Source: a virus. From it: a stretch of DNA of 35,359 bases. The stretch covers positions 1 through 35,359 of IMG/VR virus record IMGVR_UViG_3300003332_000009; one strand, given 5' to 3'. Positions 1 through 35,359 of this stretch are shown here, in pieces (position 1 is the stretch's first letter; every line of letters begins with the position of its first letter). The position numbers and the translations under genes were made by a program. The notes below the pieces were generated by a model that was not told the origin of the DNA, did not search any database, and was given only the letters and a program-made list of their open reading frames with translations.

Positions 1-1
1 C

Positions 2-250
2 ACCGGAGCGGACCTCACCAGAGCGAACCTCACCAGAGCGAACCTCACCAGAGCGGACCTCACCGGAGCGGACCTCTACGGAGCGGACCTCTACGGAGCG
101 AACCTAACCGGAGCGGACCTCTACGGAGCGAACCTCACCAGAGCGGACCTCTACGGAGCGGACCTCACCAGAGCGGACCTTACTAGAGCGAACCTCACCA
201 GAGCGGACCTCACCGGAGCGAACCTCACCAGAGCGGACCTCACCGGAGCG
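2..250 (+). repeat. 15-bp tandem coding repeat, left part
   Basis: Sixteen full 15-base units (8-247) plus partial units at both sides. The unit is gcg-[g/a]ac-ctc-[a/t]ac or acc-[a/g]ga, giving A-D/N-L-T/Y-R/G. Apart from rare changes (cta near 109, ctt-act near 179-184) the units are identical at the DNA level, even at silent sites, which points to recent expansion or homogenisation. The same array continues at 34916-35359. Confidence 0.97.
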
Positions 251-625
251 AATATAGATATATACGGTAAGCATTTCAAAAGGATTTACGCGTACCACAG
301 TAATTGCCCGGAAGAAGGCGATTTTATAGCCTGGAAAAAAGTTTACGAAAATGGAAATGATATAATCTTAAAATTGCTCGTTACCGGTGCTAGAGTTTCT
401 CCTTTATCTGGCAGGAAATGCCGAACAAATGAAGTCAAAGTGCTGGCCGCGTTTAAAGGCAGAAAGGAGCGTAAAACCGGTGTATTCACTTCTGGTTATA
501 ACGCAAATTTTGAATACAGGATAGGCGAAACAATTACAACGCCTGATTTTGATCCCAATCCATTGGTTGAATGTTCCGCTGGTATTCATTTTTTCATAAC
601 TCGGCAAGAGGCTGAAGACTGGTAG
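2..625 (+). CDS. Pentapeptide-repeat protein with DUF5758-like C-terminal domain (3' part, start lies at 34841)
   Basis: The frame is open from base 2, has no start in the window and ends at the TAG at 623-625. It begins inside a pentapeptide array (16 complete A[D/N]L[T/Y][R/G] units, then ANIDIYG). A globular C-terminal domain of about 120 residues follows, with landmarks [26 protein letters not shown] and [18 protein letters not shown]. These match the DUF5758 domain that often follows phage pentapeptide repeats (family recalled, not searched). The array should form a right-handed quadrilateral beta-helix; its partner is unknown. The gene at 34841 runs off the other end in the same kind of array. 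A one-base overlap of the ends restores one frame of about 380 codons. It is the last gene of the rightward early block. Confidence 0.85.
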
Positions 626-707
626 TAGTATAAATACATGAGTAAGCGACTTGTTGCAATTGGAATCAGCAGGAAAGGCAGACCATTCATAATCGAAACG
701 GTAAAAG

Positions 708-977
708 ATGAAATGCACAAATTGTCCGGTAAAAAACTTTGTCAATGCGGGGCTATACTGCCGGAATTGCGAGGACAAACCAGCGCCAACGACAAAAAAC
801 GGGATCGCATACCTACTATCAAGATACGGCGGAGCGGCGATCATATCAGCTGAAGTTGAAGCGCCTGCCGGCCTTGAATATGAAATGTCGGCAGTAGAAT
901 TGATGCGGAAATGTAAGATTAAATTTGAACCGAACATTGAGAAAGAAATTGCAGAACTTATTTTAAGTGGGGAATGA
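708..977 (+). CDS. Small Cys-pair (zinc-ribbon-like) hypothetical protein
   Basis: 89 residues. The start is fixed by an in-frame TAA at 702-704 just before ATG 708. The N-terminus has two Cys pairs, CTNC (residues 3-6) and CRNC (18-21), spaced like a small zinc ribbon. The rest is helical and acidic (VELMRKCKIKFEPNIEKEIAELILSGE). The stop overlaps the ATG of the next gene (ATGATG), so the two are translationally coupled. Function is not recognised; small metal-binding proteins like this are common in phage accessory regions. An overlapping frame at 638-853 is less likely to be real. Confidence 0.6.
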   Translation: MKCTNCPVKNFVNAGLYCRNCEDKPAPTTKNGIAYLLSRYGGAAIISAEVEAPAGLEYEMSAVELMRKCKIKFEPNIEKEIAELILSGE

Positions 978-1159
978 TGGAAAAGAAGTGTGGAAACTGT
1001 AAGTTCTGGAAAAAATTAACATCTGGCAGTCCCGGCAGAAACCACGGAAAATGTAGGTACCTTGATGATGTGGAGTTACCCGCGTGGGCCGAAGGTGAAT
1101 ACTTTATCCTTGAAGGTAGAGGGGGAAAATGCCGTGTATTTGAACAGAAAGGGGAATGA
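974..1159 (+). CDS. Small Cys-rich protein (CxxC...C...C)
   Basis: 61 residues starting MMEKK at tandem ATGs (974 or 977) that overlap the previous stop. Cysteines appear as CGNCKFW, GKCRY and GKCRVFE, a four-Cys arrangement seen in small phage metal-binding proteins. No catalytic motif is visible. The TGA at 1157-1159 overlaps the next start, continuing a chain of overlapping small genes. Function unknown. Confidence 0.7.
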   Translation: MMEKKCGNCKFWKKLTSGSPGRNHGKCRYLDDVELPAWAEGEYFILEGRGGKCRVFEQKGE

Positions 1160-1242
1160 TGAAATTGATCATTAATCTAGCAATGTATATCGCTTTCATC
1201 GCTTTTATGATATGGTGGGAATGGTATTTTAACCAGGGGTGA
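1156..1242 (+). CDS. Tiny single-span membrane protein
   Basis: 28 residues, MMKLIINLAMYIAFIAFM followed by IWWEWYFNQG. Nearly the whole chain is one hydrophobic segment, so it is predicted to sit in the inner membrane. Start support is good: ATGATG overlaps the preceding TGA and a GGGG Shine-Dalgarno lies just upstream at 1151-1154. The stop at 1240-1242 is immediately followed by the next ATG at 1244. It may act as a small membrane or host-interaction peptide; no family is recognised. Confidence 0.6.
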   Translation: MMKLIINLAMYIAFIAFMIWWEWYFNQG

Positions 1243-1243
1243 T

Positions 1244-1483
1244 ATGAAAACAGCAGAGGAAAGAGCAAAAGAATTACTTGATAAATCCAAATTCAGCACG
1301 TCAGGAGATAGGCGGGTTGCCAAAGCTCTTATCATAATGGCAATGCGTGATCAAGACAAAATCACCCGCCATGCCAGCGCTGATGCAGTGTTGGAAGGCA
1401 CAGCATTTGAGAAGGACTGTTCACAGTTTGACAACGGAATCAGGGCGGCCTATCGAGCAATCATGAACACAGAGGTACTATGA
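1244..1483 (+). CDS. Hypothetical helical protein
   Basis: 79 residues, starting MKTAEERAKELLDKSKF. A strong AGGGGTGAT ribosome site precedes ATG 1244. The composition is soluble and mostly helical (ADAVLEGTAFEKDCSQ, GIRAAYRAIMN). The stop overlaps the ATG of the glycosyltransferase-like gene by four bases, so both are probably co-translated. No family recognised. Confidence 0.65.
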   Translation: MKTAEERAKELLDKSKFSTSGDRRVAKALIIMAMRDQDKITRHASADAVLEGTAFEKDCSQFDNGIRAAYRAIMNTEVL

Positions 1484-2118
1484 TTAAAATCGGACTAGGA
1501 TTGCCTTCAGCAGGTGAGGAAAATTGCAAGAAATCAACGACACTATGCCTGATGAGACTACATACGGCAATCGTGCAGAAATATGGGAGTTGCGCTATCC
1601 TGGATGCAAGAGATAAAATCGAATCGGCCAGGAATACAATTGTTGATATGGCGCTGGAACAGGACTTAACACATATCCTATTTATTGATCTGGACATGAC
1701 CTTCCCGTCCAACACAGCAGAGGTTTTGATTGACGCCGACCGGGATATAATCGGGTGCAATGCGGCAAAAAAACAAACCAGTGAACCTGTTATCTATCGG
1801 AACCTTGCCGGAGAACCGCTAAACTATATCGATAACGATATCGAAGAGGTCGAGTATTGCGGAACCGGCGTGTTGTTGGTAAAAAACGATGTATTCCGGA
1901 CTATGAAATGGCCATGGTTTTGTGTTGTCCCGCATCCCGAAAAACGTGTTATAATCGGTGAGGACTTAATGTTTACCAGGTACGCAAGGAAAAAATACGG
2001 GTACCAGTTATTTTGTCATTTGAGGCTGTCAATGGAAATTGGTCATATCGGGGAAAAAATATTGACGCTTGAGCCGTATATTCGAAAACAGATCAAAGAG
2101 AGGGCAGGGCGACTATGA
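1480..2118 (+). CDS. GT-A-type glycosyltransferase-like protein
   Basis: 212 residues. Features of a GT-A fold are visible: an N-terminal GLGLPSAGEENCKKST strand/loop, a DxD-type metal/nucleotide-sugar motif in ILFIDLDMTFP (D70, D72), a CGTGVLLVKNDVF acceptor-side segment and an ED (E161, D162) before MFTRYARKKYGY. A late His lies in MEIGHIG (H189). Phage proteins of this type are usually annotated as glycosyltransferase family 2; the substrate (DNA base, virion or surface glycan) cannot be told. It overlaps the preceding gene by 4 bp and is followed directly by a methyltransferase remnant. Family is fairly secure, substrate unknown. Confidence 0.8.
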   Translation: MIKIGLGLPSAGEENCKKSTTLCLMRLHTAIVQKYGSCAILDARDKIESARNTIVDMALEQDLTHILFIDLDMTFPSNTAEVLIDADRDIIGCNAAKKQTSEPVIYRNLAGEPLNYIDNDIEEVEYCGTGVLLVKNDVFRTMKWPWFCVVPHPEKRVIIGEDLMFTRYARKKYGYQLFCHLRLSMEIGHIGEKILTLEPYIRKQIKERAGRL

Positions 2119-2397
2119 GATTGTATCAGCGGGGAGATGTTCGGGCATGATAAACACTTTACATCGTCCATAAAATCAATTATACTATTATTAGAAAAAG
2201 ACGGACTATTCGTGATGAGTTGCGCCACCATAGGCAGACAGGAACACGGAACAAACCCGGCAGACTCACCGCATACAACCGATTATTACCGGAATATTAC
2301 AGAGGACGATTTTAATTCAATACCCGAATTCGGTAGGATGGTGGGAAGGTTTATCACAGCCGAAACTGATCTTTATTATTTTGGGATAAAATTATGA
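2119..2397 (+). pseudogene. C-terminal fragment of a class I SAM methyltransferase
   Basis: The frame from 2119 (first ATG 2137) encodes EMFGHDKHFTSSIKSIILLL, then LFVMSCATIGRQEHGTN and a DYYRNITEDDF segment. This resembles the C-terminal half of phage and bacterial class I methyltransferases (pattern E-F/L-x-H, GG/DGL-VMTCA-GR-EHGT, YYRNxT). The SAM-binding N-terminal half is missing: upstream DNA is the glycosyltransferase gene. In the frame one base off, DYEIVSA lies just before GEMFGHD, so a single missing G in the GGGG run at 2131-2134 would explain the break. Even then that frame is closed by TGA at 2063-2065. Either it is a decayed gene, or a short product starts at ATG 2137 (86 residues). 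Confidence 0.6.
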
Positions 2398-2855
2398 AAA
2401 CCGACCACCACCAAAACATTACAACAGCAGAACATTTAAGGATGGAGAATTGGGTGTTATCAAAAAAACAAAAGGAAACCATGAAAGAGTGTACACTGCA
2501 AGAAGCCGTCGAGCTTTGCATGGAGAACGGCGGGACTTTCCATAAAGATACAACGCAAGCCGCTATCTATTATTATAATAACGCCGGCGCGGTGTGCGAA
2601 GTATGTAACCCGTCAGTAAAATTTAAACTAATGACGGCAGATTTTAATCATACATGGATTTACGAACCCCCAAAAAAATCAGCGTTTCAGGAGTGGGAAT
2701 CACACAACACGTTTTTAACAGAAACAGGCGCAGAGTACCAAGCAGCGAAACAAGGAAGAAAAGAAGGCTGGAACGCTGCTCTAGATGAGGTGCTAAGTAC
2801 GCAATTTCACAAAGAAGAACGATATACCCAAATCAAAGCACTCAAAGAGGTTTAA
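2394..2855 (+). CDS. Hypothetical protein
   Basis: 153 residues from ATG 2394, which overlaps the previous stop. A second start at 2481 (MKECTLQEAVELCMENGG) has a better ribosome site (AGGAAACC) and may be the true one, giving about 124 residues. The sequence contains a TWIYEPPKKSAFQEWE segment and a helical C-terminus (YQAAKQGRKEGWNAALDEVL), a pattern common in small phage early proteins. Function unrecognised. Confidence 0.6.
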   Translation: MKTDHHQNITTAEHLRMENWVLSKKQKETMKECTLQEAVELCMENGGTFHKDTTQAAIYYYNNAGAVCEVCNPSVKFKLMTADFNHTWIYEPPKKSAFQEWESHNTFLTETGAEYQAAKQGRKEGWNAALDEVLSTQFHKEERYTQIKALKEV

Positions 2856-3164
2856 ATGGTTTCATTCAATATAGACTCATACGGCGGTAAAATCCGCGTG
2901 AATTTCGGGCAGGACATAAGCGCCGGCACAGCCTTCAGCATGACAATCATGCCTGAGAAAGGTGATGAACAGACATTGACTCCGACACTCGGGACCAGTG
3001 ATGTTGATGTTGGGGACGAATCCTATCTGGCAAATTGCTACGTTGAGTACACGATCACAGATGGCCTTTTTGACGTATCCGGGATATGGCGCAAGAAAGC
3101 AGTTGCCACAGTTGGTGGGGTGGATATTGGGACTCAGTACTCTAATTTCCGTGTGACAGAATGA
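2856..3164 (+). CDS. Small beta-sandwich protein, possible virion protein
   Basis: 102 residues with alternating polar and hydrophobic strands and many Gly, Asp and Thr (IDSYGGKIRVNFGQ, TDGLFDVSGIWRKKAV). This is the texture of an Ig-like or baseplate/fibre accessory domain. It starts at ATG 2856 directly after the TAA of the previous gene, just upstream of the packaging genes. A virion role is inferred from fold texture and position only. Confidence 0.6.
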   Translation: MVSFNIDSYGGKIRVNFGQDISAGTAFSMTIMPEKGDEQTLTPTLGTSDVDVGDESYLANCYVEYTITDGLFDVSGIWRKKAVATVGGVDIGTQYSNFRVTE

Positions 3165-3222
3165 TAGTCAGAAGACGATGGAGAAACCGCACTAAACGAT
3201 TGAATTTTAAAAAGGACACAAA

Positions 3223-3351
3223 ATGCCAGCAGGAGATAAGACAGGACCAAAGGGCAAAGGACCAAAAACAGGTAGAGGACTTGGCAAGGCAATCGGGAAT
3301 AAATCCGGCCAGGCAGTAAAGAAGCCGGTTAAACGAGGACAGCGAAAGTGA
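3223..3351 (+). CDS. Small basic GDxTGPxGxGPxTGRG protein
   Basis: 42 residues beginning MPAGDKTGPKGKGPKTGRG, followed by a Lys/Arg-rich tail. The start motif is the hallmark of DUF5320-like small proteins. AAAGGA lies upstream of ATG 3223. The basic, unstructured chain suggests nucleic-acid or acidic-partner binding. The stop overlaps a GTG start for the next gene (GTGA). An overlapping frame from 3161 is open but lacks this motif. Confidence 0.7.
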   Translation: MPAGDKTGPKGKGPKTGRGLGKAIGNKSGQAVKKPVKRGQRK

Positions 3352-3506
3352 AAGAGCCAATACTGAAGACTAGAGACTTCATCATCGCCGAAAGTCCGTT
3401 CGATAAAAATATTTACTGGATTCAGCGCAACGATGGAGAGGGAACAGAGTTTTCAGCGGAGCAGCTTAACGAATTACTTGAGATATTCTTTGAGGAGGTG
3501 ATGTAA
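3348..3506 (+). CDS. Small acidic hypothetical protein before the terminase
   Basis: 52 residues with a GTG start overlapping the previous TGA. Sequence landmarks are LKTRDFIIAESPFDKNIYWI and EQLNELLEIFFEEVM, an acidic helical C-terminus. The TAA at 3504-3506 overlaps the ATG of the small terminase gene (TAATG), so the two are coupled. The GAGGAGGTG at the gene end also serves as the terminase ribosome site. Function unknown. Confidence 0.65.
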   Translation: MKEPILKTRDFIIAESPFDKNIYWIQRNDGEGTEFSAEQLNELLEIFFEEVM

Positions 3507-4087
3507 TGGCGGCCTTAAAAAATAAAAAGCACGAAAGGTTCTGCCGCGAATACGTAATCGACCACAACGGAACACAGGCAGCAATACGGGCAAAGTACAG
3601 CAAGAAGACAGCAAACGAGCAAGCAGGCAGACTGTTAGTGAATGTTAGTATATGCGAAAGAATAAAAGAACTAGACGACAAGAAGACAGACGAATTAGAA
3701 ATTACTCAGGAAAGAATCCTCAAGGAATACGCCAAACTAGCTTTCACCAACTCTGATGACCTAATGCTTTACACTGATGAATATATCATGTCGGAGCCAG
3801 AGACAACGGACGAAGAAACCGGAGAGCTGATCCCGGCACAATTCAAAAAGGTGAGCAAGGCATATTTAAAACCGCATGATGACCTCACCGAGATTCAGAA
3901 AGGAGTAATTCAAGAGATCAGGGAAACGCAAACAGGTGTGGCGATTAAACTCTATGACAAGAAATCAGCCCTTGACTCCCTGGCAAAGATTAAAGGAATG
4001 TTCGTGGATAAGCACGAGGTATCAGGCACAGACGGCCAGCCAATACAAACGATAACGAGGGTTATAGTTGATCCAAAAGGCGAGTAA
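3506..4087 (+). CDS. terS: Terminase small subunit
   Basis: 193 residues. The N-terminus KKHERFCREYVIDHNGTQAA followed by IRAKYSKKTANEQAGRLL is the HTH of the Terminase_2 family, which recognises the pac or cos site. The middle region carries the typical QERILKEYAKLAFTN segment, and a C-terminal part (KLYDKKSALDSLAKIKGMF) resembles the oligomerisation end of PBSX-type small subunits. GAGGAGG precedes the ATG. It sits directly upstream of the large subunit, as expected for a packaging motor. Confidence 0.93.
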   Translation: MAALKNKKHERFCREYVIDHNGTQAAIRAKYSKKTANEQAGRLLVNVSICERIKELDDKKTDELEITQERILKEYAKLAFTNSDDLMLYTDEYIMSEPETTDEETGELIPAQFKKVSKAYLKPHDDLTEIQKGVIQEIRETQTGVAIKLYDKKSALDSLAKIKGMFVDKHEVSGTDGQPIQTITRVIVDPKGE

Positions 4088-4140
4088 AATGCCAAAAAGC
4101 CAGAAATAGCAAAATCTTGGTATATTGAAATCATTAACTA

Positions 4141-5343
4141 ATGAACCTGAAGATTAAAACCCCACGGTGGGCAAAGCCGTTTTTACATCCGGCCAGGTAT
4201 AAAGGAGTACACGGCGGTAGGGGTAGCGGCAAGTCAACATTTTTTGCTGGTGAAGTGGTTCTTGATGCGTACCAGGGTAAAAATATAGTATGCGTCAGGG
4301 AAATACAACGTACACTGGCCCAATCAGCCAAAAAACTGATAGAAACGAAGATTGAAGAGTACGGGATGGGCAAGGCTTTTGATATACAGAGGGACCAAAT
4401 AAAAGGCCCACACGGAAATCTTATAATATTTAACGGGCTTAGAGATCATAACGCTGAATCAATCAAATCACTCGAAGGGTATGACATAGCATGGATTGAA
4501 GAAGCCCAAAGTATGAGCCAACGATCACTTGATTTATTAAGGCCGACAATCAGAAAGGAATGTTCTGAAATATGGGCAAGCTGGAATCCAAGATTCGAGA
4601 CAGACCCGATAGATGTATTGTTGAGAGGTGAGAACCCTCCTCCAGATGCGACAGTGGTAGAATGTAACTATTCAGATAATAAATGGTTCCCCGACGTACT
4701 CAAAAAAGAGTTGGAATATGATAAACGAAGAGACCCGGAGAAGTACGCTCATGTCTGGCTGGGCGGATATCTTAGAAATTCAGAGGCAAGAGTTTTTAGA
4801 AATTGGACTATTGAAGAGTTTAATACTCCCTCCGATGCTTCCTTTAGATTGGGCGCTGACTGGGGATTTTCAGTCGACCCTACAGTCCTTACAAGATGTT
4901 ATATTGAAGGGCGAAAGCTATTTATCGATTATGAAGCATATGAGGTAGGCTGTGAGATTGAAAACATACCGTTACTTTTTCAGACTATACCAGAGTCAGA
5001 AAAATGGCCTATCGTTGCTGACAACAATCGGCCCGATACTATTGACTACATGCAAAGACACGGATTCCCGAAAATCTACGGAGCTGCTAAAGGGAAAGGA
5101 AGTATCGAGGACGGAATCGAATGGCTGAAGAACTATGATATAATCGTACATCCCCGGTGCAAGCACACAATCGACGAATTGACAATGTACAGTTATAAGG
5201 TTGACAAAGATACCGGAAAAGTACTACCAGTGTTAAAAGACAAAGACAATCATGTTATAGACTCGCTCAGGTATGCCAACGAAGGATACCGGAGAGCAAG
5301 GCACACTGAAGCACAACCAATCGAATTTGATTCAGAGTGGTAA
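4141..5343 (+). CDS. terL: Terminase large subunit (PBSX type)
   Basis: 400 residues. ATPase domain: Walker A GGRGSGKST (25-33), Walker B with catalytic Glu in DIAWIEEA (115-122), and ASWNP (146-150). RNase H-like nuclease: first Asp in GADWGF (D240), second in IVADNN (D293), third in HVIDSLRYA (D374). It therefore cuts and pumps DNA at the portal. A TAA at 4135-4137 forces the start at ATG 4141 or later. Almost no Shine-Dalgarno is visible, which suggests low expression or coupling through the 53-base gap after terS. Length fits the family. Confidence 0.96.
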   Translation: MNLKIKTPRWAKPFLHPARYKGVHGGRGSGKSTFFAGEVVLDAYQGKNIVCVREIQRTLAQSAKKLIETKIEEYGMGKAFDIQRDQIKGPHGNLIIFNGLRDHNAESIKSLEGYDIAWIEEAQSMSQRSLDLLRPTIRKECSEIWASWNPRFETDPIDVLLRGENPPPDATVVECNYSDNKWFPDVLKKELEYDKRRDPEKYAHVWLGGYLRNSEARVFRNWTIEEFNTPSDASFRLGADWGFSVDPTVLTRCYIEGRKLFIDYEAYEVGCEIENIPLLFQTIPESEKWPIVADNNRPDTIDYMQRHGFPKIYGAAKGKGSIEDGIEWLKNYDIIVHPRCKHTIDELTMYSYKVDKDTGKVLPVLKDKDNHVIDSLRYANEGYRRARHTEAQPIEFDSEW

Positions 5344-5346
5344 ACC

Positions 5347-5559
5347 ATGGCTAAAGACAGAAGTAAGAACGGGAAAAAGGGAATCGGCAGAAGTAAGCGC
5401 AAGTCCGCATGCTTGAGGTACGCAAATTCTGAGCGTTGGAAGATAAACAAGGTACGCCGAATTGTCAAACACATGCTAAAATTCCCGAATTACTTACCGT
5501 TCAATTTGTCGCAGGAAATTAGTGACAAGGTGGCGATAGAGATGAAAAAAGCATCGTAA
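5347..5559 (+). CDS. Small very basic hypothetical protein
   Basis: 70 residues, starting MAKDRSKNGKKGIGRSKRKS, followed by an IVKHMLKFPNYLPFNLSQEI segment. Strongly positive, so possibly DNA- or RNA-binding. It begins four bases after the terL stop and ends 22 bases before the portal start, so it belongs to the packaging operon. No family recognised. Confidence 0.6.
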   Translation: MAKDRSKNGKKGIGRSKRKSACLRYANSERWKINKVRRIVKHMLKFPNYLPFNLSQEISDKVAIEMKKAS

Positions 5560-5581
5560 ACAACCAAAGCCAAGGAAGGCA

Positions 5582-7786
5582 ATGGACGATATTATAAATG
5601 AAGACTTTGCAAAAGCGCTGAAACGGTGGGAGATATGCGAGAAGGCGGAGCGTGAGAACCGGGAGCTATCCGTCAAAGACCGCCTGTTTCTAGCTGCAGA
5701 GGGCGGAATGTGGGGCGATGAAGATGAAGAGAAACGCAAGGATAGACCCCGCTTTCAAATTGACAGAATCAGCCCGGCAAAAGATCAGATAGTCGGCAAC
5801 CAGCTGCAAGAAGTTATAGGCCCATCAGTATCACCTGGTGTTGGAGGTGACGAAGAGACAGCAGAGATATTCGAAGGGGTTATCCGTCGCATTGAAAATG
5901 AGTCCAATGCTAACGATATCTACGATCATAGTTTTGATGAAACCGTGACCGGTGGTTACGGTGGTTGGAGAATCCTGACCCGCAAAGACGGAGACAATCC
6001 ATTCGAAGAGAATCAAACTCCCTACCTGAAGAAAATCGATAGTGCGGATACAAGTCTGTATTTTGGGCCAGAGTCTGAGAACTATGACAAGTCAGACGCC
6101 CCGGACGCGTTCCTGGTGACCTATATGGTCATGGAGACATTCAGGGAAAAATACCCGCAAGCAACGATCACAGATTTTTCCGACACAATTTATCAATCAT
6201 CCACATGGTTTGACGGAGATAAGATAAGGATTGCAGAATATTGGCGTAAAGTCCCCTGCACAGTCCGATATGGCAAAATGTCAGACGGTAGCACATTAAA
6301 CCTGGATGAAGAGCAAGCAGCGCTGGACGAATTAGCGCTCAGGGGAATAGTAGTAGTTGAGGAAAAAGAAGCCAAATCCCACAAAATCGAAATGCGGATC
6401 ATGAACGGTGCTGAATTTCTGACAGAGCCTCAACCATGGGCTGGTAAATATATCCCGCTGGTACCTCAGTTTGGCAAACAGGCGATAGTTGACGGCAAGC
6501 GGTTTGTTTGGGGACTGGTCCGAAAGGCCAGAGACCCACAAGAAGTTTACAATTACGCGGTGTCAAGCAATGTTGAAGCTGCAGCCATGGTTCCAAAAGA
6601 TCCATTTTGGGAAACACCGGCGATGCGGTCAGGCCATGAAGCCGATAGAAAAGAATTCAATACCAGGAACATCCCGTTTCAGCTTTATAACTCTGACCCG
6701 GGTCATCCTGGGCCACCTTCCAGGTCAGGCGCACCATCTGTCCAACAGGCGTTAATCCAGCAGCAACAAACAGCGAGTCAGGACATTTATGCTACCACTG
6801 GTATCTATCCGCCTGCTATGGGCAACGGACCCGAGCTTAAAAGCGGGGTGGCTATTAACCGTGAGACAGAAAAAGGCGATAGGGGTTCTTTTATCTTTCA
6901 GCGGAATCTCCGGCGCTCAATCCAATACACATACACAATCCTGATTGATCTAATTCCCAGGGTAATGGATACCGAGCGAGTGGAGAAGATCGAGTTTCAA
7001 GACGGCACAACTGAAGATGCTGAAATAAACAAGGTTGTAATCGACACAGACACAGGGGAAAAAGTCATTATCAACAACCTGTCTGCCGGCAAGTACATTG
7101 CAAGAGCTAAGTCAGGCGCTTCATTTATGACCAAAAAAGCCGAAACGGTTGAGCAGCTGAAAGAACTGGCCAATGGCTCCGATGTTATCCAGAGGCTTGG
7201 AATGGATATTGTAGTCAAGAACATGGAGCTCAACGAAGGCGACGAACTCCACAAGCGGCTCAGAAAGGAGATGATAAATCAAGGCGTGGTTGATCCGACT
7301 GATAAGGAGAAAGAAGAAATGGGTATTGGCCAGCCAGCTCCACCTGATCCAATGCAAGAGGAACTGATTAAGAATCTGGCAGCTCAGACCGATGAATCAA
7401 ACATGAAAGTTGAAGCGATGATGGCGGATATCCAGAAACGGGACGCTGAGACTCAGAAACTGATAATGGACACGAACAAATCAGCCATGGACGCTTTCGC
7501 CACGATGACGGATGCGTTAATCAAGAAAGTCGGTGCAGGTGTTCCTCTCGATGAAAATGACGTTGATATGGCCGACGGTCAATCAGCATTGGTACAGGAA
7601 TCTCAGGTCGATGTAATGGAAAACCAAGAGGTGGCCGGCTCTCTGCCTATGAACGCAAAGCAGCCACAAGGTCAGATTCAACCAGGTACTGAGATACCGC
7701 CACAAATTGACATGCCGGTACAGGACCCAACTGGACCGATTGGTCCGCAACCAGGAGTAGATATACCAGCAGGATTTGAGGAATAA
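5582..7786 (+). CDS. Portal protein (P22 gp1-like)
   Basis: 734 residues, close to P22 gp1 (725). Family landmarks include RPRFQIDRISPAKDQIVGNQ near residue 60 (wing start), the DETVTGGYGGWRILTR segment near 120, and the stem/crown part with IYPPAMGNGPELKSGVAINR. The C-terminal third is helical and Gln/Asp/Pro-rich, like the barrel region of P22-type portals. It forms the dodecameric ring at one capsid vertex that docks terminase and later the gp4/gp10-like neck. Upstream AAGGAAGGC is the ribosome site. Confidence 0.93.
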   Translation: MDDIINEDFAKALKRWEICEKAERENRELSVKDRLFLAAEGGMWGDEDEEKRKDRPRFQIDRISPAKDQIVGNQLQEVIGPSVSPGVGGDEETAEIFEGVIRRIENESNANDIYDHSFDETVTGGYGGWRILTRKDGDNPFEENQTPYLKKIDSADTSLYFGPESENYDKSDAPDAFLVTYMVMETFREKYPQATITDFSDTIYQSSTWFDGDKIRIAEYWRKVPCTVRYGKMSDGSTLNLDEEQAALDELALRGIVVVEEKEAKSHKIEMRIMNGAEFLTEPQPWAGKYIPLVPQFGKQAIVDGKRFVWGLVRKARDPQEVYNYAVSSNVEAAAMVPKDPFWETPAMRSGHEADRKEFNTRNIPFQLYNSDPGHPGPPSRSGAPSVQQALIQQQQTASQDIYATTGIYPPAMGNGPELKSGVAINRETEKGDRGSFIFQRNLRRSIQYTYTILIDLIPRVMDTERVEKIEFQDGTTEDAEINKVVIDTDTGEKVIINNLSAGKYIARAKSGASFMTKKAETVEQLKELANGSDVIQRLGMDIVVKNMELNEGDELHKRLRKEMINQGVVDPTDKEKEEMGIGQPAPPDPMQEELIKNLAAQTDESNMKVEAMMADIQKRDAETQKLIMDTNKSAMDAFATMTDALIKKVGAGVPLDENDVDMADGQSALVQESQVDVMENQEVAGSLPMNAKQPQGQIQPGTEIPPQIDMPVQDPTGPIGPQPGVDIPAGFEE

Positions 7787-7796
7787 TAAAAAACGC

Positions 7797-7832
7797 TTGA
7801 CCAAATAATATAATCTATTTAACAATAGATTA
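7797..7832 (+). promoter_or_regulatory. Candidate promoter overlapped by a 9-bp inverted repeat
   Basis: TTGACC at 7797-7802 is followed after 18 bases by AACAAT (7821-7826). A perfect inverted repeat, taatctatt (7811-7819), loop taac, aatagatta (7824-7832), covers the candidate -10. A 12-bp palindrome cggattaatccg lies further down at 7854-7865, before the scaffold start. The inverted repeat could be an operator or an mRNA hairpin. It may give scaffold and coat extra transcription beyond read-through. Confidence 0.4.
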
Positions 7833-7884
7833 AGCCAACGGGAGGCACTTACCCGGATTAATCCGCTTTTAGGAGCGTGCGAAC

Positions 7885-8706
7885 ATGAGTGACAAAGAAT
7901 TAGCTGCAATCATGGAGTCAGACGCTGATCTGGAGACCATGGTTACCGAGGGATCAGCCCCTCCTGAAGTAGAAACATCTGAAGAAACACCGGAGATTGA
8001 AGCCGTTGAATCCGAGGAAACCCCGGAGGCGGTGGAGGAACCGGAGAAAAAACAAACCGGAATTGATAAACGCTTTCGCAAGCTGACCACTAAAATCAGT
8101 ACTTTGGAAAGCAGAGCGGAGGCAGCAGAGAGAGAGAGAGACCTTTTACAGCAGAAATTACAGCCCATAGAAGCTGAGCCAACGTTGGAACAGTTTGACT
8201 ACGATGAGGAAGCGCATAACCGGGCAATGATCCGGCACTATGCGAAACTAGAAGTCAATCAGGTCCGGCAGGAAGAGCAGCAGCGGAAACAGGAAGCCTC
8301 AAAGAAACGGGTGGCTGAAGATTTCGCACACAGGGTTGATGAGGCAGGGATTGAAGGATATGAAGAGAAGATGGAAACGCTTATCATGTCTTTTACGGAA
8401 AGCAATCCGATGCCGTGGACCATGGTCGAGGCTATACAGCTAGAGGAAAAAGGCCCGGAAGTTGCCGCATTTTTAAGTGCCAACACCGATAAGGCCCATT
8501 CCATTGCAACCATGCCAGCGCTGAAACAGGCCGCAGAAATTGGAAAAATCTCTGCTATGTTATCTCAATCAAGTCCGAAACAAATAACGAAAGCGCCGCC
8601 CCCGGTGGAAACAGCAGGCTCAGGAGGAGCGTTATCAACGCCACTTGATAAGATAACGGACATTGATCAGATGATGGCTAAGCTAGAAACAATGGACGAT
8701 ATCTGA
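7885..8706 (+). CDS. Scaffolding protein
   Basis: 273 residues (P22 scaffold is 303). The N-terminus is acidic and Glu/Pro-rich (ETSEETPEIEAVESEETPEA). A predicted coiled coil follows (KISTLESRAEAAERERDLLQ), then helical segments, ending in a short TPLDKITDIDQMMAKLE tail. Position between portal and coat, length and charge pattern identify it as the internal scaffold that directs procapsid assembly and leaves before DNA packaging. Sequence motifs alone would be weak; context makes it firm. TTTTAGGAG upstream is the ribosome site. Confidence 0.85.
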   Translation: MSDKELAAIMESDADLETMVTEGSAPPEVETSEETPEIEAVESEETPEAVEEPEKKQTGIDKRFRKLTTKISTLESRAEAAERERDLLQQKLQPIEAEPTLEQFDYDEEAHNRAMIRHYAKLEVNQVRQEEQQRKQEASKKRVAEDFAHRVDEAGIEGYEEKMETLIMSFTESNPMPWTMVEAIQLEEKGPEVAAFLSANTDKAHSIATMPALKQAAEIGKISAMLSQSSPKQITKAPPPVETAGSGGALSTPLDKITDIDQMMAKLETMDDI

Positions 8707-8733
8707 CGCAGGGCCAACCAGGGAAGGCGTAAT

Positions 8734-8753
8734 TGAGCCCAAGGAGGGGCTTA
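8734..8753 (+). promoter_or_regulatory. Hairpin presenting the coat-gene ribosome site
   Basis: agccc (8736-8740) pairs with gggct (8747-8751), extendable by one wobble and one A-U pair to 8734-8753. The loop aaggag (8741-8746) is the core of the Shine-Dalgarno for the coat ATG at 8758. A ribosome site held in an open loop could keep coat translation high or tunable. The structure is short; no folding energy was computed. Confidence 0.4.
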
Positions 8754-8757
8754 CTTT

Positions 8758-9993
8758 ATGGCTAACGCTTGGAGAAATTCGACCATTATCTTGGGTATCG
8801 TACTCAAGGCAATGAGGAACAAACTTGTACTTGCCAAAATGGTGGACAGGCAAGTTACACCGGCAGAATTTAACGGCAAGCGCGGTGATACCGTGTATGT
8901 CAAACGTCCGGTGAGTTTTACCGCAACAGATGACGCCGAAATTACGGCGGGTCAACTGACTGATGTTGAGCAGGCGACAGTACCTGTGCAGCTTGACACC
9001 TGGAAAAAAGTCAGTTTCAGTCTCACGCAAAAAGAGCGTACGCTCAATATCAAGGATATCAGCAACGAAATCTTAAAACCTGCCGGTGAGGAACTTGCCC
9101 AGGTGGTTGAAACGCTGATCGGGTCCAAATACAAGTACATCCCGAACTTTCTCGGAACACCTGGAACAACACCGTCTACTTTCCTGGAAATTGGACAGGC
9201 AAGGCAACGGCTGTTAGAACTTGGTGTACCTGATGATATTTACGGTATGCTGACACCTGAAACCGAGCTGAACATTGCCAACGCGCTAAAGGCAACGGCA
9301 GACCAGGGTATGGCGAAGTCTGCCATTGAAAAAGCCTACCTGAAACGTGTTGCGGGGATGGACCTGTACGGCTGTCAGAGTCTCCCGACTCATACAGTCG
9401 GAGTTAACACAGGTACCCCTCTTGTTAAGGGTGCAGCTCAGGTCACAACCTACGCACTGTCAAAGGACACTCAAACGCAATCACTGATCACCGACGGCTG
9501 GACTGTGAGCCAAACCGGTATTTTGAAAGCGGGTGACGTGCTCACAATTGCTGGCGTGTATTCCGTCAACGCACGAACCAGAGTATCCACAGGCAATCTA
9601 CTTCAGTTGACCGTGATGGAAGACGCAGACTCAGATGGGTCAGGAGACTCAACCTTGACCGTGTCGCCACCTATGATTGCTTCAGGACCCTACCAAACTT
9701 GTGACGCTGGCCCGGCTGACGGTGCAGCCTTGACAGTATTAACAGGGACTGGTGGGACCCAATACCGCAATAACATTTTCATGCACAAAAACTGCATGAC
9801 TTTGGCTTTTGCGAAATTGGCAGAAGCTGAATCAGGATCAGGTGTTATTTCCAGACAAGTTACCTACGATGGAATATCAATGTTGTACACCGTGGGTACT
9901 GACATCACAACCACAAAGACCATTTACCGGCTCGACTTGCTTTGCGGTGTCAAAGTTCAAAATCCACAGTTCGGTTTACGAATTACGGAATAG
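8758..9993 (+). CDS. Major capsid (coat) protein, P22 gp5-like
   Basis: 411 residues (P22 coat is 430). The HK97-fold N-terminus begins MANAWRNSTIILGIVLKAMR, with VDRQVTPAEFNGKRGDTVYV and the LTQKERTLNIKDISNEIL spine. Residues about 220-330 are rich in Thr, Ser, Gly and beta strands (ALSKDTQTQSLITDGWTVSQ) and match the inserted I-domain that stabilises P22-type coats. The C-terminus GVKVQNPQFGLRITE is typical. Strong AAGGAGGGG ribosome site. It forms the icosahedral shell with the scaffold just upstream. Confidence 0.93.
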   Translation: MANAWRNSTIILGIVLKAMRNKLVLAKMVDRQVTPAEFNGKRGDTVYVKRPVSFTATDDAEITAGQLTDVEQATVPVQLDTWKKVSFSLTQKERTLNIKDISNEILKPAGEELAQVVETLIGSKYKYIPNFLGTPGTTPSTFLEIGQARQRLLELGVPDDIYGMLTPETELNIANALKATADQGMAKSAIEKAYLKRVAGMDLYGCQSLPTHTVGVNTGTPLVKGAAQVTTYALSKDTQTQSLITDGWTVSQTGILKAGDVLTIAGVYSVNARTRVSTGNLLQLTVMEDADSDGSGDSTLTVSPPMIASGPYQTCDAGPADGAALTVLTGTGGTQYRNNIFMHKNCMTLAFAKLAEAESGSGVISRQVTYDGISMLYTVGTDITTTKTIYRLDLLCGVKVQNPQFGLRITE

Positions 9994-10003
9994 GGGGGTT
10001 GTC

Positions 10004-10231
10004 ATGGGATGGGGACAAAAATTTAAAAAGGTAGCGTCCGCTACTGTATCAGCCGAGTCTATCACATGGACGGCCAATGAGCCTACCGCGAGTTATGCAG
10101 TTACGGTGGCTGATGGCGACGCTCCGACAAGCACCGAAATCGGGCAGATATTAAAAACCCACAATACCCAAATCACGGCCATGATTGCAGACATTTTAGC
10201 GATCAGAAACGCCGTGAATGAGGGCGAATAA
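10004..10231 (+). CDS. Small capsid-associated protein (head-fibre-like?)
   Basis: 75 residues from ATG 10004, chosen because AGGGGGG lies 5 bases upstream; the frame is open further up but overlaps coat. A beta-rich N-terminal half (KVASATVSAESITWTANEPT) is followed by a helix, IGQILKTHNTQITAMIADIL, that could trimerise. That arrangement and the place after coat resemble small head-fibre or decoration proteins. The assignment is an inference from position and texture. Confidence 0.6.
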   Translation: MGWGQKFKKVASATVSAESITWTANEPTASYAVTVADGDAPTSTEIGQILKTHNTQITAMIADILAIRNAVNEGE

Positions 10232-10236
10232 ACCAA

Positions 10237-10252
10237 GGGGGCTACGGCCCCC
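10237..10252 (+). terminator. GC hairpin with UACG tetraloop after the capsid genes
   Basis: gggggc (10237-10242), loop tacg, gccccc (10247-10252). All six stem pairs are G-C and the closing c(UACG)g is the exceptionally stable UNCG-type loop. No T-run follows (acataagg), so it is a poor intrinsic terminator. It may instead block 3' exonucleases or partly attenuate transcription between the abundant coat message and the neck genes. Confidence 0.55.
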
Positions 10253-10267
10253 ACATAAGGTTGAATT

Positions 10268-10510
10268 ATGAAATTACAATACGGACTGGACAGGACCAGA
10301 GCGCGCGCTTTTGTCTATCATGCGACTGATCCAGAGCAGGACAAGCAAGTCTATATCGAGGAAAAACAGCAATACCTGGATGACGGATGGCTGAAATCTC
10401 CGGCGCTGAGAGGCCAGGAAGTCGAGAAGGAAGCTGAACCGGTCGATGAAGGTGAAAATTTTATCCCGAAGAAAAAGAAGGGCGGCAGGCCAAGACGGAT
10501 TAAAAAATGA
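10268..10510 (+). CDS. Small structural-region hypothetical protein
   Basis: 80 residues. Landmarks are AFVYHATDPEQDKQVYIEEK, the DGWLKSPA motif often seen in small proteins beside head-completion genes, and a basic C-terminus PKKKKGGRPRRIKK. TAAGGTTGAATT precedes the ATG. The stop overlaps the ATG of the gp4-like gene. A minor virion or assembly role is inferred from location. Confidence 0.6.
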   Translation: MKLQYGLDRTRARAFVYHATDPEQDKQVYIEEKQQYLDDGWLKSPALRGQEVEKEAEPVDEGENFIPKKKKGGRPRRIKK

Positions 10511-10941
10511 CTACTTACCTAAAGATCATTGAGGGCGCTTATCTGGATATTGGAGTCAAAGCTGCAGAGGCTCCGCTGGCCGCTTCTGAAACGTCTGACG
10601 GTATGGGTGAGTTACTGGACATGCTGGCAGAGTGGGATGCACTCGACATTCTAACCGGCATAGAGCCAACAACTGACACCGGGGCTGATATGATGGAACC
10701 CCGCGGTTTTACATCCGGGATACGTGCAAATCTTGCGGTGCGGTTAGCGGGTCAGTACGAAAAGCCGGTGACACAATCATTGGCTGTCAAGGCGTCACAG
10801 GGTTTAGCTGCAATTGTGACAATTAACAGCAGACAAACCTCAGTGGACAAACCGTCAACGCTACCAATGGGAGCTGGAAACCGTCAGGACTACACAACGG
10901 ACAGAGACTTTTTCCCCGAACAAACAGAGAGGAACTTCTAA
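10507..10941 (+). CDS. Head-to-tail accessory factor, P22 gp4-like
   Basis: 144 residues (P22 gp4 is 166). The pattern YLKIIEGAYLDIGVKAAEAP, then MGELLDMLAEWDALDI and FTSGIRANLAVRLAGQYEKP, is the helical core of the P22 tail accessory factor gp4 family. Twelve copies bind the portal and close the packaged head. In P22 gp4 is also reported to have muralytic activity; no obvious catalytic motif is visible here. Its place between coat and the gp10-like gene matches the P22 order. Overlaps by one base with the next gene. Confidence 0.85.
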   Translation: MTTYLKIIEGAYLDIGVKAAEAPLAASETSDGMGELLDMLAEWDALDILTGIEPTTDTGADMMEPRGFTSGIRANLAVRLAGQYEKPVTQSLAVKASQGLAAIVTINSRQTSVDKPSTLPMGAGNRQDYTTDRDFFPEQTERNF

Positions 10942-11225
10942 TGCTACATAAACTGCTCGAAAACGCGACCGCTAACGGTGACGGCGAGGTCATAAAATAC
11001 GCTGGTGTTGGCGTCTCAACATTGCATATCTATGGCACGTTTGACAGTGCGACCGTTACCATTTCAGGAAGTACAGACGGTGGCGAAACATGGACAGCGT
11101 ATGCAACGACGTATACTGCTGCAATTATCACGACATTTGAAGCAGGTACAATACTCGTTAAAGCGGCTCTGTCAGGATGCGGAACAGAGTCTATCAGTGT
11201 TGATATTGCGACACAAGACAGGTAA
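10941..11225 (+). CDS. Small beta-rich virion-region protein
   Basis: 94 residues starting MLHKLLENATANGDGEVIKY. Repeated Ser/Thr-Val strands (FDSATVTISGSTDGGETWTA) suggest a single beta-sandwich domain. The ATG shares its A with the upstream TAA. Similar small proteins sit between neck genes in P22-like metagenomic phages (from memory). Possibly a decoration or tail accessory protein; no firm family. Confidence 0.55.
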   Translation: MLHKLLENATANGDGEVIKYAGVGVSTLHIYGTFDSATVTISGSTDGGETWTAYATTYTAAIITTFEAGTILVKAALSGCGTESISVDIATQDR

Positions 11226-11227
11226 TT

Positions 11228-11857
11228 GTGATAATAGGCGATTGGGTAAGCGGTGCTATTGCCAGAATCGGTAGTATCGCGACAGGTAACTATTTTGAGG
11301 TAGAGCCGGACGGAACAGACGTTAGACACGGTGACGCTACAATGTGGGATGATCTTGTCGGGTCCTTGATAGGCCGTAAACTGTCTTCAGTTTCCGGGAA
11401 AGTAGATTATAATTGGTCTGAAAATGCAATCAAATTCCAGCCAAGCGGAAACATCGCGACTGCAAACGATAGGGTTATTTTTAATTATCAATACCCCCAT
11501 GCAGCAAAAGAAAATGGGAACATGCGTCTGCACATCCACTGGGAACAGGTAAACGCAAATAAAATAGAGTTTACAGTACAATACCGGATACAAAGTAATA
11601 ACGCATCAAAGACAACCAGTTGGACAACGGTTACGGCAAATTCAAGCGATGACAGTGTATTTACGTATCCTGGAAGCGGTACATTGAACCAAATAACCGA
11701 ATTATGTAGTGTAGACATGACAGGAGCAGGAATTTCGGCAACCGTACAATTCAGGCTTGTAAGGGATGATTCGACAGTTGGGGATATTTTAGGCACTTTT
11801 ATTGATGCTCACATAGAGCGCGATATGATTGGCTCAAGAACGGAATATTCTAAATAA
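11228..11857 (+). CDS. Beta-sandwich virion-associated protein
   Basis: 209 residues with a GTG start, two bases after the previous stop. The N-terminus IGDWVSGAIARIGSIATGNY is followed by YFEVEPDGTDVRHGDATMWDD, a phrase found in phage structural proteins with jelly-roll/lectin-like folds. The remainder is strand-rich (RLHIHWEQVNANKIEFTVQY). It is probably a capsid or tail decoration, perhaps glycan-binding. The annotation rests on texture and position, not on a recognised catalytic motif. Confidence 0.6.
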   Translation: MIIGDWVSGAIARIGSIATGNYFEVEPDGTDVRHGDATMWDDLVGSLIGRKLSSVSGKVDYNWSENAIKFQPSGNIATANDRVIFNYQYPHAAKENGNMRLHIHWEQVNANKIEFTVQYRIQSNNASKTTSWTTVTANSSDDSVFTYPGSGTLNQITELCSVDMTGAGISATVQFRLVRDDSTVGDILGTFIDAHIERDMIGSRTEYSK

Positions 11858-11889
11858 GCGCCAAATTACTTGATTATGAAAAATACATT

Positions 11890-12096
11890 ATGTCACAACC
11901 TACGATTGGCGATGCGGCTACAACTATTCAGTTTCTTATTGTCGTGCTTGGTGGTTGTTTTGGCGTTATCAATGCCTTGTTTTTCTTCGTTCTCAATCGA
12001 ATCAAAAAAAATATCGATAGCCTCTGGGCAAAACGAAATAAAGACAGCGAAAGACTCACAATCATCGAAACACGATGTATCATTAAAAACAAATAG
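11890..12096 (+). CDS. Small membrane protein with short coiled coil
   Basis: 68 residues: N-terminal polar stretch, one transmembrane segment (about 13-36, IQFLIVVLGGCFGVINAL), then a charged helix with LWAKRNKDSERLTIIE. The pattern TM + RIKKNIDSLW + DSERLxxIE recurs in small phage proteins often filed as holin- or hemolysin XhlA-like. It could be a holin, an Rz-like partner or a membrane anchor. An alternative frame from 11870 covers the same DNA and also begins with a hydrophobic segment; I prefer this one by family pattern. Confidence 0.6.
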   Translation: MSQPTIGDAATTIQFLIVVLGGCFGVINALFFFVLNRIKKNIDSLWAKRNKDSERLTIIETRCIIKNK

Positions 12097-12108
12097 GGGC
12101 GGTAGTTA

Positions 12109-13563
12109 ATGCAAATACCACTCGGGACAACGTCTTATCAATCACCGTCGGTGCCTTTCTCGGCTCAACGCTGTGTTAATATGTATGCGGTTGCGGCTCG
12201 TGATACGGCACTAAACACAGATGCTCTTTTCGGGACTCCGGGTGCGGTAGCATTAGGCGCTGGTGTCGGAACTCTTGCAACGGATAAGGGGCGCGGTGCA
12301 GCTGTAATGGGTGGTATTTTATACTCTGTCCAGGGTCAGGTGCTTTATGAGATCGATGAGGACGGAGTCGCAACCAACAGAGGCACAATTACCGGGACAG
12401 CTCGTGTTTCCATGGCGCATAATGGCCTGGTATTGTGTATTGTGGTCCCTGGTGGCGATGCATATGTTTATACCGCTGCAACCATGACACTCGCACAAAT
12501 CACAGACGCAAACTTCCAAACTGCTGACACGGTAGCCTATTCAGATGGGTATTACATCTTTTCAGAATCGGACGGCACAAACTGGTTCGTATCGGCCTTG
12601 AATGATCCCACGAGTTACAACGCGCTGGACTTTGGGTCAGCGGAATTAAACCCTGATCTGATAACGGCTGTATTTGCAAATTACGATGAGGTTATTGTAT
12701 TTGGCGAAGAGACAACCGAACATTTCCAGAATATCGGCGGCGCTGATTTTCCATACCAGAGAATCCAAGGAGCCAGTTACGAAAAAGGATGTACGGCTAA
12801 ATATACGCCGGTTCAGTGGGAAGGCGGTTTTTATTTTGTTGGAGCCGGTAAAAATGAAAAGTCTTCCATTTACCGTGGCGGGTCCTCAGCAGAACCCGAA
12901 AAAATATCAACCGACGCTATTGACGCAAAAATACAGGAATTCACAGCCTCTGAAATCAGTGAAGCATTTAGTTTTACGTACTCACTGAGAGGTTACTCAT
13001 TTGTAGGATTTACATTCCGGTCGCTGACAACAACAGACAGAACTTTTATATACAATGTCACCTATTCTGCTCTTAAGGGTCAGCATACATGGTTCGAGCA
13101 GCAGACTGGTGTTGATGAGTCCGGTTGGAGAGTAAACAGCATAAACCAAGTTTATAACATGCTGGTGGTCACTGATAACAACGATGGGCGGATCGGGTAT
13201 TTGGGAGAGGACACTTATTCGGAATATACAGACGTTTTACTCCGGGAGAAAATTACAGGACCGATTACAGACGAAAACCCCTTGTATTTTTCCAAAATTG
13301 AACTAACCGTTGACGGTGGCCATGGCTTAATAACCGGGCAAGGTTCGGACCCTAAGATCATGATGGATTATAGCAATGACGGCGCGAGAACATGGTCTAG
13401 CGAGTTATGGCGGACAATCGGAAAAATCGGAAAATATCGGATTGGAGCGATTTGGCGTAGACTCGGGAGAGCTGAAGACGGCAGAGTATTCAGGTTCAGG
13501 CAAACCGACCCTGTAAAGGCCGTATGGATTAAACTAGAGGCGATTGTATCCAGTGGAACCTAA
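12109..13563 (+). CDS. Packaged-DNA stabilisation (head closure) protein, P22 gp10-like
   Basis: 484 residues (P22 gp10 is 472). It opens with the family signature SYQSPSVPFSAQRCVNMYA, followed by LFGTPGAVALGAG. Beta-propeller-like blades follow, with VSMAHNGLVLCIVVPGGDAY, FSESDGTNWFVSALNDPTSY and VIVFGEETTEHFQNIG. The C-terminus contains the typical DYSNDGARTWSSELWRTIG. Six copies are expected below gp4 to plug the portal channel. Placement between gp4-like and ejection genes agrees. Confidence 0.92.
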   Translation: MQIPLGTTSYQSPSVPFSAQRCVNMYAVAARDTALNTDALFGTPGAVALGAGVGTLATDKGRGAAVMGGILYSVQGQVLYEIDEDGVATNRGTITGTARVSMAHNGLVLCIVVPGGDAYVYTAATMTLAQITDANFQTADTVAYSDGYYIFSESDGTNWFVSALNDPTSYNALDFGSAELNPDLITAVFANYDEVIVFGEETTEHFQNIGGADFPYQRIQGASYEKGCTAKYTPVQWEGGFYFVGAGKNEKSSIYRGGSSAEPEKISTDAIDAKIQEFTASEISEAFSFTYSLRGYSFVGFTFRSLTTTDRTFIYNVTYSALKGQHTWFEQQTGVDESGWRVNSINQVYNMLVVTDNNDGRIGYLGEDTYSEYTDVLLREKITGPITDENPLYFSKIELTVDGGHGLITGQGSDPKIMMDYSNDGARTWSSELWRTIGKIGKYRIGAIWRRLGRAEDGRVFRFRQTDPVKAVWIKLEAIVSSGT

Positions 13564-14053
13564 ATTTAAAATTCCGAAACAAAAGGAAATAATCATAGTT
13601 GACGGAATGCAGAGCCGTAGGTTCAATCGTTTACTGATCGATTTAAGCCAAAATCTTTGGAAAAAATCGTTTCCGCCTGCAGCTGGGGCGGTCGCCTACT
13701 ATACGGTAACGTCAAACCCGGCGATTGTGGCCACAATACTGGCAAGTGTTACACCGTATCAGAGGGACGATCAGACATGGCTTACGGACCTAAATATTTG
13801 TTACACAGTAGCCTCAGCAGCACGGACAACGGTTACAATGTCAATTTCAGAGCTAACATTTTTAGACACAGCCGGACTGTATCAGCCTGTCAACGGGTAT
13901 GCAATGGACGGGTCCGGGGCTTATGTACATAACTGTTATGCAGAGCAAGACACTGGAAATATAATACTAAATCATGCAAGCGCAACCACAACAATATACG
14001 GCTTCAGAGCTAATGGACTCATTCTCAAATCAAAACCAGATTTCGCAGAGTGA
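13544..14053 (+). CDS. Virion protein in the tail-needle position, shares a C-terminal domain with the tailspike
   Basis: 169 residues from ATG 13544 (overlapping the previous gene by 20 bases); GTG 13553 is an alternative. In P22 this slot holds the tail needle gp26, but no long trimeric coiled coil is visible. Residues about 75-169 (WLTDLNICYTVASAARTTVT onward, ending LKSKPDFAE) align by eye with the last 95 residues of the tail protein at 18736 (WRINGCISYAVASASRNSAT, ending LNKKPTFHK). The shared domain looks like a small beta-sandwich. It may be a plug, a short fibre or a receptor-binding module. Confidence 0.65.
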   Translation: MYPVEPKFKIPKQKEIIIVDGMQSRRFNRLLIDLSQNLWKKSFPPAAGAVAYYTVTSNPAIVATILASVTPYQRDDQTWLTDLNICYTVASAARTTVTMSISELTFLDTAGLYQPVNGYAMDGSGAYVHNCYAEQDTGNIILNHASATTTIYGFRANGLILKSKPDFAE

Positions 14054-14510
14054 GTTTATAACCGAGTATAGAAAGCAGCTGTTAAAGCTACAGGAAGCTC
14101 TTAAAAAAGAAGAACAATGGCCAATGCCATTAGTCCATGAGTTTGCTCCCGGTGTCTATATGCGGTCTATATATATGCACAAGGGGTGCTTTGTGATAGG
14201 CAAGACGCACAAAACCGAACATTTTAATATTATCCATACCGGAAAGGCGACGCTTATGATCGACGGGAAAGTGCAGGAAGTATCAGCGCCGTATATGTTT
14301 GTAAGCGGAAAGAATATTAAAAAAGTCCTGGAAATCAAAGAAGACATGGTTTGGAGTACGGTCCATAGTGTTGACGACAGTAAGTTGATTTTAAACGAGG
14401 ACGGCAGCGTTAATATAGACGCGACAGTTGACTATTTGGAGCCGTTGGTTGTCTGTAGTGATTCCGAAGAGCTCGAATTGATCGAAACTGAATTACAGGG
14501 GTTGTTATGA
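14013..14510 (+). CDS. Cupin-fold protein in the virion cluster
   Basis: 165 residues if started at ATG 14013 (178 from ATG 13974, which lies further inside the previous gene). A helix (FITEYRKQLLKLQEALKKEE) precedes a cupin core: KTHKTEHFNIIHTGKATLMI with two His positions, then VSAPYMFVSGKNIKKVLEIK and WSTVHSVDD. Cupins of this sort recur in podovirus structural clusters, role unclear. It occupies the position of P22 gp14. It may bind metal or a sugar; not enough residues are diagnostic to call an enzyme. Confidence 0.7.
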   Translation: MDSFSNQNQISQSEFITEYRKQLLKLQEALKKEEQWPMPLVHEFAPGVYMRSIYMHKGCFVIGKTHKTEHFNIIHTGKATLMIDGKVQEVSAPYMFVSGKNIKKVLEIKEDMVWSTVHSVDDSKLILNEDGSVNIDATVDYLEPLVVCSDSEELELIETELQGLL

Positions 14511-15208
14511 GTTGGGGAGCGGTAGCGGTAGGTGCGGGAACGGCTGTCTTGGGATATATGGGTCAACAAGACGCAGCAAGTTCGCAGGCTGCAGCAAACA
14601 GGGCTGGACTATCAGCGGATAAGGCAACCAGAGCGGCAGAGATTAAAAAATGGGAGCAGGAACAGGGAATAGGTGCTGAACAGGCGCAATCAATGCGGGA
14701 TTATTCCAGCGAGCAGTTGGGAACATGGGGCGACGCAGGGGCGCAGGCATCACAGCAACAACAAGCCATGCTAGGTTTACAGGGTGCGGAGGCACAACAG
14801 GCCGCATACGGAGCTATTCAGGAAAGTCCGGGTCAGAAATTTATACGGGACAGGCAGCAAAAAGCGTTACTACGCGGGTCCGCTGCAATCGGTGGACTTG
14901 GCGGCGGAACAGTCAGAACAGCATTACAGGAACAGGCTGCAGGCTTCGCGAGTCAGGATATTGACAAACAATTGGGCCGATTACAAGCGCTCTCCGGTCA
15001 AGGTATGCAGGCCAGGGGTCAGATGGTTGGAAAAGATGTTGGAATCAGCGAAACCGGTGCCGGGCTGATGGGAGCTAGAGCAGAAAAAGAAGCAGCAGCA
15101 GCAGCAGAGGCGAAACGGCGAAGAGAATCAAAAGAGGCGCAGGCTTACGCACGAGAGCAACGTAAGGAAATTCAGGACCGATACAGCGCTGTAAACCCAA
15201 ACCTTTAG
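14507..15208 (+). CDS. DNA ejection protein, P22 gp7-like
   Basis: 233 residues (P22 gp7 is 229). The hydrophobic Gly/Ala-rich N-terminus (GAVAVGAGTAVLGYMGQQDA) is followed by Ala/Gln-rich helices (QASQQQQAMLGLQGAEAQQA) and a GLGGGTVRTALQEQAAGFAS segment that is conserved in such pilot proteins. The C-terminus is highly charged (EAKRRRESKEAQAYAREQRK). It is packed in the capsid and expelled ahead of DNA to help cross the envelope. First of three consecutive ejection genes. Confidence 0.82.
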   Translation: MSWGAVAVGAGTAVLGYMGQQDAASSQAAANRAGLSADKATRAAEIKKWEQEQGIGAEQAQSMRDYSSEQLGTWGDAGAQASQQQQAMLGLQGAEAQQAAYGAIQESPGQKFIRDRQQKALLRGSAAIGGLGGGTVRTALQEQAAGFASQDIDKQLGRLQALSGQGMQARGQMVGKDVGISETGAGLMGARAEKEAAAAAEAKRRRESKEAQAYAREQRKEIQDRYSAVNPNL

Positions 15209-15220
15209 AGCAGGACTAAC

Positions 15221-16483
15221 ATGACATTTTACCCACAAGCGGTACAACAACCGAGTATGTACAAAGCCTTAATGCAGGGCTTACAGGGATATCAGGCTGT
15301 TAAGGGTATCCAGCAACAATCAGCTGCAAGCGAACGTGCAGACGCCGCGGAAAAAAGAGCAGCGCTTGGCCAGACAGCTGCAACCGAGAGGCAGCAAAAA
15401 TATGATGATATCGCAGACAAGGAGAGATTTGCAAAAGAGTCATCTCAGTTTGCGGCTACTATTCGGGGGTTACCGACCGAAAAGAAAATCCAACGTATAC
15501 AGGAAAGAATCTCTGATTTAGATGGAAGAGGTATCCCGTCAGATACAACCAAACGACTGCTTGATATGTACCAGCAGGGAACCACAGGCGTCCAGCAGGC
15601 CAGGAGCATGGAAGAGGCTGAAATGTTGGGTGCAAAGGTTAAAGAGGCTGATGACGCGATCGAACAGCGTTACCAGATGGGTATCCAGCAGGGATATGTC
15701 AAGGCGCCGGCAAAAATCAAGGGTCAGTACAGGTTCGCGACACCCGAGGAAAAACAGCAGGCAGGAATCACCGACGATGCGCCTTACCAGGTATCTCCAA
15801 AAGGCCAGTTTGTAAAACTCGGTGGAAAGGGACAGACGATTAATGTTAATACGGGCGGGGCAGAACCCTATAAAATAGTGGACCCTAAATCAGGGTATGC
15901 AGTTGTAGAGAGGGACGGAAAACCCGAATATATAAAAATAAAAGGTGGCCCGGCAGAGCAAGCCGCACAAGAAAAAATTACAAAGGAAAAAGCACAAAAA
16001 AAGACAACAGCCAGAACCGCCAATATTGTCAAAGAAGATATTGGAAAATTAACAAGTATGCTAGAGGGGGAAAAATTCTACGATCCTATCACAGGAATAT
16101 CAGGGAGCTTAGCCGAATCAATACCAGGAACGTCTGCAGTTGACGCTGAAGCACTCAGGACCACAATCGGCGCCAATATAGGTTTCGACAGGTTGCAAGC
16201 CATGAGGGAGGCGTCAAAAACCGGTGGAGCATTGGGCGCAATATCAGAACGAGAAATGAAGCAGCTTGAATCTGTTATGGGGTCACTTGGCAAAAAGCAG
16301 AGCAAAGAGCAACAACTACGGAACCTGAAACGGCTGGATAAGATATACGGTGGTATTATAGAAAAGGCAAGTGCCTACCCCGGTGCTAGCCAATTCGGTT
16401 TTGGAGTACAAGCAATCCCTGTTATGCAGGTTCAAACACCTTCGCGAGAAATGACACCAGCACAAGCTGAAAGGTACAGATAA
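15221..16483 (+). CDS. DNA ejection protein, P22 gp20-like position
   Basis: 420 residues (P22 gp20 is 471). Long Gln/Ala/Arg-rich helices (SAASERADAAEKRAALGQTA) start the protein. A conserved block near residues 324-358 reads IGFDRLQAMREASKTGGALG and then SEREMKQLESVMGSL, which I recognise from podovirus internal/ejection proteins. A short linker with QTINVNTGGAEPYKIVDPKS lies in between. Placement as second of three ejection genes supports the role: part of the periplasm-spanning conduit for DNA entry. Confidence 0.8.
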   Translation: MTFYPQAVQQPSMYKALMQGLQGYQAVKGIQQQSAASERADAAEKRAALGQTAATERQQKYDDIADKERFAKESSQFAATIRGLPTEKKIQRIQERISDLDGRGIPSDTTKRLLDMYQQGTTGVQQARSMEEAEMLGAKVKEADDAIEQRYQMGIQQGYVKAPAKIKGQYRFATPEEKQQAGITDDAPYQVSPKGQFVKLGGKGQTINVNTGGAEPYKIVDPKSGYAVVERDGKPEYIKIKGGPAEQAAQEKITKEKAQKKTTARTANIVKEDIGKLTSMLEGEKFYDPITGISGSLAESIPGTSAVDAEALRTTIGANIGFDRLQAMREASKTGGALGAISEREMKQLESVMGSLGKKQSKEQQLRNLKRLDKIYGGIIEKASAYPGASQFGFGVQAIPVMQVQTPSREMTPAQAERYR

Positions 16484-18735
16484 TGGCTGAATGGCAAAAT
16501 CAATTATATCAGAATTATATATCTGGTAAAATGTCAGATCAGGGCCGATCTAATTACGAGGCTGATGTGATAGCCGGAGTGATTAAGGCGCCTGAAGGAA
16601 GCCAAGGCCCGTGGGCGGAAGCTGCAAAACCATATATCCAAGCCGGCATGCAGCAGGCTGCAACGGTGCCACAGCCGCCAAAACAAACAGAAGGTATCCC
16701 ACAGGCGCACGAAGAAGAAACACAGCCTGTTATTGTCCCTGACGAAGTCCTGCAAAGGTTTTGGAATGGTGAAATGTCAGACGAAGGTATGAAAAAACTT
16801 GGCGATGATTTTAGGGCCGGTCGGGTAATATCAGCAGAATCAGAAGACGTGCCTATTTTTGAGAAAATCAGAGAGACAATCTCCGGCACGGGGAAGCGTG
16901 TTCCAGAAACTGAAGCCTTACCGTCATGGGTTCGTATGCCTGAAATGAACAATCTTAGTATTAAAGGGGCCAAAACATTAATTGGAACAATGGCAGCCGG
17001 GCCGGATGAAGTATCAAGGGTAATCAAAAAACAGAATCCGGATGTTGAGGTCAAGCAGGATACAAAAGGCAATTATATCTTTACTTCCGGTATGGACGGG
17101 CAGCAATACGCAATAAAACCGGGGTTTAGAGCTGAAGAGGACTTGCTGAGGGGTGGTGCTACTTTAATGCTTTACGCCATGGGGTCACGTGGAGGGGCTG
17201 GCCGTAGAATGTTAGGGGCCGGTGCTACACAATTTGGAATAGAAGCATCTCAGGAAATGACCGGCGGAAAGTTTGATGCAACAGAAATTCCACTTGCTAT
17301 GCTGTTTGAAGGTGGAGGGATTGCAGCCGGAAAAGGAGCAGCAGCGTTAAAGGGCGTATTTAAGGGGAAAACAGCGCCGGAACCCGTTAGAAAAGCCATG
17401 GGGAAATTCGGTGTAAAATTAAAAAAGTCCATACCAACACAAATAGAAGCTGATGTTGCAACTGCTGAAAAAATGGGCGTAACGCCAATAACTTCAGATG
17501 TGTTCCCTCCCAAGACTTTCAGCCAAAAATCAAGGCAGCTGGCAACAGAAAGAATCCCTATAATCGGCACTGGAACAACCAGGGCAGCGCAACAGGAGAC
17601 AAGAGAACAGGCAGTCAAAGACGTTCTGGCAAGTTATGGTGCTGACGATTTGGCGGCCGCTTCTGATGATGTGATGAAGGATTTAATAAAAAAGAAGGGT
17701 GCCGATATCCAGAAATACACAAAATTGAAGGGTGACGTTATTGAGAATTTGTCCGGGGAAAGTGTCCCAATGGCCAAAACAGCAACAGCAATAGACGCCG
17801 AAGTGTCAAAACTTAAAGAGCTTGGATCAAAAGATGTTGAGCCACTGATCGAGGCACTGGAAGAGGCCAAAACTTCATTTGACGGCAAATCACTTTCACA
17901 AGTTGAAGACCTCCGTAAAATTCTAGGTGAAAAATTGAAATCATCTGACCTTGCAACCGTGAAAAGTCAGGCCGAAAAAGTGAACCGGAGTTTATATAAG
18001 GCTGTCAACGAAGACATGGGAGAGTTTATCAAGGCAAACGGTGAGCCTAGAGACTTCAATAAGTGGAAATTAGCAAATAAACGGCTTGAGGGTGGAATCA
18101 AAAGTATGAAAATAACAGCGCTTAAAACAGCGCTTAAAAAAGGGGATATGACTCCAGAACTTGTCCAGAATCTACTTTTTAGCAATAAACCAAGTGAAAT
18201 AAAAATGTTGTACAAGAGTCTTACCCCTGTCGGGAAATCAAGGGCAAAAGTGGCTATATATCAAAAGGCTCTAGAAAAAGCGGGTGGGATGGACGAACTG
18301 TCAACAGCAAAATTTAGAACGGCGCTGAAGAACCTGGAAAAATCAACCGGGGTATTTTTTAAAAATGATGATAAACGGGTACTTGACGGGTTGAAAAAAG
18401 TTTTGGACATGACAAAACGTGCAGAGGTGGCAGGCGTACAACCTCCAACAGGTGTGCAAAATTACCAGTTTATATTGGGGTCTATGCTTGGAGCCGGCAC
18501 ATATGCGGGAGGTGCTATAGTACCAGTAGCGTCAGGTTCGATAGCAGCGGTGGCCAGAGCTTACGAATCAAAACCTATCAGAAATCTTTTGATCAAAATA
18601 GCCAAGGGTAAAGGTGGCGAAGAGAAGTATATTAAAAGCCTTGTGAACCTTATCAGAACTCAGCACCAGCTCAGTAAAAAACAATCGCCGGCAGAACAGC
18701 GCCGGGCCTTAGAAATGCTAAATACAAAGGTATAA
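16483..18735 (+). CDS. Large DNA ejection protein, P22 gp16-like position
   Basis: 750 residues, longer than P22 gp16 (609). The N-terminus has two copies of a short motif: WQNQLYQNYISGKMSDQGRS (5-24) and LQRFWNGEMSDEGMKKLGDD (near 89-108), likely cargo or capsid-binding. A Gly/Ala-rich hydrophobic region (FEGGGIAAGKGAAALKGVFK) could insert in the membrane; the centre and C-terminus are long amphipathic helices. Another hydrophobic Gly stretch (FILGSMLGAGTYAGGAIVPV) lies near 660-690. The ATG shares one base with the previous stop codon. No lysozyme or transglycosylase motif is evident. Confidence 0.8.
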   Translation: MAEWQNQLYQNYISGKMSDQGRSNYEADVIAGVIKAPEGSQGPWAEAAKPYIQAGMQQAATVPQPPKQTEGIPQAHEEETQPVIVPDEVLQRFWNGEMSDEGMKKLGDDFRAGRVISAESEDVPIFEKIRETISGTGKRVPETEALPSWVRMPEMNNLSIKGAKTLIGTMAAGPDEVSRVIKKQNPDVEVKQDTKGNYIFTSGMDGQQYAIKPGFRAEEDLLRGGATLMLYAMGSRGGAGRRMLGAGATQFGIEASQEMTGGKFDATEIPLAMLFEGGGIAAGKGAAALKGVFKGKTAPEPVRKAMGKFGVKLKKSIPTQIEADVATAEKMGVTPITSDVFPPKTFSQKSRQLATERIPIIGTGTTRAAQQETREQAVKDVLASYGADDLAAASDDVMKDLIKKKGADIQKYTKLKGDVIENLSGESVPMAKTATAIDAEVSKLKELGSKDVEPLIEALEEAKTSFDGKSLSQVEDLRKILGEKLKSSDLATVKSQAEKVNRSLYKAVNEDMGEFIKANGEPRDFNKWKLANKRLEGGIKSMKITALKTALKKGDMTPELVQNLLFSNKPSEIKMLYKSLTPVGKSRAKVAIYQKALEKAGGMDELSTAKFRTALKNLEKSTGVFFKNDDKRVLDGLKKVLDMTKRAEVAGVQPPTGVQNYQFILGSMLGAGTYAGGAIVPVASGSIAAVARAYESKPIRNLLIKIAKGKGGEEKYIKSLVNLIRTQHQLSKKQSPAEQRRALEMLNTKV

Positions 18736-20163
18736 ATGTCAATCATCTATCTACCGATCCAGAGCGCATACGGTCAGAACATAAAACCTTTCGGCGGGGC
18801 GTTACTCTATGTCTACGAAACCGGAACAACGACGCTAAAAACGGTTTATTCCGACAAGGCCGAAACGACTCCGCTTTCAAACCCGGTGGTCGCAAACGGA
18901 GAAGGAAGGTTCCCGGCAATGTATATCAGCGGGCTTTACAAGCTGGTGTGCAAGGACGAAAATGACGTTACAATCTGGACAGAAGATAACCTTCAGGGCC
19001 GGACGGGTGATCTGGTATGGGGTGGTGATTTCAGCAGCTCGACCAATGCCAGTAATTACCCGGCGTCAGGTAATCAAGGCGATTGGTATGTTGTGACCAC
19101 AGGCTTCACTCTTGCTACTTTATCAGGTGGATACGTCCTAAATGAAAGGGATTTTATCATTGCAAATAAAGACGGAGCAACCGGAATAGATGCTGATTGG
19201 GATATTGTCAGGGGTAAGAATTCAGTCCCCAAAGATGCAGATTTCTCTACAAAAAATTTATTGATAGACGTACAGTCAAATACAACGGTTGATCTGGATG
19301 CTGATGTAATCAATATTCTGAACTCTGACAACGAAGTAAAACAGGTTACTGATGTTGATTTAACTTTTACAATGCCAACAGACCTGCACGCAGGCAGCGA
19401 AAAAGCGTCTACAAACTATTGGTTATGGATTGATAGCGATTTAAACAAGGTTTTAGTCCCGGATTTAACGGGAACGGCAGACGGGACAACGGCAGGATTC
19501 CTTGAAGACTCAGGCAATACCTTTTTTACGGATGGTGTCAAAGCCGGGGATATCGCTTACAACACAAAGGATTTAACGCAAACCACAGTCAAAACAACGC
19601 CTACGGTTGACGGGGCAAACCTGGAAGTCAACGACGATATTTTTACGGATACAGAAACGTATCTTATCAGGTTACTATCGCCAACAGGATTGGGATCGTT
19701 TAAAGCTAGACTAGGAGCTGCTTATAATAACAGTTCAAGCCATTTTGATGACTCGTTTTATACTCAGATTCAGGAAAAAAAATCGTATGATGAAAATAAT
19801 CTAGCTATTTCATCAAGCCCAGCTATAGCGTCGAATAGGGGCGTTGAGGCTTTTGTGAGGCAAGTCAACGACTGGACCGGGGCTGGTTCGTGGAGAATAA
19901 ACGGATGTATAAGTTACGCGGTCGCGTCAGCGTCCAGAAACTCGGCAACGTTGACTATATCCGGAATAGTAAATAAAGCGGGGACTGCTGCAAATTACGA
20001 TCCAGTAATTATAGCAGAGGGTAACTCCGGTGTCGGCCCGTATAGAGGCAACGCGGTTTCTAGCACAGCTACATTCGTATGTAGCCACGGACCATTAACA
20101 ACCACCGCCTATTTTTTCTCGTTTGATGTTCCGCTTAATAAAAAACCAACATTTCACAAATAA
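18736..20163 (+). CDS. Tailspike / tail fibre protein
   Basis: 475 residues. The N-terminal domain (1-90) contains FGGALLYVYETGTTTLKTVY, then SNPVVANGEGRFPAMYISG and YKLVCKDENDVTIWTEDNL, the classic head-binding/anchor pattern of podovirus tail proteins. The middle is beta-rich with Gly and Asp. The last 95 residues repeat the domain found at the end of the 13544 product. No beta-helix endoglycosidase core or catalytic acid pair is evident, and the length is short for a P22 spike (667), so a receptor-binding fibre is more likely. Begins directly after the ejection gene stop. Confidence 0.85.
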   Translation: MSIIYLPIQSAYGQNIKPFGGALLYVYETGTTTLKTVYSDKAETTPLSNPVVANGEGRFPAMYISGLYKLVCKDENDVTIWTEDNLQGRTGDLVWGGDFSSSTNASNYPASGNQGDWYVVTTGFTLATLSGGYVLNERDFIIANKDGATGIDADWDIVRGKNSVPKDADFSTKNLLIDVQSNTTVDLDADVINILNSDNEVKQVTDVDLTFTMPTDLHAGSEKASTNYWLWIDSDLNKVLVPDLTGTADGTTAGFLEDSGNTFFTDGVKAGDIAYNTKDLTQTTVKTTPTVDGANLEVNDDIFTDTETYLIRLLSPTGLGSFKARLGAAYNNSSSHFDDSFYTQIQEKKSYDENNLAISSSPAIASNRGVEAFVRQVNDWTGAGSWRINGCISYAVASASRNSATLTISGIVNKAGTAANYDPVIIAEGNSGVGPYRGNAVSSTATFVCSHGPLTTTAYFFSFDVPLNKKPTFHK

Positions 20164-20166
20164 AAA

Positions 20167-20538
20167 ATGAAATTCAAACACGCAGAATCACCCGGCTACT
20201 ATTATAAAATAGACGACGCCGGAAATAAAAGCCCGTCATGGTCTCAAAAAAACAAGCCGGGATATTATCAAGAAATGATGGATTGGGTTGCTGAGGGCAA
20301 CGAAATAGAACCACAATTCACAGCCGAAGAGCTTGACCAGAAAATTGCCGACGATATCAAGCAGGCGCATGAAAAACAAAAATCCGATTGTATCCGGCTC
20401 CTGAACGAATCAGAAAAAGCGGTTTCTCATGATCCACCCTACCCGGATGATATCGATGCCTGGAAAAAGTATCGGGCTGAACTCAGGTTATTGCTAAAGT
20501 CTAAAGAGCTCGGCGACATTCCAAAAAAACCTTTTTGA
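20167..20538 (+). CDS. Tail fibre assembly-like protein
   Basis: 123 residues. N-terminal MKFKHAESPGYYYKIDDAGN is followed by a helical middle (EELDQKIADDIKQAHEKQKS). The C-terminus WKKYRAELRLLLKS, with GDIPKKPF, matches the W-x-x-YR-x-x-LR ... IP-x-x-P signature of tail-fibre assembly chaperones. It starts three bases after the spike/fibre stop, the usual position for this chaperone. Its stop codon lies inside the -35 element of the next promoter. Confidence 0.8.
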   Translation: MKFKHAESPGYYYKIDDAGNKSPSWSQKNKPGYYQEMMDWVAEGNEIEPQFTAEELDQKIADDIKQAHEKQKSDCIRLLNESEKAVSHDPPYPDDIDAWKKYRAELRLLLKSKELGDIPKKPF

Positions 20539-20563
20539 CATTCCGGTTTACATTTTATATAAT
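20535..20563 (+). promoter_or_regulatory. Perfect consensus sigma-70 promoter for the lipoprotein gene
   Basis: TTGACA (20535-20540), 17-base spacer, TATAAT (20558-20563): both hexamers and the spacer are consensus. The stop codon of the upstream gene is the TGA inside the -35. An AT-rich leader and an AGAGGA ribosome site lead to ATG 20600. It should fire with host polymerase and no phage factor, so the lipoprotein gene is likely expressed independently of the late operon. Confidence 0.85.
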
Positions 20564-20599
20564 AAATATAATTTATAAACCCAAACCAAAGAGGAAAAA

Positions 20600-21904
20600 A
20601 TGAAAAAGTATGTTTTGATGTTGCTGGCATTGTTTTTAATCGGATGTACAGAAGTTATCAAAGAAAGCAGTGATTCAGACACAACTGAAGATGCTCCAAT
20701 TGTCCACACAATTGCCGGTAAGCTACAAAAAGGCCGGTGCCTGAAGGATGCCAGAGTACAATCATGGCCATTGATCAACGGAACAATGAGCCAATCAGGT
20801 GCGCAATTTATCGAGTTTACCGGTGACGATGGGTCCTATAGTATGGACGTTCAAGGCGATTCTGAATACGTTTTTACGTACTTTAAAGGCTATTGTGACG
20901 ATGAAGTAAACGGTGGGTCAGGATGGCAGGAACTATACGGAATCAGAAAAGTATCAGACCCAATTTCAAACACGAATCCACTAACGAAAGTTTCTTATCA
21001 TGTGGCCAAGGACTTATTTGCTGACGGTTTTGGAACGGTCGAAGCCTGCCTGGCAGAATCTGAGAGGCTGACAACTGAGTTTATGTCAATGCCGAAAATT
21101 TCCGAGAGGTTCGGATCAATGAACCTTGAAAAAGACGGCGAGCAACACCGAGAACTTTCCCTTGCAAGTGCAGCTATTCTCTACGGTCGGACCGATGTTG
21201 AGGCCGGTGATTTCATGATTGAGATAGCAACCGCGATTATGAATGGCGACACGGCCTTAAAAGATGAAATTAGGGCAGTGTATGATGAATTGCCTCTGAT
21301 GACCGTAAAAAGCAATCTAGAGGCCAGCTATGCAAGCGTGGGAGTGGATATTGACGTTCCGAAACTATGGAGAATTCACGCGCCTGATTATTACGCTGAC
21401 TTATTGGAAAGAACCCCCGCTGTCCAAACAACCTACAATCTGGACGATACAACAAGCTGCAGTTTCGACCAGTCAGATTTTAATACTTTTGCGGTCCCGT
21501 ACACTTTCCAGGCGGGAATCGAATCAACGCGGTATATAGCCTTAAACGTTGCCAAAGATATTGACGTATCAATCTGGACGGTAGCGACTCATGTGGGTGG
21601 ATATCCAGCACCGGGAATTAAAATTCTGGACTTAACGAGGCTGAGGGAAAATCTACTTGCGGTTCCTGGCCTGTCATATAACGGCATGTTGGGTGATAAC
21701 CACGGGTTAAAAACAGGCGATGAGGTTTATATTGTATTTAGAAAAGACGCTGATTTCGTGCTGTCTAAATCATGCGGTGGTGACCGGCTTTACACAGCTT
21801 ACACACTGGCAAGCGATAACGAGGGTTTGACCTGGATAGGTGACGGTAACAACGCGGACCGGTTCTTTTATTTCACTGGGTTGATTTTAAAAGGGTTTAA
21901 CTGA
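20600..21904 (+). CDS. Lipoprotein, accessory (moron-like) gene
   Basis: 434 residues with a signal peptide MKKYVLMLLALFLIGC whose lipobox is L-I-G-C (Cys16). The mature start, TEVIKESSDSDTTEDAP, is a flexible acidic linker. Positions 2-3 after Cys are Glu-Val, not Asp, so outer-membrane sorting is possible. The early mature part looks like a small beta domain (IAGKLQKGRCLKDARVQSWP) of the carboxypeptidase-regulatory/surface type; the rest is unrecognised. It has its own consensus promoter and lies between tail and lysis genes, typical for genes altering the host surface. A role in superinfection exclusion is an inference. Confidence 0.8.
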   Translation: MKKYVLMLLALFLIGCTEVIKESSDSDTTEDAPIVHTIAGKLQKGRCLKDARVQSWPLINGTMSQSGAQFIEFTGDDGSYSMDVQGDSEYVFTYFKGYCDDEVNGGSGWQELYGIRKVSDPISNTNPLTKVSYHVAKDLFADGFGTVEACLAESERLTTEFMSMPKISERFGSMNLEKDGEQHRELSLASAAILYGRTDVEAGDFMIEIATAIMNGDTALKDEIRAVYDELPLMTVKSNLEASYASVGVDIDVPKLWRIHAPDYYADLLERTPAVQTTYNLDDTTSCSFDQSDFNTFAVPYTFQAGIESTRYIALNVAKDIDVSIWTVATHVGGYPAPGIKILDLTRLRENLLAVPGLSYNGMLGDNHGLKTGDEVYIVFRKDADFVLSKSCGGDRLYTAYTLASDNEGLTWIGDGNNADRFFYFTGLILKGFN

Positions 21905-22308
21905 TGCTGAAACTAGAACGTTCTTATCTGGATAACTGCACAATAGGCAAGATGTATTTTTCCGGTGAGTTTGTATGCTACACAGTCGAGCGCCCGTGGC
22001 TTAATAACGGGAAAAATATTAGCTGTGTACCTGCCGGGACGTATAAACTCGAACCGTATAGTTCCAGCAGGTTCCCGGACTGCTATTCACTGACGAGTTT
22101 TCCTCTCGGGGTCGGTCTTATCCCGAGTTTTCACCGGACCCATATTTTGATTCACCCAGGCAATTATCCACATGACGTGGAGGGTTGTATTGCACCGGGT
22201 CTCAGGCTTAATCAGTCAACATGGGGAGTCTCAGAGAGCAGGCCCGCAATGGATATGCTCAGAGGCTTAATCGAATTAAATAACATTCAAACATTGGAGA
22301 TTAAATAA
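21904..22308 (+). CDS. DUF5675-family protein, possible lysis enzyme
   Basis: 134 residues. The family pattern is clear: CTIGKMYFSGEFVCYTVERP, NISCVPAGTYKLEPY, and ILIHPGNYPHDVEGCIAPGL with His80, His84 and a GC(I) at 94-96. DUF5675 is widespread in phages near lysis genes; its activity is unknown, although the H...GC motif recalls L,D-transpeptidase-like sites. Here it sits between the lipoprotein and a holin-like gene, overlapping the former by one base, and no classical lysozyme exists elsewhere in the window. It is therefore the best endolysin candidate. Confidence 0.75.
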   Translation: MLKLERSYLDNCTIGKMYFSGEFVCYTVERPWLNNGKNISCVPAGTYKLEPYSSSRFPDCYSLTSFPLGVGLIPSFHRTHILIHPGNYPHDVEGCIAPGLRLNQSTWGVSESRPAMDMLRGLIELNNIQTLEIK

Positions 22309-22589
22309 TGGAAATCATAACAGCTTGGCTTATTCAATACGGGCTTATGGCAGCAGGCGGAACAATCGCGGCGGCTGTTTTGGGGTGGGTACTCGCTAAG
22401 ATTCCAACGGGAAAATGGTCAAAGCAGTCAGCTATCAAAGGGGCTGAACACGGTAAGATTGTAACCGCTTTTTGTTCCAAAAAAATCCCGCTATGGAATA
22501 ATGTAATTGAGCCAATATTCGTTGACACGGTTGGCGTTTTGCTTTCCTATATCAGCGGGTTTATTGTGGGCTTGAAGTCGGATAACTAA
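22308..22589 (+). CDS. Holin-like membrane protein
   Basis: 93 residues with two hydrophobic segments (about 8-30, AWLIQYGLMAAGGTIAAAVL, and 68-88, PIFVDTVGVLLSYISGFIVG) separated by a basic loop (KWSKQSAIKGAEHGK). Size, topology and place right after the DUF5675 gene suggest a holin or holin-like pore. TTGGAGATTAA provides the ribosome site. Its stop overlaps the stop of a convergent minus-strand gene by three bases. Not matched to a named holin family. Confidence 0.6.
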   Translation: MEIITAWLIQYGLMAAGGTIAAAVLGWVLAKIPTGKWSKQSAIKGAEHGKIVTAFCSKKIPLWNNVIEPIFVDTVGVLLSYISGFIVGLKSDN

Positions 22590-22759
22590 GTTTCAAATTC
22601 GTCAAGCTCAATCCAAAAATTGCCAGCATGAAAAACATAGTGCATACCATCATAATATTCACTGAAAAACCCGAATTTCGGTTTTCCTTGATAGTTTTCA
22701 AAACCGGCTGACCATGACCCGCTAAATAAAACACGAAGGAATATTTTTAAACTTTTCAT
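22586..22759 (-). CDS. Small minus-strand hypothetical protein
   Basis: 57 residues, MKSLKIFLRVLFSGSWSAGF ... YDGMHYVFHAGNFWIELDEF. Aromatic-rich, no family recognised. Its ATG (complement of 22757-22759) follows the TGA of the upstream minus gene by one base, so they are one operon. The end overlaps the holin-like stop in a convergent arrangement. The good coding texture and tight packing support a real gene although it is short. Confidence 0.6.
   Translation of the reverse strand: MKSLKIFLRVLFSGSWSAGFENYQGKPKFGFFSEYYDGMHYVFHAGNFWIELDEFET
22666..22685. terminator. Weak possible bidirectional terminator
   Basis: aaaacc (22666-22671) and ggtttt (22680-22685) flank cgaatttc; alternatively ccgaa-t-ttcgg forms a short stem. 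T-runs follow on both strands (GTTTTCC forward, GTTTTTCA reverse). It lies near the meeting point of convergent operons but inside the minus gene at 22586-22759. Stem quality is poor. Confidence 0.2.
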
Positions 22760-22760
22760 A

Positions 22761-22856
22761 TCAATTTGGCGGGATAAAATAAGTTTTGTTTCGCCTCTTC
22801 ACGACCACGATACCAGCCACGGCCAGAGCTGCAGCAAGAAAAATTAGTTTTTTCAT
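22761..22856 (-). CDS. Tiny minus-strand membrane peptide
   Basis: 31 residues, MKKLIFLAAALAVAGIVVVK, then RRNKTYFIPPN. One hydrophobic segment with a basic C-terminal flank, so either a single-span inner-membrane peptide or an uncleaved signal anchor. It lies between the HNH-like gene and the 57-residue gene on the same strand with only a few bases between them. Confidence 0.5.
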   Translation of the reverse strand: MKKLIFLAAALAVAGIVVVKRRNKTYFIPPN

Positions 22857-22869
22857 TTTTTGCCTGTTT

Positions 22870-23328
22870 TCATTGTGTGTGTTTCGACATTTCTTTATCA
22901 ATTGCGCTCTGCATGATTACCTCAACCACTTCGCCGCGGTGCTTGTTTTTAAACTGGTCCATTTTGAATAATTCCACCCAAAGCTGCTTGTCGACCCTTA
23001 GTTGTATGGTTGTTAATTTGCCACAAGGCGAAAACCTTACTTTCTTTTTTCGCCGCCTCTTGTTGTTTGCTTGTTCTTTTATGGTTGCCCACCTACAATT
23101 TTTAGGGCAGTAATTCCCGTCATTGTTTATTCTGTCGATTGACAACCCTGGCGGCCTTTTTCCCATATCAAGTAAGAAAGTATCGAAGCTATCCCACCTT
23201 TCACAGATAGATATCCCCCTCCCTCCATAGTATTTGTAACCACTATTTTTTTTATTATTGCACCTTTGCCTCATATTAGCCCATGTTTTGTACTCACTTT
23301 TGTGTAGTTTGCGGTTTGTATTTTTCAT
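22870..23328 (-). CDS. HNH-like (homing-type) nuclease with ribbon-helix-helix-like tail
   Basis: 152 residues. Residues 10-90 carry the phage HNH/AP2-associated pattern: YKTWANMRQRC, YYGGRGISICERW (33-45), then SIDRINNDGNYCPKNCRWAT (63-82) and EQANN. Such proteins nick DNA and can spread by homing. The C-terminal part (106-145, TTIQLRVDKQLWVELFKMDQ ...) looks like a ribbon-helix-helix segment, similar to the protein encoded just upstream at 23325-23498. The ATG overlaps the upstream TGA (ATGA). It sits in the only minus-strand operon of the window. Confidence 0.75.
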   Translation of the reverse strand: MKNTNRKLHKSEYKTWANMRQRCNNKKNSGYKYYGGRGISICERWDSFDTFLLDMGKRPPGLSIDRINNDGNYCPKNCRWATIKEQANNKRRRKKKVRFSPCGKLTTIQLRVDKQLWVELFKMDQFKNKHRGEVVEVIMQSAIDKEMSKHTQ

Positions 23329-23498
23329 AAAATCCCCTTGTGTTTCTCGTTAAAATCCTGCAGAGCCTCTTCAAAAGCGTCTTTTTTACTTTTTCCAATA
23401 CAGCTTGAAATCAGTTTGAATTGATACCAGACTTGCTTGCTAACTTCAACCAGTGTTTGAGTTGCTGGTTTTGTCGTATCATATTTTCTTTTTCCCAT
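23325..23498 (-). CDS. Small ribbon-helix-helix-like protein
   Basis: 57 residues: MGKRKYDTTKPATQTLVEVS, KQVWYQFKLISSCIGKSKKD, AFEEALQDFNEKHKGIL. The strand (TQTLVEVS) followed by two helices is the pattern of a short RHH DNA-binding protein. First gene after the minus-strand promoter; an AAAGGGG ribosome site precedes it. It could regulate the divergent promoters next door. Similarity to the tail of the neighbouring HNH-like protein suggests duplication. Confidence 0.55.
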   Translation of the reverse strand: MGKRKYDTTKPATQTLVEVSKQVWYQFKLISSCIGKSKKDAFEEALQDFNEKHKGIL

Positions 23499-23526
23499 TT
23501 GGCCCCTTTTGTTAGTGTGTGTCTCT

Positions 23527-23555
23527 ATTATCGGTAAAGGTTTTTATTATGTCAA
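23527..23555 (-). promoter_or_regulatory. Leftward sigma-70 promoter
   Basis: Read on the minus strand: TTGACA (complement of 23550-23555), 17-base spacer, GATAAT (complement of 23527-23532). The -35 is consensus and the -10 has one mismatch. It drives the minus-strand operon whose first start codon is at 23498. Confidence 0.7.
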
Positions 23556-23566
23556 TAAAAAAAGTG

Positions 23567-23595
23567 TTGACAATAAAATAAATATAGTCCATCCT
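23567..23595 (+). promoter_or_regulatory. Rightward early promoter, divergent from the leftward one
   Basis: TTGACA at 23567-23572; 17 bases on lies CATCCT (23590-23595), a poor -10 that keeps the key A2 and T6. The -35 elements of the two promoters stand back to back 11 bases apart in an AT-rich stretch, so their regulation is probably linked. The first rightward gene starts at 23638 with TTGGAGGATT. Confidence 0.45.
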
Positions 23596-23637
23596 GTAGT
23601 AGAAATGATTTTTTAACCTTTTTGGAGGATTAAACCT

Positions 23638-23928
23638 ATGAGCGAACACGGACCAAGTTTTGACGCAGCGCAACGCGCACACGATAACGCTGAACATCCC
23701 GACTATTGGGAGGATGACACGGAGCATGATGAGATGTTTGATTACATTCAAAGCGTCTACAGAAAGTCAGATCTGGTAGAAACCTGGACAATTACAATCA
23801 ATATAACCAAGCTGAACGCAACCGGCGTGTACCATATTGATCTTGGAGAATTTTCAGGTGCCGGTCAGAGCAAAACTGAGGCATTGATAGATTTATGTGA
23901 ACAAATTTTGGAGAATTCGAATGAGTGA
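23638..23928 (+). CDS. First gene of the early recombination operon, hypothetical
   Basis: 96 residues. The N-terminus MSEHGPSFDAAQRAHDNAEH is His/Asp/Glu-rich, then YWEDDTEHDEMFDYIQ. The C-terminal half is a beta-alpha unit (TWTITINITKLNATGVYHID; GQSKTEALIDLCEQILENS) typical of small phage early proteins. It has a strong GGAGG ribosome site and overlaps the ERF gene by eight bases. Function unknown. Confidence 0.7.
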   Translation: MSEHGPSFDAAQRAHDNAEHPDYWEDDTEHDEMFDYIQSVYRKSDLVETWTITINITKLNATGVYHIDLGEFSGAGQSKTEALIDLCEQILENSNE

Positions 23929-24634
23929 AAACGAAATCGTAGTAAAAGAAGATTCCAGCCCCATGACTCACGCCAGCGAGTTTTTGAAGTATGGCGGCAA
24001 AATGGAGGATCTGGAAAAGATGCTTGAGTTACAGGAACGGCACGATGCAAATGAGGCTAGGAAAGCGTTTCATGTAGCGATGGCTGATTTCAAGAAAAAT
24101 CCGCCTGAGATTTTGAAGTCGAAGAAAGTGAGCTACAAAACCAGCAGTGGCGAAGCTTCATATAATCACGCCGACTTGGGAGTGATAACAACGGCTATCG
24201 GTTCTTCTTTGGCTGAGCATGGTTTGAGTGCAAGCTGGAAGCAAGAGCAGGATGCAGGTATTAAGGTCACTTGCCGACTGACACATGAGTTAGGACACTT
24301 CGAAGAAACTTCCCTTTTTTCACCTCCTGACACGTCGGGTGGAAAGAATAGCATCCAGGCCATAGGATCAACGATCACTTATCTGCAACGGTATACCTTG
24401 CTCGCGTTGACCGGGCTTGCTGCACATGACCAGGATGATGACGGAGCTGGTGTAAATGATGATCTGGTTAATGAAATTGCGTCCCTGAAAACGGTTGAAG
24501 CCATTGAAAAATATTACAGGGATCACAGCAAGGATCACCCACAAATGAAAACTTTAATTGCCCTGCTTGTATCCAGGAAAGCGGGAATTGTCAAGGAAAA
24601 GTTAGAAGATGCCGCAGCGGTTAAGGGGGTGTGA
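23921..24634 (+). CDS. erf: ERF-family single-strand annealing protein
   Basis: 237 residues starting at ATG 23921, preferred because GGAG lies upstream and the family begins near MSENEIVV; an upstream ATG at 23897 is inside the previous gene. ERF-family landmarks: FKKNPPEILKSKKVSYKT, NHADLGVITTAIGSSLAEHG and the strongly conserved TYLQRYTLLALTGLAAHDQD-DDG. It anneals complementary strands, circularises or concatemerises phage DNA and works with the exonuclease encoded next. Start overlaps the previous stop. Confidence 0.93.
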   Translation: MSENEIVVKEDSSPMTHASEFLKYGGKMEDLEKMLELQERHDANEARKAFHVAMADFKKNPPEILKSKKVSYKTSSGEASYNHADLGVITTAIGSSLAEHGLSASWKQEQDAGIKVTCRLTHELGHFEETSLFSPPDTSGGKNSIQAIGSTITYLQRYTLLALTGLAAHDQDDDGAGVNDDLVNEIASLKTVEAIEKYYRDHSKDHPQMKTLIALLVSRKAGIVKEKLEDAAAVKGV

Positions 24635-25251
24635 TGGAAATTGTTAATGTCGAGCAGCTATCTCCTGAGTGGTGGAAGCTGAAAGAAAAACGGATGACTG
24701 CCAGCCATGCTCAGGCTATTGGCGCGAACGGTAAGGGGCTTGAGACTTACATAAACAAATTAATGCAAGAGTATTATAGCAATGCAGACCCGGAACATTT
24801 CAGCAACCATCATACCGAGAGAGGGACCGAATTGGAAGACTCCGCAGGGTTTGTATATCAGATGGAGACAGGTATGGAAGTTAGCAAAATCGGCTTCGTA
24901 ATCTATAATGATTATGTTGGTGCGTCACCTGATTTATTTGTGGGAGATGATGGTATGGCAGAAATAAAATGCTTAGCTGATAAGGGTTACTTTGACCTGC
25001 TCATGGGAGCAAAACCAGATACAAAATACATCTGGCAAGCCAATATGCAGCTTCTTGTATGCGAAAAAAAATGGAACGACCTTGTATTTTACAATCAAAA
25101 TTTCGATGAGCCATTAATTATTATCAGGGTTGAACCTGACCACGCGAAGTTTGAAAAACTGGAAGCCGGTTTTGAATCCGGGATTGTGATGATCCAAGAA
25201 ATTGAAAACAAGATGAACAAAATTTTATCAACCAAACAGGAGAAAATATGA
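24634..25251 (+). CDS. YqaJ / lambda-exonuclease family nuclease
   Basis: 205 residues from ATG 24634 (a GTG at 24631 is possible). Motifs: SPEWWKLKEKRMTASHA near the start, ERGTELEDSAGF (62-73), then catalytic D100 in GASPDLF and E110-x-K112 in MAEIKCL, and QANMQLLV (135-142). This is the PD-(D/E)XK set of the YqaJ recombinase family. It should resect double-strand ends to feed the ERF protein. TGATG overlap with erf. Confidence 0.92.
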   Translation: MEIVNVEQLSPEWWKLKEKRMTASHAQAIGANGKGLETYINKLMQEYYSNADPEHFSNHHTERGTELEDSAGFVYQMETGMEVSKIGFVIYNDYVGASPDLFVGDDGMAEIKCLADKGYFDLLMGAKPDTKYIWQANMQLLVCEKKWNDLVFYNQNFDEPLIIIRVEPDHAKFEKLEAGFESGIVMIQEIENKMNKILSTKQEKI

Positions 25252-26231
25252 GAAGAGAAGCAGCTGCACCTGAAACAGAATTAATCGTTATTGAAAATAT
25301 AAACGCTATTGAATTGTTTACCGGTGAAAAAGTGGACCCTTTACTTGAGGGTATTTCCGAAAAAGTGAAAGCGTTTGTCCCCGACCTTTCCACCGATACC
25401 AGCCGCAAGAAAATTGCATCTATAGCGCACCAAGTATCAAAGGCAAAAACCGGCCTTGATAAATTGGGTAAGGATTTGGTTGCCGATTGGAAAACCAAGG
25501 CTAAGGCTGTTGACGCATCCAGGAAACACATCCGGGACAGCCTGGATTATCTGAAAGCTGAAGTCCGTCAACCGCTGACGGAATGGGAAGAGGCCGAAAA
25601 ACAAAAGGAGGAAGAGGCCCGGCTACTCGCTGAATATTTGGCTGATTGGGATCAGGCTATTGCAGATGATGATTTGATCAACCGAGAGCGTGAAGTTGCC
25701 AGGAAAGAAGCTGAATTTGCCAAGCAAGAGGAGGAGCGTCGGCAGAAAGAAGAGGCCGACCGCATGGAAAAAGAGAGGATCGAGCGTGAAGAACGGCTGA
25801 AGAAAGAAGCTGCTGAAACCGCTAAACGGGAAGCGGAAGAGAAGGTGGCAAAGGCTAAAGCTGAAAAAGAAGAGTCTGAGCGCAAACTAAAAGAAGCGGA
25901 ACAGAAACGCAAAGATGATGCTCTCAAGGCTGAAATTGAACGTAAAAATGCAGCAGCAAGGGCAGAACTTGAACGGAAAGCGGCTATTCAAGAGGCCGAA
26001 CGCAAGGCCCAACAGGAAGCCGATAGAAAAGAAGCTGACCGGCTGGAAGCGGAACGTGTCGCAAAGGAAAAGGCAGATAGGAAAGCAGCTAACCTGAATC
26101 ATCAAGGCAAAATCAACCGAGAAGCTCTTGCTGATTTCGTAAAAATTGAAGGGGTTACTGAATCCCTTGGAAAAGATATACTCAGAGCGATTGCCAAGGG
26201 CGACATTTCCCATATTTCCATTAATTACTAA
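25248..26231 (+). CDS. Coiled-coil protein of the recombination operon
   Basis: 327 residues. A globular N-terminal region (LIVIENINAIELFTGEKVDP) and TSRKKIASIAHQVSKAKTGL precede a very long charged coiled coil (about 115-275; Glu, Lys, Arg and Ala heptads). A small C-terminal domain (NREALADFVKIEGVTESLGK) ends in ILRAIAKGDISHISINY. This layout resembles phage proteins beside ERF/RecT and YqaJ genes (some DUF1351-like). It may bridge recombination partners. Overlaps the exonuclease gene by four bases. Confidence 0.8.
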   Translation: MRREAAAPETELIVIENINAIELFTGEKVDPLLEGISEKVKAFVPDLSTDTSRKKIASIAHQVSKAKTGLDKLGKDLVADWKTKAKAVDASRKHIRDSLDYLKAEVRQPLTEWEEAEKQKEEEARLLAEYLADWDQAIADDDLINREREVARKEAEFAKQEEERRQKEEADRMEKERIEREERLKKEAAETAKREAEEKVAKAKAEKEESERKLKEAEQKRKDDALKAEIERKNAAARAELERKAAIQEAERKAQQEADRKEADRLEAERVAKEKADRKAANLNHQGKINREALADFVKIEGVTESLGKDILRAIAKGDISHISINY

Positions 26232-26668
26232 TGATTGAATTCACACACTCAGAAGATACAGAGGGCGTTATTTCAAGGTGTCAATCCCTGATAAACGAGT
26301 ACCAGAAAGATAATGACCTTCTGCCGGAACGATTGAAATATATCGAGAAGAAACTTGCCGGGTATTTTTCGTATCTAATCCGTAAAAAGGCACAATACCA
26401 AGCCCTACAAAACGCTCACTACTGGATTAGGAAAGTATCCCATTCAAGGGAATCAATTAAGGCAAGGGGTGCTGGTAACACTCAGGGGTTGTCTGACCAT
26501 ATCGCCAACACGAATATTGAACAGCAGATCAAAGATGAAACATTTGGGGTATGGCGCTATGAAGATTTAAACGGGTTTTGCCGGGCGCTGGAAAAGATTT
26601 TTATTTCTATCGCCCATCAGTTGAAGGATTATGAGAAGGAACGTATTAATTCAAGGAACCAGACATGA
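26231..26668 (+). CDS. Hypothetical early protein
   Basis: 145 residues. Helical throughout: RCQSLINEYQKDNDLLPERL, YFSYLIRKKAQYQALQNAHY, then LNGFCRALEKIFISIAHQLK. The ATG overlaps the stop of the coiled-coil gene, so it is part of the recombination operon. Possibly a recombination accessory factor by context; no known family recognised. Confidence 0.65.
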   Translation: MIEFTHSEDTEGVISRCQSLINEYQKDNDLLPERLKYIEKKLAGYFSYLIRKKAQYQALQNAHYWIRKVSHSRESIKARGAGNTQGLSDHIANTNIEQQIKDETFGVWRYEDLNGFCRALEKIFISIAHQLKDYEKERINSRNQT

Positions 26669-26994
26669 TTGAAAAACCCGGGCCACACAAGAAACCCAAG
26701 CGGCCAAGAATCAAGCCACCCGCTGAAAAGCATTGCCGGAGGTGCAATAGAACCACCGGAACAGAGGCATGGAGACACGCAGAAAGCCGGTTAATCAAGT
26801 TTGAACATGGCGGCGGTATAATGGGTGGAAAGCTGCCAGATGACCAAACTAGCTGGCTCTGTTTGGATTGCGACATGGAATTATCTCAACCTCTGCCGAA
26901 AGATGCAAGTCAGAAAGATTTGGAGTATCATAAAAAACAATGGCAGAAAGTTATAAAACTATCCCATAACGATGTACAGCACACCGAGGATTGA
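26665..26994 (+). CDS. Zinc-ribbon protein (CxxC...CxxC), early operon
   Basis: 109 residues. A basic Pro/Lys N-terminus (KPGPHKKPKRPRIKPP) leads to HCRRCNRTTGTEAWRHAESR, then GGGIMGGKLPDDQTSWLC and LDCDMELSQPLPKDA. The two Cys pairs and the His positions suggest a zinc-binding fold like NinG/HNH-type recombination proteins, but no complete HNH is visible. Its place after erf and yqaJ genes fits a DNA-processing role. Start overlaps the preceding stop. Confidence 0.65.
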   Translation: MIEKPGPHKKPKRPRIKPPAEKHCRRCNRTTGTEAWRHAESRLIKFEHGGGIMGGKLPDDQTSWLCLDCDMELSQPLPKDASQKDLEYHKKQWQKVIKLSHNDVQHTED

Positions 26995-27071
26995 TTTTCT
27001 CGCAAAACAGGTACTCAGGTATCAAATAAGAAAGAAAATGGATTTAAACACGCTTAAACAAGGGAAAAACA

Positions 27072-27287
27072 ATGGTATTAATATACAGAAAATCACAACA
27101 CCGAATGATCCAGCCATCTGACATCGCCACAGGCCGTAAGTCTAAGCATAAATTTAATCCAACAAGTGAGTATATTGCAGAGGCTACGAAAGAATTTTTG
27201 CGGGATGGAGGTCGGATAACCAAGCTTGCCCATGAAGAACCTAGTAGATATTATGAAAACATTTTTGATTTGGATGACGATGTTTAG
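27072..27287 (+). CDS. Small protein with YIxEAxxxFLxxGGxI motif
   Basis: 71 residues from ATG 27072 (AAGGG upstream). The key region is PTSEYIAEATKEFLRDGGRI, then TKLAHEEPSRYYENIFDLDD. A similar pattern (YIDEAVEQYLNYGGKI) occurs in the 34668 product, so these are short phage proteins of one type; the helix-turn-GG-strand unit is common in early phage genes. Function not known. Ends by overlapping the ATG of the next gene. Confidence 0.65.
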   Translation: MVLIYRKSQHRMIQPSDIATGRKSKHKFNPTSEYIAEATKEFLRDGGRITKLAHEEPSRYYENIFDLDDDV

Positions 27288-27429
27288 CCAATCGGAAATA
27301 GAGTTATTAAAATCGGTTAAAGAGATATTCCCCGAATCGGAACTAATTATCTACTATGCAACGCCTGAACAGGTCGAGCAGCTTAAAAAAGATGGCTTGT
27401 CCGGGATATCAAGGAGACAGAGGAAATGA
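27280..27429 (+). CDS. Small hypothetical protein
   Basis: 49 residues from ATG 27280 (MFSQSEIELLKSVKEIFPES), which overlaps the previous TAG; upstream in-frame ATGs lie inside the preceding gene. The rest reads ELIIYYATPEQVEQLKKDG and a basic tail. A single alpha/beta unit. The stop overlaps the methyltransferase start. Confidence 0.55.
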   Translation: MFSQSEIELLKSVKEIFPESELIIYYATPEQVEQLKKDGLSGISRRQRK

Positions 27430-28316
27430 ACGTACTAAGCCTATTCGACGGCATGGCCTGTGGTCTTGTCGCACTGAAACGAGCCGGAATTCCGGTAACG
27501 AATTACTACGCATCTGAAATTGACAAGTACGCTATTCAGATTGCGAAAAAGAATCATCCAGAGATTATCGAGTTGGGATCAATTGAGAATTACGAGTCAT
27601 GGGATTTACCAAAGATAGACATAATAATTGGTGGCAGTCCATGCCAGGGATACAGTTTTGCAGGAAAAAAACTCAATTTTGGTGATCCACGGTCAGCGTT
27701 GTTTTTTAAGTTTGTTGAGTGTTTATGGAAATTCAAGCCTGACCATTTTTTGATGGAAAATACACGCATGGACAAGGGTATCCAAGACGCAATAAGCGAA
27801 CTATTAGAAGTCGAACCATTCGAAATCAACTCTTCGTTAGTCAGCGCACAAGATAGAAAAAGAATATATTGGACAAATTTACCAGGGCCCCAACTTCCAG
27901 ATAATAAAAATATACAATTAAAAGATATACTTGAGCCAATTCAAGAATCTTGCAATTTAGGAATCAGAGCAAAATCAAAATGTTTGCGTGTCGGTGGATT
28001 AAAAAGCCCATTTTATTCAAAACAAGAATGGGACAGCCCGTTTATTAAAACAGATAAAAATCTCAAAGAAAAATACAATCAATATAAATCATGCTGTTTA
28101 ACTGGCGGCGCTCATTCTGGCGGTAATCATTCACAAATGGATTTGATTTTATTTAAAAATATGGAATGCCGGCGATATACACCAATCGAATGCGAACGAC
28201 TCCAAACACTACCAGACAATTACACTGAAGGCGTCAGCAACCCCCAGCGGTACAAGATGATAGGCAATGGCTGGACTGTTGACGTTATCGCGCATATATT
28301 GCAGGGGATAAAATGA
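27426..28316 (+). CDS. C5-cytosine DNA methyltransferase
   Basis: 296 residues. Motif I FDGMACG (7-13), motif IV GGSPCQGYSFAG (69-80; catalytic Cys73), motif VI as ENT (111-113, instead of the usual ENV), motif VIII QDRKRIYW (142-149), motif IX RRYTPIECERLQTLP (249-263) and motif X GNGWTV (280-285). The short target-recognition region (about 180-245) has Cys and Gly clusters. No restriction partner is nearby, so it is a solitary enzyme that probably protects phage DNA from host restriction or marks it for replication/packaging control. Overlaps both neighbours. Confidence 0.92.
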   Translation: MNVLSLFDGMACGLVALKRAGIPVTNYYASEIDKYAIQIAKKNHPEIIELGSIENYESWDLPKIDIIIGGSPCQGYSFAGKKLNFGDPRSALFFKFVECLWKFKPDHFLMENTRMDKGIQDAISELLEVEPFEINSSLVSAQDRKRIYWTNLPGPQLPDNKNIQLKDILEPIQESCNLGIRAKSKCLRVGGLKSPFYSKQEWDSPFIKTDKNLKEKYNQYKSCCLTGGAHSGGNHSQMDLILFKNMECRRYTPIECERLQTLPDNYTEGVSNPQRYKMIGNGWTVDVIAHILQGIK

Positions 28317-28531
28317 TACACAACCACGATTTCAGCAACGCCGGGAAAATCGAGAAAATGAAAAACCAGTGGGGTGACGCAAGAATATCTCCGTACCGGT
28401 TTTATATCGAGTTTTACAGCAAGTATTCATTGCATGGGTATTCTAAGTTTTTGGAAATGATCAACTACCAGGAGAGGTACAGCCCGGAGCTGGATAGGGC
28501 GGTGAAGGATTTTCAAAAAGTTTATTTTTAG
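28313..28531 (+). CDS. Small hypothetical protein after the methyltransferase
   Basis: 72 residues, MIHNHDFSNAGKIEKMKNQW, RISPYRFYIEFYSKYSLHGY and a short helix. Rich in Tyr, Phe and Lys. The ATG overlaps the methyltransferase stop. No family recognised; a partner of the methyltransferase is possible by coupling only. Confidence 0.55.
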   Translation: MIHNHDFSNAGKIEKMKNQWGDARISPYRFYIEFYSKYSLHGYSKFLEMINYQERYSPELDRAVKDFQKVYF

Positions 28532-28534
28532 GGG

Positions 28535-28564
28535 TTGACAACCGTTTTTTTTGTGTTGTAAAGT
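28535..28564 (+). promoter_or_regulatory. Promoter of the replication block
   Basis: TTGACA (28535-28540), 18-base T-rich spacer, TAAAGT (28559-28564). It begins three bases after the preceding stop. Transcription would start near 28571, so a product beginning at ATG 28574 would be almost leaderless, which favours the downstream ATG 28610 for the XRE-type gene. Confidence 0.65.
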
Positions 28565-28609
28565 AGTTAAAAGATGTTAAAATTATTTAATAGAATCAAA
28601 TGGTATCAT

Positions 28610-28819
28610 ATGAGAATAACAATAGAAACAGCCCAATCCGGGATTGCTGAGTTTAGGCAAAAAAACGGGTACACCCTGGATAAACTTTCAGAAAAAACCG
28701 GTGTTGCAAAATCTACATTGATAAAAATCGAGGCTGGAAGTGTAAAGCCACAGGCGACAACCGTCTATAAACTTAACCAGCACATTAAAACGGTTGAGCC
28801 ATGCACAGAGGCTATGTAA
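28610..28819 (+). CDS. XRE-type HTH regulator (Cro-like size)
   Basis: 69 residues from ATG 28610 (81 from ATG 28574). The HTH spans IAEFRQKNGYTLDKLSEKTG, then VAKSTLIKIEAGSVKPQATT, the XRE/Cro signature with the IExGxxxPxxxT tail. Being only one domain long, it could act as Cro or as a regulator of the replication operon and its promoter at 28535. No larger CI-like repressor was found in the window. The gene end overlaps the replication initiator start by 19 bases. Confidence 0.75.
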   Translation: MRITIETAQSGIAEFRQKNGYTLDKLSEKTGVAKSTLIKIEAGSVKPQATTVYKLNQHIKTVEPCTEAM

Positions 28820-29580
28820 GGGATTACAGGAAAGGGATAGAACATCCTCTTTTTTCGAGACCTCTTATATGGCATTTCTGGACATATTGCAGGCTAAGGG
28901 CAAACCATAAAGAAGTCTTGATTGACTTTAATGGTCTACCTCTCAAACTCGAAAGGGGATGTTTCGTCATGAGCGTAGGAAGCGCATCAAAGGATACTGG
29001 ATTGACCACCCAAAATATCAGGACGGCAATCAAGATTCTCTCTTCTCACGGAATGATCGAAAAATCAACAAGCGAAGTAACAAAGCAAGCGACTATTGTA
29101 AGGGTGCTAAAATACGACGTTTACCAGGATTTAAAAAAGGATGCTAACAAGGTAACTAACGAACAGCTAACAAAGTGCCAACAAGGTGCTAACAAAGTGC
29201 TAACAACAGATAATAATGTTAATAATGTTGAAAATGAAGAAAAGAACTATTCCGAAGACTCTAACGAGTTTCGGTTGGCAGTTTTTCTTTTAAACAATAT
29301 TAGGAAACGGAAACCGGATTTCAAAATACCCAACCTACAAACATGGTCAAAGCAATCTGATTATATTTTAAGGATTGATAGGAGAGATATCGGCGAGGTT
29401 AAAAAGGTAGTTATGTGGTGTCAGGCCGATGAATTCTGGCAGGACAATATCTTATCTACTGCAAAACTCAGAAAACAGTATGACCAACTTGTTTTGAAGA
29501 TGAATAAGGAAACAGCTAACGGAATACAATCAAAAAAGAGCGCAACATTAACAGCTATACCGGGGGCGATCAGTGTTTAA
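28801..29580 (+). CDS. Replication initiator (winged-helix, iteron-carrying)
   Basis: 259 residues. N-terminal domain (1-110): WHFWTYCRLRANHKEVLIDF, LKLERGCFVMSVGSASKDTG, LTTQNIRTAIKILSSHGMIE, a winged helix like phage O-type or DnaD-like replication proteins. Residues 115-137 are encoded by 11-bp DNA repeats and are low-complexity (Asn, Lys, Val, Thr). C-terminal part (160-245) has YILRIDRRDIGEVKKVVMWC and FWQDNILSTAKLRKQYDQL, a typical helicase-loading domain. Lambda O likewise holds its origin inside its gene. It overlaps the primase-helicase start by eight bases. Confidence 0.82.
   Translation: MHRGYVRDYRKGIEHPLFSRPLIWHFWTYCRLRANHKEVLIDFNGLPLKLERGCFVMSVGSASKDTGLTTQNIRTAIKILSSHGMIEKSTSEVTKQATIVRVLKYDVYQDLKKDANKVTNEQLTKCQQGANKVLTTDNNVNNVENEEKNYSEDSNEFRLAVFLLNNIRKRKPDFKIPNLQTWSKQSDYILRIDRRDIGEVKKVVMWCQADEFWQDNILSTAKLRKQYDQLVLKMNKETANGIQSKKSATLTAIPGAISV
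29143..29209 (+). repeat. Six 11-bp iterons inside the initiator gene, putative replication origin
   Basis: gctaacaaggt (29143), a weaker aactaacgaac (29154), then four head-to-tail units gctaacaaagt (29166), gccaacaaggt (29177), gctaacaaagt (29188), gctaacaacag (29199). The 11-base period is one helical turn and not a multiple of three, so the repetition is not a protein repeat. An AT-rich stretch follows (29210-29245), fitting an unwinding element. Confidence 0.7.
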
Positions 29581-31294
29581 AACATTCAAAGACAAGCGCA
29601 ATGAAGAATGGAACATAATAACATCATGGAACGATTTAGACATTCCAAATGCGTCAGATGGTAAGACAGTATGCCTATGTCCTCTATGTTCATCTGGCAG
29701 GTCAGACGCTAACAAAAAACAAAAATGTCTTTCTGTAAATTATAAAAGGGGAACCGCATATTGTGGGCATTGTGGAAAAAGGTTTATGTTGATGCCAGAA
29801 AAACCTACAGAAAAGGTTCACAGAAAAAAACCGGTATATAAAAAACCTGAGGAAAAAATAAAACATGATATTCCAGAAGAACTATTACTGTATCTTTATA
29901 AGCGGAAAATAACCGATAAAGTTATCTCCCGGAATAAGTTAGGCCATTCTGTTAAATGGTTTGCAAAAGCAAAAAAAGAGGCTCCATGTATATCTTTGCC
30001 GTACCACAAAGACGGGATACACACCGGGACAAAATACAGGTTGCCGGAACCAAAAGACCACACAGCAGAAACCGGAGCAGAGCCGATTGTTTACGGCTAT
30101 GATGATATTAAAGGCGACACACTTATATGGGTAGAGGGGGAGTTTGACAAATTAGCGGTTGAAGTTGCTGGGTTCGAAAATTGTGTGTCAGTCCCGAACG
30201 GGGCAAAAAGCGCAGGGTCACTTGAGAATTGCAAAGAGAAGTTAGAAAAAATAACAAACCATATCATAGCAGGTGATAACGACAAAGACGGAAAAGAACT
30301 AACAACCGAGTTAATTCGGAGGCTGAACCCAGCGAGGTGTAAACTTGTAAAATGGCCGGAAGGGTGCAAAGACGCTAACGAGGTGCTTTACCGTCACGGC
30401 CCGGAAATTGTCAAAAGGTGCATTGAAGACGCTGAAAGGATGCCAGTAAAGGGAATCGTAAAACCATCCGCATTGGTAAATAAATTACTTGATTTGTATG
30501 ATAGCCCTGATGCTCATGGACTATCTACCGGGTGGGATAATGTAGATAAACTTTACAGGGTGCGCCCAGGTCAGTGGACTGTAGTAACCGGTATCCCGAA
30601 TCATGGGAAAAGTGAATGGCTGGATGCGTTGGCCACAAACATGATGATAAATCACAAGTGGAAGTTTGGCATATTCAGCCCCGAAAATAATCCTATAGAA
30701 GAGCATTTAGAAAAGTTTATAAAAAAATTCTACGGGAAACCATACGGCAAAGGGTACAATGGTAGTATTACAAAAGAACAAGCGGCTGAGTTAGCTATTA
30801 ATCTTGATGATAGGTTGAATTTTATTGCTATTGACGAAGACATACACACAATGGAATCCCTGATAGAAGTAACTGAATCGTTAGTTTTATCTGAAGGGAT
30901 AAACGGGGTAATTTATGACCCATGGAACATGATAGAACACAATAGACCATCAAACGTATCAGAAACAGATTATATTTCATCCGCTTTAAGTAAAGTGACA
31001 TACATGGTAAAAAAACATAATATTCATGCTTGGATTGTAGCGCATCCTACCAAGCTACAAAAAAAACATGATAACACATATGCCCCACCGCTACCTTATG
31101 ATATATCAGGATCAGCCCATTGGAATAATAAATGCTATAATGCTATAACTATCCATATTCCAAACGATAAAGAAATGCCAGAAAATGCGGTAAAAATATA
31201 TGTTAACAAAATCAAAAGCAGAAAAACCGGGAGACCAGGGGAAACTGTTCTTTACTATCAAGGGGCTTCCGGCAGATATACAACACAACCATGA
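29573..31294 (+). CDS. TOPRIM primase-DnaB-like helicase (T7 gp4-type)
   Basis: 573 residues (T7 gp4 is 566). Start GTG 29573, overlapping the initiator stop. Zinc-binding CPLC (36-39) and CGHC (64-67). TOPRIM: catalytic Glu in WVEGEFDKLA (E188) and AGDNDKDG (233-240, two Asp). RecA-like helicase: Walker A GIPNHGKS (340-347), Walker B-type GVIYDPW (D449), sensor IVAHPTK. The SENNP segment of gp4-like proteins appears here as FSPENNP. One polypeptide primes and unwinds the phage fork, loaded by the upstream initiator at the iterons. Confidence 0.93.
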   Translation: MFKTFKDKRNEEWNIITSWNDLDIPNASDGKTVCLCPLCSSGRSDANKKQKCLSVNYKRGTAYCGHCGKRFMLMPEKPTEKVHRKKPVYKKPEEKIKHDIPEELLLYLYKRKITDKVISRNKLGHSVKWFAKAKKEAPCISLPYHKDGIHTGTKYRLPEPKDHTAETGAEPIVYGYDDIKGDTLIWVEGEFDKLAVEVAGFENCVSVPNGAKSAGSLENCKEKLEKITNHIIAGDNDKDGKELTTELIRRLNPARCKLVKWPEGCKDANEVLYRHGPEIVKRCIEDAERMPVKGIVKPSALVNKLLDLYDSPDAHGLSTGWDNVDKLYRVRPGQWTVVTGIPNHGKSEWLDALATNMMINHKWKFGIFSPENNPIEEHLEKFIKKFYGKPYGKGYNGSITKEQAAELAINLDDRLNFIAIDEDIHTMESLIEVTESLVLSEGINGVIYDPWNMIEHNRPSNVSETDYISSALSKVTYMVKKHNIHAWIVAHPTKLQKKHDNTYAPPLPYDISGSAHWNNKCYNAITIHIPNDKEMPENAVKIYVNKIKSRKTGRPGETVLYYQGASGRYTTQP

Positions 31295-31830
31295 AAGAAA
31301 TAAAAATAAAACGGTGTAATTGTGAGTCACTAACAACTGATTACACTTTAAAGAAAAGAGTCACCGCAAACGGAACAATACAATACGCGGCCCAGTGCAA
31401 TGTGTGCGGCAGACAGGTATCCGAAAACATAGGTCATAAGTTATTAACAGATTCAGAAAAGAAAAATGCCGAGGCGTATGATAGCACTATTGCCACAAGA
31501 TATTGGAAAAAGTACGGCGCGGAAAGAACAGAAAAGAATAAACAGAAATTCGATTTAGAAAAACAAAAATACTATAAATATTTGGAATCAGCCGAATGGA
31601 AAGAAAAAAGTAGGTTGACACTTAAAAGAGACGGGTATACTTGCCAGATGTGTGGTGTAATGGCGTCACAAGCGCACCATCTAACATACGCCAGAATTTA
31701 CAACGAGCGCCAAGAAGATTTAATTTCAGTTTGCCAATGTTGCCACAACTTAATCCATGATAACGATATGAGAAGCCAAACGCTAATTTGGCCGGAAGTC
31801 AGGCCGGTTACGTTTAGAGATAAAACATGA
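31291..31830 (+). CDS. HNH endonuclease
   Basis: 179 residues. N-terminal Cys-rich ribbon (CNCESL; CNVCGR at 36-41). HNH domain at 98-157: YLESAEWKEKSRLTLKRDGY, CQMCG (118-122), AHHLTYARIYNE with H129/H130 and N139, and VCQCCHNLIH (C148, C151, H152, H156). It nicks or cuts DNA; it could be a homing endonuclease or act in packaging/recombination. It overlaps the primase-helicase stop. N-terminal extension with its own Cys pairs is slightly unusual. Confidence 0.85.
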   Translation: MKEIKIKRCNCESLTTDYTLKKRVTANGTIQYAAQCNVCGRQVSENIGHKLLTDSEKKNAEAYDSTIATRYWKKYGAERTEKNKQKFDLEKQKYYKYLESAEWKEKSRLTLKRDGYTCQMCGVMASQAHHLTYARIYNERQEDLISVCQCCHNLIHDNDMRSQTLIWPEVRPVTFRDKT

Positions 31831-31994
31831 TAACTGAATCATTCAGCCCACGAACACAAAAGTTTATCTACATAGCAAACGGGACAATAGATTCTAACAT
31901 TTTCCGTAACATTTGTGAACGGCTTTTTTGTGCTAAAGTAATGGTGGTGCGGCATATAGACGGGCAAACTATCGGACATTCCAGGCGTATTTAA
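31827..31994 (+). CDS. Small hypothetical protein
   Basis: 55 residues, MITESFSPRTQKFIYIANGT, NIFRNICERLFCAKVMVVRH, then GQTIGHSRRI. Its ATG overlaps the HNH stop (ATGA). One alpha/beta unit with two Cys. Too short for a family call, but the tight spacing and good coding texture support it. Confidence 0.55.
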   Translation: MITESFSPRTQKFIYIANGTIDSNIFRNICERLFCAKVMVVRHIDGQTIGHSRRI

Positions 31995-31995
31995 A

Positions 31996-32181
31996 ATGAA
32001 TCAAGCACAGGCGGACGAACGTTTTCGGAAAGTCAAAATAGTATTCGAAAAATTGCTCCGTGATATAGAGCGCCAAAAAGGCGAAAAGATAGTAATCGAA
32101 CCGCGGATACGAATCAAGTCTCAATTTGAAAGTGAAAAAGAACGTTGGAGAATTGAAGAGGACCCGGGTTGCGGATCGTGA
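31996..32181 (+). CDS. Small charged helical protein
   Basis: 61 residues, MNQAQADERFRKVKIVFEKL, LRDIERQKGEKIVIEPRI, then a charged Glu/Lys tail ending GCGS. It begins one base after the previous TAA. Strongly charged, helical. A weak hairpin candidate (aaacc...ggttt) lies after its stop. Function unknown. Confidence 0.55.
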   Translation: MNQAQADERFRKVKIVFEKLLRDIERQKGEKIVIEPRIRIKSQFESEKERWRIEEDPGCGS

Positions 32182-32227
32182 GGTGACTAAACCAAGCCGC
32201 GTGCCGGTTTAATTAAAAAGGGGAAAA

Positions 32228-32383
32228 ATGACTTGTCCAAAATGCAAATCAGAAATGTTTATTGACGATTGGAACGGTTGGCGCTGGACGTGTATCCACT
32301 GTTGGCACGTTGGCAGGGTTGCGACATACGGGGAAACTGAAAAGGAGGAAATAATCAAAGATAACCAGCTTAACTTTACATAG
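32228..32383 (+). CDS. Tiny zinc-ribbon protein
   Basis: 51 residues: MTCPKCKSEMFIDDWNGWRW, then TCIHCWHVGRVATYGETEKE and an acidic tail. CPKC and CIHC form a clear four-Cys ribbon. AAGGGGAAAA is a strong ribosome site. The gene is under 60 codons but has a complete fold signature. Likely a DNA/RNA-binding or transcription-modulating adaptor; target unknown. Confidence 0.7.
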   Translation: MTCPKCKSEMFIDDWNGWRWTCIHCWHVGRVATYGETEKEEIIKDNQLNFT

Positions 32384-32418
32384 CCGGTTTTAATGTAAAC
32401 TTAATGTAGGAAACTAAA

Positions 32419-32592
32419 ATGAAAGAGATTAAAATACAAATTCAGAGTCACACTTTACGCGAGCAATTAGTTCAAGCTTTAGGTATGTCGGGCAGGAAGG
32501 TGTACGCCACAGAAGATCCTGATTACGCTCGTCCGCGAGAGTATTACGTTCATTTTGAAGTTTCAGAGGAAGAAATCAAAGATTTAAAATGA
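32419..32592 (+). CDS. Small hypothetical protein
   Basis: 57 residues: MKEIKIQIQSHTLREQLVQA, LGMSGRKVYATEDPDY, ARPREYYVHFEVSEEEIKDL. Strand-helix-strand pattern, acidic end. The stop overlaps the ATG of the next microprotein (ATGA). Upstream GTAGGAAAC is a fair ribosome site. No family recognised. Confidence 0.55.
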   Translation: MKEIKIQIQSHTLREQLVQALGMSGRKVYATEDPDYARPREYYVHFEVSEEEIKDLK

Positions 32593-32675
32593 GTTGCCCA
32601 CATTGGGACTGTGGCTGGTGTTATCATCCAGCAAAATATCAACTAAAATGTGAAATACAAAGCTGTGAATATTAA
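32589..32675 (+). CDS. Cys-rich microprotein
   Basis: 28 residues, MSCPHWDCGWCYHPAKYQLK, then CEIQSCEY: five Cys and two His. The phrase CPHWDCGWCY recurs in phage microproteins as I recall, so it is probably real. It may fold around one metal ion. ATGA overlap with the upstream gene. Confidence 0.55.
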   Translation: MSCPHWDCGWCYHPAKYQLKCEIQSCEY

Positions 32676-32690
32676 CTCAAGGAGAGAACA

Positions 32691-33053
32691 GTGAAATGTC
32701 ATAAGTGTAAACACCGAGAAAAATTAACTACCGAAGCTCCCTGCAATGACTGCAAATATAGTCCAGTTGCTGAAAATGATTATTATGAAGAGGCCCAAGA
32801 CAAGCCAGTGAGCGCGCACGAATGGTGGAACAATAACCCTGATTGTTTTGGAAGTGGCACACGATACAAAGGATTCCTTGTTGGATTTAAAGCAGGAGAA
32901 GCAAACAACGAACTCCGCCACAGGCCACAGCAGACGTTTGATGAGTGGCACGATCAATTTTATCCTGATTCGAACGCTCGCGCAAAAGCTGAAAGGCGTA
33001 TCGTGTGGAAAGCATGTTCAGCAGCACATAATTTACTAGAGGAAAATGACTAA
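32691..33053 (+). CDS. Hypothetical protein with N-terminal zinc ribbon
   Basis: 120 residues from GTG 32691, with AAGGAGAG upstream. N-terminal MKCHKCKHREKL...CNDC forms a four-Cys ribbon. The C-terminal part has a WWNNNPDCFGSGTRYKGFLV segment and FDEWHDQFYPDSNARAKAER plus a closing helix, a pattern of phage-encoded accessory proteins. Overlaps the next gene by eight bases. Function unknown. Confidence 0.65.
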   Translation: MKCHKCKHREKLTTEAPCNDCKYSPVAENDYYEEAQDKPVSAHEWWNNNPDCFGSGTRYKGFLVGFKAGEANNELRHRPQQTFDEWHDQFYPDSNARAKAERRIVWKACSAAHNLLEEND

Positions 33054-33270
33054 ATTACCAACATATGAGTATACACCCTATATGAAAAAATCCGATAGGG
33101 AGCGTTGGAGTGGATGGCGTGGGTCGTATATGTCACAGGTCGGAGATGAACGCTTAACATTGCAACAGATTGCAGACCGGGCAGGATGCGCCAAGAGTAC
33201 AGCATACAAATACATCCAGCAGAGAGGCGAGCGCCCGGAACACTTTATTAAACGGATGCGTAACCGATGA
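33046..33270 (+). CDS. Small HTH DNA-binding protein
   Basis: 74 residues. The HTH lies at 36-60: RLTLQQIADRAGCAKSTAYK, then YIQQRGERPEHF. TLQQIA ... STAYKYI is a MerR/LacI-like helix-turn-helix shape. It may regulate the late switch or the neighbouring nuclease gene, which starts within its stop codon. One domain only; no effector domain. Confidence 0.7.
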   Translation: MTKLPTYEYTPYMKKSDRERWSGWRGSYMSQVGDERLTLQQIADRAGCAKSTAYKYIQQRGERPEHFIKRMRNR

Positions 33271-33602
33271 TTGGTCTAACAGAGCAACAAATTGAAAAAC
33301 AGATTTATGAATTCCTGAACGGAATCTCAGGTTGCCTATGTTACAAAACAGGCACAACAGGACTATCCAAGGGGGGTAGACACGTCAAATCAAATCCGAT
33401 GGAGCGAAAGGGCAAGGCAGACCTTGTTTGCTGCTTCAGAGGCGTTTATGTGGGTATTGAGGTTAAGAAACCCGGAGGAAAGCAGAGCGAGGACCAGAAA
33501 ACTTTCGAGTCTGACGTTATTGCAGCCCATGGTGAATATTGGCTTGTGGAGTCGCTTGACCAAGTGATTGCAAGGTTGGGGATATTGAGGGACACAATTT
33601 AA
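33267..33602 (+). CDS. VRR-NUC domain nuclease
   Basis: 111 residues. The fold is complete: TEQQIEKQIYEFLNGISG, then RKGKADLVCCFRGVYVGIEV with catalytic D52, E65 and K67 (D...E-x-K), and GGKQSEDQKTFESDVIA with the conserved Gln residues. Stand-alone VRR-NUCs are common in phages and are thought to cut branched or junction DNA during replication and recombination. It is the last gene before a promoter at 33623. Confidence 0.9.
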   Translation: MIGLTEQQIEKQIYEFLNGISGCLCYKTGTTGLSKGGRHVKSNPMERKGKADLVCCFRGVYVGIEVKKPGGKQSEDQKTFESDVIAAHGEYWLVESLDQVIARLGILRDTI

Positions 33603-33622
33603 AAGTTTTTTTAAAATAATGC

Positions 33623-33651
33623 TTGACACTATATACTAATAGGAATAGGTT
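33623..33651 (+). promoter_or_regulatory. Candidate promoter before the zinc-ribbon/HNH genes
   Basis: TTGACA (33623-33628) with TAGGTT (33646-33651) after 17 bases; the -10 is weak but keeps T1, A2 and T6. The 70-base gap between the VRR-NUC gene and the next gene is the longest nearby and AT-rich. A strong CAAGGGGGAG ribosome site follows. Confidence 0.5.
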
Positions 33652-33672
33652 AAAACCATACAAGGGGGAGAA

Positions 33673-33795
33673 ATGAAAACATTAACCTGCAAGCGGTGTA
33701 AACATGAATGGTATCCAAGAAAGCCAGAAAAACCCAAAACCTGTCCAAAGTGTAAAAGTCCTTACTGGGACAAAGAAAGGCGGAAAAAAGTATAA
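33673..33795 (+). CDS. Tiny zinc-ribbon protein
   Basis: 40 residues, MKTLTCKRCKHEWYPRKPEK, PKTCPKCKSPYWDKERRKKV. The C-x2-C-x3-W-x3-P ... TCPKCKSPYWD pattern is a well-known phage/archaeal microprotein ribbon. Strong GGGGGAG ribosome site. The basic tail suggests nucleic-acid contact. Its last 92 bases overlap the N-terminal frame of the following HNH-like gene. Confidence 0.75.
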   Translation: MKTLTCKRCKHEWYPRKPEKPKTCPKCKSPYWDKERRKKV

Positions 33796-34411
33796 TTATA
33801 AACATGGATGGTCGAGAACTAGATTATATAGAACATGGAACGCAATGAAACAGAGATGCACAAACAAAAACTCTTCGTGTTACAAAAATTATGGTGGTAA
33901 GGGTGTTTACGTTTGTGATGAGTGGAAAAATTCTTTTGTTGTCTTTAAGGAATGGGCAATAAAAAATGGGTACCAGGAAAATTTAGAAATAGATAGAATT
34001 TTGAGTAGTGGAAACTATGAGCCGTTAAATTGTAGGTTTATAACAAAAAGTGAAAACGTAAAAAACTTATGGAGGATAAAAACAATTGAAGACGCGGCAA
34101 TTGTGGCGATGAAAGAAAAACCCTTACATTGGATTAACCCTCTTAAAGTAAATATAGCGAGAGATGTGTTTGAAAGTTTGTTTAATTTAGGGTTGTGTAG
34201 GCGTAGGATAGACCCTTATAATAAATGGGTTTATCAATACCAAATAACAACACCTGAAACACAAAATATAATCGATAAATACCGTTACGATAACCCAACC
34301 AGCAGCCTTTACGAATACTCAGATTTTCACGGCCGCTACCTTTTTGCATGCTCCAATCCATTTAACCTATGCGAGTCCGAATTGATCGCTGAATACGAGG
34401 CTAAGCAATGA
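33704..34411 (+). CDS. HNH-like nuclease with YGGKG motif
   Basis: 235 residues from ATG 33704, which lies inside the preceding zinc-ribbon gene. Homology by eye starts about residue 30: KHGWSRTRLYRTWNAMKQRC (33-52), YGGKGVYVCDEW (63-74), EIDRILSSGNYEPLNCRFIT (95-114). It shares this layout with the minus-strand nuclease at 22870. The C-terminal half (130-235) is unrelated and may recognise DNA. Gene start is unusual; the true start may be weak or the gene may have landed here by homing. Overlaps the next start by four bases. Confidence 0.75.
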   Translation: MNGIQESQKNPKPVQSVKVLTGTKKGGKKYNYKHGWSRTRLYRTWNAMKQRCTNKNSSCYKNYGGKGVYVCDEWKNSFVVFKEWAIKNGYQENLEIDRILSSGNYEPLNCRFITKSENVKNLWRIKTIEDAAIVAMKEKPLHWINPLKVNIARDVFESLFNLGLCRRRIDPYNKWVYQYQITTPETQNIIDKYRYDNPTSSLYEYSDFHGRYLFACSNPFNLCESELIAEYEAKQ

Positions 34412-34671
34412 AAACACAAAAAACGTATTTAGGCCGCACAGCTGGTGGATGGATTAAAAAAGCTGAAATAACAAAAATGGCGTGTGGCGATTACTCAGTA
34501 ACTCACCCTGATCTACCGGGCTGCATATTAATGTTGTCAGTAGACTGTGAGCTGGTTATCAGTAATTTTACCGGCATTGTCGCAGCGCTCGAAACCAGTA
34601 ACCGGGCGTATGACAAAATGCAACGCATGGAGTCAGAGGCTAATAAATTAACCTTGGAGGCCGCACAATGA
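34408..34671 (+). CDS. Small hypothetical protein
   Basis: 87 residues: MKTQKTYLGRTAGGWIKKAE, ITKMACGDYSVTHPDLPGCI, then a helix. The segment GDYSVTHPDLPGC resembles HicB-like partial beta-alpha units but is too short to claim an antitoxin. ATGA overlap with the HNH-like gene. Role unknown. Confidence 0.6.
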   Translation: MKTQKTYLGRTAGGWIKKAEITKMACGDYSVTHPDLPGCILMLSVDCELVISNFTGIVAALETSNRAYDKMQRMESEANKLTLEAAQ

Positions 34672-34838
34672 AAAAGAAATTCAAGCCGAACCAAGCCTAT
34701 ATTGATGAAGCCGTTGAACAATACCTTAACTACGGGGGTAAAATTGAGGTGGTGGAACTTGATGACGAATCGTTTCAGACCTTCATGAACCTACCGCCAG
34801 ACCCGGTTGACGAATACTTAATGTTGGATAAGGGGTAA
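34668..34838 (+). CDS. Small acidic protein with YIDEAxxxYLxxGGKI motif
   Basis: 56 residues, MKKKFKPNQAYIDEAVEQYL, NYGGKIEVVELDDESFQTFM, then PPDPVDEYLMLDKG. TTGGAGG lies upstream. The YIDEAVEQYLNYGGKI part resembles the 27072 product. The stop lies two bases before the pentapeptide gene start, so both are in one operon. Confidence 0.65.
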   Translation: MKKKFKPNQAYIDEAVEQYLNYGGKIEVVELDDESFQTFMNLPPDPVDEYLMLDKG

Positions 34839-34840
34839 AA

Positions 34841-35359
34841 ATGGATAAAAAAAAGTTAGAAAAAATACTTGATTTGCACAAAAAATGGTTAAGGGGAGAT
34901 AAAGGCGGGAATAGAGCGGACCTCTACGGAGCGGACCTAACCGGAGCGGACCTCTACGGAGCGGACCTCACCAGAGCGAACCTCACCAGAGCGGACCTCA
35001 CCGGAGCGAACCTCACCAGAGCGAACCTCACCGGAGCGAACCTCACCAGAGCGGACCTCACCAGAGCGAACCTCACCAGAGCGAACCTCACCAGAGCGGA
35101 CCTCACCGGAGCGGACCTCTACGGAGCGGACCTCACCAGAGCGAACCTCACCAGAGCGGACCTCTACGGAGCGAACCTCACCAGAGCGGACCTCTACGGA
35201 GCGGACCTCACCAGAGCGGACCTCACCGGAGCGAACCTCACCAGAGCGAACTTCACCGGAGCGAACCTCACCGGAGCGGACCTCACCAGAGCGAACCTCA
35301 CCAGAGCGAACCTCACCAGAGCGGACCTCACCGGAGCGGACCTCTACGGAGCGGACCTC
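34841..35359 (+). CDS. Pentapeptide-repeat protein, 5' part (continues at 2-625)
   Basis: The ATG at 34841 follows a GGATAAGGGG ribosome site. MDKKKLEKILDLHKKWLRGD, then GGNR, forms a short N-terminal helix that usually caps pentapeptide proteins. From 34916 the repeat begins: 29 full units and ADL at the edge. The reading frame reaches the last base at codon 173. A one-base overlap with base 1 completes the next unit as ADLTG and leads into the left part; direct joining would shift the frame. The full protein would have 46 units and about 380 residues. Confidence 0.85.
   Translation, partial: MDKKKLEKILDLHKKWLRGDKGGNRADLYGADLTGADLYGADLTRANLTRADLTGANLTRANLTGANLTRADLTRANLTRANLTRADLTGADLYGADLTRANLTRADLYGANLTRADLYGADLTRADLTGANLTRANFTGANLTGADLTRANLTRANLTRADLTGADLYGADL
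34916..35359 (+). repeat. 15-bp tandem coding repeat, right part
   Basis: 29 complete 15-base units plus nine bases. Unit types seen: [25 protein letters not shown] and one ANFTG (aac-ttc at 35249-35254). The codon choice is nearly constant. Tyr occurs only in the unit with Asp and Gly. Part of the array that continues at 2-250. Confidence 0.97.

What the first reader, a model, noticed from the sequence alone, without database searches (positions are those of the whole stretch)
2..250. Near-identical 46-unit pentapeptide array built from five main unit types
Nearly all units are one of [20 protein letters not shown] or ADLYG, with the same codons. Three sites vary (D/N, T/Y, R/G) but not freely: Y occurs only with D and G. 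Typical pentapeptide families diverge in sequence; DNA-level uniformity implies ongoing expansion, contraction or gene conversion, which changes length in frame. With four units per coil this is about 11-12 coils, a rod whose faces present R/G and T/Y in a shuffled pattern. This could be a fast-evolving binding rod, a DNA mimic or a surface decoy.
Basis: partly seen in the sequence, partly recalled or inferred. Interest (0 to 1): 0.75.

Follow-up and report, generated by a model that had tools for sequence, protein, structure and literature searches.

The report
Shuffled pentapeptide-repeat phage protein array
A bacterial virus carries a rod-shaped repeat protein built from a handful of nearly identical five-residue bricks, and in related viruses the number and order of these bricks changes while the rest of the gene stays the same, which suggests a protein surface that phages reshuffle quickly for an unknown purpose.

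Summary
The array is real but mis-counted. The contig is a P22-like podovirus cut inside one gene; its ends share an exact 91-bp overlap. Without that duplicate the gene reads in frame as a 350-aa protein: 25-aa cap, 40 pentapeptides (not 46; 40 is a floor), and a DUF5758 domain. Uniform codons are not codon bias. No close relative of this phage was found, so its own dynamics are unseen. The family answers instead. Among 79 dereplicated arrays, 39 have no silent variation between units. Replacement divergence exceeds silent divergence in 85 of 101 arrays, the window included. In isolated phages the gene's ends are nearly identical while arrays differ: 10 Salmonella phages and 3 Caulobacter phages. 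RapA and JessA have no mismatch in aligned sequence outside the array but 27 versus 20 units. Mycobacteriophage relatives have diverged units and stable length. DNA mimicry and surface decoy lack support. Best reading: a solenoid turned over by recombination while exposed residues stay diverse. Function is inferred.

The parts
34841..34915 (+). Start of the gene and 25-aa N-terminal cap (MDKKKLEKILDLHKKWLRGDKGGNR)
   Evidence: cap related to that of Salmonella phage ST104 (shuffle z 6.8)
34916..35359 (+). Pentapeptide array, first part (29.6 units up to the end of the contig)
   Evidence: TRF 34913-35359; PF00805 E=4.2e-58
1..91 (+). Exact copy of 35269-35359: terminal overlap of the contig, not additional array
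   Evidence: leaving it out joins the gene in frame
92..247 (+). Pentapeptide array, last part; 40 units in all with the first part
   Evidence: PF00805 E=1e-35 for 2-622
248..625 (+). Degenerate last unit (ANIDI), helical linker and C-terminal DUF5758 domain (Pfam match about 296-613), stop at 623-625
   Evidence: PF19062 E=1.7e-22, 79.8 bits over cut-off 26.9; AlphaFold2 mean pLDDT 90

Best explanation
A phage gene for a three-part protein: a small N-terminal cap, a right-handed pentapeptide beta-solenoid of at least 40 units, and a C-terminal DUF5758 domain. SHOWN here: the architecture; near-identity of the units at DNA level that is not codon bias; variation between units concentrated at codons 2, 4 and 5; and, in relatives, different copy number and order of the same few unit types while the two ends of the gene stay nearly identical. 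INFERRED: the array is turned over by recombination or replication slippage between near-identical 15-mers, which removes silent differences and changes length by whole units, while selection keeps a mixture of side chains on the exposed positions. The rod is thus a renewable, mosaic interaction surface. Most likely it is made early in infection and binds or titrates a host factor, with DUF5758 as the constant working or anchoring end; the target is unknown.
For: Architecture. Not codon bias. Zero silent variable sites in 39 of 79 dereplicated arrays of 6 or more units; codon-2 first base variable in 78 of 79 but the Ala third base in 22 of 79. pN above pS between units in 85 of 101 arrays; window 0.162 against 0.049. 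Dynamics in isolates; in metagenome contigs. Published cases: ST64T has one more 15-bp repeat than L in orf232 (PMC8022706, passages); GB2A differs from RW by a few bases and a 375-bp deletion in a pentapeptide gene (PMC11053796, passage). Early context in relatives: between ral and gene 17/c3/kil/erf in Salmonella phages, near the immunity repressor in mycobacteriophages. Codons 4 and 5 are linked (median excess NMI 0.277) but only weakly to codon 2 (0.071 and 0.078), as expected if exchange points fall in the constant Leu and Ala codons. Analogous pattern with a recognition role in fungal NLR repeats (PMC4986451, passages).
Against: No close relative of this phage was found, so dynamics in it are not observed. 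Unit order in the window shows no significant block repeats (9 repeated triplets against 5.9 expected, p=0.148). Several identical contig pairs carry identical arrays. One Salmonella phage (ST-87) keeps intact ends with only 2 array units, so a long rod is dispensable at least sometimes. Some arrays are broken out of frame (ST-29; PAS7). Length differences are not restricted to multiples of 4 units, so no fixed face of the rod is preserved between the ends, which fits a passive spacer too. pN/pS on 5-codon units is crude and many of the 101 arrays are related. No function is known for DUF5758 and no fold match was found. The host-factor step rests on gene position in relatives only.
Confidence: 0.5

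Rival explanations
1. Passive, length-tolerant spacer: the array is a minisatellite inside a gene whose product needs only some rod between the cap and the C-terminal domain. Units turn over neutrally and unit variants are leftovers of a few founder units.
For: Copy number ranges from 2 to 25 between otherwise near-identical Salmonella genes; length differences fall in all classes modulo 4; few unit types per array, with linked neighbouring codons, as founder haplotypes would give.
Against: Neutral turnover should leave silent and replacement differences in like measure; pN exceeds pS in 85 of 101 arrays and 39 of 79 arrays have no silent variable site.
Confidence: 0.3
2. DNA mimic that binds gyrase or another DNA-binding host protein, like Qnr or MfpA.
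For: Same solenoid repeat family; sequence matches to Qnr and MfpA structures (2xtx, 3pss, 6zt4). Early-operon position beside anti-restriction gene ral in Salmonella relatives.
Against: Array almost neutral, -0.07 per unit; median of 101 arrays -0.15, and 20 of 101 are positive. Hits are to the repeat only.
Confidence: 0.1
3. Targeted hypermutation, as in a diversity-generating retroelement, writes the variable codons.
For: Variation sits at fixed sites of a constant scaffold.
Against: No reverse transcriptase (PF00078) in the window nor in 10 of 10 records behind related loci (four of these are metagenome virus contigs of 10-21 kb, probably fragments). Only few of the possible codons occur at each site in the window.
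Confidence: 0.02
4. Assembly artefact: the order and uniformity come from short-read misassembly.
For: Array split at the contig ends with a 91-bp overlap; longest internal repeats just below that length.
Against: Unit types differ by real base changes; isolate genomes and bacterial genome assemblies show the same kind of array; the joined gene is in frame and has the family architecture.
Confidence: 0.04

Closest known systems
DUF5758 pentapeptide proteins of phages (Pfam PF00805 + PF19062)
   Same: Same domain order, cap motif and few-unit arrays; 251 relatives of the alignment in viral contigs (80 kept), 15 in genome contigs.
   Different: None in kind; the window array is the longest in the table (40 units; L101 has 39).
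orf232/ORF19 of Salmonella phages ST64T, L, ST104 and the pentapeptide genes of Caulobacter phages RapA, BL94, JessA
   Same: Few unit types with fixed codons; array differs between near-identical phages. ST104 shares the cap type.
   Different: Unrelated C-terminal domain by sequence (window against ST104 z 1.7, against RapA z 1.0).
Kostyavirus (mycobacteriophage) pentapeptide proteins
   Same: DUF5758-like C-terminal domain: 144 mycobacteriophage records hit by the window's domain; L113 hits 144 records.
   Different: Units diverged and array length stable: 58 of 60 listed rows span exactly 1,701 bp and 2 span 1,695.
High-internal-conservation WD/ANK/TPR repeats of fungal NLRs (HET-D/E)
   Same: Near-identical repeats, repeat-number polymorphism, replacement variation at surface codons (PMC4986451, passages).
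   Different: Unrelated repeat fold, no NTPase, phage gene; no recognition function shown.
Qnr / MfpA gyrase-protecting pentapeptide proteins
   Same: Solenoid repeat family.
   Different: Near-neutral, low-alphabet array with another C-terminal domain.

Membership tests
Pentapeptide repeat proteins (PF00805) | Tandem A(D/N)LXX units above the curated cut-off | tested here: met
   192.8 and 121.3 bits against 20.2 for the two halves
Pentapeptide repeat proteins (PF00805) | Beta-solenoid fold | tested here: inconclusive
   AlphaFold2 model of 2-622 has a one-residue strand or bridge every five residues, block pLDDT 86-96 over the first 70 residues; eight-row alignment; no experiment
DUF5758 (PF19062) | C-terminal domain above the curated cut-off | tested here: met
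   79.8 bits against 26.9, profile 2-105 of 105
High-internal-conservation repeats (fungal NLR type) | Over 85% amino-acid identity between repeats over 100 aa or more | tested here: not met
   Mean amino-acid identity between units 0.716; DNA identity 0.868
High-internal-conservation repeats (fungal NLR type) | Repeat-number polymorphism between near-identical genes | tested here: inconclusive
   Met in related phage genes; no close relative of the window
High-internal-conservation repeats (fungal NLR type) | Excess replacement change at surface codons | tested here: inconclusive
   pN 0.162 against pS 0.049 in the window, pN above pS in 85 of 101 arrays; no formal codon-model test
Qnr / MfpA gyrase DNA mimics | Strongly acidic DNA-like surface | tested here: not met
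   Array net charge -0.07 per unit
Qnr / MfpA gyrase DNA mimics | Binds and inhibits or protects gyrase | not testable with these tools
   none
Diversity-generating retroelement target | Reverse transcriptase in the same genome | tested here: not met
   PF00078 absent from the window and from 10 of 10 related records

The most novel reading that the evidence does not exclude
Many phages carry a fast-shuffling recognition rod: a low-alphabet pentapeptide array whose exposed residues are kept diverse by selection and re-ordered by recombination within very short times, retargeting or hiding the protein from a host factor. The same array doubles as a recombination hub through which unrelated caps and C-terminal domains are exchanged.
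Probability: 0.3. Interest if true: 0.85.

Novelty: new variant of a known kind. Interest (0 to 1): 0.6.

Why it matters
Phage pentapeptide proteins are widely annotated but their role is open. If arrays are reshuffled between otherwise clonal phages, they are among the fastest-changing coding sequences in these genomes. That would be a bacterial-virus counterpart to the reshuffled recognition repeats of fungal immune receptors, and it makes the question directly testable: change the array, keep the gene, measure host range and defence escape in laboratory strains.

Tried and rejected
DNA matches of window 20001-35359 to named phages: none. Array DNA pattern in viral contigs: none. Portal protein in viral contigs: 8 pattern matches, no relative. 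Reverse transcriptase: none. PDB fold comparison of the C-terminal model: no Foldseek match at E<=1e-3; VIA best Z 3.3. E. coli genomes for the Salmonella gene: no match. A phage Erf annealase as common driver: the window has an Erf-like and a RecE-like gene, but PF04404 was found in only 3 of 15 related records, so it is not shown to be required (some of the 15 are fragments, and two misses have an annotated erf). Block periodicity of the window array: not significant.

Literature: searches of the held library for pentapeptide repeat with tandem repeat, hypervariable, copy number variation, number of repeats/indel, anti-defense, and DUF5758 gave no general account of this; listings only. Passages read: PMC8022706, PMC11053796 (plus its section 12), PMC4986451, PMC7159879, PMC10886550. 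Which solenoid positions face inside or outside is recalled, not tested.

Rows dropped: one search left out 24 duplicate or near-identical loci and arrays under 6 units; the unit filter keeps only A..L/F units, so the zero replacement counts at Ala and Leu are by construction. One search also left out all loci L132-L179; many are re-fetches, but some are new contigs with usable arrays; 5 of 15 loci lacked an anchor; three of these (epsilon34, g341c, NM-3) were read with 12, 17 and 24 units, ST-29 is out of frame, and SR18 showed no array there. The output was cut.

Full report
WHAT IS THERE. The window is one 35,359-base virus record. Its genes mark a P22-like podovirus: large terminase, portal, scaffold, major head protein (P22 coat-type by its best phage hits), Hc3, DNA-transfer protein, with small terminase, an Erf-like annealase, a RecE-like exonuclease, a DNA methyltransferase and a helicase loader elsewhere. 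The first and last 91 bases are identical. The array lies across this junction. The longest exact repeats inside the array are a little shorter than 91 bases, so any longer repeat could have been lost and 40 is a minimum.

IS IT MORE THAN CHANCE. Yes. 36 of 40 units are one of five exact 15-mers. Codon bias does not explain it: GCG is 21% and CTC 9% of Ala and Leu codons in 31 other genes of the window. Y units always carry D and G (p=0.005 and 0.001).

IS IT UNUSUAL. Not in its family. Relatives were collected from viral contigs, genome contigs and named phages. Most arrays use few unit types, each with one codon set. Of 79 dereplicated arrays of six or more units, 39 show no silent variable site; the first base of codon 2 varies in 78, the third base of the Ala codon in 22 and of the Leu codon (silently) in 20. 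In 101 arrays, including isolates, pN between units exceeds pS in 85 (medians 0.174 and 0.049); the window has 0.162 and 0.049. Arrays in that set are partly related, so the count is not a probability. Diverged arrays such as L113 (0.436 and 0.532) and L053 (0.251 and 0.726) show that the test can go the other way.

DO ARRAYS CHANGE. In metagenome contigs: L077 and L080 differ by 1 base in 1,930 of flank but by 13 bases and 30 gap bases in the array; L075 and L084 by 0 in 1,500 downstream and 20 mismatches plus 135 gap bases in the array (L075 is cut by its contig end, so its gap count is not meaningful); L094 and L097 by 0 in 1,500 upstream and 8 mismatches plus 75 gap bases in the array, though their sequences part some 300 bases after it. 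Against this, L009/L011, L043/L045, L095/L111 and L088/L090/L091/L092 have identical arrays. In isolated phages: seven Salmonella phages have 2, 13, 13, 14, 16, 20 and 25 full units and three Caulobacter phages 20, 22 and 27, with 0-1 differences in 78 bp before and 270 bp after the array in all 24 pairs. Three more Salmonella phages with another cap variant have 12, 17 and 24 units. RapA and JessA align without a mismatch on both sides of the array (14,485 bp left; about 30.2 kb right with 6 gap bases and one indel between the two aligned blocks) yet have 27 and 20 units in different order; the authors call these two genomes nearly identical (PMC11053796 section 12). Two such changes are already in print: one unit between L and ST64T (PMC8022706) and a 375-bp deletion between GB2A and RW (PMC11053796). 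Mycobacteriophage relatives are the contrast: 144 of 144 records cover most of the query, and 58 of the 60 listed rows span exactly 1,701 bp.

MODULARITY. Two caps and two C-terminal domains without detectable sequence similarity to each other occur in all four combinations around the array: cap A with DUF5758 (window, L101, L090), cap A with the other domain (ST104, PVN06), cap B with DUF5758 (Rhizobium phage, L124-L126), cap B with the other domain (RapA). The array may help such exchange; that is inference.

HOW IT MAY WORK. Near-identical 15-mers recombine or slip, which adds or drops whole units in frame and erases silent differences. That exposed residues stay diverse while silent sites do not suggests selection for a mixed surface. 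Length changes are not restricted to multiples of four units, so a fixed relation between faces of the rod and the two ends is not kept. In Salmonella phages the gene lies between ral and gene 17/c3/kil/erf and in mycobacteriophages near the immunity repressor. I therefore favour an early, host-facing binding protein with a renewable surface, at about one chance in two for the whole statement, and the passive spacer as the main rival. The C-terminal domain gives no hint: well-predicted model, no fold match.

VERDICT.

Noticed in passing
window 29142-29206: Tandem 11-bp repeats inside the helicase-loader/O-like gene 28801-29580: possible replication origin iterons, as described for phage L gene 18 in PMC8022706.
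   Followed up: no
window 33704-34411; Salmonella phages SI8, SF6, SF10, MG40: An HNH endonuclease gene lies about 430 bp upstream of the array gene. In several Salmonella P22-like phages the stretch between flanks like those of the array gene holds an HNH endonuclease.
   Followed up: partly
L186 (Escherichia phage PAS7): A pentapeptide array is split between two reading frames and annotated on the opposite strand as 'modular polyketide synthase'.
   Followed up: partly
window 1-91 and 35269-35359: Exact 91-bp terminal overlap, as expected of a circular assembly cut inside a repeat.
   Followed up: yes
L009, L010, L014, L015, L016, L023, L024, L025: 8 of 24 contigs end within or close to the array, so such arrays often break short-read assemblies.
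   Followed up: no
L148, L151, L152: Three DUF5758 genes in one 167-kb virus contig.
   Followed up: no

Follow-up and report, generated by a model that had tools for sequence, protein, structure and literature searches.

The window, as we call the whole 35,359-nucleotide stretch of viral DNA analyzed here, holds a gene for a 434-residue lipoprotein (20600–21904, + strand) between its tail genes and its probable lysis genes, and a perfect consensus promoter stands in front of this gene. What would a phage do with such a lipoprotein, and would it be made apart from the late genes around it? An earlier note on this DNA had read the arrangement as that of an independently expressed gene that modifies the host envelope, for example to exclude other phages. 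Our preferred reading is close to this and we give it a probability of about 40%: an accessory envelope gene, kept beside the host-recognition genes, encodes a lipoprotein that would mask or jam the phage's receptor and exclude related phages.

The promoter upstream of the lipoprotein gene

The sigma-70 consensus TTGACA-17-TATAAT is found at 20535–20563 on the + strand, with the −35 box at 20535–20540, a spacer of 17 nt and the −10 box at 20558–20563, and transcription would be expected to start near 20570. The −35 box contains the TGA (20536–20538) that ends the preceding fibre-assembly-like gene, just as the earlier note had described. A search of all 35,359 bases on both strands returned this one exact match, where shuffles gave an expectation of 0.07, and a 67-nt leader as AT-rich as this one would contain a 12/12 match by chance with a probability of about 3e-5, so the perfect promoter that had been claimed is both unique in the window and improbable even locally. 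With an approximate textbook sigma-70 matrix it scored 15.65 bits and the runner-up site in the window 12.29. The promoter lies at the correct distance and in the correct orientation relative to the lipoprotein gene, which has a Shine-Dalgarno motif (AGAGG, 20590–20594, +), and the 61-nt gap before the gene (77% AT) is the sole long gap within 13563–22589. Shine-Dalgarno motifs were seen upstream of 23 of the 43 genes, against a background of 18%; this suggests that a sigma-70 consensus has meaning in the host, and it argues against Bacteroidota.

An imperfect palindrome of 37 bp, GGTTTACATTTTATAT-AATAA-ATATAATTTATAAACC (20545–20581), spans the −10 box and +1, and was considered as an operator; with a shuffle p of 0.03 to 0.08 it is too weak for such a claim. 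Elsewhere in the window a possible control region (23527–23573) separates an HNH gene from the Erf module; it has an inverted repeat TGTCAA...TTGACA and two promoter-like sites on the minus strand that overlap each other.

Genes around the promoter

Upstream of the promoter lie the tail fibre gene (18736–20163, +) and the fibre-assembly-like gene (20167–20538, +). The latter matched phrog_4912 weakly (E 0.053) and is 46% identical to its counterpart at 8408–8803 of L050, a partial contig (15-kb locus) from a related phage, which itself matched phrog_4912 at 6.6e-5. Downstream, the lipoprotein ORF ends in TGATG and a DUF5675 gene, a probable endolysin-slot gene, starts on its last base (21904–22308, +; 1-nt overlap with the lipoprotein stop). 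The last base of the DUF5675 gene is in turn the first of a hydrophobic ORF of 93 aa (22308–22589, +), assigned as holin-like by appearance alone. Because of these 1-nt overlaps, and since no clear terminator was seen between the three ORFs, the promoter probably serves the lipoprotein, DUF5675 and holin-like genes together. The lipoprotein gene can thus be kept as a gene served by the promoter, as first proposed, while its place as the sole gene served is doubtful.

In the Mu-like vibriophages martha 12B12 and ZX4290 the gene behind the late activator is DUF5675, in the slot where Mu keeps its endolysin. From this position, and from its occurrence in a microvirus (L073) as well, DUF5675 may be an uncatalogued endolysin; its H-x-G-N...G-C-I motif may resemble that of L,D-transpeptidases. 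Among 74 loci there was one other perfect promoter, TTGACA-16-TATAAT in Vibrio phage 1.226.O (L074, 3197–3224), and the genes behind it run on to DUF5675 and a TM protein.

The lipoprotein and its bacterial module

ORF 20600–21904 does encode a 434-residue lipoprotein, as had been reported. Its signal peptide MKKYVLMLLALFLIG with the lipobox LIGC (20600–20647, +) predicts cleavage between MKKYVLMLLALFLIG and C, and lipidation is expected at Cys16. This is followed on the same strand by a flexible acidic tether (residues 17–35, 20648–20704; pLDDT <50 for residues 1–30), a bacterial surface-lipoprotein module (residues 36–259, 20705–21376) with a beta sandwich (35–117) and a helical part (127–245), and a phage-specific C-terminal region (residues 260–434, 21377–21901) whose fold is not reliably predicted. 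No family match to the protein was found in Pfam, PHROGs, NCBIfam or PADLOC, and Pfam gave nothing up to E 10, the Ltp domain included. Direct searches of viral contigs (with short peptides), phages, plasmids and genome contigs found no relative, only one chance plasmid match. Matches to L-lysine oxidase (E 0.00045, 76 residues) had no other support and were set aside.

The motifs QKGPF, GYYFNE and LTHL point to bacterial lipoproteins, and a consensus written from these motifs found actual members in Desulfosudis and Bacteroidales. The bacterial family was accepted only once a profile made from real sequences scored the phage proteins far above decoys. With this bacterial-only profile (43 domains, no phage sequences) the window protein obtained 63.3 bits (E 1.2e-18, residues 37–257) and the L050 copy 33.0 bits, compared with 8.0 for the best decoy. 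This was further supported by hhalign, where the bacterial alignment matched the two phage proteins at E 9.8e-14 over 223 columns. The absence of a recognised family, which the earlier note had pointed out, therefore holds for the four databases but not for the protein as a whole, two thirds of which belong to an uncatalogued bacterial lipoprotein family. Both the lipobox and this homology speak for an envelope role.

A query that included the two phage rows found the module family in 35 of 393 Bacteroidales-order genomes and in 5 of 389 genomes of a Desulfobacterota class. The bacterial members, which carry QKGPF, GYYFNE and N-x-N-x-LTHL, have the same order of parts as the phage protein, with a lipidated Cys, a short tether and then the module; a lipobox-like start is present in most, and many are 390–440 aa long, the size of the phage protein. 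They differ in that identity across the module is about 22% and their C-terminal parts are unlike the phage C-terminal region: comparison of phage residues 260–434 with the C-terminal parts of the 390–440 aa members gave no blastp match below E 2 and an hhalign probability of 0.1%. The parts behind the module also vary among the bacterial relatives, judged by eye to be LamG-like in L055 and SusD-like in L057 and L075, and this variation behind one module points to a general display platform. The SusD-like fusion in L075 (4920–7082) lies on an IMG/VR contig whose flanking DNA looks bacterial.

Predicted fold

We made structure predictions of the module, and a model from seven sequences reached a pLDDT of about 80–95 across most of residues 31–250, while a model from two sequences was discarded (pLDDT 40). 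The best structural match was the non-haem domain of PgcA (9i0d and 9i0e; VIA-align Z 12.3 and 10.9), with the next unrelated row at 5.2. The alignment at Z 12.3 covers 163 residues at 3.7 A, and Foldseek gave E 1.2e-4. Residues 36–232 are therefore predicted to share the fold of this domain; a 26-sequence profile search up to E 10 did not retrieve 9i0d or 9i0e. PgcA, a cytochrome of Geobacter sulfurreducens, is lipid-anchored and exported outside the cell, and its non-haem domain is the first after the anchor (PMC11520253). The phage module would likewise sit behind a lipid anchor; PgcA differs in that it carries haem domains. What the two have in common is a platform behind the lipid anchor, and a role of this platform in surface export is a guess. 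Foldseek rows for the CorA transporter, which is not the same as the phage Cor protein, were noise (TM 0.1, rmsd near 20), and weak structural rows in the C-terminal region (Z below 5) are without meaning.

The homologue in a related phage

L050 was reached by a search with gp16. Its proteins are close to those of the window (Hc3 71%, gp16 64–66% and fibre 51% identity), and immediately behind the assembly gene it encodes, in the opposite orientation, a 443-aa lipoprotein that is 30% identical to the window protein (E 5e-41). The lipobox is kept in both phage copies, as LTGC in L050, where a collagen-like GPIGPMGPKGD tether (10286–10170, −) comes right behind the lipidated Cys. Between the two phage copies residues 260–434 are 36% identical vs 25% in the N-terminal module, and this better conservation suggests that the C-terminal region carries a phage-specific function.

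Upstream of the L050 lipoprotein gene we found an extended −10, TGATATAAT, that ends 26 nt before the ATG. The site is short and has no good −35, and on both strands of the 15-kb locus 0.63 sites of the TGATATAAT type are expected and two were found. The gene has kept its neighbour while its strand has changed, as is expected of a self-contained unit. Independent expression, as had been proposed, is thus supported by the perfect promoter in the window together with an opposite-strand homologue that has a promoter-like −10 of its own. The early genes of L050 are oriented toward its tail genes, which makes the early module (L050 8955–14889, window 23638–33602) inverted relative to the late genes, with tail proteins 50–70% identical. 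The gp16-like protein of L050 (4341–6968) has 875 aa, about 125 more than the 750 aa of the window's, apparently through an internal insertion.

Other relatives with a comparable region had no such lipoprotein gene, which makes it an accessory gene. No homologue was present in the 18 records searched among P22-like relatives collected via TerL (47 loci), and when viral contigs were scanned twice for patterns of the C-terminal motifs, the L050 contig was the one true relative.

Phage genome and lifestyle

The window is an IMG/VR virus record and carries the genes of a P22-like podovirus, with terminase, portal (phrog_156), major head protein (phrog_283), Hc3 (phrog_578) and a gp16-like DNA-transfer protein (phrog_770). 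One pentapeptide-repeat gene is cut by the window ends (34841–35359 and 1–625), which share an exact 91-bp overlap within it, so the genome looks circularly complete, the alternative being an overlap driven by the repeats. With PHROGs, the ORFs scanned gave no integrase, CI-type repressor or partition gene. Since the genome looks complete and is without integrase or repressor, expression from a prophage is unsupported, and the carrier cells in which the earlier note would have looked for transcripts are not borne out. Two HNH endonuclease genes (22870–23328, −, and 33704–34411, +) belong to the same families (phrog_374 and phrog_3377) and are probably mobile insertions.

Proposed role and alternatives

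Superinfection exclusion is favored because the gene resembles those of the receptor-blocking lipoproteins Llp and Cor in its position, in the predicted lipidation of its product and in its apparent independence, and because it lies, as they do in T5 and T1, in a phage without lysogeny genes. In this mechanism, host sigma-70 RNA polymerase would read the lipoprotein gene from its own promoter, outside the late programme, and the product would leave the cytoplasm, receive its lipid at Cys16 and reach the outer membrane. Residues 36–259, judged by profile and predicted fold, would provide a ready-made bacterial surface-lipoprotein platform for display of the phage-specific C-terminal domain, in which the two known phage copies are more alike than in the platform. 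By analogy, the phage's own receptor would then be masked or jammed soon after infection, so that related phages are excluded from the infected cell, and released progeny would be kept from sticking to debris, as with Llp of T5 and Cor of T1. The analysis shows the promoter sequence, the lipobox, the homology, the synteny and the resemblance in fold; transcription, lipidation, location and exclusion are steps that we infer. A point against exclusion is that strong, early constitutive expression fits poorly with a promoter that points into a probable lysis cassette.

This point leads to the strongest rival, which we nevertheless consider unlikely: the promoter would be that of the lysis cassette, whose first gene product, the lipoprotein, would be made late or at lysis and help to disrupt or loosen the envelope. 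The 1-nt overlaps of the lipoprotein, DUF5675 and holin-like ORFs without a clear terminator between them would fit, as would the position of DUF5675 behind the late activator of Mu-like vibriophages, which is that of Mu's endolysin, and the one further perfect promoter seen across the 74 loci, which also precedes a run to DUF5675. In L050, however, the lipoprotein gene has no lysis genes behind it and the partial contig gave no DUF5675, and the size and bacterial platform domain of the lipoprotein are unlike those of spanins. Ranked behind this, and likewise unlikely, is a general host-surface modifier, such as an adhesin or a protein for binding or uptake, from which the infected or carrier cell would profit and which would not exclude phages. 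The varied C-terminal parts of the bacterial relatives, with the module as a general display platform, agree with such a role, but a long-lived carrier state is not evident, the apparently complete genome having no lysogeny or maintenance genes, and the gene adjoins the fibre genes.

Least probable of these, and in our view improbable, is that the promoter-like sequence is accidental or inactive and not used on its own, the lipoprotein being made by late read-through only. A consensus match is no evidence of function, the 61-nt gap is 77% AT and one perfect match occurred in 7% of whole-window shuffles; against this, chance within the leader is about 3e-5, and the site has the correct distance and orientation in the sole long gap of the tail-to-lysis run. 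Returning to superinfection exclusion, a fuller version is more tentative than exclusion as such, though we hold it likelier than any of the rivals: the phage would have recruited the bacterial PgcA-like QKGPF/LTHL module in order to place a domain of its own making on the outside of infected cells, expressed from a separate promoter that the host reads, and the product would be a large receptor mask of two domains with no relation to Cor, Llp or Ltp. If the exclusion reading is true, it would give a first testable role to a common, unnamed Bacteroidales lipoprotein module with a fold counterpart in Geobacter PgcA.

Comparison with Llp, Cor and Ltp

In T5 the Llp gene sits next to the receptor-binding gene, on its downstream side, and the protein, an early product, jams FhuA from within the periplasm (PMC9586334). 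Cor is encoded directly 3' of the tail-fibre cluster in T1, HK022, N15, ES18 and phi80 (PMC13164509), and virulent phages that use porins as receptors typically have such a protein (PMC11990801). The window protein resembles Llp and Cor as a phage-encoded lipoprotein with a lipobox whose gene lies directly downstream of receptor-binding or fibre genes, here in the order fibre, assembly gene, lipoprotein, and the L050 copy shares this position with the same fibre and assembly neighbours. Like T5 and T1, the window phage is without a lysogeny module, and expression separate from the late structural run, as we read it from the promoter, would be a further likeness. No sequence relation of the window lipoprotein to Cor or Llp was detected, with no PHROG match, and for the L050 homologue (P0002) the match to Cor (phrog_1119) was confined to the signal peptide (E 0.26).

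Ltp of the Streptococcus thermophilus phage TP-J34 is also a phage lipoprotein acquired as a moron, but it has 142 aa and is encoded in the lysogeny module of a temperate phage, whereas the window phage is without such a module and its lipoprotein has no family match to Ltp. With 434 aa the window protein is about five times larger than Cor or Llp, and unlike these small proteins it is built in two parts, with a bacterial platform domain. The receptor-blocking lipoproteins known from phages are for the most part small coliphage proteins, and a large, module-built one would, if true, extend this kind and offer a sequence by which others could be found.

Follow-up and report, generated by a model that had tools for sequence, protein, structure and literature searches.

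An array of 11-bp direct repeats as a predicted replication origin within a phage initiator gene

Six directly repeated 11-bp units and an adjoining AT-rich tract lie inside the initiator gene of the phage genome studied here, and we propose, with a probability of roughly 0.88, that together they form a theta-replication origin in the linker-coding part of that gene, worked by the gene's own product. By homology, the replication-origin reading is well supported in this phage, and its best model is oriL of Bacillus phage SPP1 with its initiator G38P rather than the lambda origin. Replication origins are unknown for most sequenced phages.

Results

The window analyzed is one whole IMG/VR record of 35,359 bp, closed to a circle by a 91-bp exact terminal repeat. 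A pentapeptide-repeat protein gene (34841-35359 and 1-252) runs off the right end, and its 15-bp tandem repeats resume at the left; these repeats at both ends, together with the terminal repeat, indicate a circularly permuted genome whose cut site falls within this gene. Two other ORFs (22870-23328, minus strand, and 33704-34411, plus strand) have the motif 'W..M.QRC.NK...(Y/C)K.YGG.G(I/V)' in common and look like related mobile genes of the homing type.

The initiator (replisome organizer) gene, at 28801-29580 on the plus strand, encodes a protein of 259 aa that matches PHROG 2514, 'DnaD-like helicase loader', over residues 2-248 (E=2e-52), with weaker matches to O-like and replisome-organizer profiles in its second half. 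In an AlphaFold2 model built on a 41-sequence alignment, an N-terminal winged-helix domain (residues 4-109, 28810-29127, plus strand; PHROG 2514 and 186; pLDDT mostly 81-97 over this block), which is the putative iteron binder and has its putative recognition helix at residues 70-82 (29008-29046), is followed by a predicted disordered linker (residues 113-146, 29137-29238, plus strand; pLDDT<50) and a C-terminal helical domain (residues 155-245, 29263-29535, plus strand). The latter is homologous to the C-domains of lambda O and phi80 gp15, the lambda O C-domain being matched by residues 154-251 (tblastn E=1e-4), in line with matches to PHROG 391 (E=3.5e-21) and PHROG 277 (E=4e-10). A fold search returned only generic winged-helix matches of the MarR/CodY type, all with E above 0.01 and none significant, and a sequence search of the PDB gave no match. 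Directly upstream lies a small HTH gene (at 28574, 81-aa product), and directly downstream a primase/helicase gene (29573-31294, plus strand; PHROG 239, with Toprim and DnaB_C domains) encodes the probable replisome partner of the initiator.

Within the DNA coding for the linker, TRF calls an array of period 11 at 29142-29206, which it also calls as period 33. Read directly, the array consists of six units on the plus strand at 29143-29209, with the consensus GCTAACAAAGT: iteron 1 (GCTAACAAGGT, 29143-29153), a degenerate iteron 2 (ACTAACGAACA, 29155-29165), iteron 3 (GCTAACAAAGT, 29166-29176), iteron 4 (GCCAACAAGGT, 29177-29187), iteron 5 (GCTAACAAAGT, 29188-29198), and iteron 6 (GCTAACAACAG, 29199-29209), whose 3′ half is degenerate and runs into the AT-rich tract. 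Successive units start 12, 11, 11, 11, and 11 bp apart. The first-pass annotation had described four units in perfect phase and two degenerate ones in the linker-coding part of the gene; the location and the number of six hold, while only two of the six units (iterons 3 and 5) have the exact consensus and one step, from iteron 1 to iteron 2, is of 12 bp. The units are non-palindromic, with no dyad symmetry above chance.

The same annotation argued that the repeat does not follow the codon phase and is thus selected as DNA, and both arguments are borne out. From iteron 1 to iteron 6, the units begin at codon phases 0, 0, 2, 1, 0, and 2, using all three phases, so that the repeat is indeed out of phase with the reading frame. 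Furthermore, 27 of 33 positions in the array match at lag 11, more than in any of 20,000 recodings in which the protein was fixed and synonymous codons were resampled by the phage's own usage (mean 17.5, maximum 26 matches; p=5e-5) and more than after shuffling of codon order in the initiator gene (maximum 23; p=5e-5). Between positions 400 and 34,850, no lag-11 score of at least 22 occurs elsewhere in the genome, and a search of the 35,359-bp window for a second, oriR-like array found none. GC skew, which the first-pass annotation had suggested as a check, never turns along the genome and is uninformative on the position of an origin, since nearly all genes are on one strand.

Behind the units lies an AT-rich tract with 9-bp repeats (TAATAATGT), at 29207-29247, which is a candidate DNA-unwinding element (DUE). 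Its GC content is 22% over the 41 bp and 20% over 29207-29236, compared with 44% for the genome, so that the AT-rich stretch reported in the first-pass annotation is confirmed; the local minimum of 17.5% is reached by only 0.36% of the genome's 40-nt windows.

We next asked how widely this layout occurs. A single-sequence search of viral contigs found no close relative of the window's protein, and a 12-sequence alignment proved too diverse to serve as a query; several seeds were therefore used to gather distant relatives. Relatives of the N-domain were taken from phage records and viral contigs and reduced to 66 at <70% identity, and periodicity in each was scored as excess over its own gene's synonymous-codon null. 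Excess periodicity is confined to 11, 22, and 33 bp (mean z 3.1, 2.9, and 1.2), with p<0.05 in 82%, 74%, and 23% of the 66 relatives, respectively, and in at most 15% at other periods. Among 56 control genes from the same loci, only 9% reach p<0.05 at period 11. Absence of the repeats from close relatives with the same initiator, which the first-pass annotation had named as evidence against an origin, is thus the opposite of what we find. The median array start is nt 345 of the gene (10-90%: 324-381), just behind a conserved Y-Q that closes the N-domain. The place and the 11-bp spacing are shared by most relatives, but the letters of the unit are not: they vary widely between phages (TAACCAACAAG, GAACAGCTACC, ACAACAAATCA, GGTCAGGCACA, GACCACACGGA, and others). 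Such a combination of fixed place and spacing with varied letters is what one would predict for an array whose function depends on position and spacing and whose letters coevolve with a binding protein.

The AT-rich tract with 9-bp repeats usually comes after the array in relatives as well. In 51 relatives, the tract behind the array is AT-enriched at third codon positions too (p=5e-6), with AAT preferred over AAC (p=6e-8).

Relatives also include exceptions and unusual cases. In about 18% of the 66, no period-11 array reaches significance. Paenibacillus phage Tadhana (L004), for instance, has no 11-bp array in its linker, the Lactobacillus relatives L190 and L192 score low at period 11, and a Listeria relative (L117) has a unit spacing of 12 bp. 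The longest array seen (L145) comprises ~14 units of 11 bp (GACTACAAAGA) at gene nt 336-489. Three relatives (L228, L229, and L233) come from circular 39-45 kb 'plasmid' records in which the initiator stands beside RecT, AAA ATPase, or DnaB-like genes, and these may be phage-plasmids; L228 and L229 carry 11-bp arrays.

The nearest experimentally validated system is found among these relatives. One of them (L172) is SPP1 gene 38 (100% identity to X67865), in which the units GAAACGACAGA GAAACGACACG AAAAAGACACG AAAAAGACACA are followed by the AT-rich ACAATGATAACAATGAAAACAATGATAAC, that is, by the same succession of an 11-bp row and a 9-bp AT-rich tract. Within gene 38, SPP1 oriL has been experimentally established as direct repeats with an AT-rich DUE, which G38P (gp38) binds with nanomolar affinity and on which theta replication has been reconstituted (PMC6316719). 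G38P matches PHROG 2514 over residues 4-151 (E=1.8e-33), and direct BLASTP of the N-domains of the window's initiator and G38P gives 21% identity, with an E value of 1e-4 that applies to one single comparison. That a proven in-gene origin belongs to a relative argues for the earlier proposal that this phage, too, has its origin within its own initiator gene.

SPP1 also provides some ground for an alternative in which the array binds the same protein but serves mainly as an autoregulatory operator or a replication-fork barrier instead of a start site. Whatever the array does, it is probably bound by the initiator; such binding inside the gene could affect the gene's transcription, and G38P bound at SPP1 oriR is thought to block forks (PMC6316719, PMC3485210). 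However, an unwinding-prone AT-rich tract stands behind the array in relatives generally, as in SPP1 oriL with its reconstituted theta replication, and the present genome has no second array that could act as the start site. We therefore regard a mainly regulatory or barrier role as unlikely.

Less likely still is that the repeats are a coding artefact, that is, slippage-made DNA repeats in a low-complexity T/N/Q/K-rich linker, with no function in cis. The linker is predicted to be disordered, and the NNxNN protein sequence accounts for most of the 9-bp repetition, whose excess over the protein null is small among the 66 relatives (mean z 0.9 at period 9). The 11-bp repeat, by contrast, does not keep step with the codons and scores above recodings that preserve the protein, both here and in 82% of relatives. 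Moreover, the layout is kept where it encodes nothing. In SPP1 (L214), an intergenic region at 4808-4945 carries the same units as gene 38 and an AT-rich tract; the units, at 4808-4910, form two groups with 11-12 bp spacing within groups, followed by ACAATGATAAACAATGAGAACAAT. No plus-strand ORF of at least 40 aa covers 4808-4945, which lies ~13 kb from gene 38 on the circular map, at the place expected for oriR. On the basis of this distance and the shared layout, the cluster is probably oriR, for which the SPP1 record used has no annotation. Similarly, in Solobacterium phage SMO_1P (L011, 1820-1943) a stop codon ends the initiator ORF partway through the 11-bp array, so that the protein comprises the N-domain alone, and the end of the array and the AT-rich 9-bp-repeat stretch continue where all three plus-strand frames are closed by stops. 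These two cases indicate that the array and tract persist without a coding role.

Several comparisons bear on the question of which domain recognizes the units. In lambda O and phi80 gp15 the C-domain is shared but the N-domain is not, and their iterons are ~20 bp apart, which suggests that unit spacing goes with the N-domain. Lactobacillus phages whose C-domains are 79-99% identical but whose N-domains are only 29-35% identical have different units, while Pseudoalteromonas phage HS2 and L026, whose N-domains are 79% identical and whose C-domains are 17% identical, have 10 of 11 unit letters in common. Only such high-identity pairs are informative in this comparison, and a pooled test at a 60% identity cut failed to separate the two domains, with 7.2 and 7.4 matches of 11 for units grouped by N- and C-domain, respectively. 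Within the recognition helix, the motif RT[AS] is accompanied by T[AG]AC in the units in 10/10 cases, vs. 3/42 of the others, an association noticed post hoc and uncorrected for phylogeny. Because a last scan of viral contigs added almost no new relatives, six loci from a plasmid collection were used for validation of this link. Among seven held-out loci, a Weissella locus with RT[AS] has units ending in CTAAC, and those lacking the motif show no repeated T[AG]AC. Across the set, the overall correlation between helix and unit is weak but significant (Mantel r=0.23, p=0.003, uncorrected for phylogeny). Together, these patterns lend moderate support to binding of the units by the N-domain. Recognition by some other protein, either the 81-aa HTH protein encoded directly upstream (28574) or a host factor, is highly improbable, since the array goes with the initiator N-domain in phages with quite different neighboring genes, the units follow the recognition-helix class, and G38P binds the equivalent SPP1 repeats (PMC6316719).

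Discussion

Our results suggest a model for initiation in this phage. Each of the six 11-bp units would be bound by the winged-helix N-domain of one protomer of the 28801 product, with all protomers on nearly the same side of the DNA; the asymmetry of the units points to a head-to-tail order with one winged helix per turn. Strain from this protein row would melt the adjoining AT-rich 9-bp-repeat tract, and the lambda-O-like C-domain may then help to deliver the primase/helicase encoded by the next gene. The linker of the initiator would thus be chosen for its DNA sequence rather than its protein sequence.

One possibility, which we favor with some reservation, is that this arrangement represents a widespread class, in which this winged-helix N-domain is followed by 11-bp (sometimes 12-bp) units, with one protomer per helical turn, and then by an AT-rich 9-bp-repeat tract, the unit being set by the recognition helix and the origin and initiator forming a replaceable cognate module. 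If so, origins could be predicted from sequence in many phages and phage-like plasmids. Should the 11-bp rule hold, the initiator gene would reveal the origin in phages whose hosts are Gram-positive as well as Gram-negative, and domain swaps could test how recognition helix and repeat are linked. Competition at the origin might also arise when an incoming phage has the same unit, which could underlie interference between phages. The family-wide 11-bp rule and the helix-unit link may be novel, as neither is stated in the open-access papers that we found.

Origins inside replication genes are established or proposed in several phage systems, to which the present case bears different degrees of likeness. 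In P1, a lytic origin has been postulated within the replication gene repL, and recoding the AT-rich region of the gene synonymously impairs replication (PMC9948254); the likeness lies in the postulated in-gene origin, and the part of that source consulted describes no 11-bp array. For ORF20 of Staphylococcus phage 80alpha, which carries an annotated putative rep_origin, the origin probably lies within the initiator gene, as a deletion could not be complemented in trans (PMC5499656). An initiator gene with its origin inside should likewise not be fully complementable in trans in our phage. We considered 80alpha as an example of the 11-bp class and rejected it, since the N-domain is different by eye and the repeats within the annotated rep_origin (GTTAACGGTAAAACCAACAATGGAAAAACC; L210, 248-400) have a period of ~30 bp; 80alpha gp20 belongs to another initiator class, one with a repeat spacing peculiar to it.

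Lambda O with ori-lambda and phi80 gp15 resemble the window's initiator in that iterons lie in the initiator gene between the N- and C-domains and the C-domain is homologous. In contrast, the lambda iterons are annotated as 18-bp sites starting 20, 24, and 23 bp apart, and those of phi80 are sites of 15-16 bp, ~21 bp apart, compared with 11-bp units here. One dimer occupies each 18-bp site in the lambda picture, unlike the single winged helix per turn proposed here. The N-domains of these proteins also differ from the PHROG 2514/186 N-domain of the window, with PHROG 2514 matched by lambda O only over residues 96-297 and by phi80 gp15 only over residues 147-300. The first-pass view that the origin mirrors lambda O with a shorter repeat therefore stands for the in-gene layout and the C-domain, although SPP1 oriL/G38P is nearer than lambda.

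Closer in its N-domain is gene 43 of Shigella phage Sf6, a phage with mEpX2 and HK620 as relatives. The gene 43 N-domain matches PHROG 2514 (E=4e-24), and its linker contains 11-bp repeats (TTGTCCAACGG) that fall under a deposited putative rep_origin, 'repeat region reminiscent of the phage lambda origin'. Unlike the window's array, that of Sf6 is split into two shorter repeat groups with a spacer, and the C-domain is different.

The closest likeness is to SPP1 oriL and G38P, with a homologous N-domain, 11-bp direct units in linker-coding DNA, and an adjoining AT-rich, DUE-like tract. The two nevertheless differ in unit (GAAACGACACG in SPP1 and GCTAACAAAGT here), in the type of C-domain, and in the adjoining genes, which encode the loader gp39 and the helicase gp40 in SPP1 and a primase/helicase here; SPP1 also has a second origin, oriR, whereas this window yielded no second origin-like array. 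Given that the next gene is a PHROG 239 primase/helicase and that a second array is lacking, we do not claim the whole SPP1 module (G38P-G39P-G40P, oriL, and oriR) for this phage. Judged from its sequence relationships, the predicted origin instead groups with the SPP1-type in-gene origins, and its initiator carries a C-domain of the lambda O type.

Follow-up and report, generated by a model that had tools for sequence, protein, structure and literature searches.

The stretch of DNA analysed here (the window, G000), an IMG/VR virus record of 35,359 bases, very probably represents all or nearly all of the genome of a tailed phage of the P22/Sf6-like kind, closing as a circle of 35,268 bp once its 91-base duplicated end is counted a single time. 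Specifically, bases 1–91 are an exact match to bases 35269–35359 in a prefix/suffix comparison, and joining the ends on this overlap gives the closed genome. Because the ends are identical inside one repetitive gene, the assembler appears to have made its cut at this place in a genome that is circular or circularly permuted. This reading is well supported from the sequence, which is compatible with both forms, and neither window end is a physical DNA terminus. With closure, two truncated reading frames become a single defined gene, and what was a fragment becomes a closed phage genome; the result helps to correct the pentapeptide gene and is otherwise ordinary in kind.

Identical window ends and the joined gene

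The list of open reading frames contains a frame from 34841 that is open at the right end of the window and a frame ending at 625 that is open at the left end, from base 2, just as the original prediction had described. Likewise, its observation that both edges lie in the same 15-bp repeat is borne out by Tandem Repeats Finder, which places 15-bp arrays at 34913–35359 and 1–250. The features of the overlap and of the joined gene are as follows.

1–91, plus strand: left copy of the 91-base terminal overlap, an exact match to 35269–35359, counted once in the closed genome
35269–35359, plus strand: right copy of the 91-base terminal overlap, an exact match to 1–91
34841–34915, plus strand: start of the pentapeptide gene, N-terminal cap MDKKKLEKILDLHKKWLRGDKGGNR, 25 aa; a similar cap precedes the array in loci L004, L010, L021 and others, and in the tail of contig G006
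34916–35359, plus strand: 5′ part of the pentapeptide array, in 15-bp units (Pfam PF00805, 195 bits)
35049–35134, plus strand: copy 1 of the longest internal exact repeat, 86 bp; copy 2 lies 225 bp on, at 35274–35359 (equal to 6–91), and ends at the right edge of the window
35154–35223, plus strand: tail copy of a 70-bp tract repeated exactly at 111–180; an end overlap of 91 is required for the spacing to be 225 bp
92–247, plus strand: 3′ part of the array after removal of the overlap; with 34916–35359 it makes 600 bases, or 40 canonical units
248–262, plus strand: degenerate last unit ANIDI, from the translation of the joined gene
296–613, plus strand: DUF5758 domain of the same gene, whose stop is at 623–625 (Pfam PF19062, profile positions 2–105 of 105, 79.8 bits against a curated cut-off of 26.9; AlphaFold pLDDT 91.5 for the domain alone)

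Joined on 91 bases, the two frames form one gene of 350 aa, consisting of the N-terminal cap, 40 canonical pentapeptides, the degenerate ANIDI unit and the DUF5758 domain. The original prediction had instead proposed that an overlap of a single base restores the frame. It does so, yielding 380 aa with 47 units (46 canonical plus ANIDI), and since 91 equals 6×15+1 the joins at 1 and at 91 share a frame, which is why that analysis worked; the real exact overlap of the ends is nonetheless 91 bases, and six of the 46 units that it counted are the overlap counted twice, leaving 40 plus one degenerate ANIDI as the supported number. A match of 1 base is the only other exact prefix/suffix match of the window ends, and a join on it keeps the frame yet breaks the 225-bp duplication considered below (longest run 16, as compared with 70 at 91). 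Joining the ends without any overlap is excluded because the frame meets a stop, as had been anticipated, although the first one is a TAG at 184–186 rather than at 266–268.

The identity of the ends goes beyond what low complexity alone would give. The window contains the 91-mer twice, at its two ends only, and among the other 91-mers of the closed array none of 274,576 pairs is identical. An end overlap of at least 91 was reached in 1 of 20,000 shuffles of unit order, a figure to be read with the caution that such shuffles understate long repeats where arrays grow by block duplication, and that the window itself has an 86-bp internal repeat. Furthermore, the array contains a higher-order duplication at 225 bp, or 15 units, with exact tracts of 47 and 86 bp at this spacing that both lie entirely within the tail, and this duplication stays in phase across the junction. 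Specifically, when 15 assumed overlaps (1–211) were compared, the longest exact run at period 225 was 70 at an overlap of 91, 44 at 121 and at most 36 elsewhere, a comparison that draws on bases beyond the 91-base overlap; a run of 70 bases was reached in 137 of 50,000 shuffles (head units) and in 159 of 50,000. A plain identity test of the 225-bp period was modest (433 of 20,000), with an offset of 240 scoring equally high within the tail.

Phage type and the position of the cut

The assignment to the P22/Sf6-like phages (Caudoviricetes) comes from the terminase, portal, scaffold, coat, connector and DNA-transfer families, all of which match that group. The packaging and portal genes are these.

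3506–4087, plus strand: terminase small subunit, a packaging gene downstream of the junction (PF03592, 108 bits)
4141–5343, plus strand: terminase large subunit (TerL), Sf6 gp2-like (match to ‘Gene 2 protein’ 4idh, E 2e-45)
5582–7786, plus strand: portal protein, P22/Sf6-like (match to ‘Gene 3 protein’ 7sfs, E 6e-54, and to P22-type portals)

The terminase and portal are of the Sf6/P22 type, 4idh and 7sfs being chains from Sf6, and the scaffold, major head, Ad3, Hc3, ejection and transfer proteins assigned by PHROGs follow the P22-type gene order. Megablast of window positions 1–25000 against 50,697 phage records returned no close named relative. The best TerL match in that record set, at 64%, is to MW202867, a circular record whose gene order is similar to that of the window's head-protein block and in which replication genes lead into the terminase, as they do in the closed window. 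P22/Sf6-like phages package by headful, and for this reason circularly permuted linear virion DNA is the most likely form of the genome: the virion would carry linear DNA with terminal redundancy, circularly permuted through headful packaging, and reads from it would then map to a circle. At 20600–21904 an ORF of 434 aa, which by eye has a lipoprotein-like signal (LFLIGC), directly precedes the ORF at 21904 that matches phrog_1501.

It is informative to examine where exactly the cut falls. The last base of the window is also the last base of the 86-bp repeat, and the bases that follow the two copies differ (A at 35135, T at 92). Because the right edge sits on this exact repeat boundary, the cut looks repeat-driven; its position looks like that expected from an assembler stopping at a repeat branch, not from a physical end or a random cut. 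Mechanistically, a de Bruijn assembler may have stopped within the array, at the edge of the 86-bp repeat, so that each end kept about one k-mer (91 bases), in which case 91 would be the k-mer length of the assembler. The authors of CheckV describe end repeats that pile up at odd lengths matching assembler k-mers, their source being circular templates or concatemers (PMC8116208). The window resembles the DTR contigs of that paper in having an identical odd-length stretch at both ends, from what would be a circular or concatemeric template, but it differs from the accompanying legend, in which breaks fall at random places, in that its own break falls at the edge of an internal repeat; likewise, the example lengths named are 55, 77 and 99, and 91 is not one of them (PMC8116208).

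Relatives and alternative readings

A scan of IMG/VR with the DUF5758 part of the gene yielded 24 loci. In several of them (for example L004, L005, L010, L012, L013 and L021), an N-terminal cap (LK.IL..H.KWL, with variations), an array and DUF5758 lie in a single ORF, and as this is the order obtained by joining the window ends, the intact relatives support closure as one gene. A second contig, G006 (41,201 bp; L103/L104), carries a cap and array at its tail and an array and DUF5758 at its head, and its ends overlap by 93 bp with one mismatch, a result reached in 1 of 20,000 shuffles; G007 (L112) is the same phage from another sample (99.98% over 5,991 bp), with an array that is cut at a different point. 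Contig G015 also has gene halves at both ends, but its best overlaps of 74–104 bp carry 3–4 mismatches and are not sharp, and it was not treated as a case of end overlap. The core of the original prediction, a circular or circularly permuted molecule cut by the assembler within one gene, is therefore upheld by the overlap, by the 225-bp duplication that runs through the junction, by the intact relatives and by the second contig.

Among named phages, DUF5758 matches were found in 148 of 50,697 records, 144 of which are mycobacteriophages. All 10 of the mycobacteriophage genes that were translated read through from pentapeptides into DUF5758. In Mycobacterium phage YassJohnny, for example, SEA_YASSJOHNNY_54 resembles the window gene in that a single ORF holds a pentapeptide region and, after it, DUF5758-like sequence. 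Arrays of the mycobacteriophages are degenerate, and each of the ten genes has 279 or 281 aa, whereas the array of the window is longer and nearly uniform in its DNA. DUF5758 appeared in none of the papers searched, and among the papers listed for pentapeptide repeats and phages no title or abstract opening dealt with assembly cuts in such phage genes.

Contigs of the relatives break in the array far more often than expected. Starts within the array were found in 5 of 24 relatives as compared with 0.27 expected from contig and array lengths, a count that leaves out the window and assumes the array lengths of L008 and L018; without L008, which is the same phage as L007, and without L002, the count is 4 of 22 (P 5.5e-5). 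Two loci broken in the gene outside the array, L002 (G001) and L018 (G017), were not counted as array breaks, and L003 (G002) has the whole gene near a contig end. This excess suggests that short-read virus collections probably split pentapeptide–DUF5758 genes and count too few of them. It agrees with an independent study in which pentapeptide repeats turned up 26 times more often in long reads than they did in assemblies (PMC9238414).

The junction with the window's own neighbours was seen in no relative among 73 loci compared, and DUF5758 was absent from all 47 of these that were brought in by the terminase, as well as from 17 further loci. The terminase, connector and DUF5758 loci have too few common neighbours for synteny of the junction. 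The locus nearest to the window's junction is L024, where DUF5758 is accompanied within 9 kb by primase-helicase-like and TerL-like genes, on the other strand; L010, also a DUF5758 locus, has a weak primase-helicase match, and a scan with the primase-helicase found no relative. An exact 26-base pattern from the pentapeptide gene had no match in viral contigs. Two of the 24 DUF5758 loci, L004 and L016, have, some kb away, an HNH gene like the one at 33704 in the window. In the window itself, the ORFs at 22870–23328 (minus strand) and 33704–34411 (plus strand) resemble related HNH-type endonucleases by eye and lie on opposite strands; the second of them has no Pfam match.

These observations bear on three other readings of the window. 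It is highly improbable that the ends carry two separate pentapeptide genes of a linear fragment, with repeats held in common by descent or homogenisation and a molecule that does not close here. Relatives with more than one pentapeptide reading frame do exist, G021 being an example, but the tail of the window has a cap and lacks DUF5758 while its head has DUF5758 and lacks a cap, the two halves complementing each other to the arrangement of the intact relatives, and coincidence would have to explain both the exact 91-base match of the ends and the 225-bp duplication that stays in phase. Likewise highly improbable is a linear virion genome whose true ends carry the 91 bases as a fixed direct repeat. 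Such a genome would indeed show an exact direct repeat at both ends; it would, however, split a conserved gene, the edge of the repeat is set by the internal 86-bp repeat, and the terminase and portal are of the type whose group packages by headful.

The remaining alternative accepts the circle and concerns the length of the array: the 91-mer could recur in the genome or the population, through a repeated 225-bp block or through length variants, so that units at the junction are missing. We regard this as a genuine possibility, although not the one that we favour. The cut lies exactly on the 86-bp repeat boundary, where a branch would stop an assembler, and the single mismatch in the end overlap of G006 is what alleles or extra copies would be expected to produce. 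Furthermore, in the related pair L005:3540-3879 and L013:4792-4936, the arrays differ in length by 195 bp, or 13 units, with identities in matched pieces of 95.4% before the array and 93.5% after it. Against this, no 91-mer is repeated in the closed array, and the assembled data need no extra copy. The suggestion in the original prediction that the true copy number is larger, for example through collapse of a 225-bp block, is hence possible, but nothing in the data requires more than the closed circle with its 40 canonical units.

Growth of the array and the encoded protein

Codon choice in the array of the closed genome sets it apart from the other genes of the window. Alanine is encoded by GCG in 40 of 40 canonical units as compared with 21% of Ala codons in 31 other window ORFs, leucine by CTC in 36 of 39 cases as compared with 8% elsewhere in the window, and G+C is 65% in the array versus 44%. 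Because array codons this uniform are unlike the rest of the genome, a recent expansion of DNA units, as opposed to codon-by-codon selection, would account for them, and the base composition and codons, together with the 225-bp block duplication, point to an array (34916–35359 plus 92–247) that probably expanded recently at the DNA level. Growth probably proceeded by recent duplication of DNA blocks, both of 15-bp units and of the 225-bp block of 15 units. Among the 19 arrays with 8 or more units, a set without L002 and the G006 tail, codon sharing is 93.9% within arrays versus 37.2% between them, a comparison confounded by genome codon use, for which the window's own genes are the cleaner control. 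A minus-strand ORF of 140 aa with EVRSG repeats also runs through the array at 34937–35359, a by-product of the repeat.

One can imagine that the pentapeptide–DUF5758 gene, here and in related phages, is a length-contingency locus, in which the array lengthens and shortens by recombination of whole 15-bp units or larger blocks, so that the length of the solenoid changes between a conserved cap and a conserved DUF5758. We consider this unlikely, but if it were true, the contig break at the edge of the 86-bp repeat would be a trace of length alleles coexisting within a single population, and solenoids of differing length would adjust how the protein binds a host target.

The translated array consists of tandem A(D/N)LXX pentapeptides that match PF00805, and AlphaFold models it as a right-handed beta-solenoid (block means of 93–97 pLDDT over residues 1–70) that matches solved pentapeptide proteins in Foldseek. 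DUF5758, modelled alone, is a compact beta domain. The gene product would then begin with an N-terminal cap, continue as a right-handed beta-solenoid of some 40 pentapeptides and close at its C terminus with the DUF5758 beta domain. For DUF5758 alone, searches of the PDB by sequence gave no confident match, and comparisons of its fold gave none either (best Foldseek E 0.62; best VIA-align Z 3.5, to Sm-like proteins); these null matches indicate neither a new fold nor a function. The gyrase-acting proteins MfpA, Qnr and AlbG are like the window protein in the solenoid matched by the model, which is all that they have in common, whereas the C-terminal domain of the window protein is DUF5758, with no sequence match in the PDB. 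The charge of the array is near neutral, with 24 acidic and 20 basic among 205 residues, and this balance does not favour DNA mimicry. Only tentatively, the solenoid protein may act as a rigid module for binding or spacing within a phage protein that is not structural. Apart from the array, the window has a short 11/33-bp tandem repeat, TGCTAACAAAG, at 29142–29206, inside the ORF at 28801–29580.
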